A stretch of 64,000 nucleotides of DNA, from the NCBI GenBank assembly GCA_037447655.1, contig JBBHKE010002842.1, positions 186,001 through 250,000 of the forward strand, read 5' to 3'. The stretch comes from Zygnema cylindricum (Eukaryota; Streptophyta; Zygnematophyceae; Zygnematales; Zygnemataceae). Of this stretch, positions 1 to 64,000 are shown one piece after another. The translations under genes and the position numbers were made by a program. Numbering within the stretch: the first letter of the stretch is position 1; every line of letters begins with the position of its first letter. Under the pieces are notes generated by a model that had not been told where the DNA came from, made no database searches, and saw nothing but the letters and a program-made list of their open reading frames with translations.

Positions 1-931
1 CAGTACGGTATTTAACGTACAGAAAAAGGGGATTCTTCAAAAAAATCCGGCAGACCAGCGTACGGAGATGTGGTGATAGTTATCCACCCGATAGCAGAGA
101 TCGCAAAAGTCAAAATTTCCGATACCCGAATCCGACAATTTTTTTTTTTCAAAATCTGAACACCCGAAATCCGCCCGCGTTATGTCACGATCCTAAATTG
201 TTACCCGGTACCCGATACGTGTTTACGAAAAAAAAAGGTAGCCGAAACTCGATACCTCGCGACTACCCGTACCCGAATAAGTACACAATTAATGGTACAT
301 CTCCCTCATACCTTCCACGTTGCCAAGAGTATAAAGAATAATAATGTTGTATAGTATGGACAATACTGTACTGTACAGTACTGTAGTGGAACGTACCTGC
401 GAAACCATTTTATTTTTCATTTTTTGCTTACCCGGCCATACCCATGTAGTAGAACGTACCTACGAACCCATTTTTTTTTGGGTTTTTTGCTTACTCGGCC
501 ATACCCAAATTTGTTTTTTTTTTTTTTAATCACCCGGCAGAATCCGGCTGGCCCCCAAATTTTGGCACCCGAATCCGTTCCGGATCCGACGCGAGCGGTC
601 GGGTACATATTCGAGTACCCGATTGTCATGTAAGGAAAAAAAATCGCAACGGTCTCGGACCTCCATTTTCATTCATGGGTCCTCAAGCAGAATTTTAAGC
701 CGTCGTCGCCTCTCCCCTCGCCCTCTCGCACTATCGCTTTTATCTCACACTTTTTAAAATGACAACACGAAAATATTTGTATGAAATGAAAGATTTTTGA
801 AAAATTGTTATTTTTACTACTTTTAGGTTTATTTTTATGGCAAATCCAGCGAGAAAATTCGGAAAAATGAAGTCAGGAAGTCATGGTGGAAAGTTCTTGT
901 ATTTGTCACATCGATGTTGTCACGAGTGAGC
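1..931. other. AT-rich intergenic sequence, no gene seen
   Basis: Homopolymer runs of A and T and scattered copies of an acccga-type word (for example near 120, 200 and 260) fill this stretch. Reading frames are short and low-complexity and I do not believe any of them. The right end, from about 650, resembles 15770 onward, so part of this stretch is the left half of a dispersed repeat that E2 later split. The last five bases (927-931, TGAGC) are the left target-site duplication of E2. Confidence 0.6.
383..509. repeat. Two-copy tandem repeat, about 63 bp per unit
   Basis: Unit 1 (383-445) and unit 2 (446-509) both run from a gtagtRgaacgtacc start to a cggccatacccA end, with the middle differing in T-run length. 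They lie directly after a short GTAC-rich stretch (366-384). No function is evident. Confidence 0.75.
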
Positions 932-1267
932 TGAAACTTTGAGACCTCCATAAGTCCTCAGAATGGACAACTTCCAAGAAGCCACTAGGATAACCCTGAC
1001 CCCTTTGTGTTTCAGCAGGAAAAACTGCCACCCTGGCAGACAAAAATATTGACCACCTTCACCCTTGTGAAGGTAAGACTCCCCTGAGTCGATAGCAAAA
1101 AGAATCTCTGAATTTGCTCCCCTGAGCAGTAAGTTATGGAGGGTCAAAGTTGACCTTTTGTACAGAAGCTCTATGGGAGAGAGGGTCCTATCTACTAATT
1201 TTTCTAAGTCCTATCTCTCTCATAGACTCTATCTACTGATGTACGGAGCCAATCATATTACACTTCC

Positions 1268-2461
1268 TGTTGGAATTCAAGTATTTTCTAGGTCTACAGA
1301 TTGCAAAATAAAAAGCAAAATAGTAGATATTGACAGCCTGCCTCTAACTCCTCCTCAAGTCCCCACACTTGTCGCAGTCACTGAAGACTGAAGGAGGAGT
1401 TAGCCATGGCTGCCTGTGCTGTCTAGAGGGAGACAGACAGTTGTTTTATAGGGGGTTTTCTCTAAAAGATAGTTTTGCCAGGTCCAGGATTTGATCCTGG
1501 TACTTGCCACTTGTCACACCCGCAATAGTCGGTAGTCTTATCCAGATAGTCTAAATTGTATTAGATATTATGAGGTATGATATTTATTTAAATAGTTACT
1601 ATAAGAATAATTCATTTAACTAGAACTATATGCATACTGCATAGAAACAGTTGTGGAAAGTACGACGTACGGTACGATTACGAAATAAATACCGCGCGGT
1701 TTGTTTGACGCCGGAAAGAATACCGCGCAGGTATTTATGACGGCCACGATTGAAATCCAAATTTGATCGGACGGCCGCGAAGGATGCCGAGATCGCGGCG
1801 TACGATTTTGGCGGTTTGCGATCACCGCCACATTAAGTGACACGTGGTAACACTACATTGGATTGCGGCAACTCCGGAGATTACGGGAACAAATCCGGAT
1901 ATGACACGTGTCGACATTTTTGCCATGTCGTACAATGGCCGTACATAAAGTACACCGGCACCTGTACTTTTATGTACGATACAGTAATTTGATTGGTGCC
2001 GTACTTCAGTAGATAGAGTTTTAGAGAGGGAATAGGACTTAGATAAATTTTGGGTAGGCAGCTGCCTCTCCCAGAGAGCACCCTGTATAAATGGCAAACT
2101 TTGGCCAGCCATAACTATCAATTTACTTGACCATTTTCAGTGATTCTTTTTGCTGCGGACTCACGGGAGTCTAGGCTACACAGGGGTGTAGTCGGTCAGA
2201 GTTTTTGTCTGCCAGGGTGGCTGTATTTCTAAGGGAAAGTCAAAGTGGGTGAATGTGTCCAAATCTCATATTCTAACTTTGCATTCTGTGGTGGAACTGA
2301 GCACACAGAAAGTGTTATTTCACAGGGGTGAATCTATATTGGGGTTCTGACTGTCAAGGGGTCAGTCACTTGGGTTTATATTAACTTGGAGTCGGCACTA
2401 TCTAGATTGGCTTCTTTTGGATCTGCATACTCTGAGGGCCAATGGAGGTCTCAGAGTTTCA
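1268..2461 (+). repeat. 5' LTR of E1 (LTR type B, 1194 bp)
   Basis: Starts TGTTGGAATT and ends GAGTTTCA. It contains a perfect 12-bp inverted repeat (1344-1355 with 1392-1403) around a 36-nt loop, a tRNA-like segment on the opposite strand whose T-arm-like hairpin is 1484-1500, a TATA box at 2086-2092, and the gag start codon at 2442. The same modules occur in the same order in the other copia LTRs of the window. Confidence 0.95.
2086..2092 (+). promoter_or_regulatory. TATA box of the E1 5' LTR
   Basis: TATAAAT lies about 370 bp before the LTR end, so transcription would start near 2115 and leave an R-U5 region of about 350 bp. The copy in the 3' LTR is at 5261. Type C LTRs have TATAAAA at the equivalent place (48684-48690 and 55776-55782). 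The position fits an LTR promoter; the start site itself is inferred. Confidence 0.6.
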
Positions 2462-3104
2462 GGTTATGGGCCCACCATCTAGGGTGCCTATGTTTGATGG
2501 AACAGGCTTCACGTATTGGGCGTTTACAATAGAGGGATTGCTTTTCGAGAAGCACTTATGGGGAATTGTTGCGGGACAAGTGAGATGTCCGCCACCTAGC
2601 TTTGGAGGAGCTTACTACGGAGAATCATCTGAGACTGTCCAGAATATCACCCGGAGTTCAGATGCAACGGAAGGTGAAGGGAAAAACCTTTCCGTGGATG
2701 GGGAAATAGGGGAGAAGGAAAAAGGGACACCTATGGTGAGGGGAGCTAGGATCTCAGCTATGGTACCACATGTAGGGATTAAAACTGAAGAAAATGACAG
2801 GAAAATATGGGAATACAAAAACACTATAGCAAAACATCTCATACTTAGATATGTGTCTAAGTCGATAGCTATCACTCTTTTAAGTCTAACCAAGTCTTCA
2901 AAGATATGGGAAGCACTTAGTCAGATTTATAAGAGTAAGTCTATTCAGAGGCAGCAATTAGTAAACCAAGAAATAGATGCCTATGATTATAAAGCCGGTT
3001 GCATGATAGAGTTTTGCAATGATATTGCTGCGCTATATGTTGAGCTTGCTAGTGCGGGATATGTAGAATCTGAGGAGAGGAAGATTAATACACTACTGAT
3101 GTAA
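2442..3104 (+). CDS. Copia Gag N-terminal part (E1)
   Basis: A 220-residue frame that starts inside the LTR (ATG 2442) and runs through the primer-binding site. The first residues MEVSEFQVMGPPSRVP are shared with E9 and nearly so with E2, E4, E5 and E11, which fixes the start. It aligns along its length with the other family I Gags, including the WALIEMY-like block that here reads WEALSQIYKS. It is UBN2/retrotran_gag-type particle protein and should form the cytoplasmic virus-like particle. The frame stops at TAA 3102-3104, where sister copies have a Lys codon in LLMKLPDE. The same frame continues unbroken in the next entry, so this is one Gag with a single nonsense codon; readthrough is possible but unproven. 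Confidence 0.85.
   Translation: MEVSEFQVMGPPSRVPMFDGTGFTYWAFTIEGLLFEKHLWGIVAGQVRCPPPSFGGAYYGESSETVQNITRSSDATEGEGKNLSVDGEIGEKEKGTPMVRGARISAMVPHVGIKTEENDRKIWEYKNTIAKHLILRYVSKSIAITLLSLTKSSKIWEALSQIYKSKSIQRQQLVNQEIDAYDYKAGCMIEFCNDIAALYVELASAGYVESEERKINTLLM
2462..2476 (+). other. Primer-binding site of E1, half-tRNA type, inside gag
   Basis: GGTTATGGGCCCACC begins on the base after the LTR. It is the exact complement of the anticodon stem-loop of plant initiator tRNA-Met (GGUGGGCCCAUAACC, from memory of the conserved tRNA), the same region used by Drosophila copia. It is also coding: the ATG at 2466-2468 is in frame with the gag start at 2442 and is gag Met9. Confidence 0.9.
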
Positions 3105-4424
3105 CTCCCAGATGAGTACGAAAACATCATTTATCGTATGCAGGCAATGGATGGCTCCTCATGGACTTGGAGCTTTACCATGGGGATAATTCTTGTGAGG
3201 GAAAGCACTTTGGAGCTTCGTAGGGGAAGTGACAGGGTGAATGCATTTATAGCTGGCGGTGATTGGCGGAATCGTGATGAGAGGAACGGCGGTGACGAGC
3301 GGAAGCGTGATGAGAAGAACGGTGGTGACGAGCGGAAGCGTGATGAGAGAAAGAAAGACAAAGGTAAACCTTATCGGAACTTTGGTGGAAAGAGAGGGAG
3401 AGGAAAAGGCACGGGAGCTTTGAAAAAAGGGGTTTGCTTCTTTTGTAGGGAACCGGGTCATTATATGGAGGAATGCCCTTGTTTGGAAAAACTTAGAAGT
3501 TGGAATGTGGATGAGGAGGACGAAGATGAAGAGGAGAAAGAGGATGAAGAAAAATTGGAGCTTCTTCACATCGGTAGAATGGGGAAGGGAGAAAAGTACA
3601 CAGAAATTGCTCGAAGGCAACAGTGTGCTTTTGGAGGTATAAGGGAAGTAAAGAGAGAAGAGGTACTTGAGGATGTCAAGGAGTGTAGAGTATATGATTT
3701 AGAAATGAGAAAGTCAGATCTAGGATCCATAAGTGAAAACGGGAAAGATAAAATTAATGAGGATAATTTTATACACAATAGGGAAACAGAAAACTGGTCG
3801 GAAAGGGAGACTTCAACGGATTCCGAGGAAAGGGGAGAAGTGAAACTCGAAGAGGTTTTAAAGGATAGGGGAGAAGAGAAATATTTGATTAAAGGTTTAG
3901 GGGAGAAGAAATATTTATTGGGAACTAAATTAGAAAGTAATAGTGGAAAGAATTCCATGGGAGAGAGTGAGGGAAGTTCAGAAAATGGGGTAATTATCAT
4001 GGATAAAAATATGAGTACGAAAGATATAGATCCTATGAGGAACTTAGTGGGGACTAGTGGTTTTTGGGAATATTTGGGGGTGGATGGATTTGACATCACT
4101 ACTTGGTGTGACGAAGATGTGCCTGTAAAAGGGTTAGCATCTAGGTGTATGTTGCAGATTGGAAATGGGGCTGGCTATTTGGATCGCAAGAGGGAAATCG
4201 GTTTGTGTGTGGATGAAAGAGTGATGAAGTGGATAAAATCTTTGCTTGAATTTAAGAAAAATGGGATGTTAAATAAAATGTGTGATATAATTATCATTTC
4301 AGTTCATTTAATGCACTGTGTTAAATACTTAAGTTTTATGAAAGGAAAAGGAAAAAGGAAAAAGAAAAGGAAAAAGGGGAGGGGATGTTTGTTTACTTGT
4401 TTGTGGGAGTTGAAAGAAAAATAG
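3105..4424 (+). CDS. Gag C-terminal part with zinc knuckle fused to pol remnants (E1)
   Basis: Same frame as the preceding gag part; the first ATG is at 3138 (428 residues from there). The order is: rest of the capsid-like region; a lysine/arginine/aspartate-rich stretch with a 30-bp in-frame repeat (GGDERKRDE units, about 3285-3350); a CCHC knuckle (CFFCREPGHYMEEC); an acidic stretch; then segments that match, in order, small pieces of the related pol: RVYDLEM (integrase end), YLLGTKLE and GVIIMDKNMS (after RT), and ITTWCDED with WIKSLLEF (RNase H). Protease, integrase core and RT catalytic motifs are all absent. It ends in a lysine-rich tail followed by TAG and the polypurine tract. The frame has stayed open despite the deletions. 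A nucleic-acid-binding Gag variant is the likely product. Confidence 0.75.
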   Translation, partial: LPDEYENIIYRMQAMDGSSWTWSFTMGIILVRESTLELRRGSDRVNAFIAGGDWRNRDERNGGDERKRDEKNGGDERKRDERKKDKGKPYRNFGGKRGRGKGTGALKKGVCFFCREPGHYMEECPCLEKLRSWNVDEEDEDEEEKEDEEKLELLHIGRMGKGEKYTEIARRQQCAFGGIREVKREEVLEDVKECRVYDLEMRKSDLGSISENGKDKINEDNFIHNRETENWSERETSTDSEERGEVKLEEVLKDRGEEKYLIKGLGEKKYLLGTKLESNSGKNSMGESEGSSENGVIIMDKNMSTKDIDPMRNLVGTSGFWEYLGVDGFDITTWCDEDVPVKGLASRCMLQIGNGAGYLDRKREIGLCVDERVMKWIKSLLEFKKNGMLNKMCDIIIISVHLMHCVKYLSFMKGKGKRKKKRKKGRGCLFTCLWELKEK

Positions 4425-4442
4425 ACTAGAAAATAAGGGGAG
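4425..4442 (+). other. Polypurine tract of E1
   Basis: A purine-rich run ending AAGGGGAG lies directly before the TGTTGG start of the 3' LTR, where plus-strand synthesis is primed. All family I elements here share the ACTAGAAAATAAGGGGAG ending, which also carries the pol stop codon TAG. Confidence 0.8.
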
Positions 4443-5636
4443 TGTTGGAATTCAAGTATTTTCTAGGTCTACAGATTGCAAAATAAAAAGCAAAATAGTA
4501 GATATTGACAGCCTGCCTCTAACTCCTCCTCAAGTCCCCACACTTGTCGCAGTCACTGAAGACTGAAGGAGGAGTTAGCCATGGCTGCCTGTGCTGTCTA
4601 GAGGGAGACAGACAGTTGTTTTATAGGGGGTTTTCTCTAAAAGATAGTTTTGCCAGGTCCAGGATTTGATCCTGGTACCTGCCACTTGTCACACCCGCAA
4701 TAGTCGGTAGTCTTATCCAGATAGTCTAAATTGTATTAGATATTATGAGGTATGATATTTATTTAAATAGTTACTATAAGAATAATTCATTTAACTAGAA
4801 CTATATGCATACTGCATAGAAACAGTTGTGGAAAGTACGACGTACGGTACGATTACGAAATAAATACCGCGCGGTTTGTTTGACGCCGGAAAAAATACCG
4901 CGCAGGTATTTATGACGGCCACGATTGAAATCCAAATTTGATCGGACGGCCGCGAAGGATGCCGAGATCGCGGCGTACGATTTTGGCGGTTTGCGATCAC
5001 CGCCACATTAAGTGACACGTGGTAACACTACATTGGATTGCGGCAACTCCGGAGATTACGGGAACAAATCCGGATATGACACGTGTCGACATTTTTGCCA
5101 TGTCGTACAATGGCCGTACATAAAGTACACCGGCACCTGTACTTTTATGTACGATACAATAATTTGATTGGTGCCGTACTTCAGTAGATAGAGTTTTAGA
5201 GAGGGAATAGGACTTAGATAAATTTTGGGTAGGCAGCTGCCTCTCCCAGAGAGCACCCTGTATAAATGGCAAACTTTGGCCAGCCATAACTATCAATTTA
5301 CTTGACCATTTTCAGTGATTCTTTTTGCTGCGGACTCACGGGAGTCTAGGCTACACAGGGGTGTAGTCGGTCAGAGTTTTTGTCTGCCAGGGTGGCTGTA
5401 TTTCTAAGGGAAAGTCAAAGTGGGTGAATGTGTCCAAATCTCATATTCTAACTTTGCATTCTGTGGTGGAACTGAGCACACAGAAAGTGTTATTTCACAG
5501 GGGTGAATCTATATTGGGGTTCTGACTGTCAAGGGGTCAGTCACTTGGGTTTATATTAACTTGGAGTCGGCACTATCTAGATTGGCTTCTTTTGGATCTG
5601 CATACTCTGAGGGCCAATGGAGGTCTCAGAGTTTCA
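4443..5636 (+). repeat. 3' LTR of E1 (type B, 1194 bp)
   Basis: Same length as the 5' LTR, with three differences seen (T/C near 1498/4675, G/A near 1718/4893, G/A near 1982/5157). It ends GAGTTTCA at 5636, followed by CTTCC. Its terminal ATG (5617) reads out of the LTR into the interrupted E2 LTR for 79 codons. That frame is only a by-product of the LTR-borne gag start. Confidence 0.95.
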
Positions 5637-6209
5637 CTTCCGTACACAAAAGTACAGTTGTCGGTGTACTTTCTGTACGGACACTGTACGACATGCCCTA
5701 AATGTCGACACGTGGTATAACCGGATTTGCTCTCTTAATCCTTGGAGATGTCGCGATCCAATGATATTTTGCCACGTGTCATCCGATGTGGCGATGGCCA
5801 AAAATCGCCGAAATCCTCTTCCGCGATCTCGGCATTCATTCCGGCCGTCCGATTAAATGCACATTTAATCGTAGCCGTAATAAATACCTGAGCAGTATTC
5901 GTTTTTGCTATTTAAACAAATGCGCGGTACATGTTTCTTGTCCTTACCTTGATTCGTACTTTTACATTCCTGGATCTATGTATCCCGTAAACAGTTTCAG
6001 TTAAATGAATTATCCTACGTGGTAATATTTAATTAAATATCAAACCATATAGTATGTATCACTAGTTCTAGACTTAACGGATAAGGCTACTGGCTATCGA
6101 CTGTTCACCGTCCGGCAGGTACCAGGATCAAATCCTGTATGCTGCATATATCTTTTTGTTAGATTTCCTAGAAATCCGGGATTCGGCATGTCCCACACTT
6201 AGGAAAATT

Positions 6210-6280
6210 GAGCCGGCCAGGGTTCGAACCTGGGACCTTTCACTTCAGCTCCGAACGCACTACCACTGTGCCACCAACTC
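6210..6280 (-). other. tRNA-like cloverleaf in TRIM LTR, copy 1
   Basis: On the minus strand 71 nt fold by eye as a tRNA: 7-bp acceptor stem (GAGTTGG with CCGGCTC, two G-T pairs), D-stem GCAC/GTGC, an anticodon stem only partly paired around loop AGCTGAA, a 5-nt variable loop, and a perfect T-arm CCAGG-TTCGAAC-CCTGG. The internal Pol III A box (TGGCACAGTGG) and B box (GGTTCGAACCC) are good matches. Position 33 is G rather than U, so I do not call it a decoding tRNA. Confidence 0.75.
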
Positions 6281-6429
6281 GATGTTGAGACTGGCGGGTC
6301 CGTACCCATTTATTACGCGCGGCTCGAGTATGGATATTTCCATATTCTACCCCGTATTGGACCGGCTTCACGTGCCAATCCAACACTCCCCCTCACGGGA
6401 AAGCCGGTCAAACCATCTGCAATCCCGCT

Positions 6430-6442
6430 GGCTCCGATACCA
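6430..6442 (-). other. TRIM primer-binding site
   Basis: TGGTATCGGAGCC on the minus strand, immediately after the LTR end ATCTAACA. It complements the acceptor end of initiator tRNA-Met, with G at position 8 where the angiosperm consensus has A. The gypsy primer site at 45602 has the same G. Confidence 0.85.
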
Positions 6443-6495
6443 TGTTAGATTTCCTAGAAATCCGGGATTCGGCATATCCCACACTTGGGAAAATT

Positions 6496-6566
6496 GAGCC
6501 GGCCAGGTTTCGAACCTGGGACCTTTCACTTCAGCTGCAAACCCACTACCATTGTGCCACCAGCTC
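6496..6566 (-). other. tRNA-like cloverleaf in TRIM LTR, copy 2
   Basis: The same 71-nt structure as 6210-6280 in the other LTR. The acceptor stem GAGCTGG/CCGGCTC has only one G-T pair. The D-stem is slightly weaker (GCAC/GTGG) and the T-loop reads TTCGAAA. The differences between copies are scattered, as expected from independent decay after insertion. Confidence 0.72.
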
Positions 6567-7034
6567 GATGTTGAGACTGGCGGGTCCGTACCCATTAATT
6601 ACGGGCGGCTCGAGTATGGATATTTCCATATTCTACCCCGTATTGGACCGGCTTCACGTGCCAATCCAACACATTTTAGTAAATAAACCCCTAACGGTAA
6701 ATAAACTAAAATATTTCCCGTAAACCTCTGGAGAGCCTAGGTAGCCATGGCTCTAGCTTCCTCTCCAATTTCTCAGTGACTGCGACAAGTTTGAGAGTGG
6801 GAGAGAGAAGTTAGAGGTAGACTGCCTCGGCTTTTTCTATATTTCTATTTAGACCTAGAAAATACTTAAAAACGACCGTTAATTTCTACACTCCCCTTAT
6901 TTTCTAGTCAATCTTTAATTACAGACCACACTTCTCCCTGCAGAAAATTAGCTTAGGGGAAAGCACAGGTTTGGTCATCATATCTGCTACCATCTCACTA
7001 TCTGGTCGGTACTTTAAATTGATTGTTTTGTTTT

Positions 7035-7886
7035 CTACTTTCTCTCTAACAAAGCTGAGTCTAATGTCCATGTGTTTCGCTTTAAAATGATGTTTAGGAT
7101 TGGCAGAAATAGCGATTGCACCTGATTATCACAAAAAAAAAATTGCACACCACTCTTAAGGTGACCAAGCTCACCAAGCAAAGACTTGACCCACATCAAT
7201 TGTTTTACAGCAGAGCAAGAGGCCATATACTTAGCCTCCATGGTGGACTGAGCAATAACGTTTTGCTGTTTGCTACTCCAACAGCAAGCCCCATCACCCA
7301 CATATAATACATATCTAGAAGTGCATCTCCTCATCGGAGCATCACCATAACTAGCATCACTCCAAGTAGTGTTGTCAGTATTCTCCCCACCCAAATGCAA
7401 CCATAGATCCCTAGTTCCTATCAAATATCTAAGGACTCTCTTAGCTACCTCCCAATCTCTCTTAGTGGGAGCATTTAGACTTCTACTCAGCACTCCTACA
7501 ACTGCAGCTAAATCCGGCCGAGTACAATTCATAAAATAGATTAGACTTCCCACTACTTGCATGTAAGGAATAGTCTGCATGAACTTCTGTTCTTCAAGAG
7601 ATAATTCCTCGTCTAAGACTATGACTCCTTCTTCCTCACTCCCCTCACTTCCCTTCTTCAACTCCATTGGAGTTGTACAACTATTAGCTTTATCCATCTG
7701 AAATTTTTCAAGCATGTTCCCTATAACTTCCTTATGAGTCAATCTTATAATCTTTCTTTTTCGGTCTCTTTCTACTTGAATTCCCAAAATATATTTTGCT
7801 TCCCTCATATCCTTAATTTCAAATCTCCCCTTAAGATCGGTTTTCAGTTTATTAATGTTTTCCATTGATTTACTTAAAACAAGCAA
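7035..7886 (-). pseudogene. E2 pol C-terminal part: end of RT and RNase H
   Basis: Same frame as the large pol frame 7953-10784, from which it is separated by one TAA (Ser codon TCA in sister copies, RISSDHS). The YVDD catalytic motif falls between the two. The segment holds the RT thumb/connection (FEIKDMREAKYILGIQVERD) and copia RNase H (TTWSDASYGDAPMRRCTS, STMEAKYMA, VKSLLGELGHL). After CDNQ the frame shifts, so the conserved KHHFKAKHMDIRL block and the MMTKP tail are out of frame downstream (to about 6900). Normal function would be cDNA synthesis and RNA template removal in the particle. Confidence 0.9.
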
Positions 7887-7952
7887 ATCATCAACATAAA
7901 TTGCAATAAATATAAAACCTTCTTCATCTTCAAAAACATAGATTGAGTGATC

Positions 7953-10784
7953 TTAGCTTATCCGGATATATTCCAGACCGGCAAGAAACTCATCAAGCTT
8001 CTTATTCCACTGTGGAGGCGCCTGTTCCAAACCATAAAGAGATTTAATCAGCCGGCATACTTTACTCTCCTCCCCTTCCTCCACAAATCCTTCGGGTTGT
8101 CGCATGAAGATCTCCACTTCTAATTCTCCATGCAAGAAGGTTGTCTTGATGTCGATCTGGTGCACCTCCATGTCTTCCGCCGCTGCCAGACTGAGAAGTA
8201 TGCGGACGAAGGGAAATCTGACAAACGGGGCAAAGGTTTCCTCGTAGTCAATTCCCTCTTTTTCTGTAAATCCCTTTGCCACTAATCGGGCCTTGTAGCG
8301 CTCAATCGTGTTATCTGGGTTCAGTTTTAATTTGAAAACCCACTTACCACCGATTCGTTTCCGGTTAGGTGGACAATCCACCAGCTCCCAAGTATCGGCT
8401 GCCATAATTGAGGCCATCTCCTCATTGATGGCTGTCTTCAACAAGTTCATTTCTGAACAAGTCATCGCCTCTCCATAAGTCTGAGGTTCATCTTGATGAG
8501 ATAGTTCTGTTACCTTGTGATTAACCTGTTTTTCTTGCAATCTTTTGCTACTTCTCCTTCCCCCCTCAAAATCTGAGGCTGGAATAAATGGTTCTCGTGG
8601 ATTCTTTCGAACAAACTCGGTTTCTCCCCTATCCCTTGATTCCGAATCAATTTCCACCACGTCTTCCGCTTCGGGTAGAGTTGTCACTGGAGTTTCCACA
8701 GCTGAGTCCTTTTCGGTCTGATTTGTACATGCAAGAATGTCATCTTCTCTAAAACCTGGATAGTTAGGAAGCTTAAAGTCATCACAATTTTCTGACTCAA
8801 ATCTGATTTTTACTGACTTTGTATATTTGAAGGGATCCACAGACTTTCCTTCATCCATAACTACTAGATGCTTTACTAAGATTATATCTTCCCTTTTTAG
8901 ATCATAAACTCTATATCCTTTAACATCCTCATCATATCCTAATAAGTATCCCAGTTTTCCTTTCGGATCTAGCTTCCAGTTAGACCGATCTGTATCTAGA
9001 CTGAATACTTGACTGACGAAAACATTTAAGTGAGATATGTCTGGTTTCCGGCCTTTCCATCTCTTATAAGGTGTTTGATCTTTTATAGCTGAAGTAAGAA
9101 CTCTATTTTTGAGGTAATTAGCACAGTTCATTGCTTCTTCCCAAAACCTTTTTCCTATCTTTTTATCTGACAACATACTTCTAGCACTATCACTTAGTGT
9201 TCTATTTAACCTTTCAGCTACCCCATTCTGTTCCAAGTTTTTTAGGACTGTCTTTTGGTGTTGGACTCCATCTTCCCTCATAAAATCCACAAATTGGTTA
9301 GAAGTATACTCTCCACCATTCTCACTCCTTACTCTCTTAATTGGAGTTTCATGGAGTTTTTCGCTCCATGCTTTATATTGTCTAAAACAATCTTGAGCTT
9401 CTGACTTGTTTCTCAAAAAATACACCCAGGAATACCGAGACCAATCATCAGTGATAGTCATCATAAATCTCTTCCCCCCCGGTAAGGGCACTTTAGTTGG
9501 TCCCCAAATATCTGTGTGTACTAGATCTAGAATTTTTTCTCCCTTATAGATGGCTGTTATAGGAAAGGGTAATTTGTGTGCTTTACCTTGAGCACATCCA
9601 CTAAAATCACTTATATTATCACACTCACTGAACTTAATCCCTTCCACCACTCCCATCTTTTTCATCTCTCTTAACTTGTCTAGATTCACATGCCCAAGCC
9701 TCTTATGCCACATCATAATATCATGAACACCAGCATAATAAAGTTTCTTCGTTTCATTACTTAAAACCAGCCTAAACATCCCATGGCTACCTTTCTCAGC
9801 ATTGAAATAGACATCCTTTTCAAAACTAACAGTAAAGACTCCTTCCCTAGTGTTAGTGAAAAAACCCTTATCATCTAATACAGATGTAGAGATGAGGTTT
9901 TTGTTCAGCCCCGGAATAAACAATACATCGGAGAATGTTACTATAGATGTATTTCCTTCTACTAGCACTTTCAGATCTACCAATCCTACAAGAGTAGTAG
10001 TGACTATCCTCCCATCCCCGTACTCTATCTCTACGGTGGGAATCTTTCTTATCTTAGTGAACAGGTGTTTATCCTTACACATGTGCATGGAGGCACCTGA
10101 ATCTATAAACCTGCCTGCTTCACCTTTCAATCCACCGTAAACATATTTCTGCCTTCGTGGAATTTCGACCTCGTTTTTCGCCTCCAACTCCTCATCCAAT
10201 AGGAGCTCATCATCCTCGTCCTCAGATTTTGCCTCATGCACCTGTGTCACAAAGGCCTTTTTCTTTCCTCTCGGGGTTCCACCAGTCTGCCCCTCCTTTA
10301 ACCGAAGCTCGGTTAGCTTAGTGCACTCTGCCATATAGTGCCCAGGATTTTTACAAAAATGACATAAACCTTTGGGAGCCGTTGGTCTGAACGCGTCGGT
10401 CTGATTTTTCTGCTCCCTCCCCCCATAGTTTCCGACCAGTTTTCGGGAATCCTTGTTCCTCCAATCGGTCGCAGTTGCTAAGGCTTGGCCACTCTTTCCT
10501 CCCATTCGGATCTCAATCGTATTCTCCCGAACGAAAATCATCCCTACCACTGAGTTCCATATCCACCTTGAGTCCGGCAAGTCCTGCACACGGTTGACTA
10601 TGTTCTCGAACTCATCGGGTAACTTCATCAGTAAACAGTTAACCTTTTCTTTTTCACTAAAATCTTTTCCCGCACTCTCTAGCTCCATGAAGAGTGTAGC
10701 AAGCTCATTGCAAAATATTCCCCCCTTTGTATACATATTGTTTAACTTTTTGATCAGCCAACTGTTCTTGTTGAATCGTACCAC
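7953..10784 (-). pseudogene. E2 Gag-Pol: zinc knuckle, protease, integrase, RT
   Basis: The longest frame in the window (943 codons). Domains in order: last third of Gag (CNELATLFMELE onward); CCHC knuckle (CHFCKNPGHYMAEC); aspartic protease (FIDSGASMHMC); GAG-pre-integrase and zinc region (WHKRLGHVN then SGCAQGKAH, the first Cys of the CxxC pair replaced by Phe); integrase core (HTDIWGP, then RSENGGEY where Asp is expected before NGGE, then EQNGVAERLNRTL); a serine/acid-rich linker with GGRRSSKRLQEKQ; and RT (KWVFKLKLNPDNTIERYK, IDIKTTFLHGELE, SLYGLEQAP). The first 15 or so residues are out of the Gag frame because of a frameshift near 10725. The integrase Asp-to-Glu change would probably inactivate it. 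Protease, integrase and RT order is that of copia, not gypsy. Confidence 0.93.
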
Positions 10785-11253
10785 TTCGGTACATCTCTAT
10801 GAGAGCCATCCACAGATCGGATGCCCTTTCTACCTGCAAATGAAGACATGCAAGTCCTTGAGTGAGATGGCGTAGGATGAAGTGATTTGCCGCCATATTG
10901 TTGAAGTCCTAGGTTTCAGTATCATTCTCCTCGTGCCTCAGAATAGGTGACATGAATGCTGAAGCAGTTGCTATTGGTGTGGTCCTCTCCTTCTCCGCTC
11001 CTTTGTCCACCACCTCTCCTTCCTTTGTCTCCTCCGTTGAAGATGGATCTGCTTTCTTTGTGAATATGCTTCCTCCAAACGTTGGAGGGATTCCAAGACT
11101 TGATGGACGCCCCAATCGTCCACTCACTATCCCCCAAAACCTTTTTTCGCATAAAGCTCCTATCATTATACTTTCCCAGTATATGAAGCCAGTTCCATTA
11201 AATATTGGTACCCTAGAGGGTGGGCCCATAACGTGAAACTTTGAGACCTCCAT
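10705..11253 (-). pseudogene. E2 Gag N-terminal part
   Basis: Starts at ATG 11253 to 11251 inside the 5' LTR with MEVSKFHVMGPPSRVPIFNG and reads through the primer site. Codon TGG is now TAG at about 10909 (NDTET then DFNNMA). The same frame continues to about 10705 (FILRHLTQGLACLHLQVERASDLWMALIEMY), after which it shifts into the frame of the large pol. This is the particle-forming Gag. Apart from the one stop and one shift the sequence is intact and matches E4, E5 and E9 closely. Confidence 0.9.
11219..11233 (-). other. E2 primer-binding site, half-tRNA type
   Basis: CGTTATGGGCCCACC on the minus strand, directly after the LTR end TTTCA. It has 14 of 15 matches to the complement of the plant initiator tRNA-Met anticodon arm, with a mismatch at the first base, which E4 shares. 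The internal ATG is in frame with gag. Confidence 0.85.
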
Positions 11254-12295
11254 AAGTCCTCAGAATGGACAGCTTCTAAGAAGCCTCTAGGATAACCCTG
11301 ACCCCTTTGTGTTTCAGCAAGAACAACTACCACCTTGGCAGACAAAAACTTTGACCACCTTCACCTCTGTGAAGGTAAGACTCCTCTGAGTCGATAGCAA
11401 AAAGAATCTCTGAATTTGCTCCTCTGAGCAGTAAGTTATGGAGGGTCAAAGTTGACCTTTTGTACAAAAGCTCTCTGGGAGAGAGGGTCCTATCTACTAA
11501 TTTTTCTAAGTCCTATCTCTCTCACAGAATCTATCTACTGATGTACGGAGCCAATCATATTACACTTCCGTACACAAAAGTACAGTTGCCGGTGTACTTT
11601 CTGTACAGACAATGTACGACATGCCCTAAATGTCGACACGTGGTATATCTAGATTTGCTCCCTTAATCCTTGGAGATGTCGCGATCCAATGTTATTCTGC
11701 CACATGTCATCCGATGTGGCGATGACCAAAAACCGCCGAAATCCTCTTCCGCGATCTCGGCATTCATTCCGACCGTCCGATTAAATGCACATTTAATCGT
11801 AGCCGTAATAAATACCTGCGCGGTATTCGTTTCGCTATTGAAAGAAATGCGCGGTACATGTTTCTTGTCCGTACCTTGATTCGTACTTTTACATTCCTGG
11901 ATCTATGTATCCCGTAAACAGTTTCAGTTAAATGAATTATCCTACGTGGTAATAGTTAATTAAATATCAAACCATGTAGTATGTATCACTAGTTCTAGAC
12001 TTAACAGATAAGGCTACCGGCTACCGGCTGTTCATCGTCCGGCCGGTACCAGGATCAAATCATGGGTGCTGCATATATCCTTTTAGTAAATAAACCCCTA
12101 ACGGTAAATAAACTAAAATATTTCCCGTAAACCTCTGGAGAGCCTAGGTAGCCATGGCTCTAGCTTCTTCTCTAATTTCTCAGTGACTGCGACAAGTTTG
12201 AGAGTGGGAGAGAGAAGTTAGAGATAGACTGCCTCGGTATCTTTCTATATTTCTATTTAGACCTAGAAAATACTTAAGGACCATTAATTTCTTCA
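11234..12295 (-). repeat. 5' LTR of E2 (type A, 1062 bp)
   Basis: In minus sense it starts TGAAGAAATTAATGG (canonical TGTAG with one change) at 12295 and ends CAAAGTTTCA at 11234. It contains the same ordered modules as other LTRs: 5' hairpin, antisense tRNA-like segment, TACCGCGC-type words, paired GTAC-rich motifs, and the terminal gag ATG. It is followed by TGAGC at 12296-12300. The TRIM-free sequence here defines the empty site of the TRIM. Confidence 0.92.
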
Positions 12296-12957
12296 TGAGC
12301 ATGACGTCATAATGTCACAAAATCCTAACATCTACAGTGTCACAAAAAACCAGACGTCTACAATTGTCGTTGGTTTTGTATATGTCACCAATTGTCGGGC
12401 GTTTTGTAGTCGTATTCAATCGTCACAAGTTGCACCAACATCTACTACTCTCACATTCCAAAGTTTCGATTTCATTTCGCATATTGGAACGCTCTTCAAA
12501 GTAGTACAGAGAATCTTCACTAAAATCTAAACTAAAATATTTCCCGTAAACCTCTGGAGAGCCTAGGTAGCCATGGCTCTAGCTTCCTCTCTAATTTCTC
12601 AGTGACTGCGACAAGTTTGAGAGTGGGAGAGAGAAGTTAGAGATAGACTGCCTCGGCATCTTTCTATATTTCTATTTAGACCTAGAAAATACTTAAAAAT
12701 AGACCATTAATTTCTACATGAGCATGACGTCATAATGTCACAAAATCCTAACATTTACAATATCACAAAAAACCAGACGTCTAAAATTGTCGTTGGTTTT
12801 GTATATGTCACCAATTGTCGGGCGTTTCGTAGTCGTATTCAATCGTCACAAGTTGCACCAACATCTACTACTCTCACATTCCAAAGTTTCGATTTCATTT
12901 CGCATATTGGAACGCTCTTCAAAGTAGTACAGAGAATCTTCACTAAAATCTAAAGTA
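12112..12957. repeat. Tandem duplication, 423-bp period, LTR start plus flank
   Basis: Unit 1 (about 12112-12534) and unit 2 (about 12535-12957) each hold the outer 180 bp of the E2 LTR and about 240 bp of target sequence. The junction shows the short shared word CTAAA. The duplication happened after E2 inserted because both units cross the LTR/target boundary. Unit 2 retains the canonical LTR end TTTCTACA where unit 1 has TTTCTTCA. Confidence 0.9.
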
Positions 12958-13560
12958 CCTCTTCAAGTTACCGATTATATGGGAACACCCACTTACTTAC
13001 ATCTGTGACGATCGACGCTAGCCATGACGGTTGTTGGCATCTATAATTTATCTGGCCCCACAATATTTTTTGTAACTGCTTTTGACGCCGCATGTTTTTG
13101 TGTGACATTCCAAACGTCTAACCTTCCAACCCTATTTTGTCCATGGTTGAAGAAGATACCATTGCCTTTGCGTCACCTGTCAAGTCGCCCTAAAAACAAA
13201 AAAAAATATTAGACACAAAATGATAAACAAAACAAATTGTGTACTTTTCCTCGTCGTTTTAAATCGTCTAAAAGTTTTTAAAACGTTTGACTCGTTCACA
13301 ACTGTTTCCCTACGTTTAGAGCGTTGATACTTCAATTTAAACGATGTCTTTTACAGTAAAGTTCAAACCTGAAGTTTTTTGACGTCGCCGTCATTGAAAA
13401 ATACGAGACGACAACATATAGTGCATCATAAGTTTGATGATGACGCAAATTATACTTTCATTTTTTCCGCCTTCTTCGACATGTCAATTTATAACGACTA
13501 GGAAACAACAAGATTGTGTACCGCTAGGTATTTAAAGTAACCTGAACAAGGGAACATTGT
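12301..13560. repeat. Diverged dispersed repeat, copy 1, right part
   Basis: From ATGACGTCATAATGTCAC onward this resembles 16025-17100 in the same orientation. Shared landmarks include the AATGTCACAAAA-CCTAA opening, CACCAATTGTC, ATGACGGTTGTTGGC versus GTGACGGTTGTCAAC, and GTTGAAGA-GA blocks. The left part of the copy is near 650-931 on the other side of E2. It is rich in GTCAC and CGTC words and holds no convincing protein. The family is unidentified. Confidence 0.5.
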
Positions 13561-14964
13561 AAGGGTTTTCACCAACTAAGGCTCGAACATACGTGCCTGT
13601 TGCGGTCATAGTACTTCAATAGCGGAAACCACACAGAATGTGTACGTTGAGACGCTACTTTCCCAGAATCCTTGTAGGCATTGTATGCAAACATAAATTG
13701 AGAAATCATGTAGATTTCGCACTTGTATTTCCTCGTTCCCAAAAAAAAAGCACGATAAAAGTGAAATTTTTAAGTTTGTCAATTTTGGTCTTGCAAACTT
13801 CTCCAATTGCTAAGCAAAAATTACACCAGCTAAGCCCTACAAAGCCATTACTCACACCTCCACCAAGTTGGCCAACAATCACAAACATCCCATACATGTA
13901 TGACACTTGATTAACAAAGGTCAAAAAGCTTATGAAGTATCCCTCTTTATTACAAGGTCTTAAACCGTAAAGACAATCCAAATGAGTTTATGTACTTTCT
14001 CAACTGATAAACTTTAAGCCAATGAGAGACAATGATCGCAAGTTTCCTCACTCGCAATATTCAATACGTACGTTGTTGACTCAGGATGAAGCGACCTCCA
14101 AATGAGGAGACGACAAGCACCGAGACCAGTCTGACAATTTTAGACCATTTCCCACGATGCCCGTCGTCATTTCTATTAAAGATTTACAATGTTAATGCAA
14201 AGTTATAATATGCAATGTTAAGTTGATGCAAAAAAAAGTGGCATATTGTAATCCAATTAAATGAAATAATGTTGTTAGCACAATTTTATGTTTTCGGCCA
14301 AAAATTGTGCAGCCAAATAGTGTTATTAACTATATAACGATAGGAAGTGTAGTACAACGTGAATCCCATTAGTTTAAAAATTAAAATAGTGATATCAACT
14401 CTATTTATGTTTAAGAGGTTAACGCCAACAAAAGTTAAAGTGAATTTATACATTCAACGCTACTTTGGATTAATATTCCCATATTGTAACCAATATAGCC
14501 TACGTTCAAGTAGTGGACGTTTAACATGGGAGAACGCGCAATTTTCCCACGCCTTTAATACTAGTGAACATTTTTTGGTGCCTTTTTATGTGTCAACGAA
14601 CTCACTTTCTTATATCGATCGTCGTCGAACACTTTTTATGTATGTTTTGTACAACATAATGAGCAATTTTAGTATAGATTAACACATTTTGCACACACAC
14701 TATTAAAAAACTCTCCAAATTAAATTATTTGACACTAAGTGAACCATACATATAGGGTAAAGGATAAAATATAATTATTAATCCTATTTTAGATTCGAGG
14801 GTCAAAATTTAAGGGCACAAAATTATTGTTATTAACGCTAACAACGATACACTGTGTACTTATAGAATGCCCCTTTTCACTGCAATAAGTATTGGACTTC
14901 AAAAGGAAAACGTTGGTAATGAAATTTAGGTCGTGTGCCTAAGTGTTAAAGTAAGGGTTTTTTC
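13561..14964. other. Intergenic, no gene or recognised repeat
   Basis: AT-rich sequence with only short frames of skewed composition. I see no LTR, splice-linked exon chain, tRNA or coding homology on either strand. Confidence 0.5.
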
Positions 14965-15407
14965 TAGTGTTGTGGATTGCAATAAAATCGATAGCAATAG
15001 TTATTTGCTATCGAACGGTGAGGTGTCCCGATATATTGCTCCGAGACTAACAATTTTGTTATCGGTGATAATGGAAGAAAATATATTTTATTGTATAAGA
15101 ATACTTTCTAATATAGTGTATTGTATTTTTCATTGTATATAACGTGGCATGCCAAGTATAACAATCTGTTGCGTACGTGGAATAAAGCCTACAACTGTGC
15201 GATATGAACCGTACAATTATCGCCGATTGTTATCGAATCGGTGTTATCGCGATATAAAACCAATGGTATCAATTTTGTATCACGATAATTTGGTATAGGT
15301 ATATCGTGCCAATATATCAATTATCAATAGGCCAAAAAAAAACAATAGGCATCAATAGGCATGTCGGTTATCTACAAATGGCTATCGATACACAACACCT
15401 AGTTTAT
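14965..15407. mobile_element. Candidate small inverted-terminal-repeat element
   Basis: The left end reads CTAGTGTTGTGGAT and the right end ATACACAACACCTAG, near-perfect terminal inverted repeats around about 440 bp. The interior shares TATCGG-rich sequence and a CGTGGCATGCCA word with 21015-21270. The ends are hAT-like in flavour, but I see no clear 8-bp target duplication, so the superfamily is unproven. It is non-coding. Confidence 0.45.
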
Positions 15408-15769
15408 CCTTTTCATTTTATTGCGAAATTAAACCTAAAACGATAAAATCTTTTGCCGTACAAAATATGTGTAAAGCCCAAAGTATATTTGCGTCATATT
15501 AAAACGTAGAATGTAATGCAATTCGACGTTATTATCTTTTCGACCCACTGCTTGGTCATGCGAGCTCATCTTCAAACTTTTATTGAAGTCGACTTGCGAG
15601 TCAAATTTATTAAAATTAACAGCTAAGCGGGGAATTTAAGCAACGAATAAGACAACATTTTGGCATGCGTTACACATTTTTTTTTGTTGCACATCCATGC
15701 TATTTTTTCCCGTGCTCGTCACGCGCATGTAAGCAGAATAATGACGAGCATGTAGGGAAAAAAATTGTT

Positions 15770-17110
15770 AAGGTCTTGGATCTCCACTTTCATTTATGGG
15801 TCCTTTGTAAAAATTTATGTTGTCCTTGTTTTTCAACCTCATTCTCACTCTGCGTTTCTCTCTCCCTCTTTTTATAATGAAATAAGAGAATAATGGTATC
15901 AAAAGATTTTTATTTTTTTTAAAGTTCCTTTGGTCGTAGTTTGATGGCATACCGAGTGATAAAAGATAAAAGAAAAAAATCCAGAAGTTGAGGAGGAAAG
16001 ATTTGTTACTAGTGACGTCATTAGTGAGCATGACTTCGCAATGTCACAAAACCCTAAACATGCACAATGTCACAGAAAACTAGACGTATACAACCGTCGC
16101 TTTTTTGTTTGACGTCACCAATTGTCCCAAGATTTGTTGTTGTCAACAACCGTCACAAGTTTTCCCCATGTCTACAACCGTCATGGTACAATTAACGATT
16201 TCATAGTTGCACATTAGAACGCTCTGCAAAAGAGTAATGAGAGTGTTCACTAAAATTCAAAGTTACGTTTCAAAGTTTCGGTTACATGAGCACAAAGCCT
16301 TAGGGTATGTCTCCATGTACTTGTAACTTAGCGAACTTACTTTGTATTTTAGCCCGGATCCGCCGAACCTGGTTTTCAAGTGTCCCATATGTATGTAAGG
16401 ACGAAATTGTAACTTACGCTTGTGACGATTGTATACGTCGACAATACCTGTGACGGTTGTCAACGTCTACAATCTGTGGTCGCACGTTATTTTTTGAGAA
16501 GTGCTTGTGACGTCGCATGTCTTACCGTGACATTGTAGACGTACCGCCTTACAGCGTGTGCCATTTCACGGTTGAAGACGAGGCGCTTTGCGTTTGCGTC
16601 TCCTATCCGGTCGACGTGAAATGGCATCGTAATTTGAAGACCTTTGCAAAAAATAAATCTGTACTGGACGAAAAGGGACAAAACCAAACAAATTGTGTAC
16701 TTTTCTTCGTCGTATTCGAATGCAAACGGACAAAACATAGCGAATTATGTACCTTCCTTTGTCCTTGGAAATCGTATGAAAATTTTCGAAAATTACGGCA
16801 CAAGCGAATATATGTTCATATTTTTTTATCGAAAATACCTAGTTTTAAAACACATCGCGCATGTGTTTTAAACGTAAGGTTGAAGATGACGTTTTTTGTC
16901 GTGGAAGTGGGTCGAAAAACACAAAACGACAAATTTTCATACATCCTAAATTCGAGGATGACGCAAATTGTACTCTACAAATTTGTGATTCCTTCGTACG
17001 GTTGCAACTTAGGCAGTACGGCGCTAAGTTTTACAAGAAAACGACAAAAAAAAAACCCTTACTTATGCACACGGGGACATACCCTTACATAACTTTTGTA
17101 TATGATGCAT
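15770..17110. repeat. Diverged dispersed repeat, copy 2
   Basis: Parallel to 650-931 plus 12301-13560. It starts with a TCTCCACTTTCATTTATGGG word (cf. 665), passes through GTGAGCATGAC-TCGCAATGTCAC at about 16023, and ends in GTAC-rich sequence. A 191-codon frame at 16517-17092 lies inside, but it has no recognisable domain, its counterpart in copy 1 is not open, and I regard it as chance. Confidence 0.5.
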
Positions 17111-18198
17111 ACAAGAAATGAGTACGGTAACTTATATACAAGTACAGTACTAGATGGCGAAAATACACTACATAATAAAATGTAGCTCTCACCTATAATA
17201 ATCCCCCCATTATTGGTTACTGGTTTATTTTTAATGCTCTATATCATAGTTCAAAAGTATGCGTTTTATGGTAGGCTTTTAGTAGGCGCAAGTTCTGTGA
17301 TGGGCTTTTCATGTGATCTTCTTAGATCGCTACTTTGATACTACTTTGATCAGCGACCGTCCGATCACGTTTAATTCTCTATCGAACGATGTGCAACTCA
17401 ACCGTGTTACTTTTCTTTTTCATTTTGCGACCAATACAATATGGGCCTTAAGATCATATTGTGTGTTTTTTGTACAATAGGCATATTGTACGGGTCTACT
17501 TTCACCTACTTTTGAACTATGCTCTATATGATTCAATTATTGAAAGGGAATTACTAATCGCAAAGACGATTTTTGCTGCGTGCAGGTACACCGCGAATCG
17601 TAATTAGAGTAATGAAAAAATTAGAGTAAAAAAACAAAAAAAAAACAATTAGAGTAATGAACTCTAATTTATGTGATATAACTTTTTCACAGAGGAAGTT
17701 TACTCTAATTTATTTAAGTACTCTATATTGGGTTATGTCGGCAATAATTATCCGCGCTGAAATTGTGAACACTAAATTACATATACGTACAAAATCTGTC
17801 GGTCCGTATAGTTTTGACATTATTATGGCGTTAGTATTATTTGTCGCGCTGAATGTCAGTTAATGTTCACACTGACGACGATGCTGTCGACGGACGGGAG
17901 TTATGCGAACGGCTTTTTTTCGATGTGATTGATTTTTCGTTTAGTGCGATTTCACGTGCAAGCGCAATTGTATTAAATCATTATTTGGCGCGATTGCTTC
18001 GCGGATCTCAAAAAGTGAAACATCCAACGGTCAATAATGACGCCTACATCATTGGAGCTTCTCGACAGATTTCCAGTAACGATGTTTCGTTGACAAAAAA
18101 AATAAAAATAGTACAAATCTGTACGACACTGTACGAAAATGTACGGCGTCCAGTAACGAACCCCACTTTTCGTCTAATGGAATGTTACCCAAATAACT
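17111..18198. other. Non-coding, with one end of an inverted-repeat family at 17547
   Basis: AT-rich. At 17547 an end AGGGAATTACTAATCGC, with downstream GACGATTTTTGCTGCGTGCAGGTACACCGCG, matches the ends at 18446 and, inverted, at 19313. Its own partner end is not obvious. No gene seen. Confidence 0.5.
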
Positions 18199-18445
18199 AG
18201 GGAATTGATCATGAAAGTGACTGTTTTGGTTGCGCACAGTCACTTACGTCACTTTGTCAAAAATTGTACGTTTGAAGTACATATTGGTACAAATAAAGTA
18301 CCGTTGAGTACAAATTTGACGGTCAATCGGTTTGACAACTTTGACTTTCAAAATATTGTTTCAACCGGTTAAAGTTTTGCCGCGCTTGCGGACGTCGACC
18401 GTCATAATAAAATGGGAATTGCTAATCGCAGAGACGCATAATAAA

Positions 18446-19313
18446 ATGGGAATTGCTAATCGCAGAGACGATTTTTGCTGCGCGCAGATACACCGCGCAT
18501 CGTTATTAGTGTCAAAGTTTAAATAGTGTGGAAGTAAATATACCGTCATTGACGCTAATTAAGATTTTTTTTATTTTTTTTTAAAAGGTGTATTCTAATT
18601 TCGGTGTTTATGCTAATTTGGGAACATCAAAAATGGAATATTCGTTGTAAGATTATACACATTAATATATGTATTCGTACAAAATATTAAAAATCGTACG
18701 TCGTCGTGAAATTTAAACATCCGTACATGTAAGACTAATTTACGTGTCAGAACAATCCCGTTTTTTTAGCGCACGATCCTATGCGTGCGCGTCTGATTTA
18801 ACTCATTTGTTGTAAAATTTTCACTTGAAAAGGTACATTTATGTACGGTCTGACTTCGACCGTACACCACACTATTTAGATATTTTTGTAATTCGTCCTT
18901 TACACTATTTTGTACGATACCTTAATTAACGTCAAAGAAAAATTAAAATCATGTATCCTATTTGAGGAAAAAAATCAAAATTTTAAGAACCCAAATTAGT
19001 GTCGTTGACACTAATAACAATGCGCGGTGTACCTGCGCGCAACCATTTTATTTATATGTGGCTGCCGCAGTTTGGTTACAGTAAACCTGCGTCGGCCGTG
19101 TGAATTGTTTTATTTTTCATGACGGTCAACGTTTGCAAGCGCGACACTTTTTTAATCGCCGGTACAATATTCCGCCGGTCAAAGTTGTTCGACGGATTGA
19201 CCGTCAGATCTGAAATTAAAAGTACGTAGCCTGTACGAAATTGTACTTCAAATGTACAATTTCTGACAACTATCTGCGCGCAAAAAAAATCGTCTCTGCG
19301 ATTAGCAATTCCC
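18446..19313. mobile_element. Inner inverted-repeat unit 1, about 40-bp ends
   Basis: Starts GGGAATTGCTAATCGCAGAG and ends with the inverted copy CTCTGCGATTAGCAATTCCC. Inside are ACACCGCGC and TTAGTGTC words repeated in inverted order (about 18490 and 19010). The first 33 bp of the left end are duplicated immediately upstream (18412-18440). Non-coding. Confidence 0.55.
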
Positions 19314-19316
19314 TAA

Positions 19317-20609
19317 TAAAATTAGCAATTCACACGGCCGACGAACGTTTTCGGTAACAAACCTGCGGCAACCACATGTAAATAAAATGGTCGCAGACAG
19401 TCACTTTTTGTCATTACGTGAGCTCACCGAATGGTCGTAGACAGTCACTTTTTGTCGTTACGTGAGCTCCACGGTGAGAGCACTTAGCCGCAAAATTGAG
19501 ATTGAATCGTCTAAGCGTTACATTGAACTTAGACGCAAATTGAAACGAAACCTCTTTAAACTAAACTGAACTACTGTTAGTTTTATACAGAAATATTAAA
19601 ACGCACGAAACAAAATTTTGCTATCAATGTAAGAATGTTGAATCGTAAATAGTAGTGTTGGGTATCGGGTAAATTCATGTCGCGATAATCTCGATATTCG
19701 ATATATTGAATATCGATCGAGCAGGATCCTCGATATATCGTACCGAGACCAACATAAATTATCGCGTTATATATAGCGTTATATAGTATTTTTTAAATTT
19801 ATTTTTTTTATTTTTATATATATATGTTATTTTAGCGAAAAAGTCAAATTGTCTAATACGCCACGTACGCCGTGATTTTTGTTCCGTGACTTAAATGTAG
19901 ACACCGCAAAATGAAACCGACAAAAAAATATTAATTTTGATATTGTAATGATTAATTATTTGGGGTATGGTTACACGAGGAGGTCTAAGTAATAGTACGG
20001 ACAACAAAATTTATGTATTACAGAGGCCTCGGGTACATCGCGCATCTTTTGTCAAAAAGTTTTACATACGTGTTCTGATATGAGTGGTTCCACGTAAGCT
20101 GACTACCAAATCTCAAAAATCATCGAATATCTGGAAACCGACCTTTTTCGTCTGGAAAATCGTACATGCGTATGACGTAGGTGTACTTCACAAATGTACC
20201 TCGTCAATGTACCTCAGAGATCTCCTTCACTTTGCTGACTTTCAGGAAAAAACCGCATTTCTTTCCCGCAAAGATTTTACAGTCACTTTGTCCGAGTGTG
20301 GCTCGATTTCGTCGCGCATGACGACGCGCATTTTTTTCATTTAATTTCAATTGATATTTTTACGTCGGTTCGTTTTATTATAGTGCACAAAGTTTATTTC
20401 GATTCGTGCAGTTTAATATTTCCGTTTCACTTTGCGTCTAAGTTGAATGTAACGCTTAGACCATTCAATTTCAATTTTGCGGCTAAGTGCTCTCACCGCG
20501 AAGCTCACGTAACGACAAAAAGTGACTGTCTGCGACCATTTTATTTACATGTGGTTTCCGCAGTTTTGTTACCGTAAACGTTCGCCGACTGTGTGAATTG
20601 CTAATTTTA
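19317..20609. mobile_element. Inner inverted-repeat unit 2, long arms
   Basis: The left arm from TAAAATTAGCAATTCACAC and the inverted right arm ending GTGTGAATTGCTAATTTTA extend over roughly 200 bp each. They share blocks for ATGTAAATAAAATGG, AGACAGTCACTTTTTGTC, and GTGAGAGCACTTAGCCGCAA. The AGACAGTCACTTTTTGTC block is present twice in the left arm. The interior carries a TAGTGTTGGGTATCG repeat (19650). Non-coding. Confidence 0.55.
19650..19930. repeat. TATCG-rich repeat family copy
   Basis: Opens TAGTGTTGGGTATCGGG and continues with CGATATATCG and GAGACCAACA words shared with 21015-21270 and 14965-15407. The right end is not visible here. Confidence 0.45.
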
Positions 20610-21014
20610 TTATGACGGTCGACGTCCGCAAGCGCGGCAAAAATTTAAGCGGTTGAAACAATATTTTGAAAGTCAAAGTTGTCAAACCGATTGACCGTCA
20701 AATTTGTACTCAACGGTACTTTATTTGTACCAATATGTACTTCAAACGTACAATTTTTGACAAAGTGATGTAAGTCACTATACGCAACCAAAACAGTCAC
20801 TGTCATGATCAATTCCCTAATACAATCGGTTATCATAACAGCCTAGTTAACCCGAAAGGGAAATCGAACTGAACCGAACTAAACCAGATTCTTCACAGTT
20901 CAAAGTTTCAGACTACCCGTAACCAATCCGTACAGAACACCACCCATCACCGACATATGTAGATTTTGTGAATTATAACCATGAACTCTTTGATATAGTT
21001 CCTTACAACGAATT

Positions 21015-21270
21015 ATTAGTGTTGTGTATCGATAAAAAAATTACCTCTATAACACCGATACCGATAGTTTTCGGTTATCGGACGGTCAACCATCTTGATA
21101 TATCGGTTCGAGACCAACAAATTCCATATCGGTGATAACTTATAAAAATATAGTATGCATACAATAGTACTTTACAACATAGTGTATGACATTATTGACT
21201 ATATAGAGCGTGGCATGCCACGTGTAAAAATCTGTCGGTAACCTATTTAACTAAAATTTATTACAGACAG
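21015..21270. repeat. TATCG-rich repeat family copy
   Basis: Opens TTAGTGTTGTGTATCGATA, followed by CGATACCGATAG, GATATATCGGTTCGAGACC and CGTGGCATGCCACGTG words in the same order as the 14965 copy. No terminal partner was found. Confidence 0.45.
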
Positions 21271-21397
21271 AGCGGCATATAAACGTTGATAATTTTAAAA
21301 TAATAGTTTATAGTTCTAAAGCTATAGTACCCAAACGAAAACAAAAATTTACACTCTAAATTTGTAAAATCAAACTGTTGAAATCATTGATTTAGGG

Positions 21398-22206
21398 AAG
21401 GTATTTTCTAGGTATTAAATTAGGTAAAATAACTAAAAGGAAAAGCACAGGCAGCCTGCCTCCACCTTCTCTCTCTAGCCCCTATACTTGTTGTAGTCAC
21501 TGAAGGAGAGAGAGGGCGATGGAGCCATGGCTGCCTCAGCTCCATAGGTAGGACTAAAGAGTGACCTAAGTCACTCTCAACAAAAAGGTTGAGTTTGGCA
21601 GGACTCGAACCTCTGACCGGCAAAGCATGGCGTAGCCGTCAGCTCTTACCGGTCTGTCCTAGTAGTCCGTTAGGATACACAGGGTTTGATAGCTATTTTA
21701 ACATGTCATGCCACGTCCAAAAATGCCAAAGTGACCATTGGGGGATCATGGCGGCGATATGTGCCGTTGGATAAAAACCGCCATTAAATGTTAGCCGTCA
21801 AAACAAATGTCTGGTATATTTTTTTCGTGCGGGATCATGTTCACACTAAATATTGACTAGTTTTATGTCCCTTCATTTAATTGTTCGTTAATCGGATGAA
21901 AGATTATAATACAGTTTAAGTAATTATCACACCCTATGTACTTTAACGAACTCCCACGACAATCTGGTTAGAGGTGACGGCTACGCCGAGCTTTGCCGGT
22001 CATAGAGTCGAGTCCTGCCGGACTCAACTTTTTTGTTGAGAGTGACCTATGTCACTCTTTAGTCCTACCTATGGTGTTGAGGCAGCCATGGCTCCACCAC
22101 TCTCTCTCTCCTTCAGTGACTACAACAAGTATGGGGGATAGAGGAAAGAGGTGGAGGCAGACTTTCTGCGCTTTTCTTTTGTTTTTCTATTAAGCTATTT
22201 GCAATC
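21398..22206. repeat. Two inverted fragments of a fourth LTR type (D)
   Basis: 21398-21690 is the first part of an LTR in plus sense (GGTATTTTCTAGG start, hairpin around TACTTGTTGTAGTCACTGAAG, antisense tRNA-like segment near 21595-21665). 21700-22206 is a longer piece of the same type in minus sense. The two facing 5' parts form an inverted repeat of roughly 180 bp. They are probably decayed relics joined by rearrangement. Confidence 0.65.
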
Positions 22207-23237
22207 CTGTGTCCTCCATTGGACCACAGAATATAGCAAGCCTCTAAATAGTATTTAACTAATCCACTTCAAGCCACAACCACTCCTGTCCAGGAAGGCA
22301 AAATGACAGTTTGACTGTACTCCTATGCAGCCTGGACTCCCTTGAGCCCGTAGCAAAAAGAATCACTGAAAACGGCCAACCAGCCGATAAGTTATGAGAT
22401 AGTAAAAATGTCAATTTGTACAAACTCTCAAAGGGAGAGGTGACTACATACCAAAATTTTTTAAGTCCTGATCCTCTAATAATGTCTATCTACTGAAGTA
22501 CGGACCAATCAGATTACTATACCGTACCAAAAAGTACTACTGCCGGTGTAACTTTTGTACAGCCTATGTACGGCAAGGCTATTAAGCGGACGCGTGTTTG
22601 CTTTTCACTCGTCCGTACATTCCTCGGAATTCCTATGACCGAATGTCATCTCTCCACGTGGCTCCAAGTCGTGCCACGTCACAAAATGCCAAAGTGACCA
22701 CTCCGGCATTCCGACGATGATGTGCGCCGTTGGATTCGCAGCGAGACGCAATCTTAGCCGTTATAAGTACTTGCGCGATATTTGTTTCACTGTCAAAACA
22801 AAATGCGTGGTATTCATTTTGAAAAAGTGTCGTACTTTGTACTTTCATAAAACTGTATCTATGCAAGCCATATACAGTTTTAGTTAAATGAATTTGTTCC
22901 TCCTTATAGAAATATATATGTCTATCACATACTATAACATTTAGCATTGGTCCTAGTCTAATAGGATAAAGCTGACCGCTATCGGCCATCTTGATGAACC
23001 GAAGGTACCGGAATCAAATCTCGGGTCCGTCACGTATATTTTTAGTAACCTACTAAAAATAACTGCCTGTTTGAACTAAGGCAGCCATGGATCAACCTCC
23101 CTCTCTATCCTTCAGTGACAACAACAAGTATGGGGGCTAGAGAGAGGAGGTGGAGGCAGGTTGTCCGTCCTTTTTCTTTTCTTTTATACTAACCTATTAA
23201 ACCTAGAAAATACTCTAGAAATCTATTATTTTCAACA
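22207..23237 (-). repeat. LTR type C relic, no internal region attached
   Basis: The complement of the E11-type LTR: minus-sense start TGTTGAAAATAATAGATT at 23237, and end truncated a few bases short of ACAGAGTTTCA at 22207. It carries the hairpin, antisense tRNA-like segment and GTAC-rich block. No pol or primer site adjoins it, so it is a solo or truncated LTR. 23238-23281 repeats the first 44 bp or so of an LTR in the same orientation. Confidence 0.75.
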
Positions 23238-23307
23238 CTATTTAGACCAAGAAATTACTCCATAAATCTAATGATTTCAACACAGTACAGTGTAGTACAC
23301 CATGAAC

Positions 23308-24388
23308 TGTAGAAATTAAAGGTTCTTTTAGTATATTCTAGATTTAAACTTGTAAAGCAGAAAAGAAGCAGAGGCAGTCTCCCTCTAACTTCTTTCTTCA
23401 ACTTCCACCCTTGTTGCAGTCACTGAAGGTTGAAAAGGGAGCTAGAGCCATGGCTGCCTATGCTGTCCAAAGAGAGACATGCAGTAGTTTTGGTAGGTTT
23501 ACCAAAAAGGTAGTTGACGGATTCAAGATTTGGTCCTCGTACTTGTCGTCCGTCAAATACCAAAAACGATTAGCTTTATCGTATAAGTCTTAGACCAATG
23601 CTAAAGTATATAGGTTGTTAAAATTATTTAAATACATACCTGTGGATGAATTCACTTTACGACGCGAATAGAATCTAAGGACATAGATACATTTTAAAAC
23701 AATACGGTTTAAGATACATCGCGAAACGAATACCGCGTAGTATTTTTGACGGCGAAACAAATACCGCGCAGTTGTTTCGACGACAAAACAAATACCGCTT
23801 ATTTAATTTTGATGGTTAGGGTTAAAAGTCGGTTATGATCAAACGGCCACGATAGATGCCGAGTTCGCGCAATAGGCGTTTTGGCGGTTTTCGCTCACCG
23901 CCACTTCAAGTGACATGTGGCATAACCTCATTCGCTTGCAGCATCTCCAGATAATATGGGAAAAAATCTGGATAGGGTAGGCGTCGACATTTTGGCCATG
24001 TCGTACGATGGTCGTAGAGAAAGTACTCCGAAACTTGTACCTTTCTGTACGACACAGTATTCTGATTAGTGCCATACTCTAGTAGTAGAGAGTTTAGAGA
24101 GGGAGTTAGGACTTAGAAAAATTGGTAGGTAGCCACCTCTCTCCCAGAGTGCTTGTGTACAAAAGGTGAACTTTGATCCTTCATAACTTATTAGTCACAT
24201 GAGCAAATTGAGAGATTCTTTTTGCTATTAACTCACAGAAGTCTTGTCTTAATATGGGTGAAGGTGGTTGGAGTTTTTTTGTGTCAGGGTGGCAGTTATT
24301 CATGCTGAAACACAAAGGGGTTAAGGTTATCATAGGGGCTTCGTGTAAGCTGCTTATTTTGAGGACCTATGGAGGTCTCACAATTGCA
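23308..24388 (+). repeat. 5' LTR of E4 (type A variant, 1081 bp)
   Basis: Starts TGTAGAAATTAAAGG and ends CTCACAATTGCA, the same variant ending as the E7 LTR at 32403. The gag ATG is at 24369. The primer site CGTTATGGGCCCACC follows at 24389-24403 (14 of 15 to the initiator tRNA-Met anticodon arm), with the in-frame ATG at 24393. Confidence 0.88.
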
Positions 24389-25252
24389 CGTTATGGGCCC
24401 ACCCTCTAGTTTACCCATCTTCAATGAAAATGGCTCCATATACTGGAAGAGTATGATGATAGGAGATCTATGTGAGAAAAGTTTTTGGGGGATAGTCACT
24501 GGACGAGTGAGGCGTCCATCCAGTGTAAGTTTTCCTCCAAGGTTTGTAGGGACCAGGTTTACGAAAAGGGCAAATCGAGCTCCACCTGAAGAGAGTGAGG
24601 ATGGATATAGTATTGTGATGGACAAGGGGAAAGAAAAAGTGACAATCACACCGATCGCAACATCTATAGCGAGCGGATTGGCTTTCATGTCACCTGTTTC
24701 GAGGAATGAGGAGAGTGATATTGATACATGGGATTACGATAACATGGCGGTAAAACACTTCATACTTAGCCATCTTACTCAAGGACTTGCATCACCTTAT
24801 TTGCAGGTAGAAAAGGCATCCGGTCTTGGGTGGCTCTCATAGAGATGTACCAAAGTGGTACAATTCAGCAACAACAGTTGGATGATCAAAAAATAGATGC
24901 ATATGTATACAAAAGGGGGACGATGTTGGATTTTTGTAATGAGCTCACAACACTTTTCATGGAGCTAGAGAGTGCTTGAAAAGTAGAAACTGGAAAAGAA
25001 AAGGTTAAGTGCTTGCTCATGAAGTTACCTGTTGAGTTGAAGAATATAGTTAACCGAGTGCACGATTTGCCGGACTCAAGGTGGATATGGAATTCCGTGG
25101 TAGGGATGATTCTTGTTCAAGAGAATATGAAAGAGATCCGAATGAGAGGAAAGAGTGGGCAAGCTTTGGCAGCCAGGACCGATTGGAGGAACAAGGATTC
25201 GAGAAAATCAGTCGGAAACTATGGAGGGTCAGTCCGATGAGTCGGGACCGAG
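24369..25252 (+). pseudogene. E4 Gag
   Basis: ATG in the LTR, then MEVSQLHVMGPPSSLPIFNE and 157 open codons. A frameshift near 24825 moves the WMALIEMY-like block to another frame, one TGA interrupts at about 24977, and the frame continues from 25013 (LLMKLPVELKNIVNRVHDLP) to about 25240. Same Gag as E2 and E9. Nothing beyond decay separates it from them. Confidence 0.85.
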
Positions 25253-26176
25253 GGTTCCCAAAGGGCTGTGTAATTTGTGTAAAAAACCACGACACTTTAT
25301 GGCAGAGTGCTCTAAACTAACCGAAATTAGTTTAAAAGAGGGGCAGATCGGTGGATCTTTGAGAGGAAAGAAAAAGGCTCTTGTGACGCAAGTACATGAG
25401 GAGCAATTTGAGGACGAAGACGATGAGCTTTTATTGGATGAGGAGTTAGAGACGAAGACCGAGGTCAAAATTCCACGAAAGCAGAAATGTGTTTTCGGGG
25501 GATTAAAAGGTGAAGGTGGTTGGATTGTGGATTCGGGTGCCTCCATGCACATGTGTAAGGACAAACACCTGTTCACTAAGATGAGAAAGATTTTCACGGT
25601 AGAGATAGAGTATGGGGATTGGGAGAGTAGTCACTACTACTATGGTGGGATTTGTAGATCTGAAAGTCGTAGTGGAGGGAAAGACATCCATTATGACATT
25701 CTCTGATGTGTTGTTTATTCCAAATTAAATAAAAACCTTAACTCAACATCCGTGTTAGATGATAAGGGTTTTGAGAATATCACTAGGAAAGGAACCTTTA
25801 CTGCTAGCTTCGAGGAGGGAGTTTATTTCACTGTTGAAAAAGGTAGCCAAGAATTGTTTAGGCTTATTTTGAGCAATGAAAAGAAGAAACTTTATAATGC
25901 TAGTTTTCATGATATTATGTTGTGGCATAAGAGGCTTATACATGTGCATTTAGATTAGTTGAAAGAAATGAAAAAGATGGGAACAGTGGAAGGAATTAAA
26001 TTTGGAGAAAGTGAAAACCTAAGTGACTCTAGTGGTTCTGCTTAAGGTAACGCACACAAGTTACCCTACCCAAAGGAAGCCATTTATAAAGGAGAAATAG
26101 TTTTAGACTTGGTACACAGTGATATTTGGGGACCGGCCAAAGTGCCTTCATCCGGGAGTAAGAGTTTTATGATGAC
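25155..26176 (+). pseudogene. E4 zinc knuckle, protease and start of integrase, truncated
   Basis: A frame overlapping the end of gag gives a CCHC knuckle (CNLCKKPRHFMAEC), an acidic linker, and protease WIVDSGASMHMC. It then breaks after the EYGDWES region. 25752-25958 resumes with VLDDKGF-like sequence and WHKRLIHVHLD, and the remainder to 26176 reads VHSDIWGPAKVPSS of the integrase core. The coding stops where the LTR of E5 abuts (26182). Confidence 0.85.
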
Positions 26177-26181
26177 AATCC

Positions 26182-27229
26182 TGAAACTCTGAGACCTCCA
26201 TAAGTCCTCAGAGTGGACAGCTTCCAAGAAGCCTCTAGGATAACCCTGACCCCTTTGTGTTTCGTCAAAAATAACTGCCACCTTGAAAGACAAAAACTCT
26301 GACCAACTTCACCCCTGTGAAGACAAGACTCCCCTGAGTCGATAGCAAAAAGAATCTCTGAATTTGCTCCCCTGAGCAGTATGTTATGGAGGGTCAAAGT
26401 TGACCTTTTGTACAGAAGCTCTCTGGGAGAGGGGGTCATATCTTCTAATTTTTCTAAGTCCTATCTCTCTCACAGACTATATCTACTGATGTACGGAACC
26501 AATCAGAATACAACTCCGTACGAAAAAGTACAGCTGCCGGTGTACTTTATGTACGGACATTGTACGACATGGCCTAAATGTCCACACGTGGAATATCCGG
26601 ATTCGCTCCTTTAATCCTCGGAGATGCCGTGCTCTAATGTAACATCGCCACGTGTCATCCGATGTGACGATGCCCACAAACCGCCGAATTCTTCTTCCGC
26701 GATCTCGGCGCTAATTCCGGTCGTCTGATTAAACTCGCATTTGATCGTAGCCATAATAAATACATGCGCGGTATTTGTTTCGCTTACGAAATCATTGCGC
26801 GGTATTGATTTCTTATCCGTACCGCAATTCGTACTTTTACACTACCATATCTATGTATCGCGTTAACAGTTATAGTTAAATGATTTATCCTACGTGTACA
26901 TGTTTAAATCATTATCGTACTATATACTATGTAAGACTACTTCTAGACTTAACGGCTAAGGCTACCGACTATCTACTCTCTGACGGCCGGCAGGTACCAG
27001 GATCAAATCCTGTCGCCGGCAAAATCCTTTTAGTAATTAACTCCTTGTCTAATATAAATTTCCCGTAAACCTCAGGATAGCCTAGGTAGCCATGACTCTA
27101 GCTTCCTCTCCAATTTCTCAGTGACTGCGACAAGTTTGAGAGTGGGAGAGAGAAGTTAGAGGTAGACTGCCTCGGCTTGTTTATTTCTATACAGACCTAG
27201 AAAATACTTAAAAACCATTAATTTTTACA
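26182..27229 (-). repeat. 3' LTR of E5 (type A, 1048 bp)
   Basis: Minus-sense start TGTAAAAATTAATGG at 27229 next to the polypurine tract, and end CAGAGTTTCA at 26182. Same modules as the E2 LTR, without insertions. Confidence 0.9.
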
Positions 27230-27242
27230 CTCCCCTTATTTT

Positions 27243-28682
27243 CTAGTCAATCTTTAATTTCAGACCACACTTCTCCCTGCAGAAAATTAGCTTAGGGGAA
27301 GGCACAGGTTTGGTCATCATATCTGCTACCATCTCACTATCTGGTCCGTACTCTAAACTGATTATTTTATTTTCTACTTTCTCTCTAACAAAGCTGAGTC
27401 TGATGTCCATGTGTTTGGCTTTAAAATGATGTTTAGGATTGGCAGAAATAGCAATTGCTGTCTGATTATCACAAAATATTTTCTGCACACCACTCTTAAG
27501 ATGACCAAGCTCACCAAGCAAAGACTTCACCCACATCAATTCTTTTACAGCAGAGCAAGAGGCCATATACTCAGCCTCGATGGTGGACTGAGCAATAACT
27601 TTTTGTTGTTTGCTACTCCAACAGCAAGCCCCATCACCCACATATAATACATATCCAGAAGTGCATCTCCTCATCGGAGCATCACCATAACTGGCATCAC
27701 TCCAAGTAGTGATGTGAGTATTCTCCCCACCCAAATGCAACCATAGATCCCTAGTTCCTATCAAATATCTAAGGACTCTCTTAATTGCCTCCCAATCCCT
27801 CTTAGTGGGAGCATTTAGACTTCTACTCAGCACTCCTACAGCTGCAGCTAAATCCGGCCGGGTACAATTCATAAAATAGGTTAGACTTCCCACTACTTGT
27901 CTGTAATGAATAGTCTCCATGAACGTCTGTTCTTCAGGAGATAATTCCTCGTCTAAGACTATGACTCCTTCTTCCTCACTCCCCTCACTTCCCTTCTTCA
28001 ACTCCATTGGACTTGTACAACTATTAGCTTTATCCATTTGAATTTTTTCAAGCATGTTCCCTATTGCTTCCTTTTGAGTCAATCTTATAATTTTTCTTTT
28101 TCGGTCTCTCTCTACTTGAATTCCCAAAATATATTTTGCTTCCCCCATATCCTTCATTTCAAATCTCCCCTTAAGATCGGTTTTCAGTGTATTAATTTTT
28201 TCCATTGATTTACTTAAAACAAGCAAATCATCAACATAAATTGCAATAAATAAAAAACCTTCCTCATCTTCGAAAACATAGATTGAGTGATCTGAGCTGA
28301 TCCGAATATATCCTAGACCAGTAAGAAACTCATCAAGCTTCTTATTCCACTGTCGAGGCGCCTGTTTCAAACCATAAAGAGATTTAATCAGCCGGCATAC
28401 ATTTCTCTCCTCTCCTTCCTCCACAAACCCTTTGGGTTGTCGCATGCATATCTCCTTTTCCAATTCTCCATGCAAAAAAGTTGTTTTGATGTCCATCTGG
28501 TGCACTTCCATGTCTTCCGCTGCTGCCAGGCTAAGAAGTATGCGGACGGAGGGAAATCTGACCACCGGGGCAAAGGTTTCCTCGTAGTCAATTCCCTCCT
28601 TTTGTGTAAATCCCTTTGCCACTAATCGGGCCTTGTAGCGCTCGATTGTGTTATCTAGGTTTAGTTTATTTTGAAAACCCAC
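27243..28682 (-). pseudogene. E5 RT and RNase H, 479-codon open frame
   Basis: Intact from NTIERYKARLVAKGF to the natural pol end LKID before the polypurine tract. It shows IKTTFLHGELE, SLYGLKQAPRQW, FIAIYVDDLLVLSKS (catalytic YVDD present), KYILGIQVERDRK, TTWSDASYGDAPMRRCTSGY, CDNQTAIAISANPKHHF and MMTKPVPSPKL. The best preserved RT/RNase H of family I in the window. It is disconnected from the upstream pol by a frameshift near 28670 and lacks its own start, so it is listed as part of a broken pol. Confidence 0.92.
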
Positions 28683-30436
28683 TTACAACCGATGGGGGGT
28701 GGGTTAGGTGGACAATCCACCAGCTCCCAAGTATCGGCTGCCATAATTGAGGCCATCTCCTCATTGATGGCTGTCTTCCACCGGTTTATTTCTGGACAAG
28801 TCATCGCCTCTCCATAAATTTGAGGTTCATCTTGATGAAATAGTTTAGTTACCTTGTTAATAACCTGTTTTTCTTGCAGTCTTTTGCTACTTCTCCTCCC
28901 CCCCTCAAAATCTGAGGCCGGAATAGATGGTTCTCGTGGATTCTTTCGAACAAACTCAGCTTCTCCCCTATCCCTTGATTCCGAATCAATTTCCACCACG
29001 TCTTCCGCTTCGGGTAGAGTTGTTACTGGAGTTTCCAGAGCTGAGTCCTTTTCGGTCTGATTTGTACCTGCAAGAATGTCATCGTCTCTAAAACCTGGAT
29101 AGTTAGGGAGCTCAAAGTCATCGGAATTTTCTGACTCAAATCTGATTTTTACTGACTTTGTATATTTGAAGGGATCCACAGACTTTCCTTCATCCATAAC
29201 TACTAGATGCTTTACTAAGATTATATCTTCTCTTTTTAGATCATAAACTCTATATCCTTTAACATCCTCATCATATCCTAATAAGTATCCTGGTTTCCTT
29301 TAGGATCTAGCTTCCAATTAGACCGATCTGTATCTAGACTGATTACTTGACTCCCGAAAACCTTTTAATGAGATAAGTCTGGTTTCCGGCCTTTCCATCT
29401 CTCATAAGGTGTTTGATCTTTTATAGCTGAAGTAAGAACTCTATTTTTGAGGTAATTAGCACAGTTCATTGCTTCTGCCCAAAACCTTTTTCCTATCTTC
29501 TTAATCGACAACATACTTCTAGCACTATCACTTAGTGTTCTATTTAACCTTTCAGCTACACCATTCTGTTCCGGATTTTCTGGAACTGTCTTTTGGTGTT
29601 GAACCCCATCTTCCCTCAAAAAATCCTCAAACTGGTTAGAAGTATACTCGCCACCATTGTCACTCCTTACTCTCTTGATTGGAGTTTGATGGAGTTTTTC
29701 GCTCCATGCTTTATATTGTCTAAAAGAATCCTGAGCTTCTGACTTGTTTTTCAAAAAATACACTCGGGAATACCGAGACCAATCATCCGTTATAGTCATC
29801 ATAAATCTCTTCCCCTCCGGTGAGGGCACTCTAGCCGGTCCCCAAATATCTGTGTGTACTAGATCTAGAATTTTATCTCCCTTATAGGTGGCTGTTTTAG
29901 GAAAGGGTAATCTGTGTGCTTTACCTTGAGCACATCCACTACAATCACTTATATCATCACTCTCACTGAACTGAATCCCTTCCACCACTCCCATCATTTT
30001 CATCTCTCTTAACTTATCTAGATTCACATGCCCAAGCCTCTTATGCCACATCATAATATCATGAACACCAGCATAATAAAGTTTCTTCGTTTCATTACTT
30101 AAGATCAACCTAAACATCCCATGGCTACCTTTCTCAGCAATGAAATAGACATCCTCCTCAAAACTAGCAGTAAAGACTCCTTCCCTAGTGCTAGTGAAAA
30201 AACCCTTATCATCTAATATAGATGTAGAAATAAGGTTTTTGTTCAGCTCCGGAATAAACAATACATCGGAGAATGTTAATATGGATGTCTTTCTTTCTAC
30301 TAACACTTTCAAATCTACTGATCCTACAAGAGTAGTGGTGACTATCCTCCCATCCCCGTACTCTATCTCTACGGTGGGAATCTTTCTTATCTTAGTGAAC
30401 AGGTGCCTATCCTTACACCTGTGCATGGAGGCACAT
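28661..30436 (-). pseudogene. E5 protease remnant, integrase and linker
   Basis: Integrase frame 29365-30426 (353 codons) is intact: [47 protein letters not shown], so zinc-binding and all three catalytic acidic residues are present. It ends at a TAA where LSHLKVFGS is expected. 28661-29197 holds the linker (GGRRSSKRLQEKQ) and the start of RT (KWVFK). Just upstream of the integrase frame the protease active site reads DSCA instead of DSGA, preceded by a stop, so the protease is dead. Confidence 0.9.
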
Positions 30437-31180
30437 GAATCTATAATCTAGCCTGCTTCACCTTTCAATCCACCGTAAGCACATTTCTGCCTTCGTGGAA
30501 TTTCAACCTCATTTTTCGCCTCCAACTCCTCATCCAAAAAGGAGCTCATTGTCCTCGTCCTCGGATTCCGCCTCAAGTACCTGTGTGACAAGGGCCTTTT
30601 TTTTTCCTCTCGGGGTACCACCGGTCTGCTCCTCCTTTAACCGAAGCTCGGTTAGCTTAGTGCACTCTGCCATTTAGTGCCCCGGTTACTTACAAAAATG
30701 ACATAAACCTTTGGGAGCCCTTGGTTCGAACTCGTTAGCCTGTTTTTTCTGCTCCCTACCCCCATAGTTTCCGACTAGTTTCCGGGATTACTTGTTTCTC
30801 GAATCAGTCGCTGTTGCCTCCATATTGTTGAAGTCCCACGTTTCAGTATCATTCTCCTCGTTCCTCGGAATAGGTGACATGAATGCCGAACCAGTTGCTA
30901 TTGGTGTGGTCGCCTCCTTCTCCCTTCCTTTGTCCACCACCTCTCCTTCTTTTGTTTCCTCCGTTGAAGGTGGATCCTCTTTCCTGGTGAATCTGCTTCC
31001 TTCTTATCCTGGAGGAATTCCAAAACTTGATGGGCGCCCCAACCGTCCACTCACTATCCCCCAAAACCTTTTTTCGCATAGAGCTCCTATCATCATACTT
31101 TCCCAGTATATGAAGCCAGTTCCATTAAAGATTGGTACCCTCGAGGGTGGGCCCATAACCTGAAACTCTGAGACCTCCAT
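30437..31180 (-). pseudogene. E5 Gag with a large internal deletion
   Basis: Starts at ATG 31180 to 31178 in the LTR with the family I N-terminus. Between NNM (about 30820) and ATATD, roughly 390-400 bp present in E2 and E9 are missing, taking out the central capsid region including the WMALIEMY block. The downstream CCHC region survives with stops. Not functional. Confidence 0.85.
31146..31160 (-). other. E5 primer-binding site, half-tRNA type
   Basis: GGTTATGGGCCCACC on the minus strand, directly after the LTR end TTTCA: 15 of 15 to the complement of the plant initiator tRNA-Met anticodon arm, identical to E1 and E9. Confidence 0.9.
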
Positions 31181-31512
31181 AAGTCCTCAGTGTGGACAGC
31201 TTCCAAGAAGCCTTTAGGATAAACCCGACCTCTTTGTATTTAAGCAAAAATAACTGCCACCTTGGTAGGCAAATACTCTGACCACCTTCACCCCTGTGAA
31301 GGCAAGACTCCCCTGAGTCGATAGCAAAAAGAATCTCTGAATTTGCTCCCCTGAGCAGTAAGTTATGGAGGGTCAAAGTTGACCTTTTGTACAGAAGCTC
31401 TCTAGGAGAGAGGGTTCTATCTTCTAATTTTTCTAAGTCCTATCTCTCTCACAGACTCTATCTACTGATGTACGGAACCAATCAGAATACAGTTCCGTAC
31501 GCAAAAGTACAG
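31161..31512 (-). repeat. Truncated 5' LTR of E5
   Basis: The last 350 bp of a type A LTR. The break at about 31512 falls in the GTAC-rich block, where plus-strand pol sequence begins. Confidence 0.85.
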
Positions 31513-32402
31513 CTATAGATCCCTTTAACCATACAAACACAATCAAAATCAGATTTGAGTCAGAAAATTTTGATGATTTTGAGCTTCCTAACTATGCAGG
31601 TTTTCTAGATGATGATGATCTTGCAGGTATAAATCTGACCGAGGAGGATTCAGCCGTGAAACCTCTAGTGCCAACTTTAACCGAAAAGGAAGAAGTGGTG
31701 GAAATAGACTTGGAATAAAGGGATAGGGGATAAGTCGAAATTGTTCGAAAGAATCCACGAAAGCCATCCATTTCCGCATCAGAGTTTGAGGGTGGAAGGA
31801 GAAGCAGCAAAATACTGCAAGAGAAACAAGTTAACAACAAGGTAACCAAATTGTCTCACCCAGATGAACCCCAAACTTATGGTGAGTCGATGAATTGCTT
31901 GAGAGGAACCGGTGGAAGACAACCATTAATGAGGAGATGGCTTCGATTATGGCAGCGAATTCATGGGAATTGGTAGACTCTCCTCCTGACAAAAAGCTTA
32001 TCGGGTGTAAGTGGGTATTTAAATTGAAACTCAACCCGGATAACACCATTGAGCGCTACAAGGCTCGGTTAGTGGCGAAAGGATTACCCAGAAAGAGGGA
32101 ATTGACTACAAGGAGACATTTGCCCCAGTCATCAGGTTTCCATCCGTCCGGATACTTCTCAATTTTGCATCAGTAGAAGACATGGAAGTACATCAAATGG
32201 ACATCAAGACGGCCTTCCTACATAGAGAGTTGAGGAAGGAATTATATTTATTGCAATTTATGTTGATGATTTGCTTGTTTTAACTAAATCTATGGATAAA
32301 ATAAATAAGTTGAAAATGGATCTTAAAGGTAGATTTAATATTAAAGATATGGGCAAAGCAACGTATATTTTAGGAATTCAGGTAGAGAGAGACAGAGATA
32401 AA
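31513..32402 (+). pseudogene. Copia pol fragment E6, probably the rest of E4
   Basis: Integrase/RT linker from DPF-like sequence (FESENFDDFELPNY), GGRRSSKILQEKQ, RT start (IGCKWVFKLKLNPDNTIERY, 31895-32176 frame), then a jump at about 32235 from FLHRE to IYVDDLLVL-type sequence. About 250 bp of RT core are deleted. Several frameshifts and stops. It ends in ILGIQVERDRD where the E7 LTR starts at 32403. Confidence 0.8.
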
Positions 32403-33460
32403 TGCAATTTTGAGACCTCCTTAGGTCCTCACAATGGGTAGCTCATATGAAGCCCCTAGGATAACCTTGACCCCTTTGTGTTTCAGCAAGAATAACTACC
32501 ACCTTGGAAGACAAAAACTCTCACCACCTCCACTCCTGTGAAGGGAAGACTCACATGAGTGGATAGCAAAAAAGAATCACTGAATTTGCTCCCTTGGGCA
32601 GTAAGTTATGAATGGTCAAAGATGACCTTTTGTACAAGAGCTCTGTCGGAGAGAGGCGGCTACCTACTTAATTTTTCTAAGTCCTATCTTCCTCTCTAAT
32701 CCCTTACTACTGACGTACGAAACTAATCGCAGTACTGTATCGTACATGAAGGTACAGGTGCCGGTGTACTTTTTCTACGGCCATCGTACGACATGGCCAA
32801 AAGTCAACACATGCCATATTCAGATTCGTTCCTATAATCCCCAGAGATGCCGCAAGCCAATGTGGTTCTGCCACGTGTTAATTGACGTGGCGGTGACCTG
32901 AAACCTCTAAAAACCTATTCCTTGATCTTGGCATCTATCACGGTCGTTCGATCAAAACTGGCTTTCAATTGTAGCCGTCAAAATTAGATGCACGCTATTT
33001 GTTTCGCTGTTGAAACAAATGCGCGCGATATGCGTTTCTTCATCATACCGTACTGCATACAATATAAATTTGTATCTATGCACTATGTATCTATTTCCCG
33101 TTAAACGAATTAGTCTACGTGTAGCTACTTATATATTTGTCAAACGTTATATACTTCAACATTGGTCCTAGACGTATATGATAAGGCTAACGGCTACTAG
33201 CTAACTTGACAAGCGGCGGGTACTAGGATCAAATCATGGGTCCGCCAATTTCCCTTTTGGTAAACCTACCAAACTACTGCCTGTGTCTCTGTGGAGAGCA
33301 TAGGCTGCCATGGCTCTAGCTCTCTCTCCAACCTTCTGTAACTGCGACAAATGTGGGAGTTGAAGAGAGGAGTTAGAGGAAGACTGCCTCTACTTATTTT
33401 TTGCATTATATAAACAGTTTAAGATTTAGAAAATACTAACAAGAATATTTAATTCCTACA
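32403..33460 (-). repeat. 3' LTR of truncated copia element E7 (1058 bp)
   Basis: Minus-sense start TGTAGGAATTAAATATTC at 33460 and end CAAAATTGCA at 32403, the variant type also seen in E4. The polypurine tract and pol end adjoin at 33461. Confidence 0.88.
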
Positions 33461-33778
33461 CTCCCCTTATTTTCTAGTCACTTTTATATTTAATACCACA
33501 CTTCTCCCTGCATAAAATGAGTTTAAAGGAAGGCAATGGTTTGTGATCCCATTTGGTACCATCTCACTATAAGGTCTATACTCTAAACTGATTATCTTGT
33601 TTTCTACTTTTTCTCTAACAAAGCTAAGTCTAATGTCCATATGTTTTTCTTTAAAGTGGTGGTTAGGATTCGCAGAAATGGCAATGGCTGCCTAATTATC
33701 ACAAAACACTTTTTTAGATATCACTCTTAAGATGACCAAACTCACATAGCAAGGACTTGTCCCACATTAATTCTTTTT
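33461..33778 (-). pseudogene. E7 RNase H tail, truncated
   Basis: The minus-strand end of a family I pol (KHHFK- and RLSFVREKVENKI-type sequence, with the CDNQ position now carrying a stop). At about 33778 it switches within a GAGGCTG word to family II sequence, a non-homologous junction. Confidence 0.8.
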
Positions 33779-33939
33779 GAGGCTGGAATTGTTGGATCCG
33801 TAGGTTGCCGCCGAGGAGGAGGTGGTGGAGGAGGAGGAGGATTCTCCACAAGGGGAATAGCCGAAGGGTCCAAAGTGGGACTAGAAGAAGCGAGAGGAAC
33901 ACTTTCAAAAATAACATATTCTTTGATTTTGGAATCTTT

Positions 33940-35342
33940 TTAAAAATCTGTCATACCAAAAACATCTACCGATCTGCTCTCTTCTTTAACCTGAATATAT
34001 CTAGCACTCTGAAGAGTATTCCTATCCCTATTAAATACTCTATAGCCCACGGATTCATCATCATAACCCATAAAAATTCCTGGAATCGATTTTTGACTAA
34101 GCTTAGATATAGGGAGATTATCCAAAATAAAACATTTACTCCCAAAAACTCGGAAGTGACTAACATTCGGTTTTCTTCCGGTCCACACTTCATATGGTGT
34201 TTTCCCTTTTACTGCTCTAGTCTCTATTCTATTTCTAATATACGACGCACACGAGAAAGCTTCACCCCAAAATTTGAAATCTATTCCTTTATCTAGTAAC
34301 ATAGATTTTGCACTCTCTGTTAGAGTTCAGTTGAGTCTTTCGGATACTCCATTCTGTTCCGGAGTATAACGAACTGTAAATTGCCGAGAAATGCCATTGT
34401 CTTTTAAATATTCAGAGAATGTATGAGAAATATATTCCCCTCCGTTGTCGGACCGAAGGGAAAGGATCGGTTTCCCATGAAGTTTTCGGCCCATACCCGA
34501 AAATGCTTGAAGTGAGTGAGCACTTCACTCTTTTCTTTCATAAAGTAAACCTTGCTATATCTTGAGAAGTCATCCGTAAAAGTGACAAAAAACCGGTTGC
34601 CACTGAGTGAAGGAACTTTTGATGGCCCCCACACATCCGAATGATTAATTTGCAGCAAATCCGTTGCCCGGTTATCCGCTGTCTGAGGTAGTGGCAGCTT
34701 ATGAAGTTTTCCCAAAGCACATCCATCACATACATGGGAATCTGTTTGTCCTAATTTAACACCATCTATCATATTTTGCTTTACCATTTTATCAAGCCTT
34801 TCATGATGAACATGACCGAGCCTCTTATGCCACAATACATTTTCCGGAAGGACACTAGAGTATGCAAAGTCAATTTCATTAGCCAAGTCCATCCGGTACA
34901 ACAAGTTTGGGCCTCTAGTTCCTACCAAAGCTACCTTCCCATCTTTGCTTACTACCTTTTTCCCATTCTTTTGTAAAATTTCAAAACCTTTCATTTCTGC
35001 TACCGAAGTGGAAAACAATTTTTTTGTAAACTTTGGGATATAGAGAACATCATGCAAGGTTCTCTTTACAATCCGACCATTGATGTCACATGCTAACTCC
35101 ACTCTTCCCTTTGCCGTAGCCTTCACAACGCTATCATCCGCGTAATAAATCCGACGAGTGGGAGTTGGAGTAAGTGTTTTGATGTAAGCCTGGTTGCCGC
35201 ACATGTGGGAGGAGCATCCGGAGTCCATAATCCATCTGTTCTCTCGAGGTCCCTCCATGAGATCTTTTGCAAGAGCAAAGTACTCGTCATCATCCGATTG
35301 CGGAAATCTGACCACATCTTTCTTTTCTTCCGGTCGTTCATC
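33940..35342 (-). pseudogene. E8a protease and integrase (family II), truncated
   Basis: Protease WIMDSGCSSHMC, pre-integrase and zinc region (WHKRLGHVHHERL, CDGCALGKLHKL), and catalytic HSDVWGP. A frameshift near 34480 then hides SDNGGEY, and 33940-34302 resumes with LLDKGIDFKFWGEAFSCA and the DDESVGYRVF block. After a proline run (about 33815-33850) the element is cut at 33779. RT and RNase H are missing from this copy. Confidence 0.88.
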
Positions 35343-36245
35343 TTATGACGTCTCATCAAATGCAAGGAATGCGGCATTTTTAATCGGCAGTTTTGATGTC
35401 GGAAATTTTGGTGATGAATCCTCCGATCGCACCCTCCATCCCGCACGATAAATTCCTGTTTCACATGCTTTTATAAATGCCGGACACAGCCCGAAAACAT
35501 GACCTTGGCCAAAGCAATAGACACACCTATCATATTGCTTATAATTCGGATTGGGGGTAAAGTTTCTATTTCCAGAAAAACCAGCCGGCTTATATGTCTG
35601 TGCATTGTAAACAATCACTGATTGACCACCATTTAATGCTATCTGAGTTGCCTCATCGTCTAGGATATAAGCCTGAGCTACTGCTATATTCCATTTACTC
35701 TTCTCTAACCATCTTAGCTGCTCCGCTGCTCCTCTATATTTAGTAGGAGGCCCTCTCATTAGAATCATAGCTTGATGATAAGGAGGAAAACTCCCCCCGA
35801 AACATGCATTCTCCGATAATAAAAGTTTCAAGCCATTACAATATGAGTTCATGTCACCCCTAGTATATTTATAGTCCCAAATTTTTCCAGAAGTAACAAC
35901 CTCATTCTGCTCACTAGCTAAGACATAAGATTCACTCAAGGCCTTCCATATTTCAGATGCTGTAGAGATATTGATATATATCATGTTAAGATCTTCTGAC
36001 AAAAGTAACTTCAACACATGCAATGCATCTTCATTTTTCTTCCCAAACTCAGGATCCGTATTTGGAAGAATACTCGAAATCACATCATATAATTTCACTT
36101 GTTTCAAATAAGACTTAGACAAATCCGCCCAATAAAGATACTTTTGCCCATTAAACACCGGGATCCGTGAGGGAGGGCCCGTAACCTGTTGATTTGAGGC
36201 AGCTGGTGCCACTGAAGAAGATGAAGAAGCACCGGCAGTTGCCAT
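35343..36245 (-). pseudogene. E8a Gag (copia family II)
   Basis: The start used here is ATG 36245 (MATAGASSSSSVAPAAS), inside the LTR; the frame is open to 36293. The N-terminus then crosses the LTR/primer-site boundary as QVTGPPSRIPVFNG, homologous to QVMGPPSRVP of family I. Downstream are a capsid-like region, an asparagine-rich stretch, and a CCHC knuckle (CVYCFGQGHVFGLC). The frame ends at TAA 35343-35345, but the same frame continues into protease, so one nonsense codon separates Gag from Pol. Family II is a distinct lineage with a different Gag body. Confidence 0.88.
36172..36186 (-). other. E8a primer-binding site, half-tRNA type with two changes
   Basis: GGTTACGGGCCCTCC on the minus strand, abutting the LTR. 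13 of 15 to the complement of the initiator tRNA-Met anticodon arm. It encodes VTGPP, parallel to VMGPP of family I, so the overlap of primer site and Gag is shared by both families. Confidence 0.75.
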
Positions 36246-37197
36246 GATAATCAATTGTGCAAAGAGGAAACTCTCACGAAATCCCACAAACAACCAACTT
36301 CACAATGAAGCCCCAAACATACCAAACACACCCTAAGTCTGCAAATTTGCCACAATATAAAATATACACCAAAAAACCCATATGCAGAATTTCACAAAGT
36401 TATGCCAAAAGATCACAATGATCTTATAATTCAAACACACCCAAAAACTGCTTCGCAGTTTTTCATACACAACAACCCTACTTCTCTTAAAGTAATCTAA
36501 GTCCTATATATACAAGTGAGCCTACAGTTGATCACACCATACTACAACTAGCGTGGTCAATTGGTACACTACTTCTTCATTAACAAAATCCCACCGTCGA
36601 ATGCACATAATTATTTACACCAATCAAAAAGTCGCTAGAAATGAAATAGTACGCGGTTAAAGTTCGTCCGCTGAAGTGACACTACAGTCAATACTTCTCT
36701 TCAAAAATGACGGCGGACTTCGTCCGCTTTCCACGTATTCTTTCATCACCGAAGATGAACCTTCACGTGTAACTTTGGTCCTCAAATGTAACTGTACCTT
36801 TCCTTCTAGAACAACCAAACTTGACTTTCTCACGGACCGACACGTGTGCCTGAAGTGCACCGAATCTGTGTACTCCCTTTCGAGTTACATACTCACTAAA
36901 TCATGTCCCCGTCAATTTATCTTCACACAAACTGACTCATATTCAGAACACCTTTCTTGCGATGACTGCTATAGCTGCTATGACTCTGCTATGAGTGTTA
37001 TGACTGCTATGATTGCTATGATCTGACAGCGCAGCTGTGATATTAGAGCAGCGCAGCTGCGATGTCAGATCAGAGCAGCATAGCAGCACAGCAACAAGTG
37101 TAGAGTGCTCAAGGTTTCTAGTTGCGATGTCAGACTTAGCGCAGCATGGTAGTATAGCAGCAAGATATAGAGAGAACTCAAGGTTTCCAAAACAACA
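36187..37197 (-). repeat. LTR of copia family II (1011 bp), shared by E8a and E8b
   Basis: Minus-sense start TGTTGTTTTGG at 37197, directly after the polypurine tract of E8b, and end AAATCAACA at 36187, directly before the primer site and gag of E8a. Its 5-bp termini TGTTG/CAACA are perfect inverted repeats. It serves as 3' LTR for one copy and 5' LTR for the other. An AGCAGCGCAGCTGCGATGTC-type short-repeat patch lies at about 36960-37110. Confidence 0.9.
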
Positions 37198-37220
37198 CTC
37201 CCCTAAACCTTTAGACTCTC

Positions 37221-38516
37221 TCAGCCACTGAGTCTACATTCCTCTCTACAGAACTTCAACTTAGGTGCAGGTAAAGACTTAGTCATCATATCTGCTACCA
37301 TCTTCTCATCCGGAAGATAACTTAGCTTTAAAATTCTGTTCATCACCTTTTCTCTTACAAAATGCAGCTTGATGTCAATGTGCTTGCTTTTGAAAAGATG
37401 ACTCGGGTTGGATGCAATCGCAATAGCTGCTTCGTTGTCACACCACACTATTTGAGGTTCGGATTGCATAAAATGAAGTTCTTGGAGGAGCGACTTCACC
37501 CATAGTAACTCCTTGACAGCTGAGCTTGCTGCCATTTATTCAGCCTCCATTGTAGATTGAGCTGTTACCTTTTGAAGCTTGCTGCTCCAGCACCATGTTC
37601 CTGTTCCAATCTTCAAAATGAATCCAGTGGTGGAACGGCGGCTTGGCATGTCTCCATAGCTAGCATCGGTCCATGTCTGAATTTTGACTTCATCTCCACC
37701 GAGAGCAAGTTTAAGATTCCGTGTTCCTGCAAGGTACCGAAGAACCCTCTTTGCGGCCTCCCAATCTGTTTTTTCTTAGATTTTGCAAACTTCGACTCAA
37801 AGCGCCAACTGCTGCCGCAATATCCGGCCTTGTGCAGTTCATGAAGTAAATTAGGCTACCAACAATCTGTCGGTATAGAATGGTGGCCATAAAATCTGCC
37901 TCCCGTGACTCCAAGGTATCGTCAAAAATGATTCCTCCATCGATCTCTATGCCTTCCACTTTCTACTTAAATTCCATGGGAGTTGCACTTCCGTTTGCCT
38001 CAGCCATGCCAAAATTTTCAAGCACATTTCCTATCGCTTCACGTTGCGTTAGATGGATTGTTCTCCTATCTCTATCCCTTTCTACTTGAATTCCAAGAAT
38101 ATACTTTGCCTCACCTAAGTCCTTCATCTCAAATCTTGAATTCAAGGCTGCCTTTATTTTGTTAATTTCATTTAATGACTTACTTAACAACAGCAAATCA
38201 TCTACATGTACCGCAATGTACATAATCCCATCTTTCCCTTCCATAACATAGACTGAGTGATCTGAGCTAATCCTGACGAATCCTATACTGGTAAGAAACT
38301 CATCTAGTTTTAGGTTCCACTGCCGTGGAGCCTGCTTCAAACCATACAGGGATTTCAACAGTTTACAGACCATATTTTCTTTTCCATTCTCTTCATACCT
38401 TTCAAGCTGCTTCATATAAATTACTTCCTCTAAATCTCCATGCAAGAAAGCTGTCTTAACATCCATTTGATGTAGTTCCATATTCTCAATGGCCGCTAAG
38501 GATAACAAAATTCTAA
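37221..38516 (-). pseudogene. E8b RT and RNase H (family II)
   Basis: 38508 to 37963: VKTAFLHGDLEEVIYMKQ, SLYGLKQAPRQW, and catalytic motif HVDD (Tyr changed to His), ending at a stop after TPMEFK. 37959 to 37711 continues with the MNCTRPDIAAAVGALSRSL block. 37535 to 37221 is RNase H (AASSAVKELLWVKSLLQEL, CDNEAAIAIASNPSHLFKSK) with tail MMTKSLPAPKL and stop. The polypurine tract follows. A frameshift falls in the DW-AAKR region (about 37770). Confidence 0.9.
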
Positions 38517-40045
38517 CAGGTGGAAACGGACAACCGGAGAGAAAGTCTCTTCATAGTCAATTCCCTCCTTCTGACTATAGCCTTACGCAACAAGCGTAGC
38601 CTTATATCTTTCAATAGAGTTATCTGGATTCAACTTTACTTTAAAGACCCACTTACAGCCGATGGCTTTTCGGTCTGGTGGAAGCTCCACAAGCTCCCAA
38701 GTTTGAGCCTCCATTATCGATCGCATTTCATCGTTAGCCGCAGCGATCCATTGATCTTTTTCCGGAGCTGAAAAGGCTTATTGTATTGTGACCGGTTCCA
38801 TCATGCTGGAAGATAATAGAGCAGTTTTACAGCTTCGCAATTTTGCAGCGTCGCAGCTTTGCAGCTTCGCAGCGTCGCAGCTTTGCAGCTTCGCACCATC
38901 GCAGCTTTGTAGTTTCGCAACGTCGCAGTTTTCAGTCAGATCCAGTGATCCGACAGAAAATAGCGCTGCTTCGTAGTGTCCCAGCCTGCTGCTTTGCCTT
39001 TTTCCCCTCGGAAAATCTGAGGCTGTAATTGTTGGATTTGTAGGTTGCCGCCGAGGAGGAGGTGGTGGAGGAGGAGGAGGATTCTCCACAAGGGGACCAG
39101 CCGAAGGGTCCAAAGTGGGACTAGAAGAAGCGAGAGGAACACTTTGAAAAATAACATATTCATTGATTTTGGAATCTTTTTCAAAATCTGTCATACCAAA
39201 AACATCTACCGATCTGCTCTCTTCTTTAACCTGAATATATCTAGCACTCTGAAGAGTATTCCTATCCCTATTAAATACTCTATAGCCCACGGATTCATCA
39301 TCATAACCCTTAAAAATTCCTGGAATCGATTTTCGACTAAGCTTAGATATAGGGAGATTATCCAAAATAAAACATTTACTCCCAAAAACTCGGAAGTGAC
39401 TAACATTCGGTTTTCTTCCGGTCCACACTTCATATGGTGTTTTCCCTTATACTGCTCTAGTCTCTATTCTATTTCTAATATACGACGCACACGAGAAAGC
39501 TCCACCCCAAAATTTGAAATCTATTCCTTTATCTAGTAACATAGATTTTGCACTCTCTGTTAGAGTTCGGTTGAGTCTTTCGGATACTCCATTCTGTTCC
39601 GGAGTATAAGGAACTGTAAATTGCCGAGAAATGCCATTGTCTTTTAAATATTCAAAGAATGTATGAGAAATATATTCCCCTCCGTTGTCGGACCGAAGGG
39701 AAAGGATCGGTTTCCCATGAAGTTTTTTGGCCCATACCCGAAAATGCTTGAAGTGAGTGAGCACTTCACTCTTTTCTTTCATAAAGTAAACCTTGCTATA
39801 TCTTGAGAAGTCATCCGTAAAAGTGATAAAAAACCGGTTGCCACTGAGTGAAGGAACTTTTGATGGCCCCCACACATGCGAATGAATAATTTGTAGCAAA
39901 TCCGTTGCCCGGTTATACGCTGTCTGAGGTAGTGGCAGCTTATGAAGTTTTCCCAAAGCATATCCATCACATACATGGGAATCTGTTTGTCCTAATTTAA
40001 CACCATCTATCATATTTTGCTTTGCCATTTTATCAAGCCTTTCAT
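38517..40045 (-). pseudogene. E8b integrase and linker (family II)
   Basis: 40028 to 39447: the zinc region with CDGYALGK (Cys to Tyr), HSHVWGP (catalytic Asp to His), SDNGGEY and [13 protein letters not shown] intact. A stop at 39447 is followed by frame 39428 to 38778, GRKPNVSHFRVF to a proline run, SDFPRGKRQSSRL, and then a 24-30-bp in-frame repeat tract (next entry). The start of RT (38517-38777) has stops. At 40045 the coding is cut and 25 bp of the same family's LTR start follow, so gag, protease and most of the 5' LTR were deleted. Confidence 0.88.
38830..38945 (-). repeat. In-frame short tandem repeat in E8b linker
   Basis: At least four units of CAGCTTCGCAGCGTCGCAGC-like sequence on the plus strand encode, on the minus strand, repeated KLQSCDAA-type octapeptides. 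It is absent from E8a only because that copy is cut before this point, so I cannot tell whether it is family-wide. Confidence 0.8.
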
Positions 40046-40070
40046 AGAGAACTCAAGGTTTCCAAAACAA
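40046..40070 (-). repeat. First 25 bp of a family II LTR
   Basis: Matches 37170-37194 (AGAGAACTCAAGGTTTCCAA then AACAA). It lies between E8b integrase and the E9 LTR fragment. It marks the 5' end of E8b, which therefore inserted in or next to the E9 5' LTR. Confidence 0.8.
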
Positions 40071-40175
40071 AAGGTCAGAGTTATTGTCTGCCAAGGTGGC
40101 AGTTGTTTTTGCTGAAACACAAAGGGGTCAGGGTCATCCTAGAGGCTTCTTGGAAGCAGTCCACTCAGAGGACTT

Positions 40176-40975
40176 ATGGAGGTCTCAGAGTTTCAGGTTA
40201 TGGGCCCACCCTCTAGGGTACCAATCTTTAATGGAACTGGCTTCATATATTGGGAAAGTATGATGATAGGAGCTCTATGCGAAAAAAGGTTTTGAGGGAA
40301 GTGAGTGGACGATTGGGGCGTCCATCAAGTCTTGGATTTCCTCCAGGGTTTGAAGCAAGCAGATTCACAAAGAAAGAAGGTCCATCTTCAACGGAGGAGA
40401 CAAAGGAACGAGAGGTGGTGGACAAAGGAGCGGAGAAGGAGACAACCACACCAATAGCAACTGGTTCAGCATTCATGTCAACTATTCCGAGGAACGAGGA
40501 GAATGATACTCAAACTTGGGACTTCAACAATATGGCGGCAAAGCACTTCATCCTACGCCATCTGACGCAAGGACTTGCATGTCCTCATTTGGAGGTAGAA
40601 AGGGCATCCGATCTTTGGATGGCTCTCATAGAGATGTACCGAAGTGGTACGATTCAGCAACAACAGTTGGTTGATCAGAAAGTTAACGAGTATGTTTACA
40701 AACGGGGGAAGATGTTGGATTTTTGCAATGAGCTTGCTACACTCTTGAGGAAGCTAGAGAGTGCGGGAAAAGATTTTAGTGAAAAAGAAAAGGTTAACTG
40801 TTTACTGATGAAGTTACCCGATGAGTTCGAGAACATAGTCAACCGTGTGCAGGACTTGCCGGACTCAAGGTGGATATGGAACCCAGTGGTAGGGATAATT
40901 CTCGTTCACGAGAATACGATTGAGATCCGAAGGGGAGGAAAGAGTGGGCAAGCCTTGGCAACTGCGACCGATTAG
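40176..40975 (+). pseudogene. E9 Gag
   Basis: ATG 40176 in the LTR, MEVSEFQVMGPPSRVPIFNG, then a break at CEKRF (about 40290), where a changed base run gives a stop and a frame change. 40250-40975 carries the rest open: GRLGRPSSLGFPPGF, NNMAAKHFILRHLTQGL, SDLWMALIEMYRSG, LLMKLPDEFENIVNRVQDLP. It ends at a TGG-to-TAG stop in ATDWRNK. The most complete family I Gag body in the window. Confidence 0.9.
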
Positions 40976-41039
40976 AGGAACAAGGATTCCCTCAAACCGG
41001 TCGGAAACTATGGGGGAAGGGAGCACAAAAATCAGAATG

Positions 41040-42480
41040 ACGAGTTCGGACCAAGGGCTCCCAAAGGTTTATGTCATTTTTGTGAGAAACCTGGGCACTA
41101 TATGACAGAGTGCACTAAGCTAACCAAGCTTCGGTTAAAGGAGGGGCAGACCGGTGGTACCGCGAGAGGAAAGAAAAAAGCCCTTTTGACACAGGTACAT
41201 GAGGTGGAATCTGAGGACGAGGACGATGAGCTCTTTTTAGATGAGGAGTTGGAGGGGAAAAACGAGGTCGAAATTCCATGAAGGTAGAAATGTGCTTACG
41301 GTGAAAAGAAAGGTGATGCAAGCTTAATTGTAGATTCAGGTGCCTCCATGCACATGTGTAAGGATAGGCACCTGTTCACTAACATAAGAAAGATTCCCAC
41401 CGAAGAGATAAAGTTTTGGGTTGGGAGGATAGTCACCACTACTCTTGTAGGATCGGTAGATTTGAAAGTGTTAGTAGAAGGAAAGACATCCATAGTAACA
41501 TTCTCCGATGTATTGTTTATTCGAGAGCTGAACAAAAACCTCATCTCTACATCTGTATTAGATGATAATGGTTTTTTTACTAGCACTAGGGAAGGAGTCT
41601 TTACTGCTAGTTTTGAGGAGGATGTCTATTTCATTGTTGGGAAAGGTAGCCATAGGATGATTAGGCTGGTTTTAAGTAATGAAACGAAGAAACTTTATTA
41701 TGCTCGTGTTCATGATATTATGATGTGGCGTAAGAGGCTTGGGCATGTGAATCTAGATAAGTTAAGAGAGATGAAAAATATAGGAGTTGTGGAAGGGATA
41801 AAGTTCAGTGAGAGTGATAATATAAGTGATTGAAGTGGATGTGCACAAGGAAAAACACACAGATTACCCTTTCCTAAAACAACCACCTATAAGGGAGAAA
41901 AAATTCTACATCTAGTACACACAGTTATTTGGGGACTGGCTAAAGTGCCCTCACCGGGGGGGAAGAGATTTATAATGACTATCACTGATGATTGGTCTCG
42001 GTATTCACGGGTGTATTTTTTGAAAAAACAAGTCAGAAGCTCAGGATTGTTTTAGACAATATAAAGCATTGAGTGAAAAACTCCATGAAGCTCCAATCAA
42101 GGGAGTAAGGAGTGACAATGTTGGGGAGTATACTTCTAACCGGTTTGAGGATTTTCTGAGGGAAGATGGAGTTCAACACCAAAAGAAAGTTCCAGAAAAC
42201 CTGGTACAGAATGGGGTAGTTGAAAGGTTAAATAGAACACTAAGTGATAGTGCTAGAAGTATGTTGTCAAATAAAAAGATAGGAAAAAGGTTTTGGGCAG
42301 AAGCAATGAACTGTGCTAATAACCTCAAAAATAGAGTTCTTACTTCAGCTAGAAAAGATCAAACACCTTATGAGAGATAGACAAGCCGGAAACCAGACAT
42401 ATTTCACTTAAAGGTTTTCGGCAGTCAAGTATTCAGTCCAGATACAGATCGGTCCAACTAGAAGCTAGATCCTAAAGGAA
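41040..42480 (+). pseudogene. E9 zinc knuckle, protease, integrase
   Basis: Knuckle CHFCEKPGHYMTEC, a stop before the protease, then IVDSGASMHMCKD (41330), zinc region with WRKRLGHVN (first His to Arg) and GCAQGK, integrase pieces with a lost HTDIWGP (reads HTVIWGL), SDNVGEY and QNGVVERLNRTL. Multiple stops and shifts. Continuous homology with E2 and E5 throughout. Confidence 0.87.
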
Positions 42481-44534
42481 AACCGGGATACTTATTAGGA
42501 TATGATGAGGATGTTAAAGGATATAGAGTTTATGATCTAAAAAGGGAAGATATAATCTTAGTAAAGCATCTAGTAGTTATTGATGAAGGAAAGTTTGTGG
42601 ATCCCTTCAAGTATACGAAGTCAGTAAAAATCAGATTTGAGTCAAAAAATTTCGATGACTTTGAGCTTCCTAACTATCCAGGTTTTAGAGAAGATGACAT
42701 TCTTGCAGGTACAAATCAGACCGAAAAACACTCGGCTGTGGAAACTCTAGTAACAACTCTACCCGAAGCGAAAGACGTGGTGGAAATTGATTCAGAATCA
42801 AGGGATAGGGGAGAAGCCAAGATTGTTCCAAAGAAACCACGAGAACCATCTATTTCGCCCTCAAATATTGATGGGGGAAAGAGAAGTAGCAAAAGATTGC
42901 AAGAAAAACAGGTTAATAACAAGGTAACAAAACTATCTCATCAAGATGAACCTCAAACTTATGGAGAGGCGATGACTTGTCCAGAAAGAAACCGGTGGAA
43001 GACAACCATCAATCAGGAGATGACCTCAATTATGGCAACCGATACTTGGGAGCTGGTGGATTGTCCACCTAACCGAAAACCAATCGGTTGTAAGTGGGTT
43101 TTCAAATTAAAACTAAACCCAGATAACACAATCGAGCGCTACAAGGCCCGATTAGTGGCAAAAGGATGTACACAAAAGGAGGGAATCGACTACGAGGAAA
43201 TCTTTGCCCCGGTCGTCAAATTTCCCTCCGTCCGCATACTTCTCAGCCTGGCAGTAGCGGAAGACATGGAAGTGCACTAGATGGATATCAAGACAGCCTT
43301 TTTGCATGGAGAATTGGAAGAGGAGATCTTTATGCGACAACCCGAAGGGTTTGTGGAGGAAGGAGAGGAGAGTAAGGTATGTCGGCTGATTAAATCTCTT
43401 AATGGTTTGAAACCGGCGCCTCGATAGTGGAATAAGAAGCTTGATTAGTTTCTTATCGGTCTAGGATATATCCGGATCAGCTCAGATCACTCAATCTATG
43501 TTTTTGAAGATGAAGAAGGTTTTATATTTATTGCAATTTATGTTGATGATTTGCTTGTTTTAAGTAAATCAATGGAAAAAATTAATAAACTGAAAACCGA
43601 TCTTAAGGGGAGATTTGAAATGAAGGATATGGGGGAAGCAAAATATATTTTGGGAATTCAAGTAGAGAGAGACCGAAAAATAAAAATTATAAGATTGACA
43701 CAAAAGGAAGCAATAGGGAACATGCTTGAAAATTTTCAAATGGATAAAGCTAATAGTTGTACAACTCCAATGGAGTTGAAGAAGGGAAGTGAGGGAAGTG
43801 AGGAAGAAAGAGTCATAGTCTTAGACGAGGAATTATCTCCTGAAGAACAGAAGTTCATGGAGACTATTCCTTACAGACAAGTAGTGAGAAGTCTAACCTA
43901 TTATATGAATTGTACCCAACCGGATTTAGCTGCAGCTTTAGGAGTGCTGAGAAGAAGTCTAAATGCTCCCACTAAGAGGGATTCGGAGGCAGCTAAGAGA
44001 GTTCTTAGATACTTGAAAGGAACTAGGGATCTATGGTTGCATTTGGGTGGGGAGAATACTGACATCACTACTTGGAGTGATGCTAGTTATGGTGATGCTC
44101 CGATGAGAAGATGCACTTCTGGATATGTATTATATGTGGGTGATGGGGCTTGCTGTTGGAGTAGCAAACAGCAAAAAGTTATTGCATAGTCCACCATGGA
44201 GGCTGAGTATATGGCCTCTTGCTCTGTTGTAAAAGAATTGATGTGGGTCAAGTCTTTGCTTGGTGAGCTTGGTCACCTTAAGAGTGGTGTGCATAATTTT
44301 TTTTGTGATAATTAGGCAGCTATCGCTATTTCTGCCAATCTTAAACATCATTTTAAAGCCAAACACATGGACATTAGACTCAGTTTTGTTAGAGAGAAAG
44401 TAGAAAACAAAATAATCAGATTAGAGTACCGACCAAATAGTGAGATGGTAGCTGATATGATGACCAAACCTGTGCCTTCCCCTAAGCTAATTTTTTGTAG
44501 GGAGAAGTGTGGTCTGAAATTAAAGATTGACTAG
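42481..44534 (+). pseudogene. E9 linker, RT and RNase H
   Basis: 42597-43280: linker with KRSSKRLQEKQ and RT start, ending at a CAG-to-TAG stop in HQMD. RT middle 43281-43550 has further stops. 43551-44189: LVLSKSMEK, KYILGIQVERD, TTWSDASYGDAPMRRCTSGY. The final part to TAG 44532-44534 has CDNQ and VIAQS stops and the MMTKPVPSPKL tail. The YVDD motif lies at about 43540. Confidence 0.9.
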
Positions 44535-44547
44535 AAAATAAGGGAAG

Positions 44548-45600
44548 TGTAGAAATTAATGGTCCGTTTAAAGTATTTCTAGGTCTAAATAGAAATATAG
44601 AAAGAAGCCGAGGCAGTCTACCTCTAACTTCTCTCTCAACTCTCAAACTTGTCGTAGTCACTCAGAAATTGGAGAGGAAGCTAGAGCCATCGCTACCTAG
44701 GCTATCCAGAGGTTTACGAGAAATATATATTAGTTAAGGGTTTATTTACTAAAAAGGTATGGCCGGCAACAGGATTTGAACTTGGTACCTGCCGGAAGGC
44801 AAGCAGCCGGTAGCCAGTAACCTTAGCCGTTAAGTCTTTAAGTAGTGTTACGTACTATTAGGTTTAATATTTAATTAAACATTAATACGTAGGATAATTC
44901 ATTTAAATGTAATTGTTTACGAGATACATAGATCCAATAATTTAAAAGTACGGATTACGGTACGGATAAAAAACCAATACCGCGCATTTATTTCTTTAGT
45001 GAAGTGAATTCCGCGCATGTATTTATTACGACTACGATTAAATGTGAATTTAATCGGACGGTCGAAATTAACGTCGAGATCGCAGAAGAGGATTTCGGCG
45101 GTTTTTGGTCATCACCACATCGAATGACACGTGGCGGAATGACATTGGATCGTGCCATCTCCGAGGATTAAAGCAGCGAATCCGGATATACCACGTGTCG
45201 ACATTTAGGCCATGTCGTACAGTGTCCGTATAGAAAGTACACCGGCAGCTGTACTTTTGTGTACGGAAGTGTAATCTGATTGGTTCTGAACATCAGTAGA
45301 TAGAGTGTGTGAGAGAGATAGGACTTAGAAAAATTAGGAGATAGGACCCTCTCTCCCAGAGAGCTTCTGTACAAAAAGTTAACTTTGACCATCCATAACT
45401 TACTGCTCAGAGGAGCAAATTCAGAGATTCTTTTTGCTATCGACTCAGGGGAGTCTTGCCTTTACAAAGGAGAAGGTGGTCAGAGTTATTGTCTGTCAGG
45501 GTGGCAGTTGTTTTTGCTGAAACACAAAGGGGTCAGGGTTATCCTAGAGGCTTCTTGGAAGCTGTCCACTTTGAGGACTTATGGAGGTCTCAGATTTACA
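44548..45600 (+). repeat. 3' LTR of E9 with a gypsy-like terminus
   Basis: Starts TGTAGAAATTAATGG after the polypurine tract and follows type A to GAGGTCTCAGA (about 45594). The last bases read TTTACA instead of GTTTCA, and the next bases are a gypsy primer site. So the LTR end is hybrid: copia sequence with the last 6-7 bp of a gypsy LTR. Confidence 0.85.
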
Positions 45601-45601
45601 C

Positions 45602-45614
45602 TGGTATCGGAGCT
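45602..45614 (+). other. Gypsy primer-binding site
   Basis: TGGTATCGGAGCT complements the acceptor end of initiator tRNA-Met (usual plant form TGGTATCAGAGC), one base after TTTACA. This is a different tRNA region from that used by the neighbouring copia elements. Confidence 0.82.
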
Positions 45615-45634
45615 ATCCCTCGTGACTCGACAGC

Positions 45635-47409
45635 ATGGGAGAACACGCCCTATCCACCAAAGAAATGTTTGGGCAAGTTGTCCAGGAGTTAGAAAACATA
45701 GATTACAAAATGCTCAACTGAGCAACACTGTCGCAACCTTAGAATCTTGTCTTAGTGAACGACCTCATGGAGGTATGGAGAGGGACTTAAGGAGACCGAA
45801 GTTAAGACTTCTTGACGAGTTTGAACCAGCTAGGCACAAAAACCTTGACGCGTGGCTGTTCTCAATTGCGAATTATCTCGAAAATTTTCTTAGCCTATCA
45901 GATCGTGAGAAGATTCACTACACCAGTGGTCTTCTTAAAGGAGCAGCGGGAGCATGGTGGAGGACAATGGTAGAAAATGATGAGATTTCGACTGTTTGGG
46001 CTCTTTTCATTCAACTCCTCCGTGACTCTTGGTAACTTGTCAATAAAGTTAAGAGAGCAAGGGATAAGATCGTGGTTTTGAAGCAATGAACCTCAATGTT
46101 GGAGTATGCGCAGCGGGTCTTAGAGTGCAAAGTTCAAATACCCACGATGACGGAGGATGAAGCCGTGGATCGTTACATGAAGGGGCTTAAAGCATCCATT
46201 CGGAGGGATGAGGAGCAATGGCTGGCTCAGGAAAGTACGACCCCTAGTCTCTCGGCAATCATTTAGTTTGCGGAACGGACCAATTCGGTAGACTTCACCT
46301 TCCGTAGACCCTACCATTATAGGACGAGCAGCGGCGAAGGAGGTGAACAAGACAATGGTCCAACCTCGTGGAGCTTGGAGCAATTGATGAGGATAAGGAA
46401 GTGGTCTTTGTGCTTCAGAAGAAAAAGAAGACCACCAAGGCCAAGACGAAAGACTTGTTCCCCGAAAAACTCCAACGGAGGAGGCAAAACGGCTTATGCG
46501 TCCAGTGCGGTTCCCTGGACCATATGGCATGAGAATGCCCAAAAAGGAGAGGTCTTAAGAGGGGCAAGCTTAACGTCATGAGGTTAGCTGGTGAAGGAGG
46601 AGACCCTCTAATATTTCAAGGTGGAATCGGAATGAGCGCAGCTAGCTTTATGGTGGACTCCGGCGCATCGAGGAATTCATCAACAAGGTGACGGTGAAAA
46701 AGTTGAAACTCCCTCTCGTGGTGCTAAAGGATCGTCAGTCTGTGCAATTAAACGACGGAAGTTCCCTACCTATTACTCATCGTACTCCGAGGTTACGCAT
46801 CGGAATTGGGAAGTTCCAGTGGTATGACACCTTTCATGTATTACCTCTTGGAGACCATGAGGTAATCTTGGGGAAGCCGTGGCTACAAAAGTGGAATCCA
46901 ATGATCGATTGGAGAGTTGGCGACATGAGAGTGAAGAAGGGTGAAGAAGAGCTTAAGGTAAAAGCGGGAGTGGATGGTAAAGGAGCGGAAGAGGGACGCC
47001 TACTTTTGGCCTTACAGCAAAAGAGGGCACTGAAGAAAGGGAAGAATGCTCTGCAGCGGGACTGAGCTGCTACGAAACACGTTTCTTTCAAATTGAGGAA
47101 GGTACCTCGGTGGGAACCGGAAGACGAAGTTGCGGAAGGAGCAAAACAAATTGAGGAACCCGAAGCTCCCCAAGTCCCGGTAACCGAAGAACCTACACCG
47201 GCGGCCATTCATTGCAACCCGAGGCACCCGCGGCCGTACCGGAGGAAACGGAGGACCAAGTTTGGGAACGGGTCACTCGGAGACGCTTAGCAGCGGTGGA
47301 CCATCACATTGCGCTGCTAGAGACTCGATGCAAGCAACTGCAAAATCAACTCGACACCCTGCGACAAGAATTCGATGAGTACCGTGAGGACAAATACGCC
47401 ATACTCTGA
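45635..47409 (+). pseudogene. Gypsy Gag-protease with coiled-coil tail
   Basis: The first ATG after the primer site is 45635. The frame shifts near 45700 into one with PKLRLLDEFEPARHKNLDAW and LLKGAAGAWWRTMVEN (typical Ty3 gag), with stops near 46035 and 46265. CCHC knuckle CVQCGSLDHMA-stop-EC at 46497-46538. Retropepsin MVDSGAS at 46650-46670, and the C-terminal flap block VILGKPWLQKWNPMIDW at about 46860-46910. Then a Lys/Glu-rich region and a heptad-like tail (VDHHIALLETRCKQLQNQLD, 47300-47360) predicted to coil. Family: Metaviridae gag. Broken by at least two frameshifts. Confidence 0.85.
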
Positions 47410-47471
47410 CAACTTCAGTTTCCTTGAGTAAGTAAGGTTCAGCGGGACGCTGAATCCTTAGTGGGAGGCAC

Positions 47472-47865
47472 TGTAACAAGGTTAAAGAAAAGTATACAAC
47501 ATTGTTAAAGGCGAGGCTGCTATGGTTCTGGTTCACGAGCAGCCCAATTGCTACGCCAGAGTAGCGCAGGGGAGCAACATAACTTAGCACCGTAGTATAA
47601 CAACGCACCGTAGCAGCATAGCAACGCCGAAGAATGTAGATTGAACTACATAGTTCAAGAAGGATAGTTTGGATAAATCTTGGTTGACCGTGAAAGTCCA
47701 TGTGTACATCTATATAGTACTGAGTTGACTAGCAGATAGACAGTCTAAATATGAAAGTAGACTTGGTCAACAAGCACACTTTTTGAGTAGACCTTCGCAG
47801 CGTGCATTCAACTTTGTAATCTCCTCCCGATTAATAAATCCCAACTTGTATTTGTAATTGCTATG
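47472..47865 (+). repeat. Gypsy 3' LTR, first part
   Basis: TGTAACAAGG start after a purine tract, GTAGCAGCATAGCAACGCC short-repeat patch (47550-47640), AATAAATC near 47833, and the CTATG duplication (47861-47865) at the E11 insertion. The second part is 56003-56086, ending TTTACA. Confidence 0.7.
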
Positions 47866-48904
47866 TGTTGTAATTAATAGATTTCTAGATTATTTTCTAG
47901 GTTTAAATATGTTAGTATAAAAGGAAAAGAAAAGGACAGACAGCTTGCCTCCACCTCCTCTCTCTAGTCCCCATACTTGTTGTAGTCAATGAAGGATAAA
48001 GAGGGTGGTGGATCCATGGATGCCTTTGTTCAAAAGGCAGTTATTTTTAGTAGGTTACTAAAAATATACCTGACGAACCTTGGATTTGATCCCGGTACCA
48101 GGCGTCCGGCAAATTGGTCGATAGCGGTTAGCTTTATCCTATTAGACTAGGACCAATGCTTAATGCTGTAGTATATGATACATGTATATTTATTTAGGAG
48201 GGAACAAATTCATTTAACTGAAACTCTATACGACATACATAAATATAGTTTTTATAATGTACGAAGTACGATACTACTTTGAAACAGATACCGCACATTT
48301 TGTTTCGATAGAAAAACAAATATCACGCAAGTATTAATAACTGTTAAGATTGCATTTCGAGTCGAATCCAACGGCGCACATCAGCGCTGAAATCCTGGAA
48401 CAGTCACTTTCGCATTTAGTGACGTGGCATGATCAGGCGCCACATGGAGAGATAACATTCGGTAGCGCGAATTCCGAAGAACGTACAGACGAGTGAAAAA
48501 TGGACACGAGTCCGCTTAATGGCCTTGTCGTGCAAAGGTCGAACAAAAAGTACATCGGCGATAGTACTTTTATGTATTGTACAGTATTCCGATTGGTTCG
48601 AACAGTTAGTAGATAGAGGTTGTGATAGGGAGCTAGGACTTGGAAATATCTGGTAGATGATCTTCTCTCTTTTTGAGAGGATGTATAAAATTGGCATTTT
48701 GCCGGCTTGTAACTTATCGCCTGGTTGGGCCTTTTCAGAGATTATTTTTCCTACGGACTCAGAGGAGTCCACGCTGCACAACGAGGCATTTAGATTGTTT
48801 GCTTTTCTGCTTGGGTAGCACTGGTTGCCATTGAAAGTGGGTTAGTGAATAACTATCTAGAAGCTTCCTGTACTATGTAGTCCAATGGAGGACACAGAGT
48901 TTCA
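47866..48904 (+). repeat. 5' LTR of E11 (type C, 1039 bp)
   Basis: Starts TGTTGTAATTAATAG and ends ACACAGAGTTTCA. It carries a hairpin of CCACCTCCTCTCTCTA with TAGAGAGGGTGG type (in this copy partly mutated), an antisense tRNA-like segment, TATA box 48684-48690 and gag ATG 48885. The same LTR type is found alone at 22207-23237. Confidence 0.92.
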
Positions 48905-49664
48905 GGTTATGAGCCCACCCTCTAGGGTGCCTACCTTCAATGGATCTAGGTTCATCTATTGGGAAGCCATGATGATGGGAGCTTTGTGTGAAAAACGATA
49001 CTGGGGTATCGTCAGTGGACAAGTGAAATGTCCACCTTCGGGAACTCCACCAGGATTTTGAGGAGTAAGGTTTCTTGTTGCAACGGCTGCCTCAGTGGAG
49101 GAGGCACATGATGGGGACATCAGTGTGTCAGAAAAGGGGAAACGGAAGGAGACACCCCTTACTCCTATTGCCACAGTACCAGGAGCGGGGACCGTGAAGA
49201 CCGCGGAGAACGATACTCAAATGTGGGAGGATGTAAACATGGCTGCCAAGAACTTCATTCTGAGGCACCTCACTCAAGCTTTGGCCACCCCTCATCTTCA
49301 CATTTACAAGGCCGAGGAGTTGTGGGTGAGTTTAGTGGAAATTTATAGAGCTGGAACCATTCAAGAGCTTTAGTTGGCTGAGCAAAAGCTAGTGAGTTAC
49401 ACTTACAAAGGAGGAAAGATGTTAGATTACTGTAATGATCTCTCTTGTTTGTATATGGAGATGGAAAGTGCCGGGTGGACACGTACAATGAAAATGAAAG
49501 TTAACATCCTTATCATGAAGTTACCTGATGAGTGCGAAAACATAGTATACCCAGTACAACAAATGCCTGATAGTTCATGGAAATGGAACACAGTGGTCAA
49601 GATAATACTTGTGCAGGAAAACACAATGGAGATTAGGAGAGAAGAAACAGCATTCAAGCTCTAG
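48885..49664 (+). pseudogene. E11 Gag
   Basis: A single frame from ATG 48885 with two in-frame stops: TGA 49059-49061 and TAG 49371-49373 (at a Gln position). Blocks: YWEAMMMGALCEKRYWGIVS, NMAAKNFILRHLTQAL, ELWVSLVEIYRAGTIQ, LIMKLPDECENIVY. It then runs out of frame near 49664 before the knuckle. Confidence 0.9.
48905..48919 (+). other. E11 primer-binding site, half-tRNA type
   Basis: GGTTATGAGCCCACC, 14 of 15 to the complement of the initiator tRNA-Met anticodon arm, abutting the LTR. The ATG at 48909 is in frame with gag ATG 48885, exactly as in E1, E4 and E9. Confidence 0.88.
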
Positions 49665-49699
49665 CAAAAGGAAGTGGCTGATGGGGGAAGGTCTTCAAG

Positions 49700-51603
49700 A
49701 AACCTTACAAAGGGGAAAGAGATCATTATGGGGGACCGAGCCCCCCAAAGGGTCTTTGTCATTATTGCAAAAAGGCGGGACACTTCATCGCAGATTCTGT
49801 CAAGCTGGTTGAGCTGAGGCACCAAGAGAACCGTGGAGGGGGTTCTTCCGGAGGGAAGAAAAAGGCACTTGTGGTTACAAAAGTTACTGGAGAAACTAAG
49901 GATGAGTCCTCTGAGGAGGATGGGGAGCTTCTTCTTGACGAGAGTCTTGAGGAGAAAAAGATCCGTCGGAGACAAAAGTGTGCCATTGGAGCAATTCGGG
50001 AAGCTCCACAAGAAGGATGGGTTATCGACTCTGGTGCATCCATGCATATGTGTCGTGATAAAAAACACTTCACTAAGCTAAGAAAGATCCCTAATGTAGA
50101 GATAGAGTATGGGGATGGGAGAGTGGTTACTACAGATCTAGTGGGATCAGTAGATCTGAAAGTCTTAGTGGAGGGTGAGACTTCAATACTTACATTCTCA
50201 AATGTACTCAACATTCGTCAGCTAAGAAAAAATCTTGTCTCAACGTCTGTGTTAGATGACAAAGTGTTTGATACCTTCACCAGAAATGGAGTCTTTAAAG
50301 CTAAGTATGGGGATGAAGTTTACTTCAGGCAGATAAGGGTAGCTAAGGAATGTTTAGGCTTAACCTGAGTAATGAAAAGAAGAATGCTTACTATGTTGGT
50401 GTTCCTAAGGTGATGATTTGGCATAAGCGGTTGGGGCATGTGCATTTTGATAGGTTAAGGGAAATGATAAAGCTTGGGATAGTAGAAGGCATTCAGTTTG
50501 GGGATAATGAAATGATGGATGATTGTAGTGGTTGTGCTCAAGGTAAGGCTCACAGACTTCCCTTTCCCAAAGCCGCCACATATAAAGGTGAGAAAGTGTT
50601 AGACTTGGTCCACACAGATATTTGGGGACCTGCAAAAGTTCCTTCGGTTGGAGGAAAGATGTTTATGATGACAATAACCGATGACTGGTCTAGATACTCT
50701 AGAGTCTACTTTCTAAAAACAATGTCTAAAGCATCAACTTACTTCAAAGAATATAAAGCCTGGAGTGAGAAGTTACATGAAACCCCCATTAAGTGGATAA
50801 GGAGTGATAATGGGGGGGAATATACCTCTAACCAGTTTGAGGAATATTTGAGAGATGAGGGAGTGCAGCACCAGAAAACTATACCATAAAACCCGAAACA
50901 AAATGGGGTAGCTGAGAGGCTAAATCGAACACTAGGAGATAGTGCATGCAGTATGTTGGCAGACAAGAAAATAGGAAAGAGATTTTGGGCAAAAGCAATG
51001 AACTTTGCCAATTACATTAAGAATAAAGTCCTTACCTTAGCTGTAAAGGGAGTGACACCTTATGAGAGATGGGTTGGAAGGAAACCAGATATCTCACACC
51101 TCAAAGTATCCAGTAGCCAAGTTTACATTCTTGACACATATAGGAAAAACTGGAAACTAGATGCTAAGGGAAAACCTCGATACTTTGTGGGATATGATGA
51201 GGATGTCAAGGGATATAGAGTTTATGACTTAGCAAAGAAAGATATCATTCAGGTCAAACACCTAGTTGTCATGGATGAAGGGAAGTCATTTGACCCTTTC
51301 AAATATACAAAGAAGATAAGAATCAGATTTGAGTCCGAGAGTGAGGAGAACTCACTTGTTCCCGAAAAGGACACGAATGAAACCTTGATTGCATATTCAC
51401 GGGAGATCCAAGATACAGCAGACTTACCGAAAATCTCACATACTCATATGGATTGCGAGGAGATAGAAGAAGTGGGACCAGAATCAGCTCCCATGGACAA
51501 GGGAGCCGATGAGATAGTGAGGAGAAATCTAAGACTTCCATCCATTCTAGCTTCAAAGTTTGAGGGAGGAAGAAGGAGCAGCAAAAGGATACAAGAAAAA
51601 TAG
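49700..51603 (+). pseudogene. E11 zinc knuckle, protease, integrase, linker
   Basis: Knuckle CHYCKKAGHFIADS (last Cys lost), protease WVIDSGASMHMC (50020), a break after YFRQ (about 50330), integrase 50350-50889 with WHKRLGHVHFDRL, CSGCAQGKAHRLP, HTDIWGPAKVP, SDNGGEY and a stop at TIP. 50890-51603 continues in another long frame: QNGVAERLNRTL, GYDEDVKGYRVYDL, then an acidic linker and GGRRSSKRIQEK. All integrase catalytic acidic residues and the zinc ligands are present, so decay here is light. Confidence 0.9.
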
Positions 51604-52836
51604 GCCACTCATAAGGTAACTAAGTTATCTCACCCAGATGAGCCTCGGTCTTACTCGGAGGCAGTAAAAAGTCTTGAGAAAGAAAGGTGGATCAGAGCCA
51701 TAAATTATGAGATAGCTTCGATCATGGAAGCAAATACTTGGGAGCTAACGGATTGTCCTCCAGACAAAAAACTTATTGGGTGTAAATGGGTATTTAAAGT
51801 AAAACTGAACCTAGATAATACCATTGAAAGATATAAGGCTCGATTGGTAGCGAAAGGGTTTACCAAAAATAAAGGGATTGACTATGAGGAGACTTTTGCT
51901 CTTGTTATTCGGTTCCATCAGTAAGGATTCTCCTTAGTTTGGCAACAGCGGAAGACATGGAAATCCACTAGATGGACATTAAGACTGCTTTTTTTAATGG
52001 TGAGTTAGAGGAAGAAATTTTCATGAGGCATCCCGAGGGGTTCGTGGAGGCAGGAAAAGAGAGCAACGTCTGCAAGCTCATAAAGTCCTTATATGGAGTG
52101 AAGCAGACTCCTCAACACTTGAATAACAAACAAGATGAGTTTCTCACTTGTTTGGGATATATCCTGATTAGCTCTGACCATTCTATCTATATGTTTGAAG
52201 ATGAGAATGGTGTCATATTTATTGCAATTTATGTGGATAATTTGCTTGTATTGAGTAAGTCTTACGATAAGATCAATAAGCTAAAGAAAGATCTTAGAAG
52301 CAGATTTGATATAAAGGATTTACGGGAGGCAAGATATATTTTGGGGATTCAAATGGAGAGAGATAGGGGAAGAAGATTATGAGACTAACTCTGAAAGAAA
52401 CAATAGGTAAAATGCATGAGAAATTTCATATGGAAAATGCTAACAGTTGTACCACTCCCATGGACATGGAAAAAGTAAGTGATGGAAATGTAGGAGGAGT
52501 GATGATCTTAGATGATCAGATGAGTCCAGAGGAGAGAGAGTTTATGAAGTCTATCCCTTATAGACAGGTCGTAGGAAGTTTAATCTATTTTATGAACTGT
52601 ACCAGGCCGGACATAGCGGCAGCAGTTGGAGTACTCAGTAGGAGTCTTAATGATCCTAGGAAGAGATACTAGGAGGCAACCAAGAGAGTTATGAGATATT
52701 TGGTAGGAACAAGAGAGTTATGGTTGCATTTGGGAGGGGAGCACACTGACATCACTACTGGGAGTGATGCCAGTTATGGGAATGCACCTATGAGATGATG
52801 CACTTCTGGGTATGTGTTGTATGTTGGGGAAGGTGC
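51604..52836 (+). pseudogene. E11 reverse transcriptase
   Basis: KWVFKVKLNLDNTIERYKAR, a shift at VIRFH, a CAG-to-TAG stop (51969) before [43 protein letters not shown] (catalytic YVDD now YVDN), YILGIQMERD, and MNCTRPDIAAAVGVLSRSL. It stops at TGG-to-TAG 52670. The final 100 bp (52737-52836) are repeated at 54455-54554. Confidence 0.9.
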
Positions 52837-54454
52837 ACTCTCTTAGCTACCTCCCAATCCCTCTTAGTGGGAGCATTTAGACTTCTACTCAGCACTCCTA
52901 CAGCTGCAGCTAAATCCGGCCGGGTACAATTCATAAAATAGATTAGACTTCCCACTACTTGCCAGTAAGGAATAGTCTGCATGAACTTCTGTTCTTCAGG
53001 AGATAATTCCTCGTCCAAGACTATGACTCCTTCTTCCTCACTCCCCTCACTTTTCTTCTTCAACTCCTTTAGAGTTCTAGAACTATTAGCTTTATCCATC
53101 TGAATTTTTTCAAGCATGTTCCGTAGAGAGAAAGTAGAAAACAAAATAATCAGTTTGGAGTATCGACCAGATAGTGAGATGGTAGCAGATATGATGACCA
53201 AACCTGTGCTTTCCCCTAAGCTAATTTTCTGCAGGGAGAAGTGTGGTATGAAATTATATATTGACTAGAAAATAAGGGGAGTGTAGAAATTAATGGTCCT
53301 TTAAAGTATTTTCTATGTCTAAATAGAAATATAGAAAGAAGCCGAGGCAGTCTACCTCTAACTTCTCTCTCCAACTGTCAAACTTGTCGCAGTCACTAAG
53401 AAATTGGAGAGGAAGCTAGAGCCATGGCTACCTAGGCTATCCTGAGGTATACGACAAATATATATTAGGGGTTTATTCAATGAAAAGATATGTGCCGGCC
53501 ACAGGATTTGATCGTGGTACCTACCGGACGGCAGGCAGCCGGTAGCCGGTAGCCTTAGCCGTTAAGTCTTGAAGTAGTGTTAAATACTCTATGGTTTGAT
53601 AATTAATTAAACATTAATACGTAGGATAATTCATTTAACTAAAATTGTTTACGGGATACATGAAACCGGTAGTGTAAAAGTACGGATTAGAGTACGGATA
53701 AGAAATGAATACCGCGCATTGATTTCTTAAGCGAAACGAATACCGCGCATGTATTTATTACGTCTGCGATTAAAAGTGAATTTAATCGGACGGCGTGAAT
53801 TAGCGCCGAGATCGCGGAAGAAGATTTTGGCGGTTTGTGGTCATCGCCACATCGAATGACACGTGGCGAAAATACATTGGATCGTGGTATCTCCTAAGAT
53901 TACGGCACCGAATCCGGATATGACATGTGTTGACATTAAGGCTTTGTCGTACATTATCCGTATATAAAGTACACCGGCAACTCTACTTTTGTGTACGGAA
54001 CTGTAATCTAATTGGCTCCGAACATCAGTAGATAGAGTCTGTGAGAGAGACAGGACTTAGAAAAATTAGGAGATAGGATCCCCATTCCAAGAAAGCTTCT
54101 GTACAAAAGGTCAACTTTGACCCTCCATAACTTACTGCTCAGGGGAGCAAATTCAGATGTTATTTTGCTATAAAATCAAGGGAGTCTTTCCTTTAAAGGG
54201 GTGAAGAGGGTCAGAGGTTTTGACTGTCAGGGTGGCAGTTGTTCTTGCTGAAACACAAAGGGGTCAGGGTTATCTTAGAGGCTACTTGAAGCTGTCCACT
54301 CTGAGGACTTATGGAGGTCTCAAAGGGTCATAATGGGGTTAAAACTGTCAACGGGCTAATCATTTGGGTTTATATCAAGTTCGAGTCGGCACTATCTAGA
54401 TTAGCTTCTTTTGATCTGCGAATTCTGTGTGGCAATTGAGCCCATAGAATTTCA
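52837..54454. repeat. Rearranged foreign copia segment inside E11
   Basis: Three pieces in a row: 52837-53118, an inverted (minus-strand) part of family I RT to RNase H region (MNCTRPDLAAAVGVLSRSL); 53119-53281, the plus-strand pol end plus polypurine tract; 53282-54324, a type A LTR in plus sense starting TGTAGAAATTAATGG; and 54325-54454, the last 130 bp of a type B LTR ending ATTTCA. It is flanked by the 100-bp repeat of E11-like RNase H sequence. No target duplication of normal size. A product of recombination rather than a clean insertion. Confidence 0.8.
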
Positions 54455-54945
54455 GGGAGCACACTGATATCACCACTTGGAGTGATGCCAGTTATGGGGA
54501 TGCACCTATGAGAATATGCACTTCTGGATATGTTTTGTATGTGGGGGAAGGTGCTTGGTGTTGGAGCAGTTAGCAACAAAAGGTGGTTGCTCAGTCTAAT
54601 ATGGAGGCTCAGTATATGGCGTCTTCTTCTGCTGTAAAAGAACTAATGTGGGTGAAGTCATTGTTGCAAGAATTGGGATATATGAAGGAGGGAGTACATA
54701 AAGTCTTTTGCGATAATCAAGTTGCAATTGCAATTGCAGCCAATCCAAAACACCATTTCAAAGCAAAACATATGGACATAAGATTAAGCTTCGTGAGAGA
54801 AAAAGTTGAAAATAAAATTTTAAATCTTGTGTATAGACCTGATGAAGAAATGGTGGTTGACATGATGACCAAACTTGTGCCCTCTCCTAAATTGAAATAT
54901 TGTCGAGAAAAATGCGGGTTAAAAGAAAAATTAAAATTAGACTAG
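54455..54945 (+). pseudogene. E11 RNase H
   Basis: Begins with a second version of the DITTWSDASYGDAPM region, then CWCWSS-type sequence with a Lys or Gln to stop, and from 54583 an open tail of 120 codons: QSNMEAQYMASSSAVKELMW, CDNQVAIAIAANPKHHFKAK, MMTKLVPSPKLKYC, natural stop. The polypurine tract AAAATAAAGGGAG precedes the 3' LTR. Confidence 0.9.
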
Positions 54946-54958
54946 AAAATAAAGGGAG

Positions 54959-55997
54959 TGTTGAAATTAATAGATTTCTAGAGTATTTTCTAGGTTTATA
55001 TATGTTAGTATAAAAGGAAAAGAAAAGGACGGACAGCCTACCTCCACCTCCTCTCTCTAGCCCCCATACTTGTTCTAGTCACTGAAGGATAGAGAGGGTG
55101 GTTGATCCATAGCTGCGTTAGTTCAACAAGCAATTATTTTTAGTAGGTTACTAAAAATATACCTGACGGACCCGAGATTTGATCCCGGTACCTGCCGCCC
55201 GTCAAGTTGGCCGATAGCGGTCAGCTTTATCCTATTAGACTAGGACCAATGCTAAATGCTATAGTATGTGATAGATATATATTTATTTAGGAGGGAACAA
55301 ATTCATTTGACTGAAACTCTATACGGCATACATAGATACAGTTTTATAACGTACAAAGTACGATACTACTTTGAAACGGATACCGCGCATTAAGTTTCGA
55401 CAGGGAAACAAACATCGCGCAAGTATTTATAACGGCCGAGATTGCATTTCGAGTCGAATCCAACGGCGCACATCATGGCCGAAATTCCGAAATGGTAACT
55501 TTGGCATTTGGTGACGTGGCATAATCTGGCGCCACGTGGATAGATAACATTCGATCACGGGAATTCCGAGGAATGTACGGACAAGTGAAAAATGGACACG
55601 CGTCCGCTTAATGGCCTTCTCTTACAAAGGTCGTACAAAAAGTACATCGACAGTAGTACTTTTATGTACTGTACAATATTCCAATTGGTTCGTACAGTTA
55701 GTAGATAGGGGTTGTGAGAGGGAGCTAGGACTTAGAAAAATCTGGTAGATGGTCTTCTCTCTCTTTGAGAGGATGTATAAAATTGGCATTTTTGCCAGCT
55801 TATAACTTATCGCCTGGTTGGGCGTTTTCAGAGATTCTTTTTCCTACAGACTCAGGAGAGTCCAGGCTGCACAAAGGTGCACTGAGATTGTTTGCTTGTT
55901 TGCTTGGGTTGCAGTGGTTGCCATTGAAAGTGGGTTAGTTAATAACTATCTAGAAGCTTCATGTACTCAGTCGTCCAATGGAGGACACAGAGTTTCA
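54959..55997 (+). repeat. 3' LTR of E11 (type C, 1039 bp)
   Basis: Starts TGTTGAAATTAATAG and ends ACACAGAGTTTCA, followed by CTATG. The T-arm-like antisense hairpin is CCGAGATTTGATCCCGG at 55172-55188 and the TATA box is 55776-55782. Confidence 0.92.
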
Positions 55998-56175
55998 CTA
56001 TGTGACTTTGTTGTTGCTACGAGGGTATCCTTAAAGGTGGCTGTTGTGAATTGTGGAGTGTTGTGAAGTATTTTGTTTCATTTACATCACCAAACACCGC
56101 CTGCAACAACTTCACCACCTATATCGTCAACAACTTCCAGTGTCCGTGATTTCCAAAGCTCACCAGAGTCTCCCC

Positions 56176-56967
56176 TAGAATGTGGATAACATCATGAAGC
56201 CTCATCTAGCCAACTTGGGAAGAGAAGTTTTGGTAGTGGTGGGGTGGCCATGTCAAGGATACTCTCTAGCCGGACAAGGAAAAGGGCATCAAAACCTGAG
56301 GAGTAAATCATTTTTTACAATGGTACAGTTAATCTCATGGGTACAACAACACTAGAACACACGAGTGGGGTACGTTTTGGAAAATGTTCACCAAGGAGAT
56401 GATCAAAGAAAAGAGATGACCACCAGCTAGAATCAGGTTACCCAGATTTTAGGGGCTCCATTGGTCTTTGATGCAACACAAATGGGATCCCGGGCACAAA
56501 GAGTTAAAGCTTATTGGACCAATTTGATCGCGCTTTGCGTCCTGAAGAAAATCTTGGAGAAGCACATCCCAGACCCTCACAATTCTGAGTAGGAGATCCT
56601 CGGAAAAGGGCAAATGGCAACACCAGTGACAAAAGTCGATCGTTCCCCGTTCTTCCGGTGCAACAAGCTAAGAGTTCCTTGCTGAGCCCTTTCTACGTTG
56701 GTTTCTTTTCCTCAGAGCCATGCATATCGCAAAAAAGCAACGAGAATGATCTTCAATAATGCAACGAAAACTAAATCGACACCAACAATTGTAGAACTAG
56801 AACAAGCCATTGGATTCTATCTAGAAACGAGAGCCGCACTAAGTATTTCACACCTCCAATGGTGCATCTTAATAGAGCAGATCATGGATTTGAATCCCAT
56901 CACATGGGTCATAAAACATGCTCTTGCATTTTCCAATCTCCAGTCCTCAAAATCTCGAACGAATTAA
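56176..56967 (+). pseudogene. C5 cytosine methyltransferase domain of gypsy element
   Basis: One reading frame holds ordered methyltransferase motifs: EVLVVVGWPCQGYSLAGQG with catalytic Pro-Cys-Gln at 56248-56256 (motif IV); YVLENV with Glu-Asn-Val at 56380-56388 (motif VI); SRAQRVKAYWTNL with the QxR region at 56497 (motif VIII); then VSFPQSHAY, PTIVELEQAIGF and IMDLN near the end (IX-X region). There are five in-frame stops (56176, 56353, 56428, 56590, 56683) but no frameshift that I can see over about 790 nt, so the frame was once coding. Motif I (SAM-binding, DxFxGxG) is not recognisable, so the N-terminus is lost or too diverged. An intact enzyme would methylate cytosine in DNA in the nucleus; this copy cannot be made whole. 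Confidence 0.85.
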
Positions 56968-57329
56968 TTGTTGGCAATGCAAGCAACTTTGCAGCTTGAG
57001 GGGGGAGAAGAAGGAGAAAAAATTACATTCCACACCCGAGGGTTTCTCTAGTGGGGGGGAGCGATGGTTCAGAAAGGGATAGCTTAGTGGAAGTTGTCAG
57101 CAGTAGCGTCCTAGCAGCAAGGGGGAAAGTGGACCCACAGGTGGGACTGGAATTCGATATCACACGCTGGAGCTGACCATTGAAGCCAAGGTGGCGGTTG
57201 AGCCAAAAAAATGGATTAGACCTTGGGGGAAAAAATGGATTCTCAGCAGAAGGCCCAACTCTCAGAACTTTTGGCAAAAAATAAGCAGGTGTTCTTTGGT
57301 CAGACACACATGTCGGTATCTACAAAGGG

Positions 57330-58640
57330 ACTCCTTTCCAAATCGACCTAACAAATGAGCCGGCGACTGTTAGGCAGGAGAAGTATCTCTCAGCTTGAAA
57401 GAGAAGGAGTTCATCACGGCCAAATTCCAAACCTTGGTAGCAGCTGGAAAAGTTCAAAAGAGTACCGGACTCCACGAATTTGCTTCTCATTTTTCTCCAA
57501 CAGTTCTTCCTCCCAACAAGGATCTGTTTGGGAAAACTGTAGATTTCCGGATGTGCATTAATTATCGAATGCTGAACTCTACAACTATTTCCCACTGGTA
57601 TCCGATGCAAACTCCGGAAGAGATTTTCGACTCTCTTGCTGGTGCCACCATTTACTACACTTTGGACATGAAGAACAATTTTCATCAAATTGCAATAGAA
57701 CCGAAGCACCGGGAGAGGACTGCTTTTTGGGCAAGTTCTTGGTTGAATGAATGGATTTACATGCCCTTCGGGCTGAAGAATGCACCGGCCGAATTCCAAT
57801 AGGCAATGGACGAGGCCCTTCGAGGAATTGATTATGCCCGGTGCTTCATTGATGATGTCATCATCTTCCCCAAAACCTTTGACGAACACCTTGAGCACGT
57901 CCAAATTGTCATCCGAGCCCTCTAAGCAGCGGGCTTGAAATGCCACCTGGGCAAAGGTATTTTTGGGGTGCACAAAATTTTTACCTCGGACATGAAGTGA
58001 CACTCAAGACACTCGGCCCCCATATGGTCAAGGTGACGGCCTTTGACGCGCTTCCTTCACCACATGACATCTCGGTCCTTCGAACATTTCTTTGACCGAC
58101 AAACTATTACTGGAGGTTCATCCCGAGTTCAGTAGTCACGCCGTGCCTCTGAATCATATGCTGCGGAATGACCAAGAGTGGTAGTGGGCCGAAAAATAGT
58201 ATATTGCCTTCCAGTTCTTAAAGGATTCGTTGAAACAGCAACCCGTGCTCTGGACGCATGATCACCAAAAACCTTTCCTCTTTTACATTGATTAGGGTAG
58301 GTTTGGATTGGGGGCAGTTTTGGCTCAAATTGATTACGTTAGAGTTGAGTTTGTGGTGGCTTACGCCAGCAGGGGTAACAACATGGCGGAGGGAAACTAC
58401 AGCAGTTACCATGGAGAGCTCTTTGCAACTATTTAGGAAATCTAACATTTCCAGCCCTATTTATACAATGTCATTTTCACACTTATTACGGACCATCAAC
58501 CTCTCAAATGGATTATGGATAACAATAAGTTAATTGGCAAACTCGCCAGATGGGTTTTAATCCTGCAGGAATATGATTTCAATATTATCCACCGGGCAAG
58601 GGAAATCCACGCGAATGCCAACGGACTTAGTCGAAATATC
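57330..58640 (+). pseudogene. Gypsy reverse transcriptase and RNase H
   Basis: RT: PATVRQEKY, KTVDFRMCINYRMLNS, WYPMQTPEEIFDSLAGATIY, TLDMKNNFHQIAIEPKHRER, MPFGLKNAPAEFQ, catalytic FIDDV at 57845-57859, then FDEHLEHVQI. RNase H: LGAVLAQ-type segment, NYSSYHGELFATI, LITDHQPLKWIM, LARWVLILQEYDFNIIHR and NANGLSRN. The order RT, RNase H, integrase is diagnostic of Ty3/gypsy. Several Gln and Arg codons are now stops (for example 57800 and 57923), and there are frameshifts near 58010-58260. Confidence 0.92.
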
Positions 58641-58879
58641 GATCCTTCCACGCTGGACTGTACCGGCGCACGGCACGATGAGGACCCGGAGATCAATTTG
58701 GGGATTATTAGAGCCTCGTCTGCTTTTATATGGCTTCCCCAATGTGGGGGGGGAATTGTCGACTTATGCGGTAGACGTGGAGGGGCAAGCGCCAATAGGA
58801 GTTGGAAGGAAGGATATTTCGAATGACCGTGACTCTCTCCAATCCATCTAATAGGGATCCCCTCTCTCCCATCTTGCTA

Positions 58880-60125
58880 GAGTTCAATTGTCCCGTGTTC
58901 ACACCCGGATGGCGGCGTATGACTTCGACCGAGGCATTATCCTCCGCAAATGGGCGGACGGAACAGGAAAAGTGGTTCCTCCCGCGTCATATCGAGAAAC
59001 TCTGATCACTCTACTTCATCAGCAATGCGGACACTTCGAGCAGAAAAGGACTACTTCCTTAGTTGCGTGATCTTATTGGTGGCACGGGTTGCAGACCCAG
59101 GTTAACCAAATCGTACAGACATGCCATTTTTGTGACCGAGTCAAAGTAGCTTTTGACAAAAAAAGCGGGACAGATTTTCATTGGCTGCCTATCCGAGGAA
59201 TGTTTTATCGATGGTCTCTATACCTTTTGGGACCTCTTCCAAACAGCAGGCGGGGGAACCGCTTCGTGCTGGTCATGATCGAACATTTTTCCAAATCGAT
59301 TGAGTTGGTGGTGTTACCCCGGAAGAAGTCTAAGGGAATTGCAAACCCTTTTTTGCAAAGGGTGTTATCACAATTTGGGGCTCCAACAGAAGTTTTAACC
59401 AACCAAGGCTCTAAATTTGCCGGAGAATTTTCAAACCTCCTAGAAAAATGCCTCATTGACCATCAATAAACCAGCCTTGACCACCCACAAGCTGACGGTC
59501 TAGCCAAAAGGTGCGTATAAACAATGAAATGGTCACTACGAAAATATGCGGTTCAATAAAATTTGGGGGAGTGGGACCGAAGGGTGCCTTCTATTGCCAT
59601 AGGATACAGGTTCAGCATGCATGCTTCTCTCAACTTCTATAGCCTTTACTTCATCTTATTTGGACGACTTCCCATCTTGCCCGGCGAGGCATCGGCTCAG
59701 GTGGTAGTCCTCTCAAAGATGGATAACCAAGGGACTGTCGAAAAACTGATCACCGAGATAGATAAAGTATTACACCGAGAGATGCCACTCGCCATGGGAA
59801 TTTACAGGCAGCTCAACAACGGGATCAGTTGTGGTATTTTCAACCCCGGAGCGGAAAATATGTGTTAAGGCAACAGCGAATTTTACCCGAGGACTTTGTA
59901 CATCAGATGCAACAGAAAAAGGACACGCTCGATATTTCTCTCAAGCGAGTAATTTTGAAAATGGTGGAAGTTTCTAATAAAGGGGTTCTCACCTTCGAGG
60001 GGAAGGATGGCCGAAAAATTAAAGAGAATCACATCAATGTGGCCCCTTGTCATCTTCGGGGATTGGAGTACGAACCCACTTTCCACTTGACTTACTTTGC
60101 CAATCCTCCTTTTTATTCATCAGCA
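58880..60125 (+). pseudogene. Gypsy integrase with GPY/F-like region
   Basis: Zinc-binding H2C2: LLHQQCGHFEQKRT and CHFCDR. Catalytic core: WSLYLLGPLP (Asp expected at the Tyr), VLTNQGSKFAGEF (Asp to Asn), and HPQADGLAKR (Glu to Lys), so all three metal-binding acidic residues are gone. It continues through DTLDISLKRVILKMVEVSNK and GKDGRKIKENHINVAPCHLRG, a GPY/F-like module seen at the integrase C-terminus. In-frame stops and one shift (about 59865). Confidence 0.88.
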
Positions 60126-60287
60126 TGCAATTTGTCCTCTCAGCTAGGAAACATCTTGGCCTGCAATCAGTGCGGTCAGTGTTGGCATCGAGCCTGTCTC
60201 CCCTCCTCGTGAGAGCCACGTCCTCCATCCTCCAAAACATGGTTTTGCGAGAACTGCAATTGGGCGGCTAATTATTTTATGTCTTAG
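60126..60287 (+). pseudogene. C-terminal PHD finger of the gypsy polyprotein
   Basis: Same frame as the preceding GPY/F-like region. Ligands: Cys (60126), Ser where the second Cys is expected (CNLS), CNQC (60162), His in CWHRAC and its Cys, then after a TGA stop, WFCENC. Spacing C-x2-C-x4-H-x2-C and Trp two residues before the seventh ligand are the PHD signature, and GNILACNQC matches the usual xMLLCDxC strand. PHD fingers commonly read histone H3 tails, which would suit target-site or chromatin choice. The natural stop is TAG 60285-60287. Confidence 0.82.
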
Positions 60288-60310
60288 TCATAGTTGACTA
60301 AGAGGGGGGT

Positions 60311-61850
60311 AAATTAGGAGATCAGCCCAAAGCCCGAAAACCCACTCCCTTTCCCCAGCCAGGTGGGGAAAGGAAAGGAAGAGAGGAAATATCTTCTCGC
60401 CTCCCCATGCACTCATTCCTAATTCCTATCCGATTGTCTCCCCTGTGTTTCATACATTTCTAAAAAAGGGGTGTGGGCAGAAATGGGCATGATCATCATT
60501 ATGGGAAGCATCTGCATTTGGGAAGTTATTTGCAAGACTGCGATGCATACCATTTTTGGCGGTTGGCCCTTCTCTTATGTTTCGCAGGCATGCTTGATAG
60601 TTGTCAAGCTCGTGTGCGTTTCCGACACACCTTTATATTACCAAGGATTTCCGGGCCTTTTTTAACCTATACCGTCATCAGAGTACGGAGGAGTGAGTGC
60701 ACCAAGCCGGACGAGATCCTTATATTTCCTAAACTGAGCAAGACGCACTTTATTTCGCGCAGAACAGAGGCAGGACGGCCAAGTTCTACCGTCTCAAATA
60801 TTGCAATTCCGTTACATATGACTAGTTTCTGCCAGCCCTTGTGGAGGGTACATTTTGGATTGCCACGTAACTTTATGGATTGTCGTCTAGATTATGCTAT
60901 TACGTGTTAGTAAGAATTCAGTTCAGGTTCAGCTGACTTTTGGTCCATTAATTACCTTAGGTCAAAGTCTAGCACTTTCTTGTCATTTTTCAGTACTTTG
61001 TCTTATAATAGTGGAACAAATAATTACATCCGGCCGCGGATCTAGGTGCACTCAGGAGCATAACATTTTGCCTCGAATGTAGTACGAATTATTTTGTCTT
61101 ATGTTTGTTCGGTTACACTTGCTTGCCGCTCATTGGTTAATTGCATAGCTTTGACTTTTAGACCTAGAATTGGACAAACTTTTATGAATAAGGCACTTGG
61201 GGGCGAAAGAGACACATATCTTTTTCAGTACTGTCTCCTGAGAAAACCCTCAGAAATTCCAGCAAACCTTCTTTGGAGAATCTTTGTTTGCTTTTTGACT
61301 CCATTGCCATTTTGGTTTTGGTTTTGTCTTGTGTAGGAAATCATAGTCCGGGCGGTTAGTTGGCACTATCTTTCCTTTGGGTGATTTTTGGACTTTTTGG
61401 ATGTTAGAAACCGCAAAGAGTCCGGTTGGTCTCGAGTTGCGGATACCGAGGGGTGAAGGAGGATCATACCTATTTGCGGTACCATCACGAAAGGTGTCGC
61501 CTTTTCTCATTGTCATCGTTGATTGCCGGGGTATGTTGAGCTTGCTTCGCCATATTTCATATATTATATCTTTTATTCTATTTTCTGGGGCAAAGTGATA
61601 TCGTTAAATTTGAATAGCCAATCCTATTTCTTTCTATATTTTTACGTGGTGGTGCATTTGTATCTTCGTTTGTAGTTACCTTTTTGTTTGGGCGTTACAT
61701 TGCCGGAGTAGACTGCAAACCCATTTTTATCAGAATAGTGGGTTTTGAGGGAACAATTGTTAAAGACATGCGAACCCATTTTGATCAGAATAGTGGGTTT
61801 TGAGGGAACAAGTGTGAGAGACATCCAGTGGATTAAGCACAAATTTGGAG
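60311..61850 (+). repeat. Probable LTR of the methyltransferase gypsy element, about 1.54 kb
   Basis: Follows a purine tract (AAGAGGGGGG). Its first 290 bp (AAATTAGGAGATCAGCCCAA onward) recur at 61851-62120. That places a 1.54-kb unit between, a plausible long LTR, but canonical TG...CA ends are not clear. It contains a tandem repeat at about 61717-61825. No gene; small frames inside (60471-60910, 61377-61598) are not credible. Confidence 0.5.
61717..61825. repeat. Two-copy tandem repeat with internal dyad
   Basis: Units beginning AACCCATTTTTATCAGAATA and AACCCATTTTGATCAGAATA each continue to GTGGGTTTTGAGGGAACAA. AACCCA and TGGGTT can pair within a unit to make a short hairpin. Confidence 0.75.
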
Positions 61851-62120
61851 ATTAGCCCAAAGCCCGAAAACCCACTCCCTTTCCTCGGCTAGGTGGGGAA
61901 AAGAAGGGAAGAGAGTAAATATCTTCTCGCCTCCCTGTGCACTCAATCATATTTCCTATCCGATTATCTCCCCTGTGTTGCATGCATGTCTAAAGGAGGG
62001 ATGTGGGCAAAAATGGGCATGATCATCATTATGGGAAGCATCCGCATTTTGGGGGTTATTTGGAGGACTCCGATGAACACTATTTTTGGCTATGGGACCT
62101 TCTCTAATGTTTTTCAGGCA
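61851..62120 (+). repeat. Second copy of the long-repeat start, truncated
   Basis: Aligns with 60311-60600 at high identity: AAGCCCGAAAACCCACTCCC, ATCTTCTCGCCTCCC and GGGCATGATCATCATTATGG are shared. It is cut at 62120, where minus-strand copia sequence begins. Confidence 0.75.
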
Positions 62121-64000
62121 CGTCGACACTTCCCCATATCCTTCATCTCAAATCTCCTCTGAAGATGCGTTTTCAGTTTATTAATTTTGTCCATTGATCT
62201 ACTTAGAACAAGTAAATCATCAATATAAATTGCAATAAAAACAACACCTTCCTCAACTTCAAAAACAAAGATTGAGTGATCCGAGTTGATTCAGATATAT
62301 CCCTGACTGTTAAGAAACTCATCAAGCTTGTTATTCCACTATCGAGGCCCCTATTTCAAACCATAAAGATATTTAATCAGCCGGCATACCTTACTCTCCT
62401 CTCTTTGCTCCACAAATCCTTCGGATTGTCGCATGATGATCTCCTCTTCAAATTCTCCATGCAAAAAGGTTGTCTTAATGTCTATTTGGTGCACCTCCAT
62501 GTCTTTCGCTGCTCTAAGACTGAAAAGTATGCGGACGGAGGGAAATCTGAGGACTAGGGCAAAGGTTTCCTCGTAGTTGATTCCCTCTTTCTGTGTAAAT
62601 CCTTTTGCCACTAACCGAGCCTTGTAGCGCTCAATGGTGTTATCTGGGTTCGGTTTTTATTTGAACACCCACTTACAACCAATTGGTTTTTGGTTAAGTG
62701 GACAATCTACCTGCTCCTAAGTATCGGGTGCCATAATTGAGGCCATCTCCTCATTGATGGTTGTCTTCCACCGGTTCTTTTCAGGACAGTTCATCACCTC
62801 TCCATAAGTTTGGGGTTCATCCGGATGAGATAGTATTGTTACCTTATTATTGACTTGCTTTTCTTGCAACCTTTTGTTGCTTCTCCTACCTCCCTCAAAA
62901 TCTGTTGCCAAAATAGATGGTTCCCGTGGGTTCATTCGAACAATTTCGGCTTCTCCCATGTCCCTTGATTCCAGGTCAACTTCCACCACGTCTTCTTCTT
63001 CGGGTAGAGTTTTCACTGGAGTTTCCACGTTGGAGTCCTTCTCGGTCTGATTTGTACCTGCAAGAATGTCATCTTCTCTAAAACCTGGATAGTTAGGAAG
63101 CTCAAAGTCATCGGAATTTTTTGACTCAAATCTGATTTTTACCGAATTTGTATACTTGAAGGGATCTACAGACTTTCCTTCAGCCATAACTACTAGGTGC
63201 TTTACTAAGATTATATCTTCCCTATTTAGATCATAAACTTTGTATCTTTATACATCCTCATCATATCCTAAGAACTATCGTGGTTTTCTTTTAATATCTA
63301 ACTTCAAATTAGACCGGTCTGTATCTAGATTGAACATTTAACTGACGAAAACCTTTAAGTGAGATATGTCTAGTTTTCGGCCGGTCCATCTCTCATAAGG
63401 TATTTGGCCTTTTATTGTTGAAGTTACAGCTCTATTTATTAGGTAATTAGCACAGTTCATTGCTTCGGCCCAAAATCTTTTTCTTAGCTTCTTATCCGAC
63501 AACATACTTCTAGCACTATCACTTAGTGTCCTATTTAATCTCTCGGCTACCCCATTCCATTCCAGGTTTTCCACAACTGTCTTTTGGTGTTAGACTCCAT
63601 CTTCCCTCTAAAAATCCTCAAGTTGGTTAGAGGTATACTCTCCACCATTGTCACTCCGTACTCTCTTGATTGGGTTTCATGGAGTTTTTCACTCCATGCC
63701 TTATATTTTCTTAAACATTCTTGAGCCTTTGTCTTATTTTTCAAAAAATACACCCTATAATACCGAGACCAATCATCGGTGATAGTCATCATAAATCTCT
63801 TCCCCCCAGGTGAAGGCACTTTGGCCAGTCCCCAAATATCTGTGTGTTCTAAATCTAGAATCTTTTCTCCCTTATAGGTGGCAGTTATTTGGGAAAGGTA
63901 ACCTGTTTGTTTTACCTTGAGCGAATCCACTACAATCACTTAGATTTTCACTATCACCGATTTTAATCCCTTCCACTACTCCCATCTTTTCATCTCCATT
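62121..64000 (-). pseudogene. Copia family I pol fragment E13: integrase, linker, RT
   Basis: Minus-strand, running off the window end. From 64000 down: GCAQGK-region remnants, HTDIWGLAKVPSPGGKRF (63939-63547), integrase with a shifted catalytic block, frame 63574-63338 with GVAERLNRTLSDSARSM, linker 63187-62717 with GGRRSNKRLQEKQ, and RT 62611-62351 (IDIKTTFLHGEFEEEIIM). It is cut at 62120 in the FEMKDMG region, so YVDD is near the break and RNase H and LTR are missing. It has more frameshifts than E5, so it is older or less protected. Confidence 0.88.

Follow-up and report, generated by a model that had tools for sequence, protein, structure and literature searches.

A probable half-tRNA-Met primer-binding site that would also be gag coding sequence in Ty1/copia elements of Zygnema cylindricum

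The Ty1 and Ty2 retrotransposons of yeast have their gag AUG in the LTR and their primer site inside gag. To our knowledge, there are few elements in which experiments have elucidated how one half of a tRNA primes reverse transcription. Judging from its length, the Ty5 frame may also overlap its LTR, and Ty5 would then be a precedent for the layout described here. The primer site of Ty1 is worded as lying within U5 in the part of PMC5371799 that was available, and Ty1 is primed from the native 3' end of the tRNA, which sets it apart from the Zygnema elements.

According to the available text of PMC1181622, Hemivirus of the Pseudoviridae (copia, 1731, Ty5 and Osser) shares with the Zygnema elements the copia domain order and a tRNA-half primer from the anticodon arm, the 3' end of which is at nucleotide 40. 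The Zygnema elements differ in having the gag AUG in the LTR and the primer site within gag codons. Half-tRNA-Met primer sites are likewise described in PMC6317226 for plant copia elements, namely for Osser, Bryco and part of Gymco-II. These are of the same type, a likeness of description rather than of a reverse transcriptase tree, and the sections seen of that source say nothing of gag starting within the LTR. The fungal element Copia-28_PHord and the fungal Helenus TRIMs have the anticodon loop of tRNA-iMet as their predicted primer, with no mention of gag overlap in the accessible portion of PMC10886601. A literature search of incomplete coverage, at the level of listings, found no description of an LTR gag start together with a half-tRNA site. 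What is reported here is mostly known as a priming mode, which occurs in plants; a gag frame that begins in the LTR, combined with a primer site within gag, is an uncommon layout.

The window, that is, the whole 64-kb stretch of Zygnema cylindricum DNA that was analysed, contains the following features of these elements.

1268..2461, plus strand: 5' LTR (TG...CA) of E1, bearing the gag AUG; 99.75% identical to 4443-5636, with the TSD CTTCC on both sides
2442..2444, plus strand: predicted gag AUG inside the LTR, at -20; first in-frame ATG in 6/6 family I copies
2462..2476, plus strand: putative half-tRNA primer-binding site of E1, equal to gag codons 7-12; 15/15 bases against host tRNA-Met bases 25-39
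4432..4442, plus strand: polypurine tract of E1, AATAAGGGGAG, immediately before the 3' LTR
4443..5636, plus strand: 3' LTR of E1, from the 99.75% identical LTR pair with TSD CTTCC
7953..10796, minus strand: part of the gag-pol frame of E2, in copia domain order by Pfam domains
11219..11233, minus strand: putative primer-binding site of E2, base 1 G to C; the 5' LTR begins at 11234, TSD TGAGC
24389..24403, plus strand: putative primer-binding site of E4, base 1 G to C, by complementarity to tRNA-Met
31146..31160, minus strand: putative primer-binding site of E5, exact, by complementarity to tRNA-Met
36172..36186, minus strand: putative primer-binding site of E8 (family II), two mismatches, with ACG as the Met codon
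36187..37197, minus strand: LTR of E8, with the gag AUG at 36243-36245 inside; polypurine tract and TGTTG start, CA end
40196..40210, plus strand: putative primer-binding site of E9, exact, by complementarity to tRNA-Met
47866..48904, plus strand: 5' LTR of E11, sharing 88.6% identity with the copy that ends at 55997; TSD CTATG
48905..48919, plus strand: putative primer-binding site of E11, base 8 G to A, by complementarity to tRNA-Met

LTRs of the TG...CA type with a 5-bp TSD were confirmed for E1, E2 and E11, the last two of which also retain both LTRs (TSDs TGAGC and CTATG, respectively). The LTR/site junctions of E4, E5 and E9 were placed mainly by homology to other copies. The LTR of E8 was deduced from the polypurine tract and TGTTG at 37197 and from CA at 36187, and self-comparison showed no second copy of it within the 64-kb window. 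In E2, Pfam reports Retrotran_gag_2, Pol_BBD, gag_pre-integrs, rve, SH3_retrovirus and RVT_2, in this order, which confirms the copia arrangement of integrase before reverse transcriptase (RNase H was not reported). E1 is a young non-autonomous copy from which most of pol is missing, its youth following from the 99.75% identity of its LTRs. The internal part of E1 (2462-4442) is just 1981 bp long and holds gag, a charged stretch and, by eye, an apparent RNase H remnant. E8 (33778-40045) resembles a tandem made of the pol of one copy, one LTR (36187-37197) and the gag of a second copy; 33778-34804 and 39018-40045 are 97.7% alike.

The initial annotation had described seven 15-base sites complementary to the anticodon arm of a plant initiator tRNA-Met, and re-examination of the window bears out all of their coordinates and mismatch counts. 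E1, E5 and E9 are complementary at 15/15 bases each, and in E1 the complementarity extends to 16 bases. The single mismatch lies at site base 1 in E2 and E4 and at base 8 in E11, and the two mismatches of E8 lie at bases 6 and 13. When one mismatch is tolerated, the 12-mer GGTTATGGGCCC matches the window seven times, always at these sites, where a first-order model predicts 0.17 matches; the seven sit in related copies and are not seven independent events. As defined by the LTR pair and the TSD, the E1 site directly follows the last base of the 5' LTR. The best match to a tRNA acceptor end near the junction in E1, E5 and E9 amounts to 9/12 bases inside the LTR at -16, and the idea of a former acceptor site at the LTR end was left aside as too weak. 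E2 (11233) and E4 (24389) both have G to C at site base 1, yet the two elements are only about 78% alike.

The host tRNA agrees with the proposal, and the refutation named in the initial annotation, a host initiator tRNA-Met whose anticodon arm lacks the sequence, did not come about. Searching the genome with the anticodon arm turned up six places that match exactly and a seventh with a single mismatch, besides more distant matches; these seven places make up the host tRNA set. In six of the seven, GGTGGGCCCATAACC is intact in the anticodon arm, and bases 25-39 of the initiator tRNA-Met are the exact complement of the site. ARAGORN finds a tRNA-Met with the anticodon CAT in 6/7 places; the exception, L103, is also the one place without an unchanged GGTGGGCCCATAACC. 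The 3' end of the primer would be sequential base 39, which is standard nucleotide 40. We take the 15-mer of the tRNA to be plant-like in sequence. The published human initiator is one base off the host 15-mer (PMC8274982, in the part seen), and this difference fits a plant host. The likening of the site to that of Drosophila copia stands as regards its placement at the LTR junction, its register and its match to the host tRNA, but the site is less exotic than this likening implied, having already been described in plant copia lineages (PMC6317226, in the sections available).

The sites had also been claimed to overlap gag, and a frame does run from the LTR ATG through the site in 7/7 window copies, some of which have stops further along. 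The first in-frame AUG lies inside the LTR, at -20 in family I and at -59 in E8. If gag starts there, the primer site would be translated as Gln-Val-Met-Gly-Pro (QVMGP). The in-frame AUG (Met9) expected opposite the CAU of the primer is present in the six family I copies and in most of the genome sample, but E8 has ACG instead.

A genome search, which the initial annotation had proposed, was run on the assembly (352.8 Mb in 2,689 contigs) with the exact 12-mer GGTTATGGGCCC. It gave 7,407 matches (3,755 + 3,652) versus 11 (5 + 6) for the reversed control. The Zygnema genome offers thousands of matching sites together with the host tRNA genes. The first 60 of about 100 matches listed, out of the 7,407, were taken as a sample and represent 56 distinct contexts; as all of them, L044 included, were selected by the exact 12-mer, conservation of those bases is testable only in the six related window copies. 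CA directly precedes the 12-mer in 49/56 contexts (CT, TA or GA in the remaining 7), and the gag motif is found in the predicted frame in 49/56. By eye, L053, L086, L090, L093 and L094 are gag-like with stops or shifts; L044 and L072 are not gag-like. Three gag families have the same layout, with the LTR AUG at -20, -26 and -56/-59 in the same phase.

Flank was sufficient in 23 match rows. A second LTR copy is present in 14 of these (13 distinct elements), and for nine none was found in the fetched stretch. The LTR repeat reaches the last base before the site in 11/13 paired elements, and perfect 5-base TSDs were seen by eye in 7/13; the second LTR copy of L048 is 175 bp only. L044 has the 12-mer, LTRs that are 98% alike and a perfect TSD, yet no recognisable gag frame. 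In L038 the LTRs are 99.8% identical, and the frame, which contains copia domains, is 1441 codons long. A pattern search of viral_contigs gave 29 matches, none with a copia match by tblastn; one 479-aa reverse transcriptase query found no relatives in viral_contigs, and a PDB sequence search gave no match.

These observations make it very probable, as far as sequence comparison goes, that a Ty1/copia lineage of Zygnema uses the 5' half of the host's initiator tRNA-Met as its primer, at a site that would also serve as gag codons. The initiator tRNA-Met would be cut after sequential base 39, by analogy with copia and Ty5, and its 5' half would pair with the 15-base site. The reverse transcriptase would then extend the 3' end of this half through U5, the minus strand beginning at the last LTR base. 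As happens in other LTR elements, the tRNA would serve as template for the site during plus-strand synthesis. Were the site renewed in this manner, the host tRNA would help to write gag codons 7-12 in every cycle. Translation would start from the LTR AUG and continue across the site. Because the site lies in frame after the LTR AUG, primer docking and gag coding would be combined in one stretch, and the overlap makes this dual service in translation and priming testable.

The LTR end next to the site may itself be affected by this arrangement. CAGAA in U5 and TTATG in the site form an imperfect hairpin with 7 bases between them. A change of GAA to TAA at -8, the first base of gag codon 5, produces CATAA/TTATG, a perfect five-base inverted repeat, and a stop in that codon. 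Position -8 is a mutational hotspot: 16 changes fall on it in a tree of 49 copies (43 from the genome and 6 from the window) built from their flanks, and 5/16 LTR pairs differ there. TAA occurs at -8 in 6/49 sampled family I copies and in 171 genome copies with the exact 12-mer (control, 1). G to C at -8 is found next to the site in L054, L065 and E4 (window 24381), for which the hairpin offers no explanation.

We tentatively suggest, at slightly less than an even chance, that the site templates the G-to-T change at -8 during reverse transcription or later, perfecting the hairpin and writing the gag stop. This model would explain which base changes, at which place, in which LTR and in which subfamily, because T perfects the inverted repeat. 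Only slightly less probable is the reading that TAA at -8 stems from ordinary decay through methylation, from inheritance of a variant or from an artefact of assembly polishing. The base does lie in a CHG context (CAG), and in the undirected samples A at -8 is found in both groups, in 6/45 site-adjacent LTR ends and 9/32 others; G-to-T, however, is a transversion. The p-values given here are guides only, since the copies are related. The same samples have T at -8 in 6/45 site-adjacent ends versus 0/32 others (p = 0.038) and T or C in 9/45 versus 0/32 (p = 0.0086). T is confined to copies in which -7/-6 are AA (6/24, versus 0/25 with AG; p = 0.0096). The last comparison argues for templating; a p of only 0.038 for T alone and the three G-to-C cases favour a non-templated origin.

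Inheritance is opposed by the other LTR of the same elements. T was found at -8 in 0/11 3' LTR ends of TAA elements (10 have G and L115 a one-base deletion), nine of these ends having been fetched and assigned to their elements by distance and orientation only. The 11 ends are those of L038, L039 and L111 (one of 8 small regions) and of 8 of 20 regions; 5/8 small regions and 12/20 regions held no 3' end. In L108 and L110, the latter among the 171, the LTRs again adjoin a site and carry T. The two LTRs of L038 differ at 2/1049 bases, one of which is -8; this, too, speaks against a non-templated change. If templating by the site is correct, the change would arise where the LTR borders on the site, and a primer site in coding sequence would carry a built-in mutational cost, many new copies being born or becoming gag-dead by way of the primer site itself. 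An LTR-specific change at -8 could mark a particular reverse transcription step.

The site and the codons on its two sides evolve differently in the six window copies, the counts from these related copies being a description and not a formal test. LTR codons 1-6 have 5.0 silent changes over 44.2 silent site-pairs, site codons 7-11 have none over 48.3, where the downstream rate predicts about 20, and codons 12-33 have 84.6 over 205.0. In codons 12-33 the gag frame gives a pS of 0.413 and a pN of 0.173, compared with 0.164/0.245 and 0.230/0.227 in the shifted frames. In LTR codons 1-6 the pN is 0.106 versus a pS of 0.113. As silent changes are few in comparison with codons 12-33, the site and the LTR end appear to be held at the nucleotide level, and LTR codons 1-6 show this constraint without constraint at the protein level. 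On the tree of 49 copies, changes at the three positions of LTR codons 2-6 number 31, 14 and 15. The periodicity contrast between these and later codons (p = 0.009) falls to p = 0.23 without one hotspot, and coding periodicity was for this reason dropped as an argument against the LTR AUG.

A conserved gag AUG inside the LTR, a Ty1-like feature, is confirmed, and its use as a start may be proposed. It has undergone 2 changes on the tree versus 20.6 expected from -45..-21 and 13 from -14..-1, in copies that were picked by likeness to an ATG-starting 20-mer, with 13/62 excluded (12 that belong to other families or are unclear, plus L060, in which the ATG is shifted out of frame). Gag may instead start at the site AUG (Met9), the initiator tRNA using the same AUG as start and primer site and the LTR AUG being bypassed by leaky scanning; this we consider improbable. 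In 42/49 copies the base at -3 of the LTR AUG is a pyrimidine, and the site AUG has the better Kozak context, with G at -3 and +4 as dictated by the tRNA complement. This context is present in 5/6 window copies (E11 has A at +4) and belongs to the search word for the 43 genome copies. The lack of protein-level constraint in LTR codons 1-6 also fits a start at the site, as do the 171 genome copies with a stop upstream of it and L038, in which a stop follows the LTR AUG ahead of the site and 1441 codons are open from the site AUG. The stop is, however, absent from the 3' LTR of L038, so that its parent probably had none, and from 11/11 3' LTR ends of stop-bearing elements; moreover, the LTR AUG is conserved and the site codon of E8 is ACG. 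The L038 stop was rejected as proof of a site-AUG start, the 3' LTR having GAA and the stop being probably new.

We favour the LTR AUG as the gag start, with leakage to the site AUG possible, but do so with reserve, because LTR codons 1-6 are without protein-level constraint and the context of the site AUG is better. The N-terminus of Gag would be MEVSEFQVMGPP if the LTR AUG is used, and MGPPSR alone if the site AUG is used.

It is scarcely credible that the tRNA match results from conservation of the gag peptide QVMGPP, with the true primer site elsewhere: the closely related peptides QVMGPP, QVMGPH and QVTGPP do recur in three gag families, but the site codons of the six window copies have no silent change against a pS of 0.413 downstream (the value is low, 0.113, in LTR codons 1-6 too), the site begins exactly at the LTR end, L044 keeps the site without a gag frame, and no good acceptor-end match is found near the junction.

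Two other elements of the window have primer sites of the acceptor-end type. A TRIM at 6157-6672 (minus strand) has two LTRs of about 230 bp (95.7% identical), each containing a stretch that resembles tRNA-Gln(CTG), a purine-rich tract and the acceptor-end primer site TGGTATCGGAGCC. It fits the published Helenus type, for which the table of PMC10886601, in the part seen, names only Selaginella among plants. From 45602 onward, directly after the 3' LTR of E9, an acceptor-end primer site, TGGTATCGGAGC, is followed by what looks by eye like a Ty3/gypsy-like gag. The acceptor-end site at 45602 is matched by the end CTCCGATA of two host tRNA variants, L098 and L101. One tRNA is apparently used in two priming modes, by its acceptor end in the TRIM and the Ty3-like element and by its anticodon arm in the copia elements.
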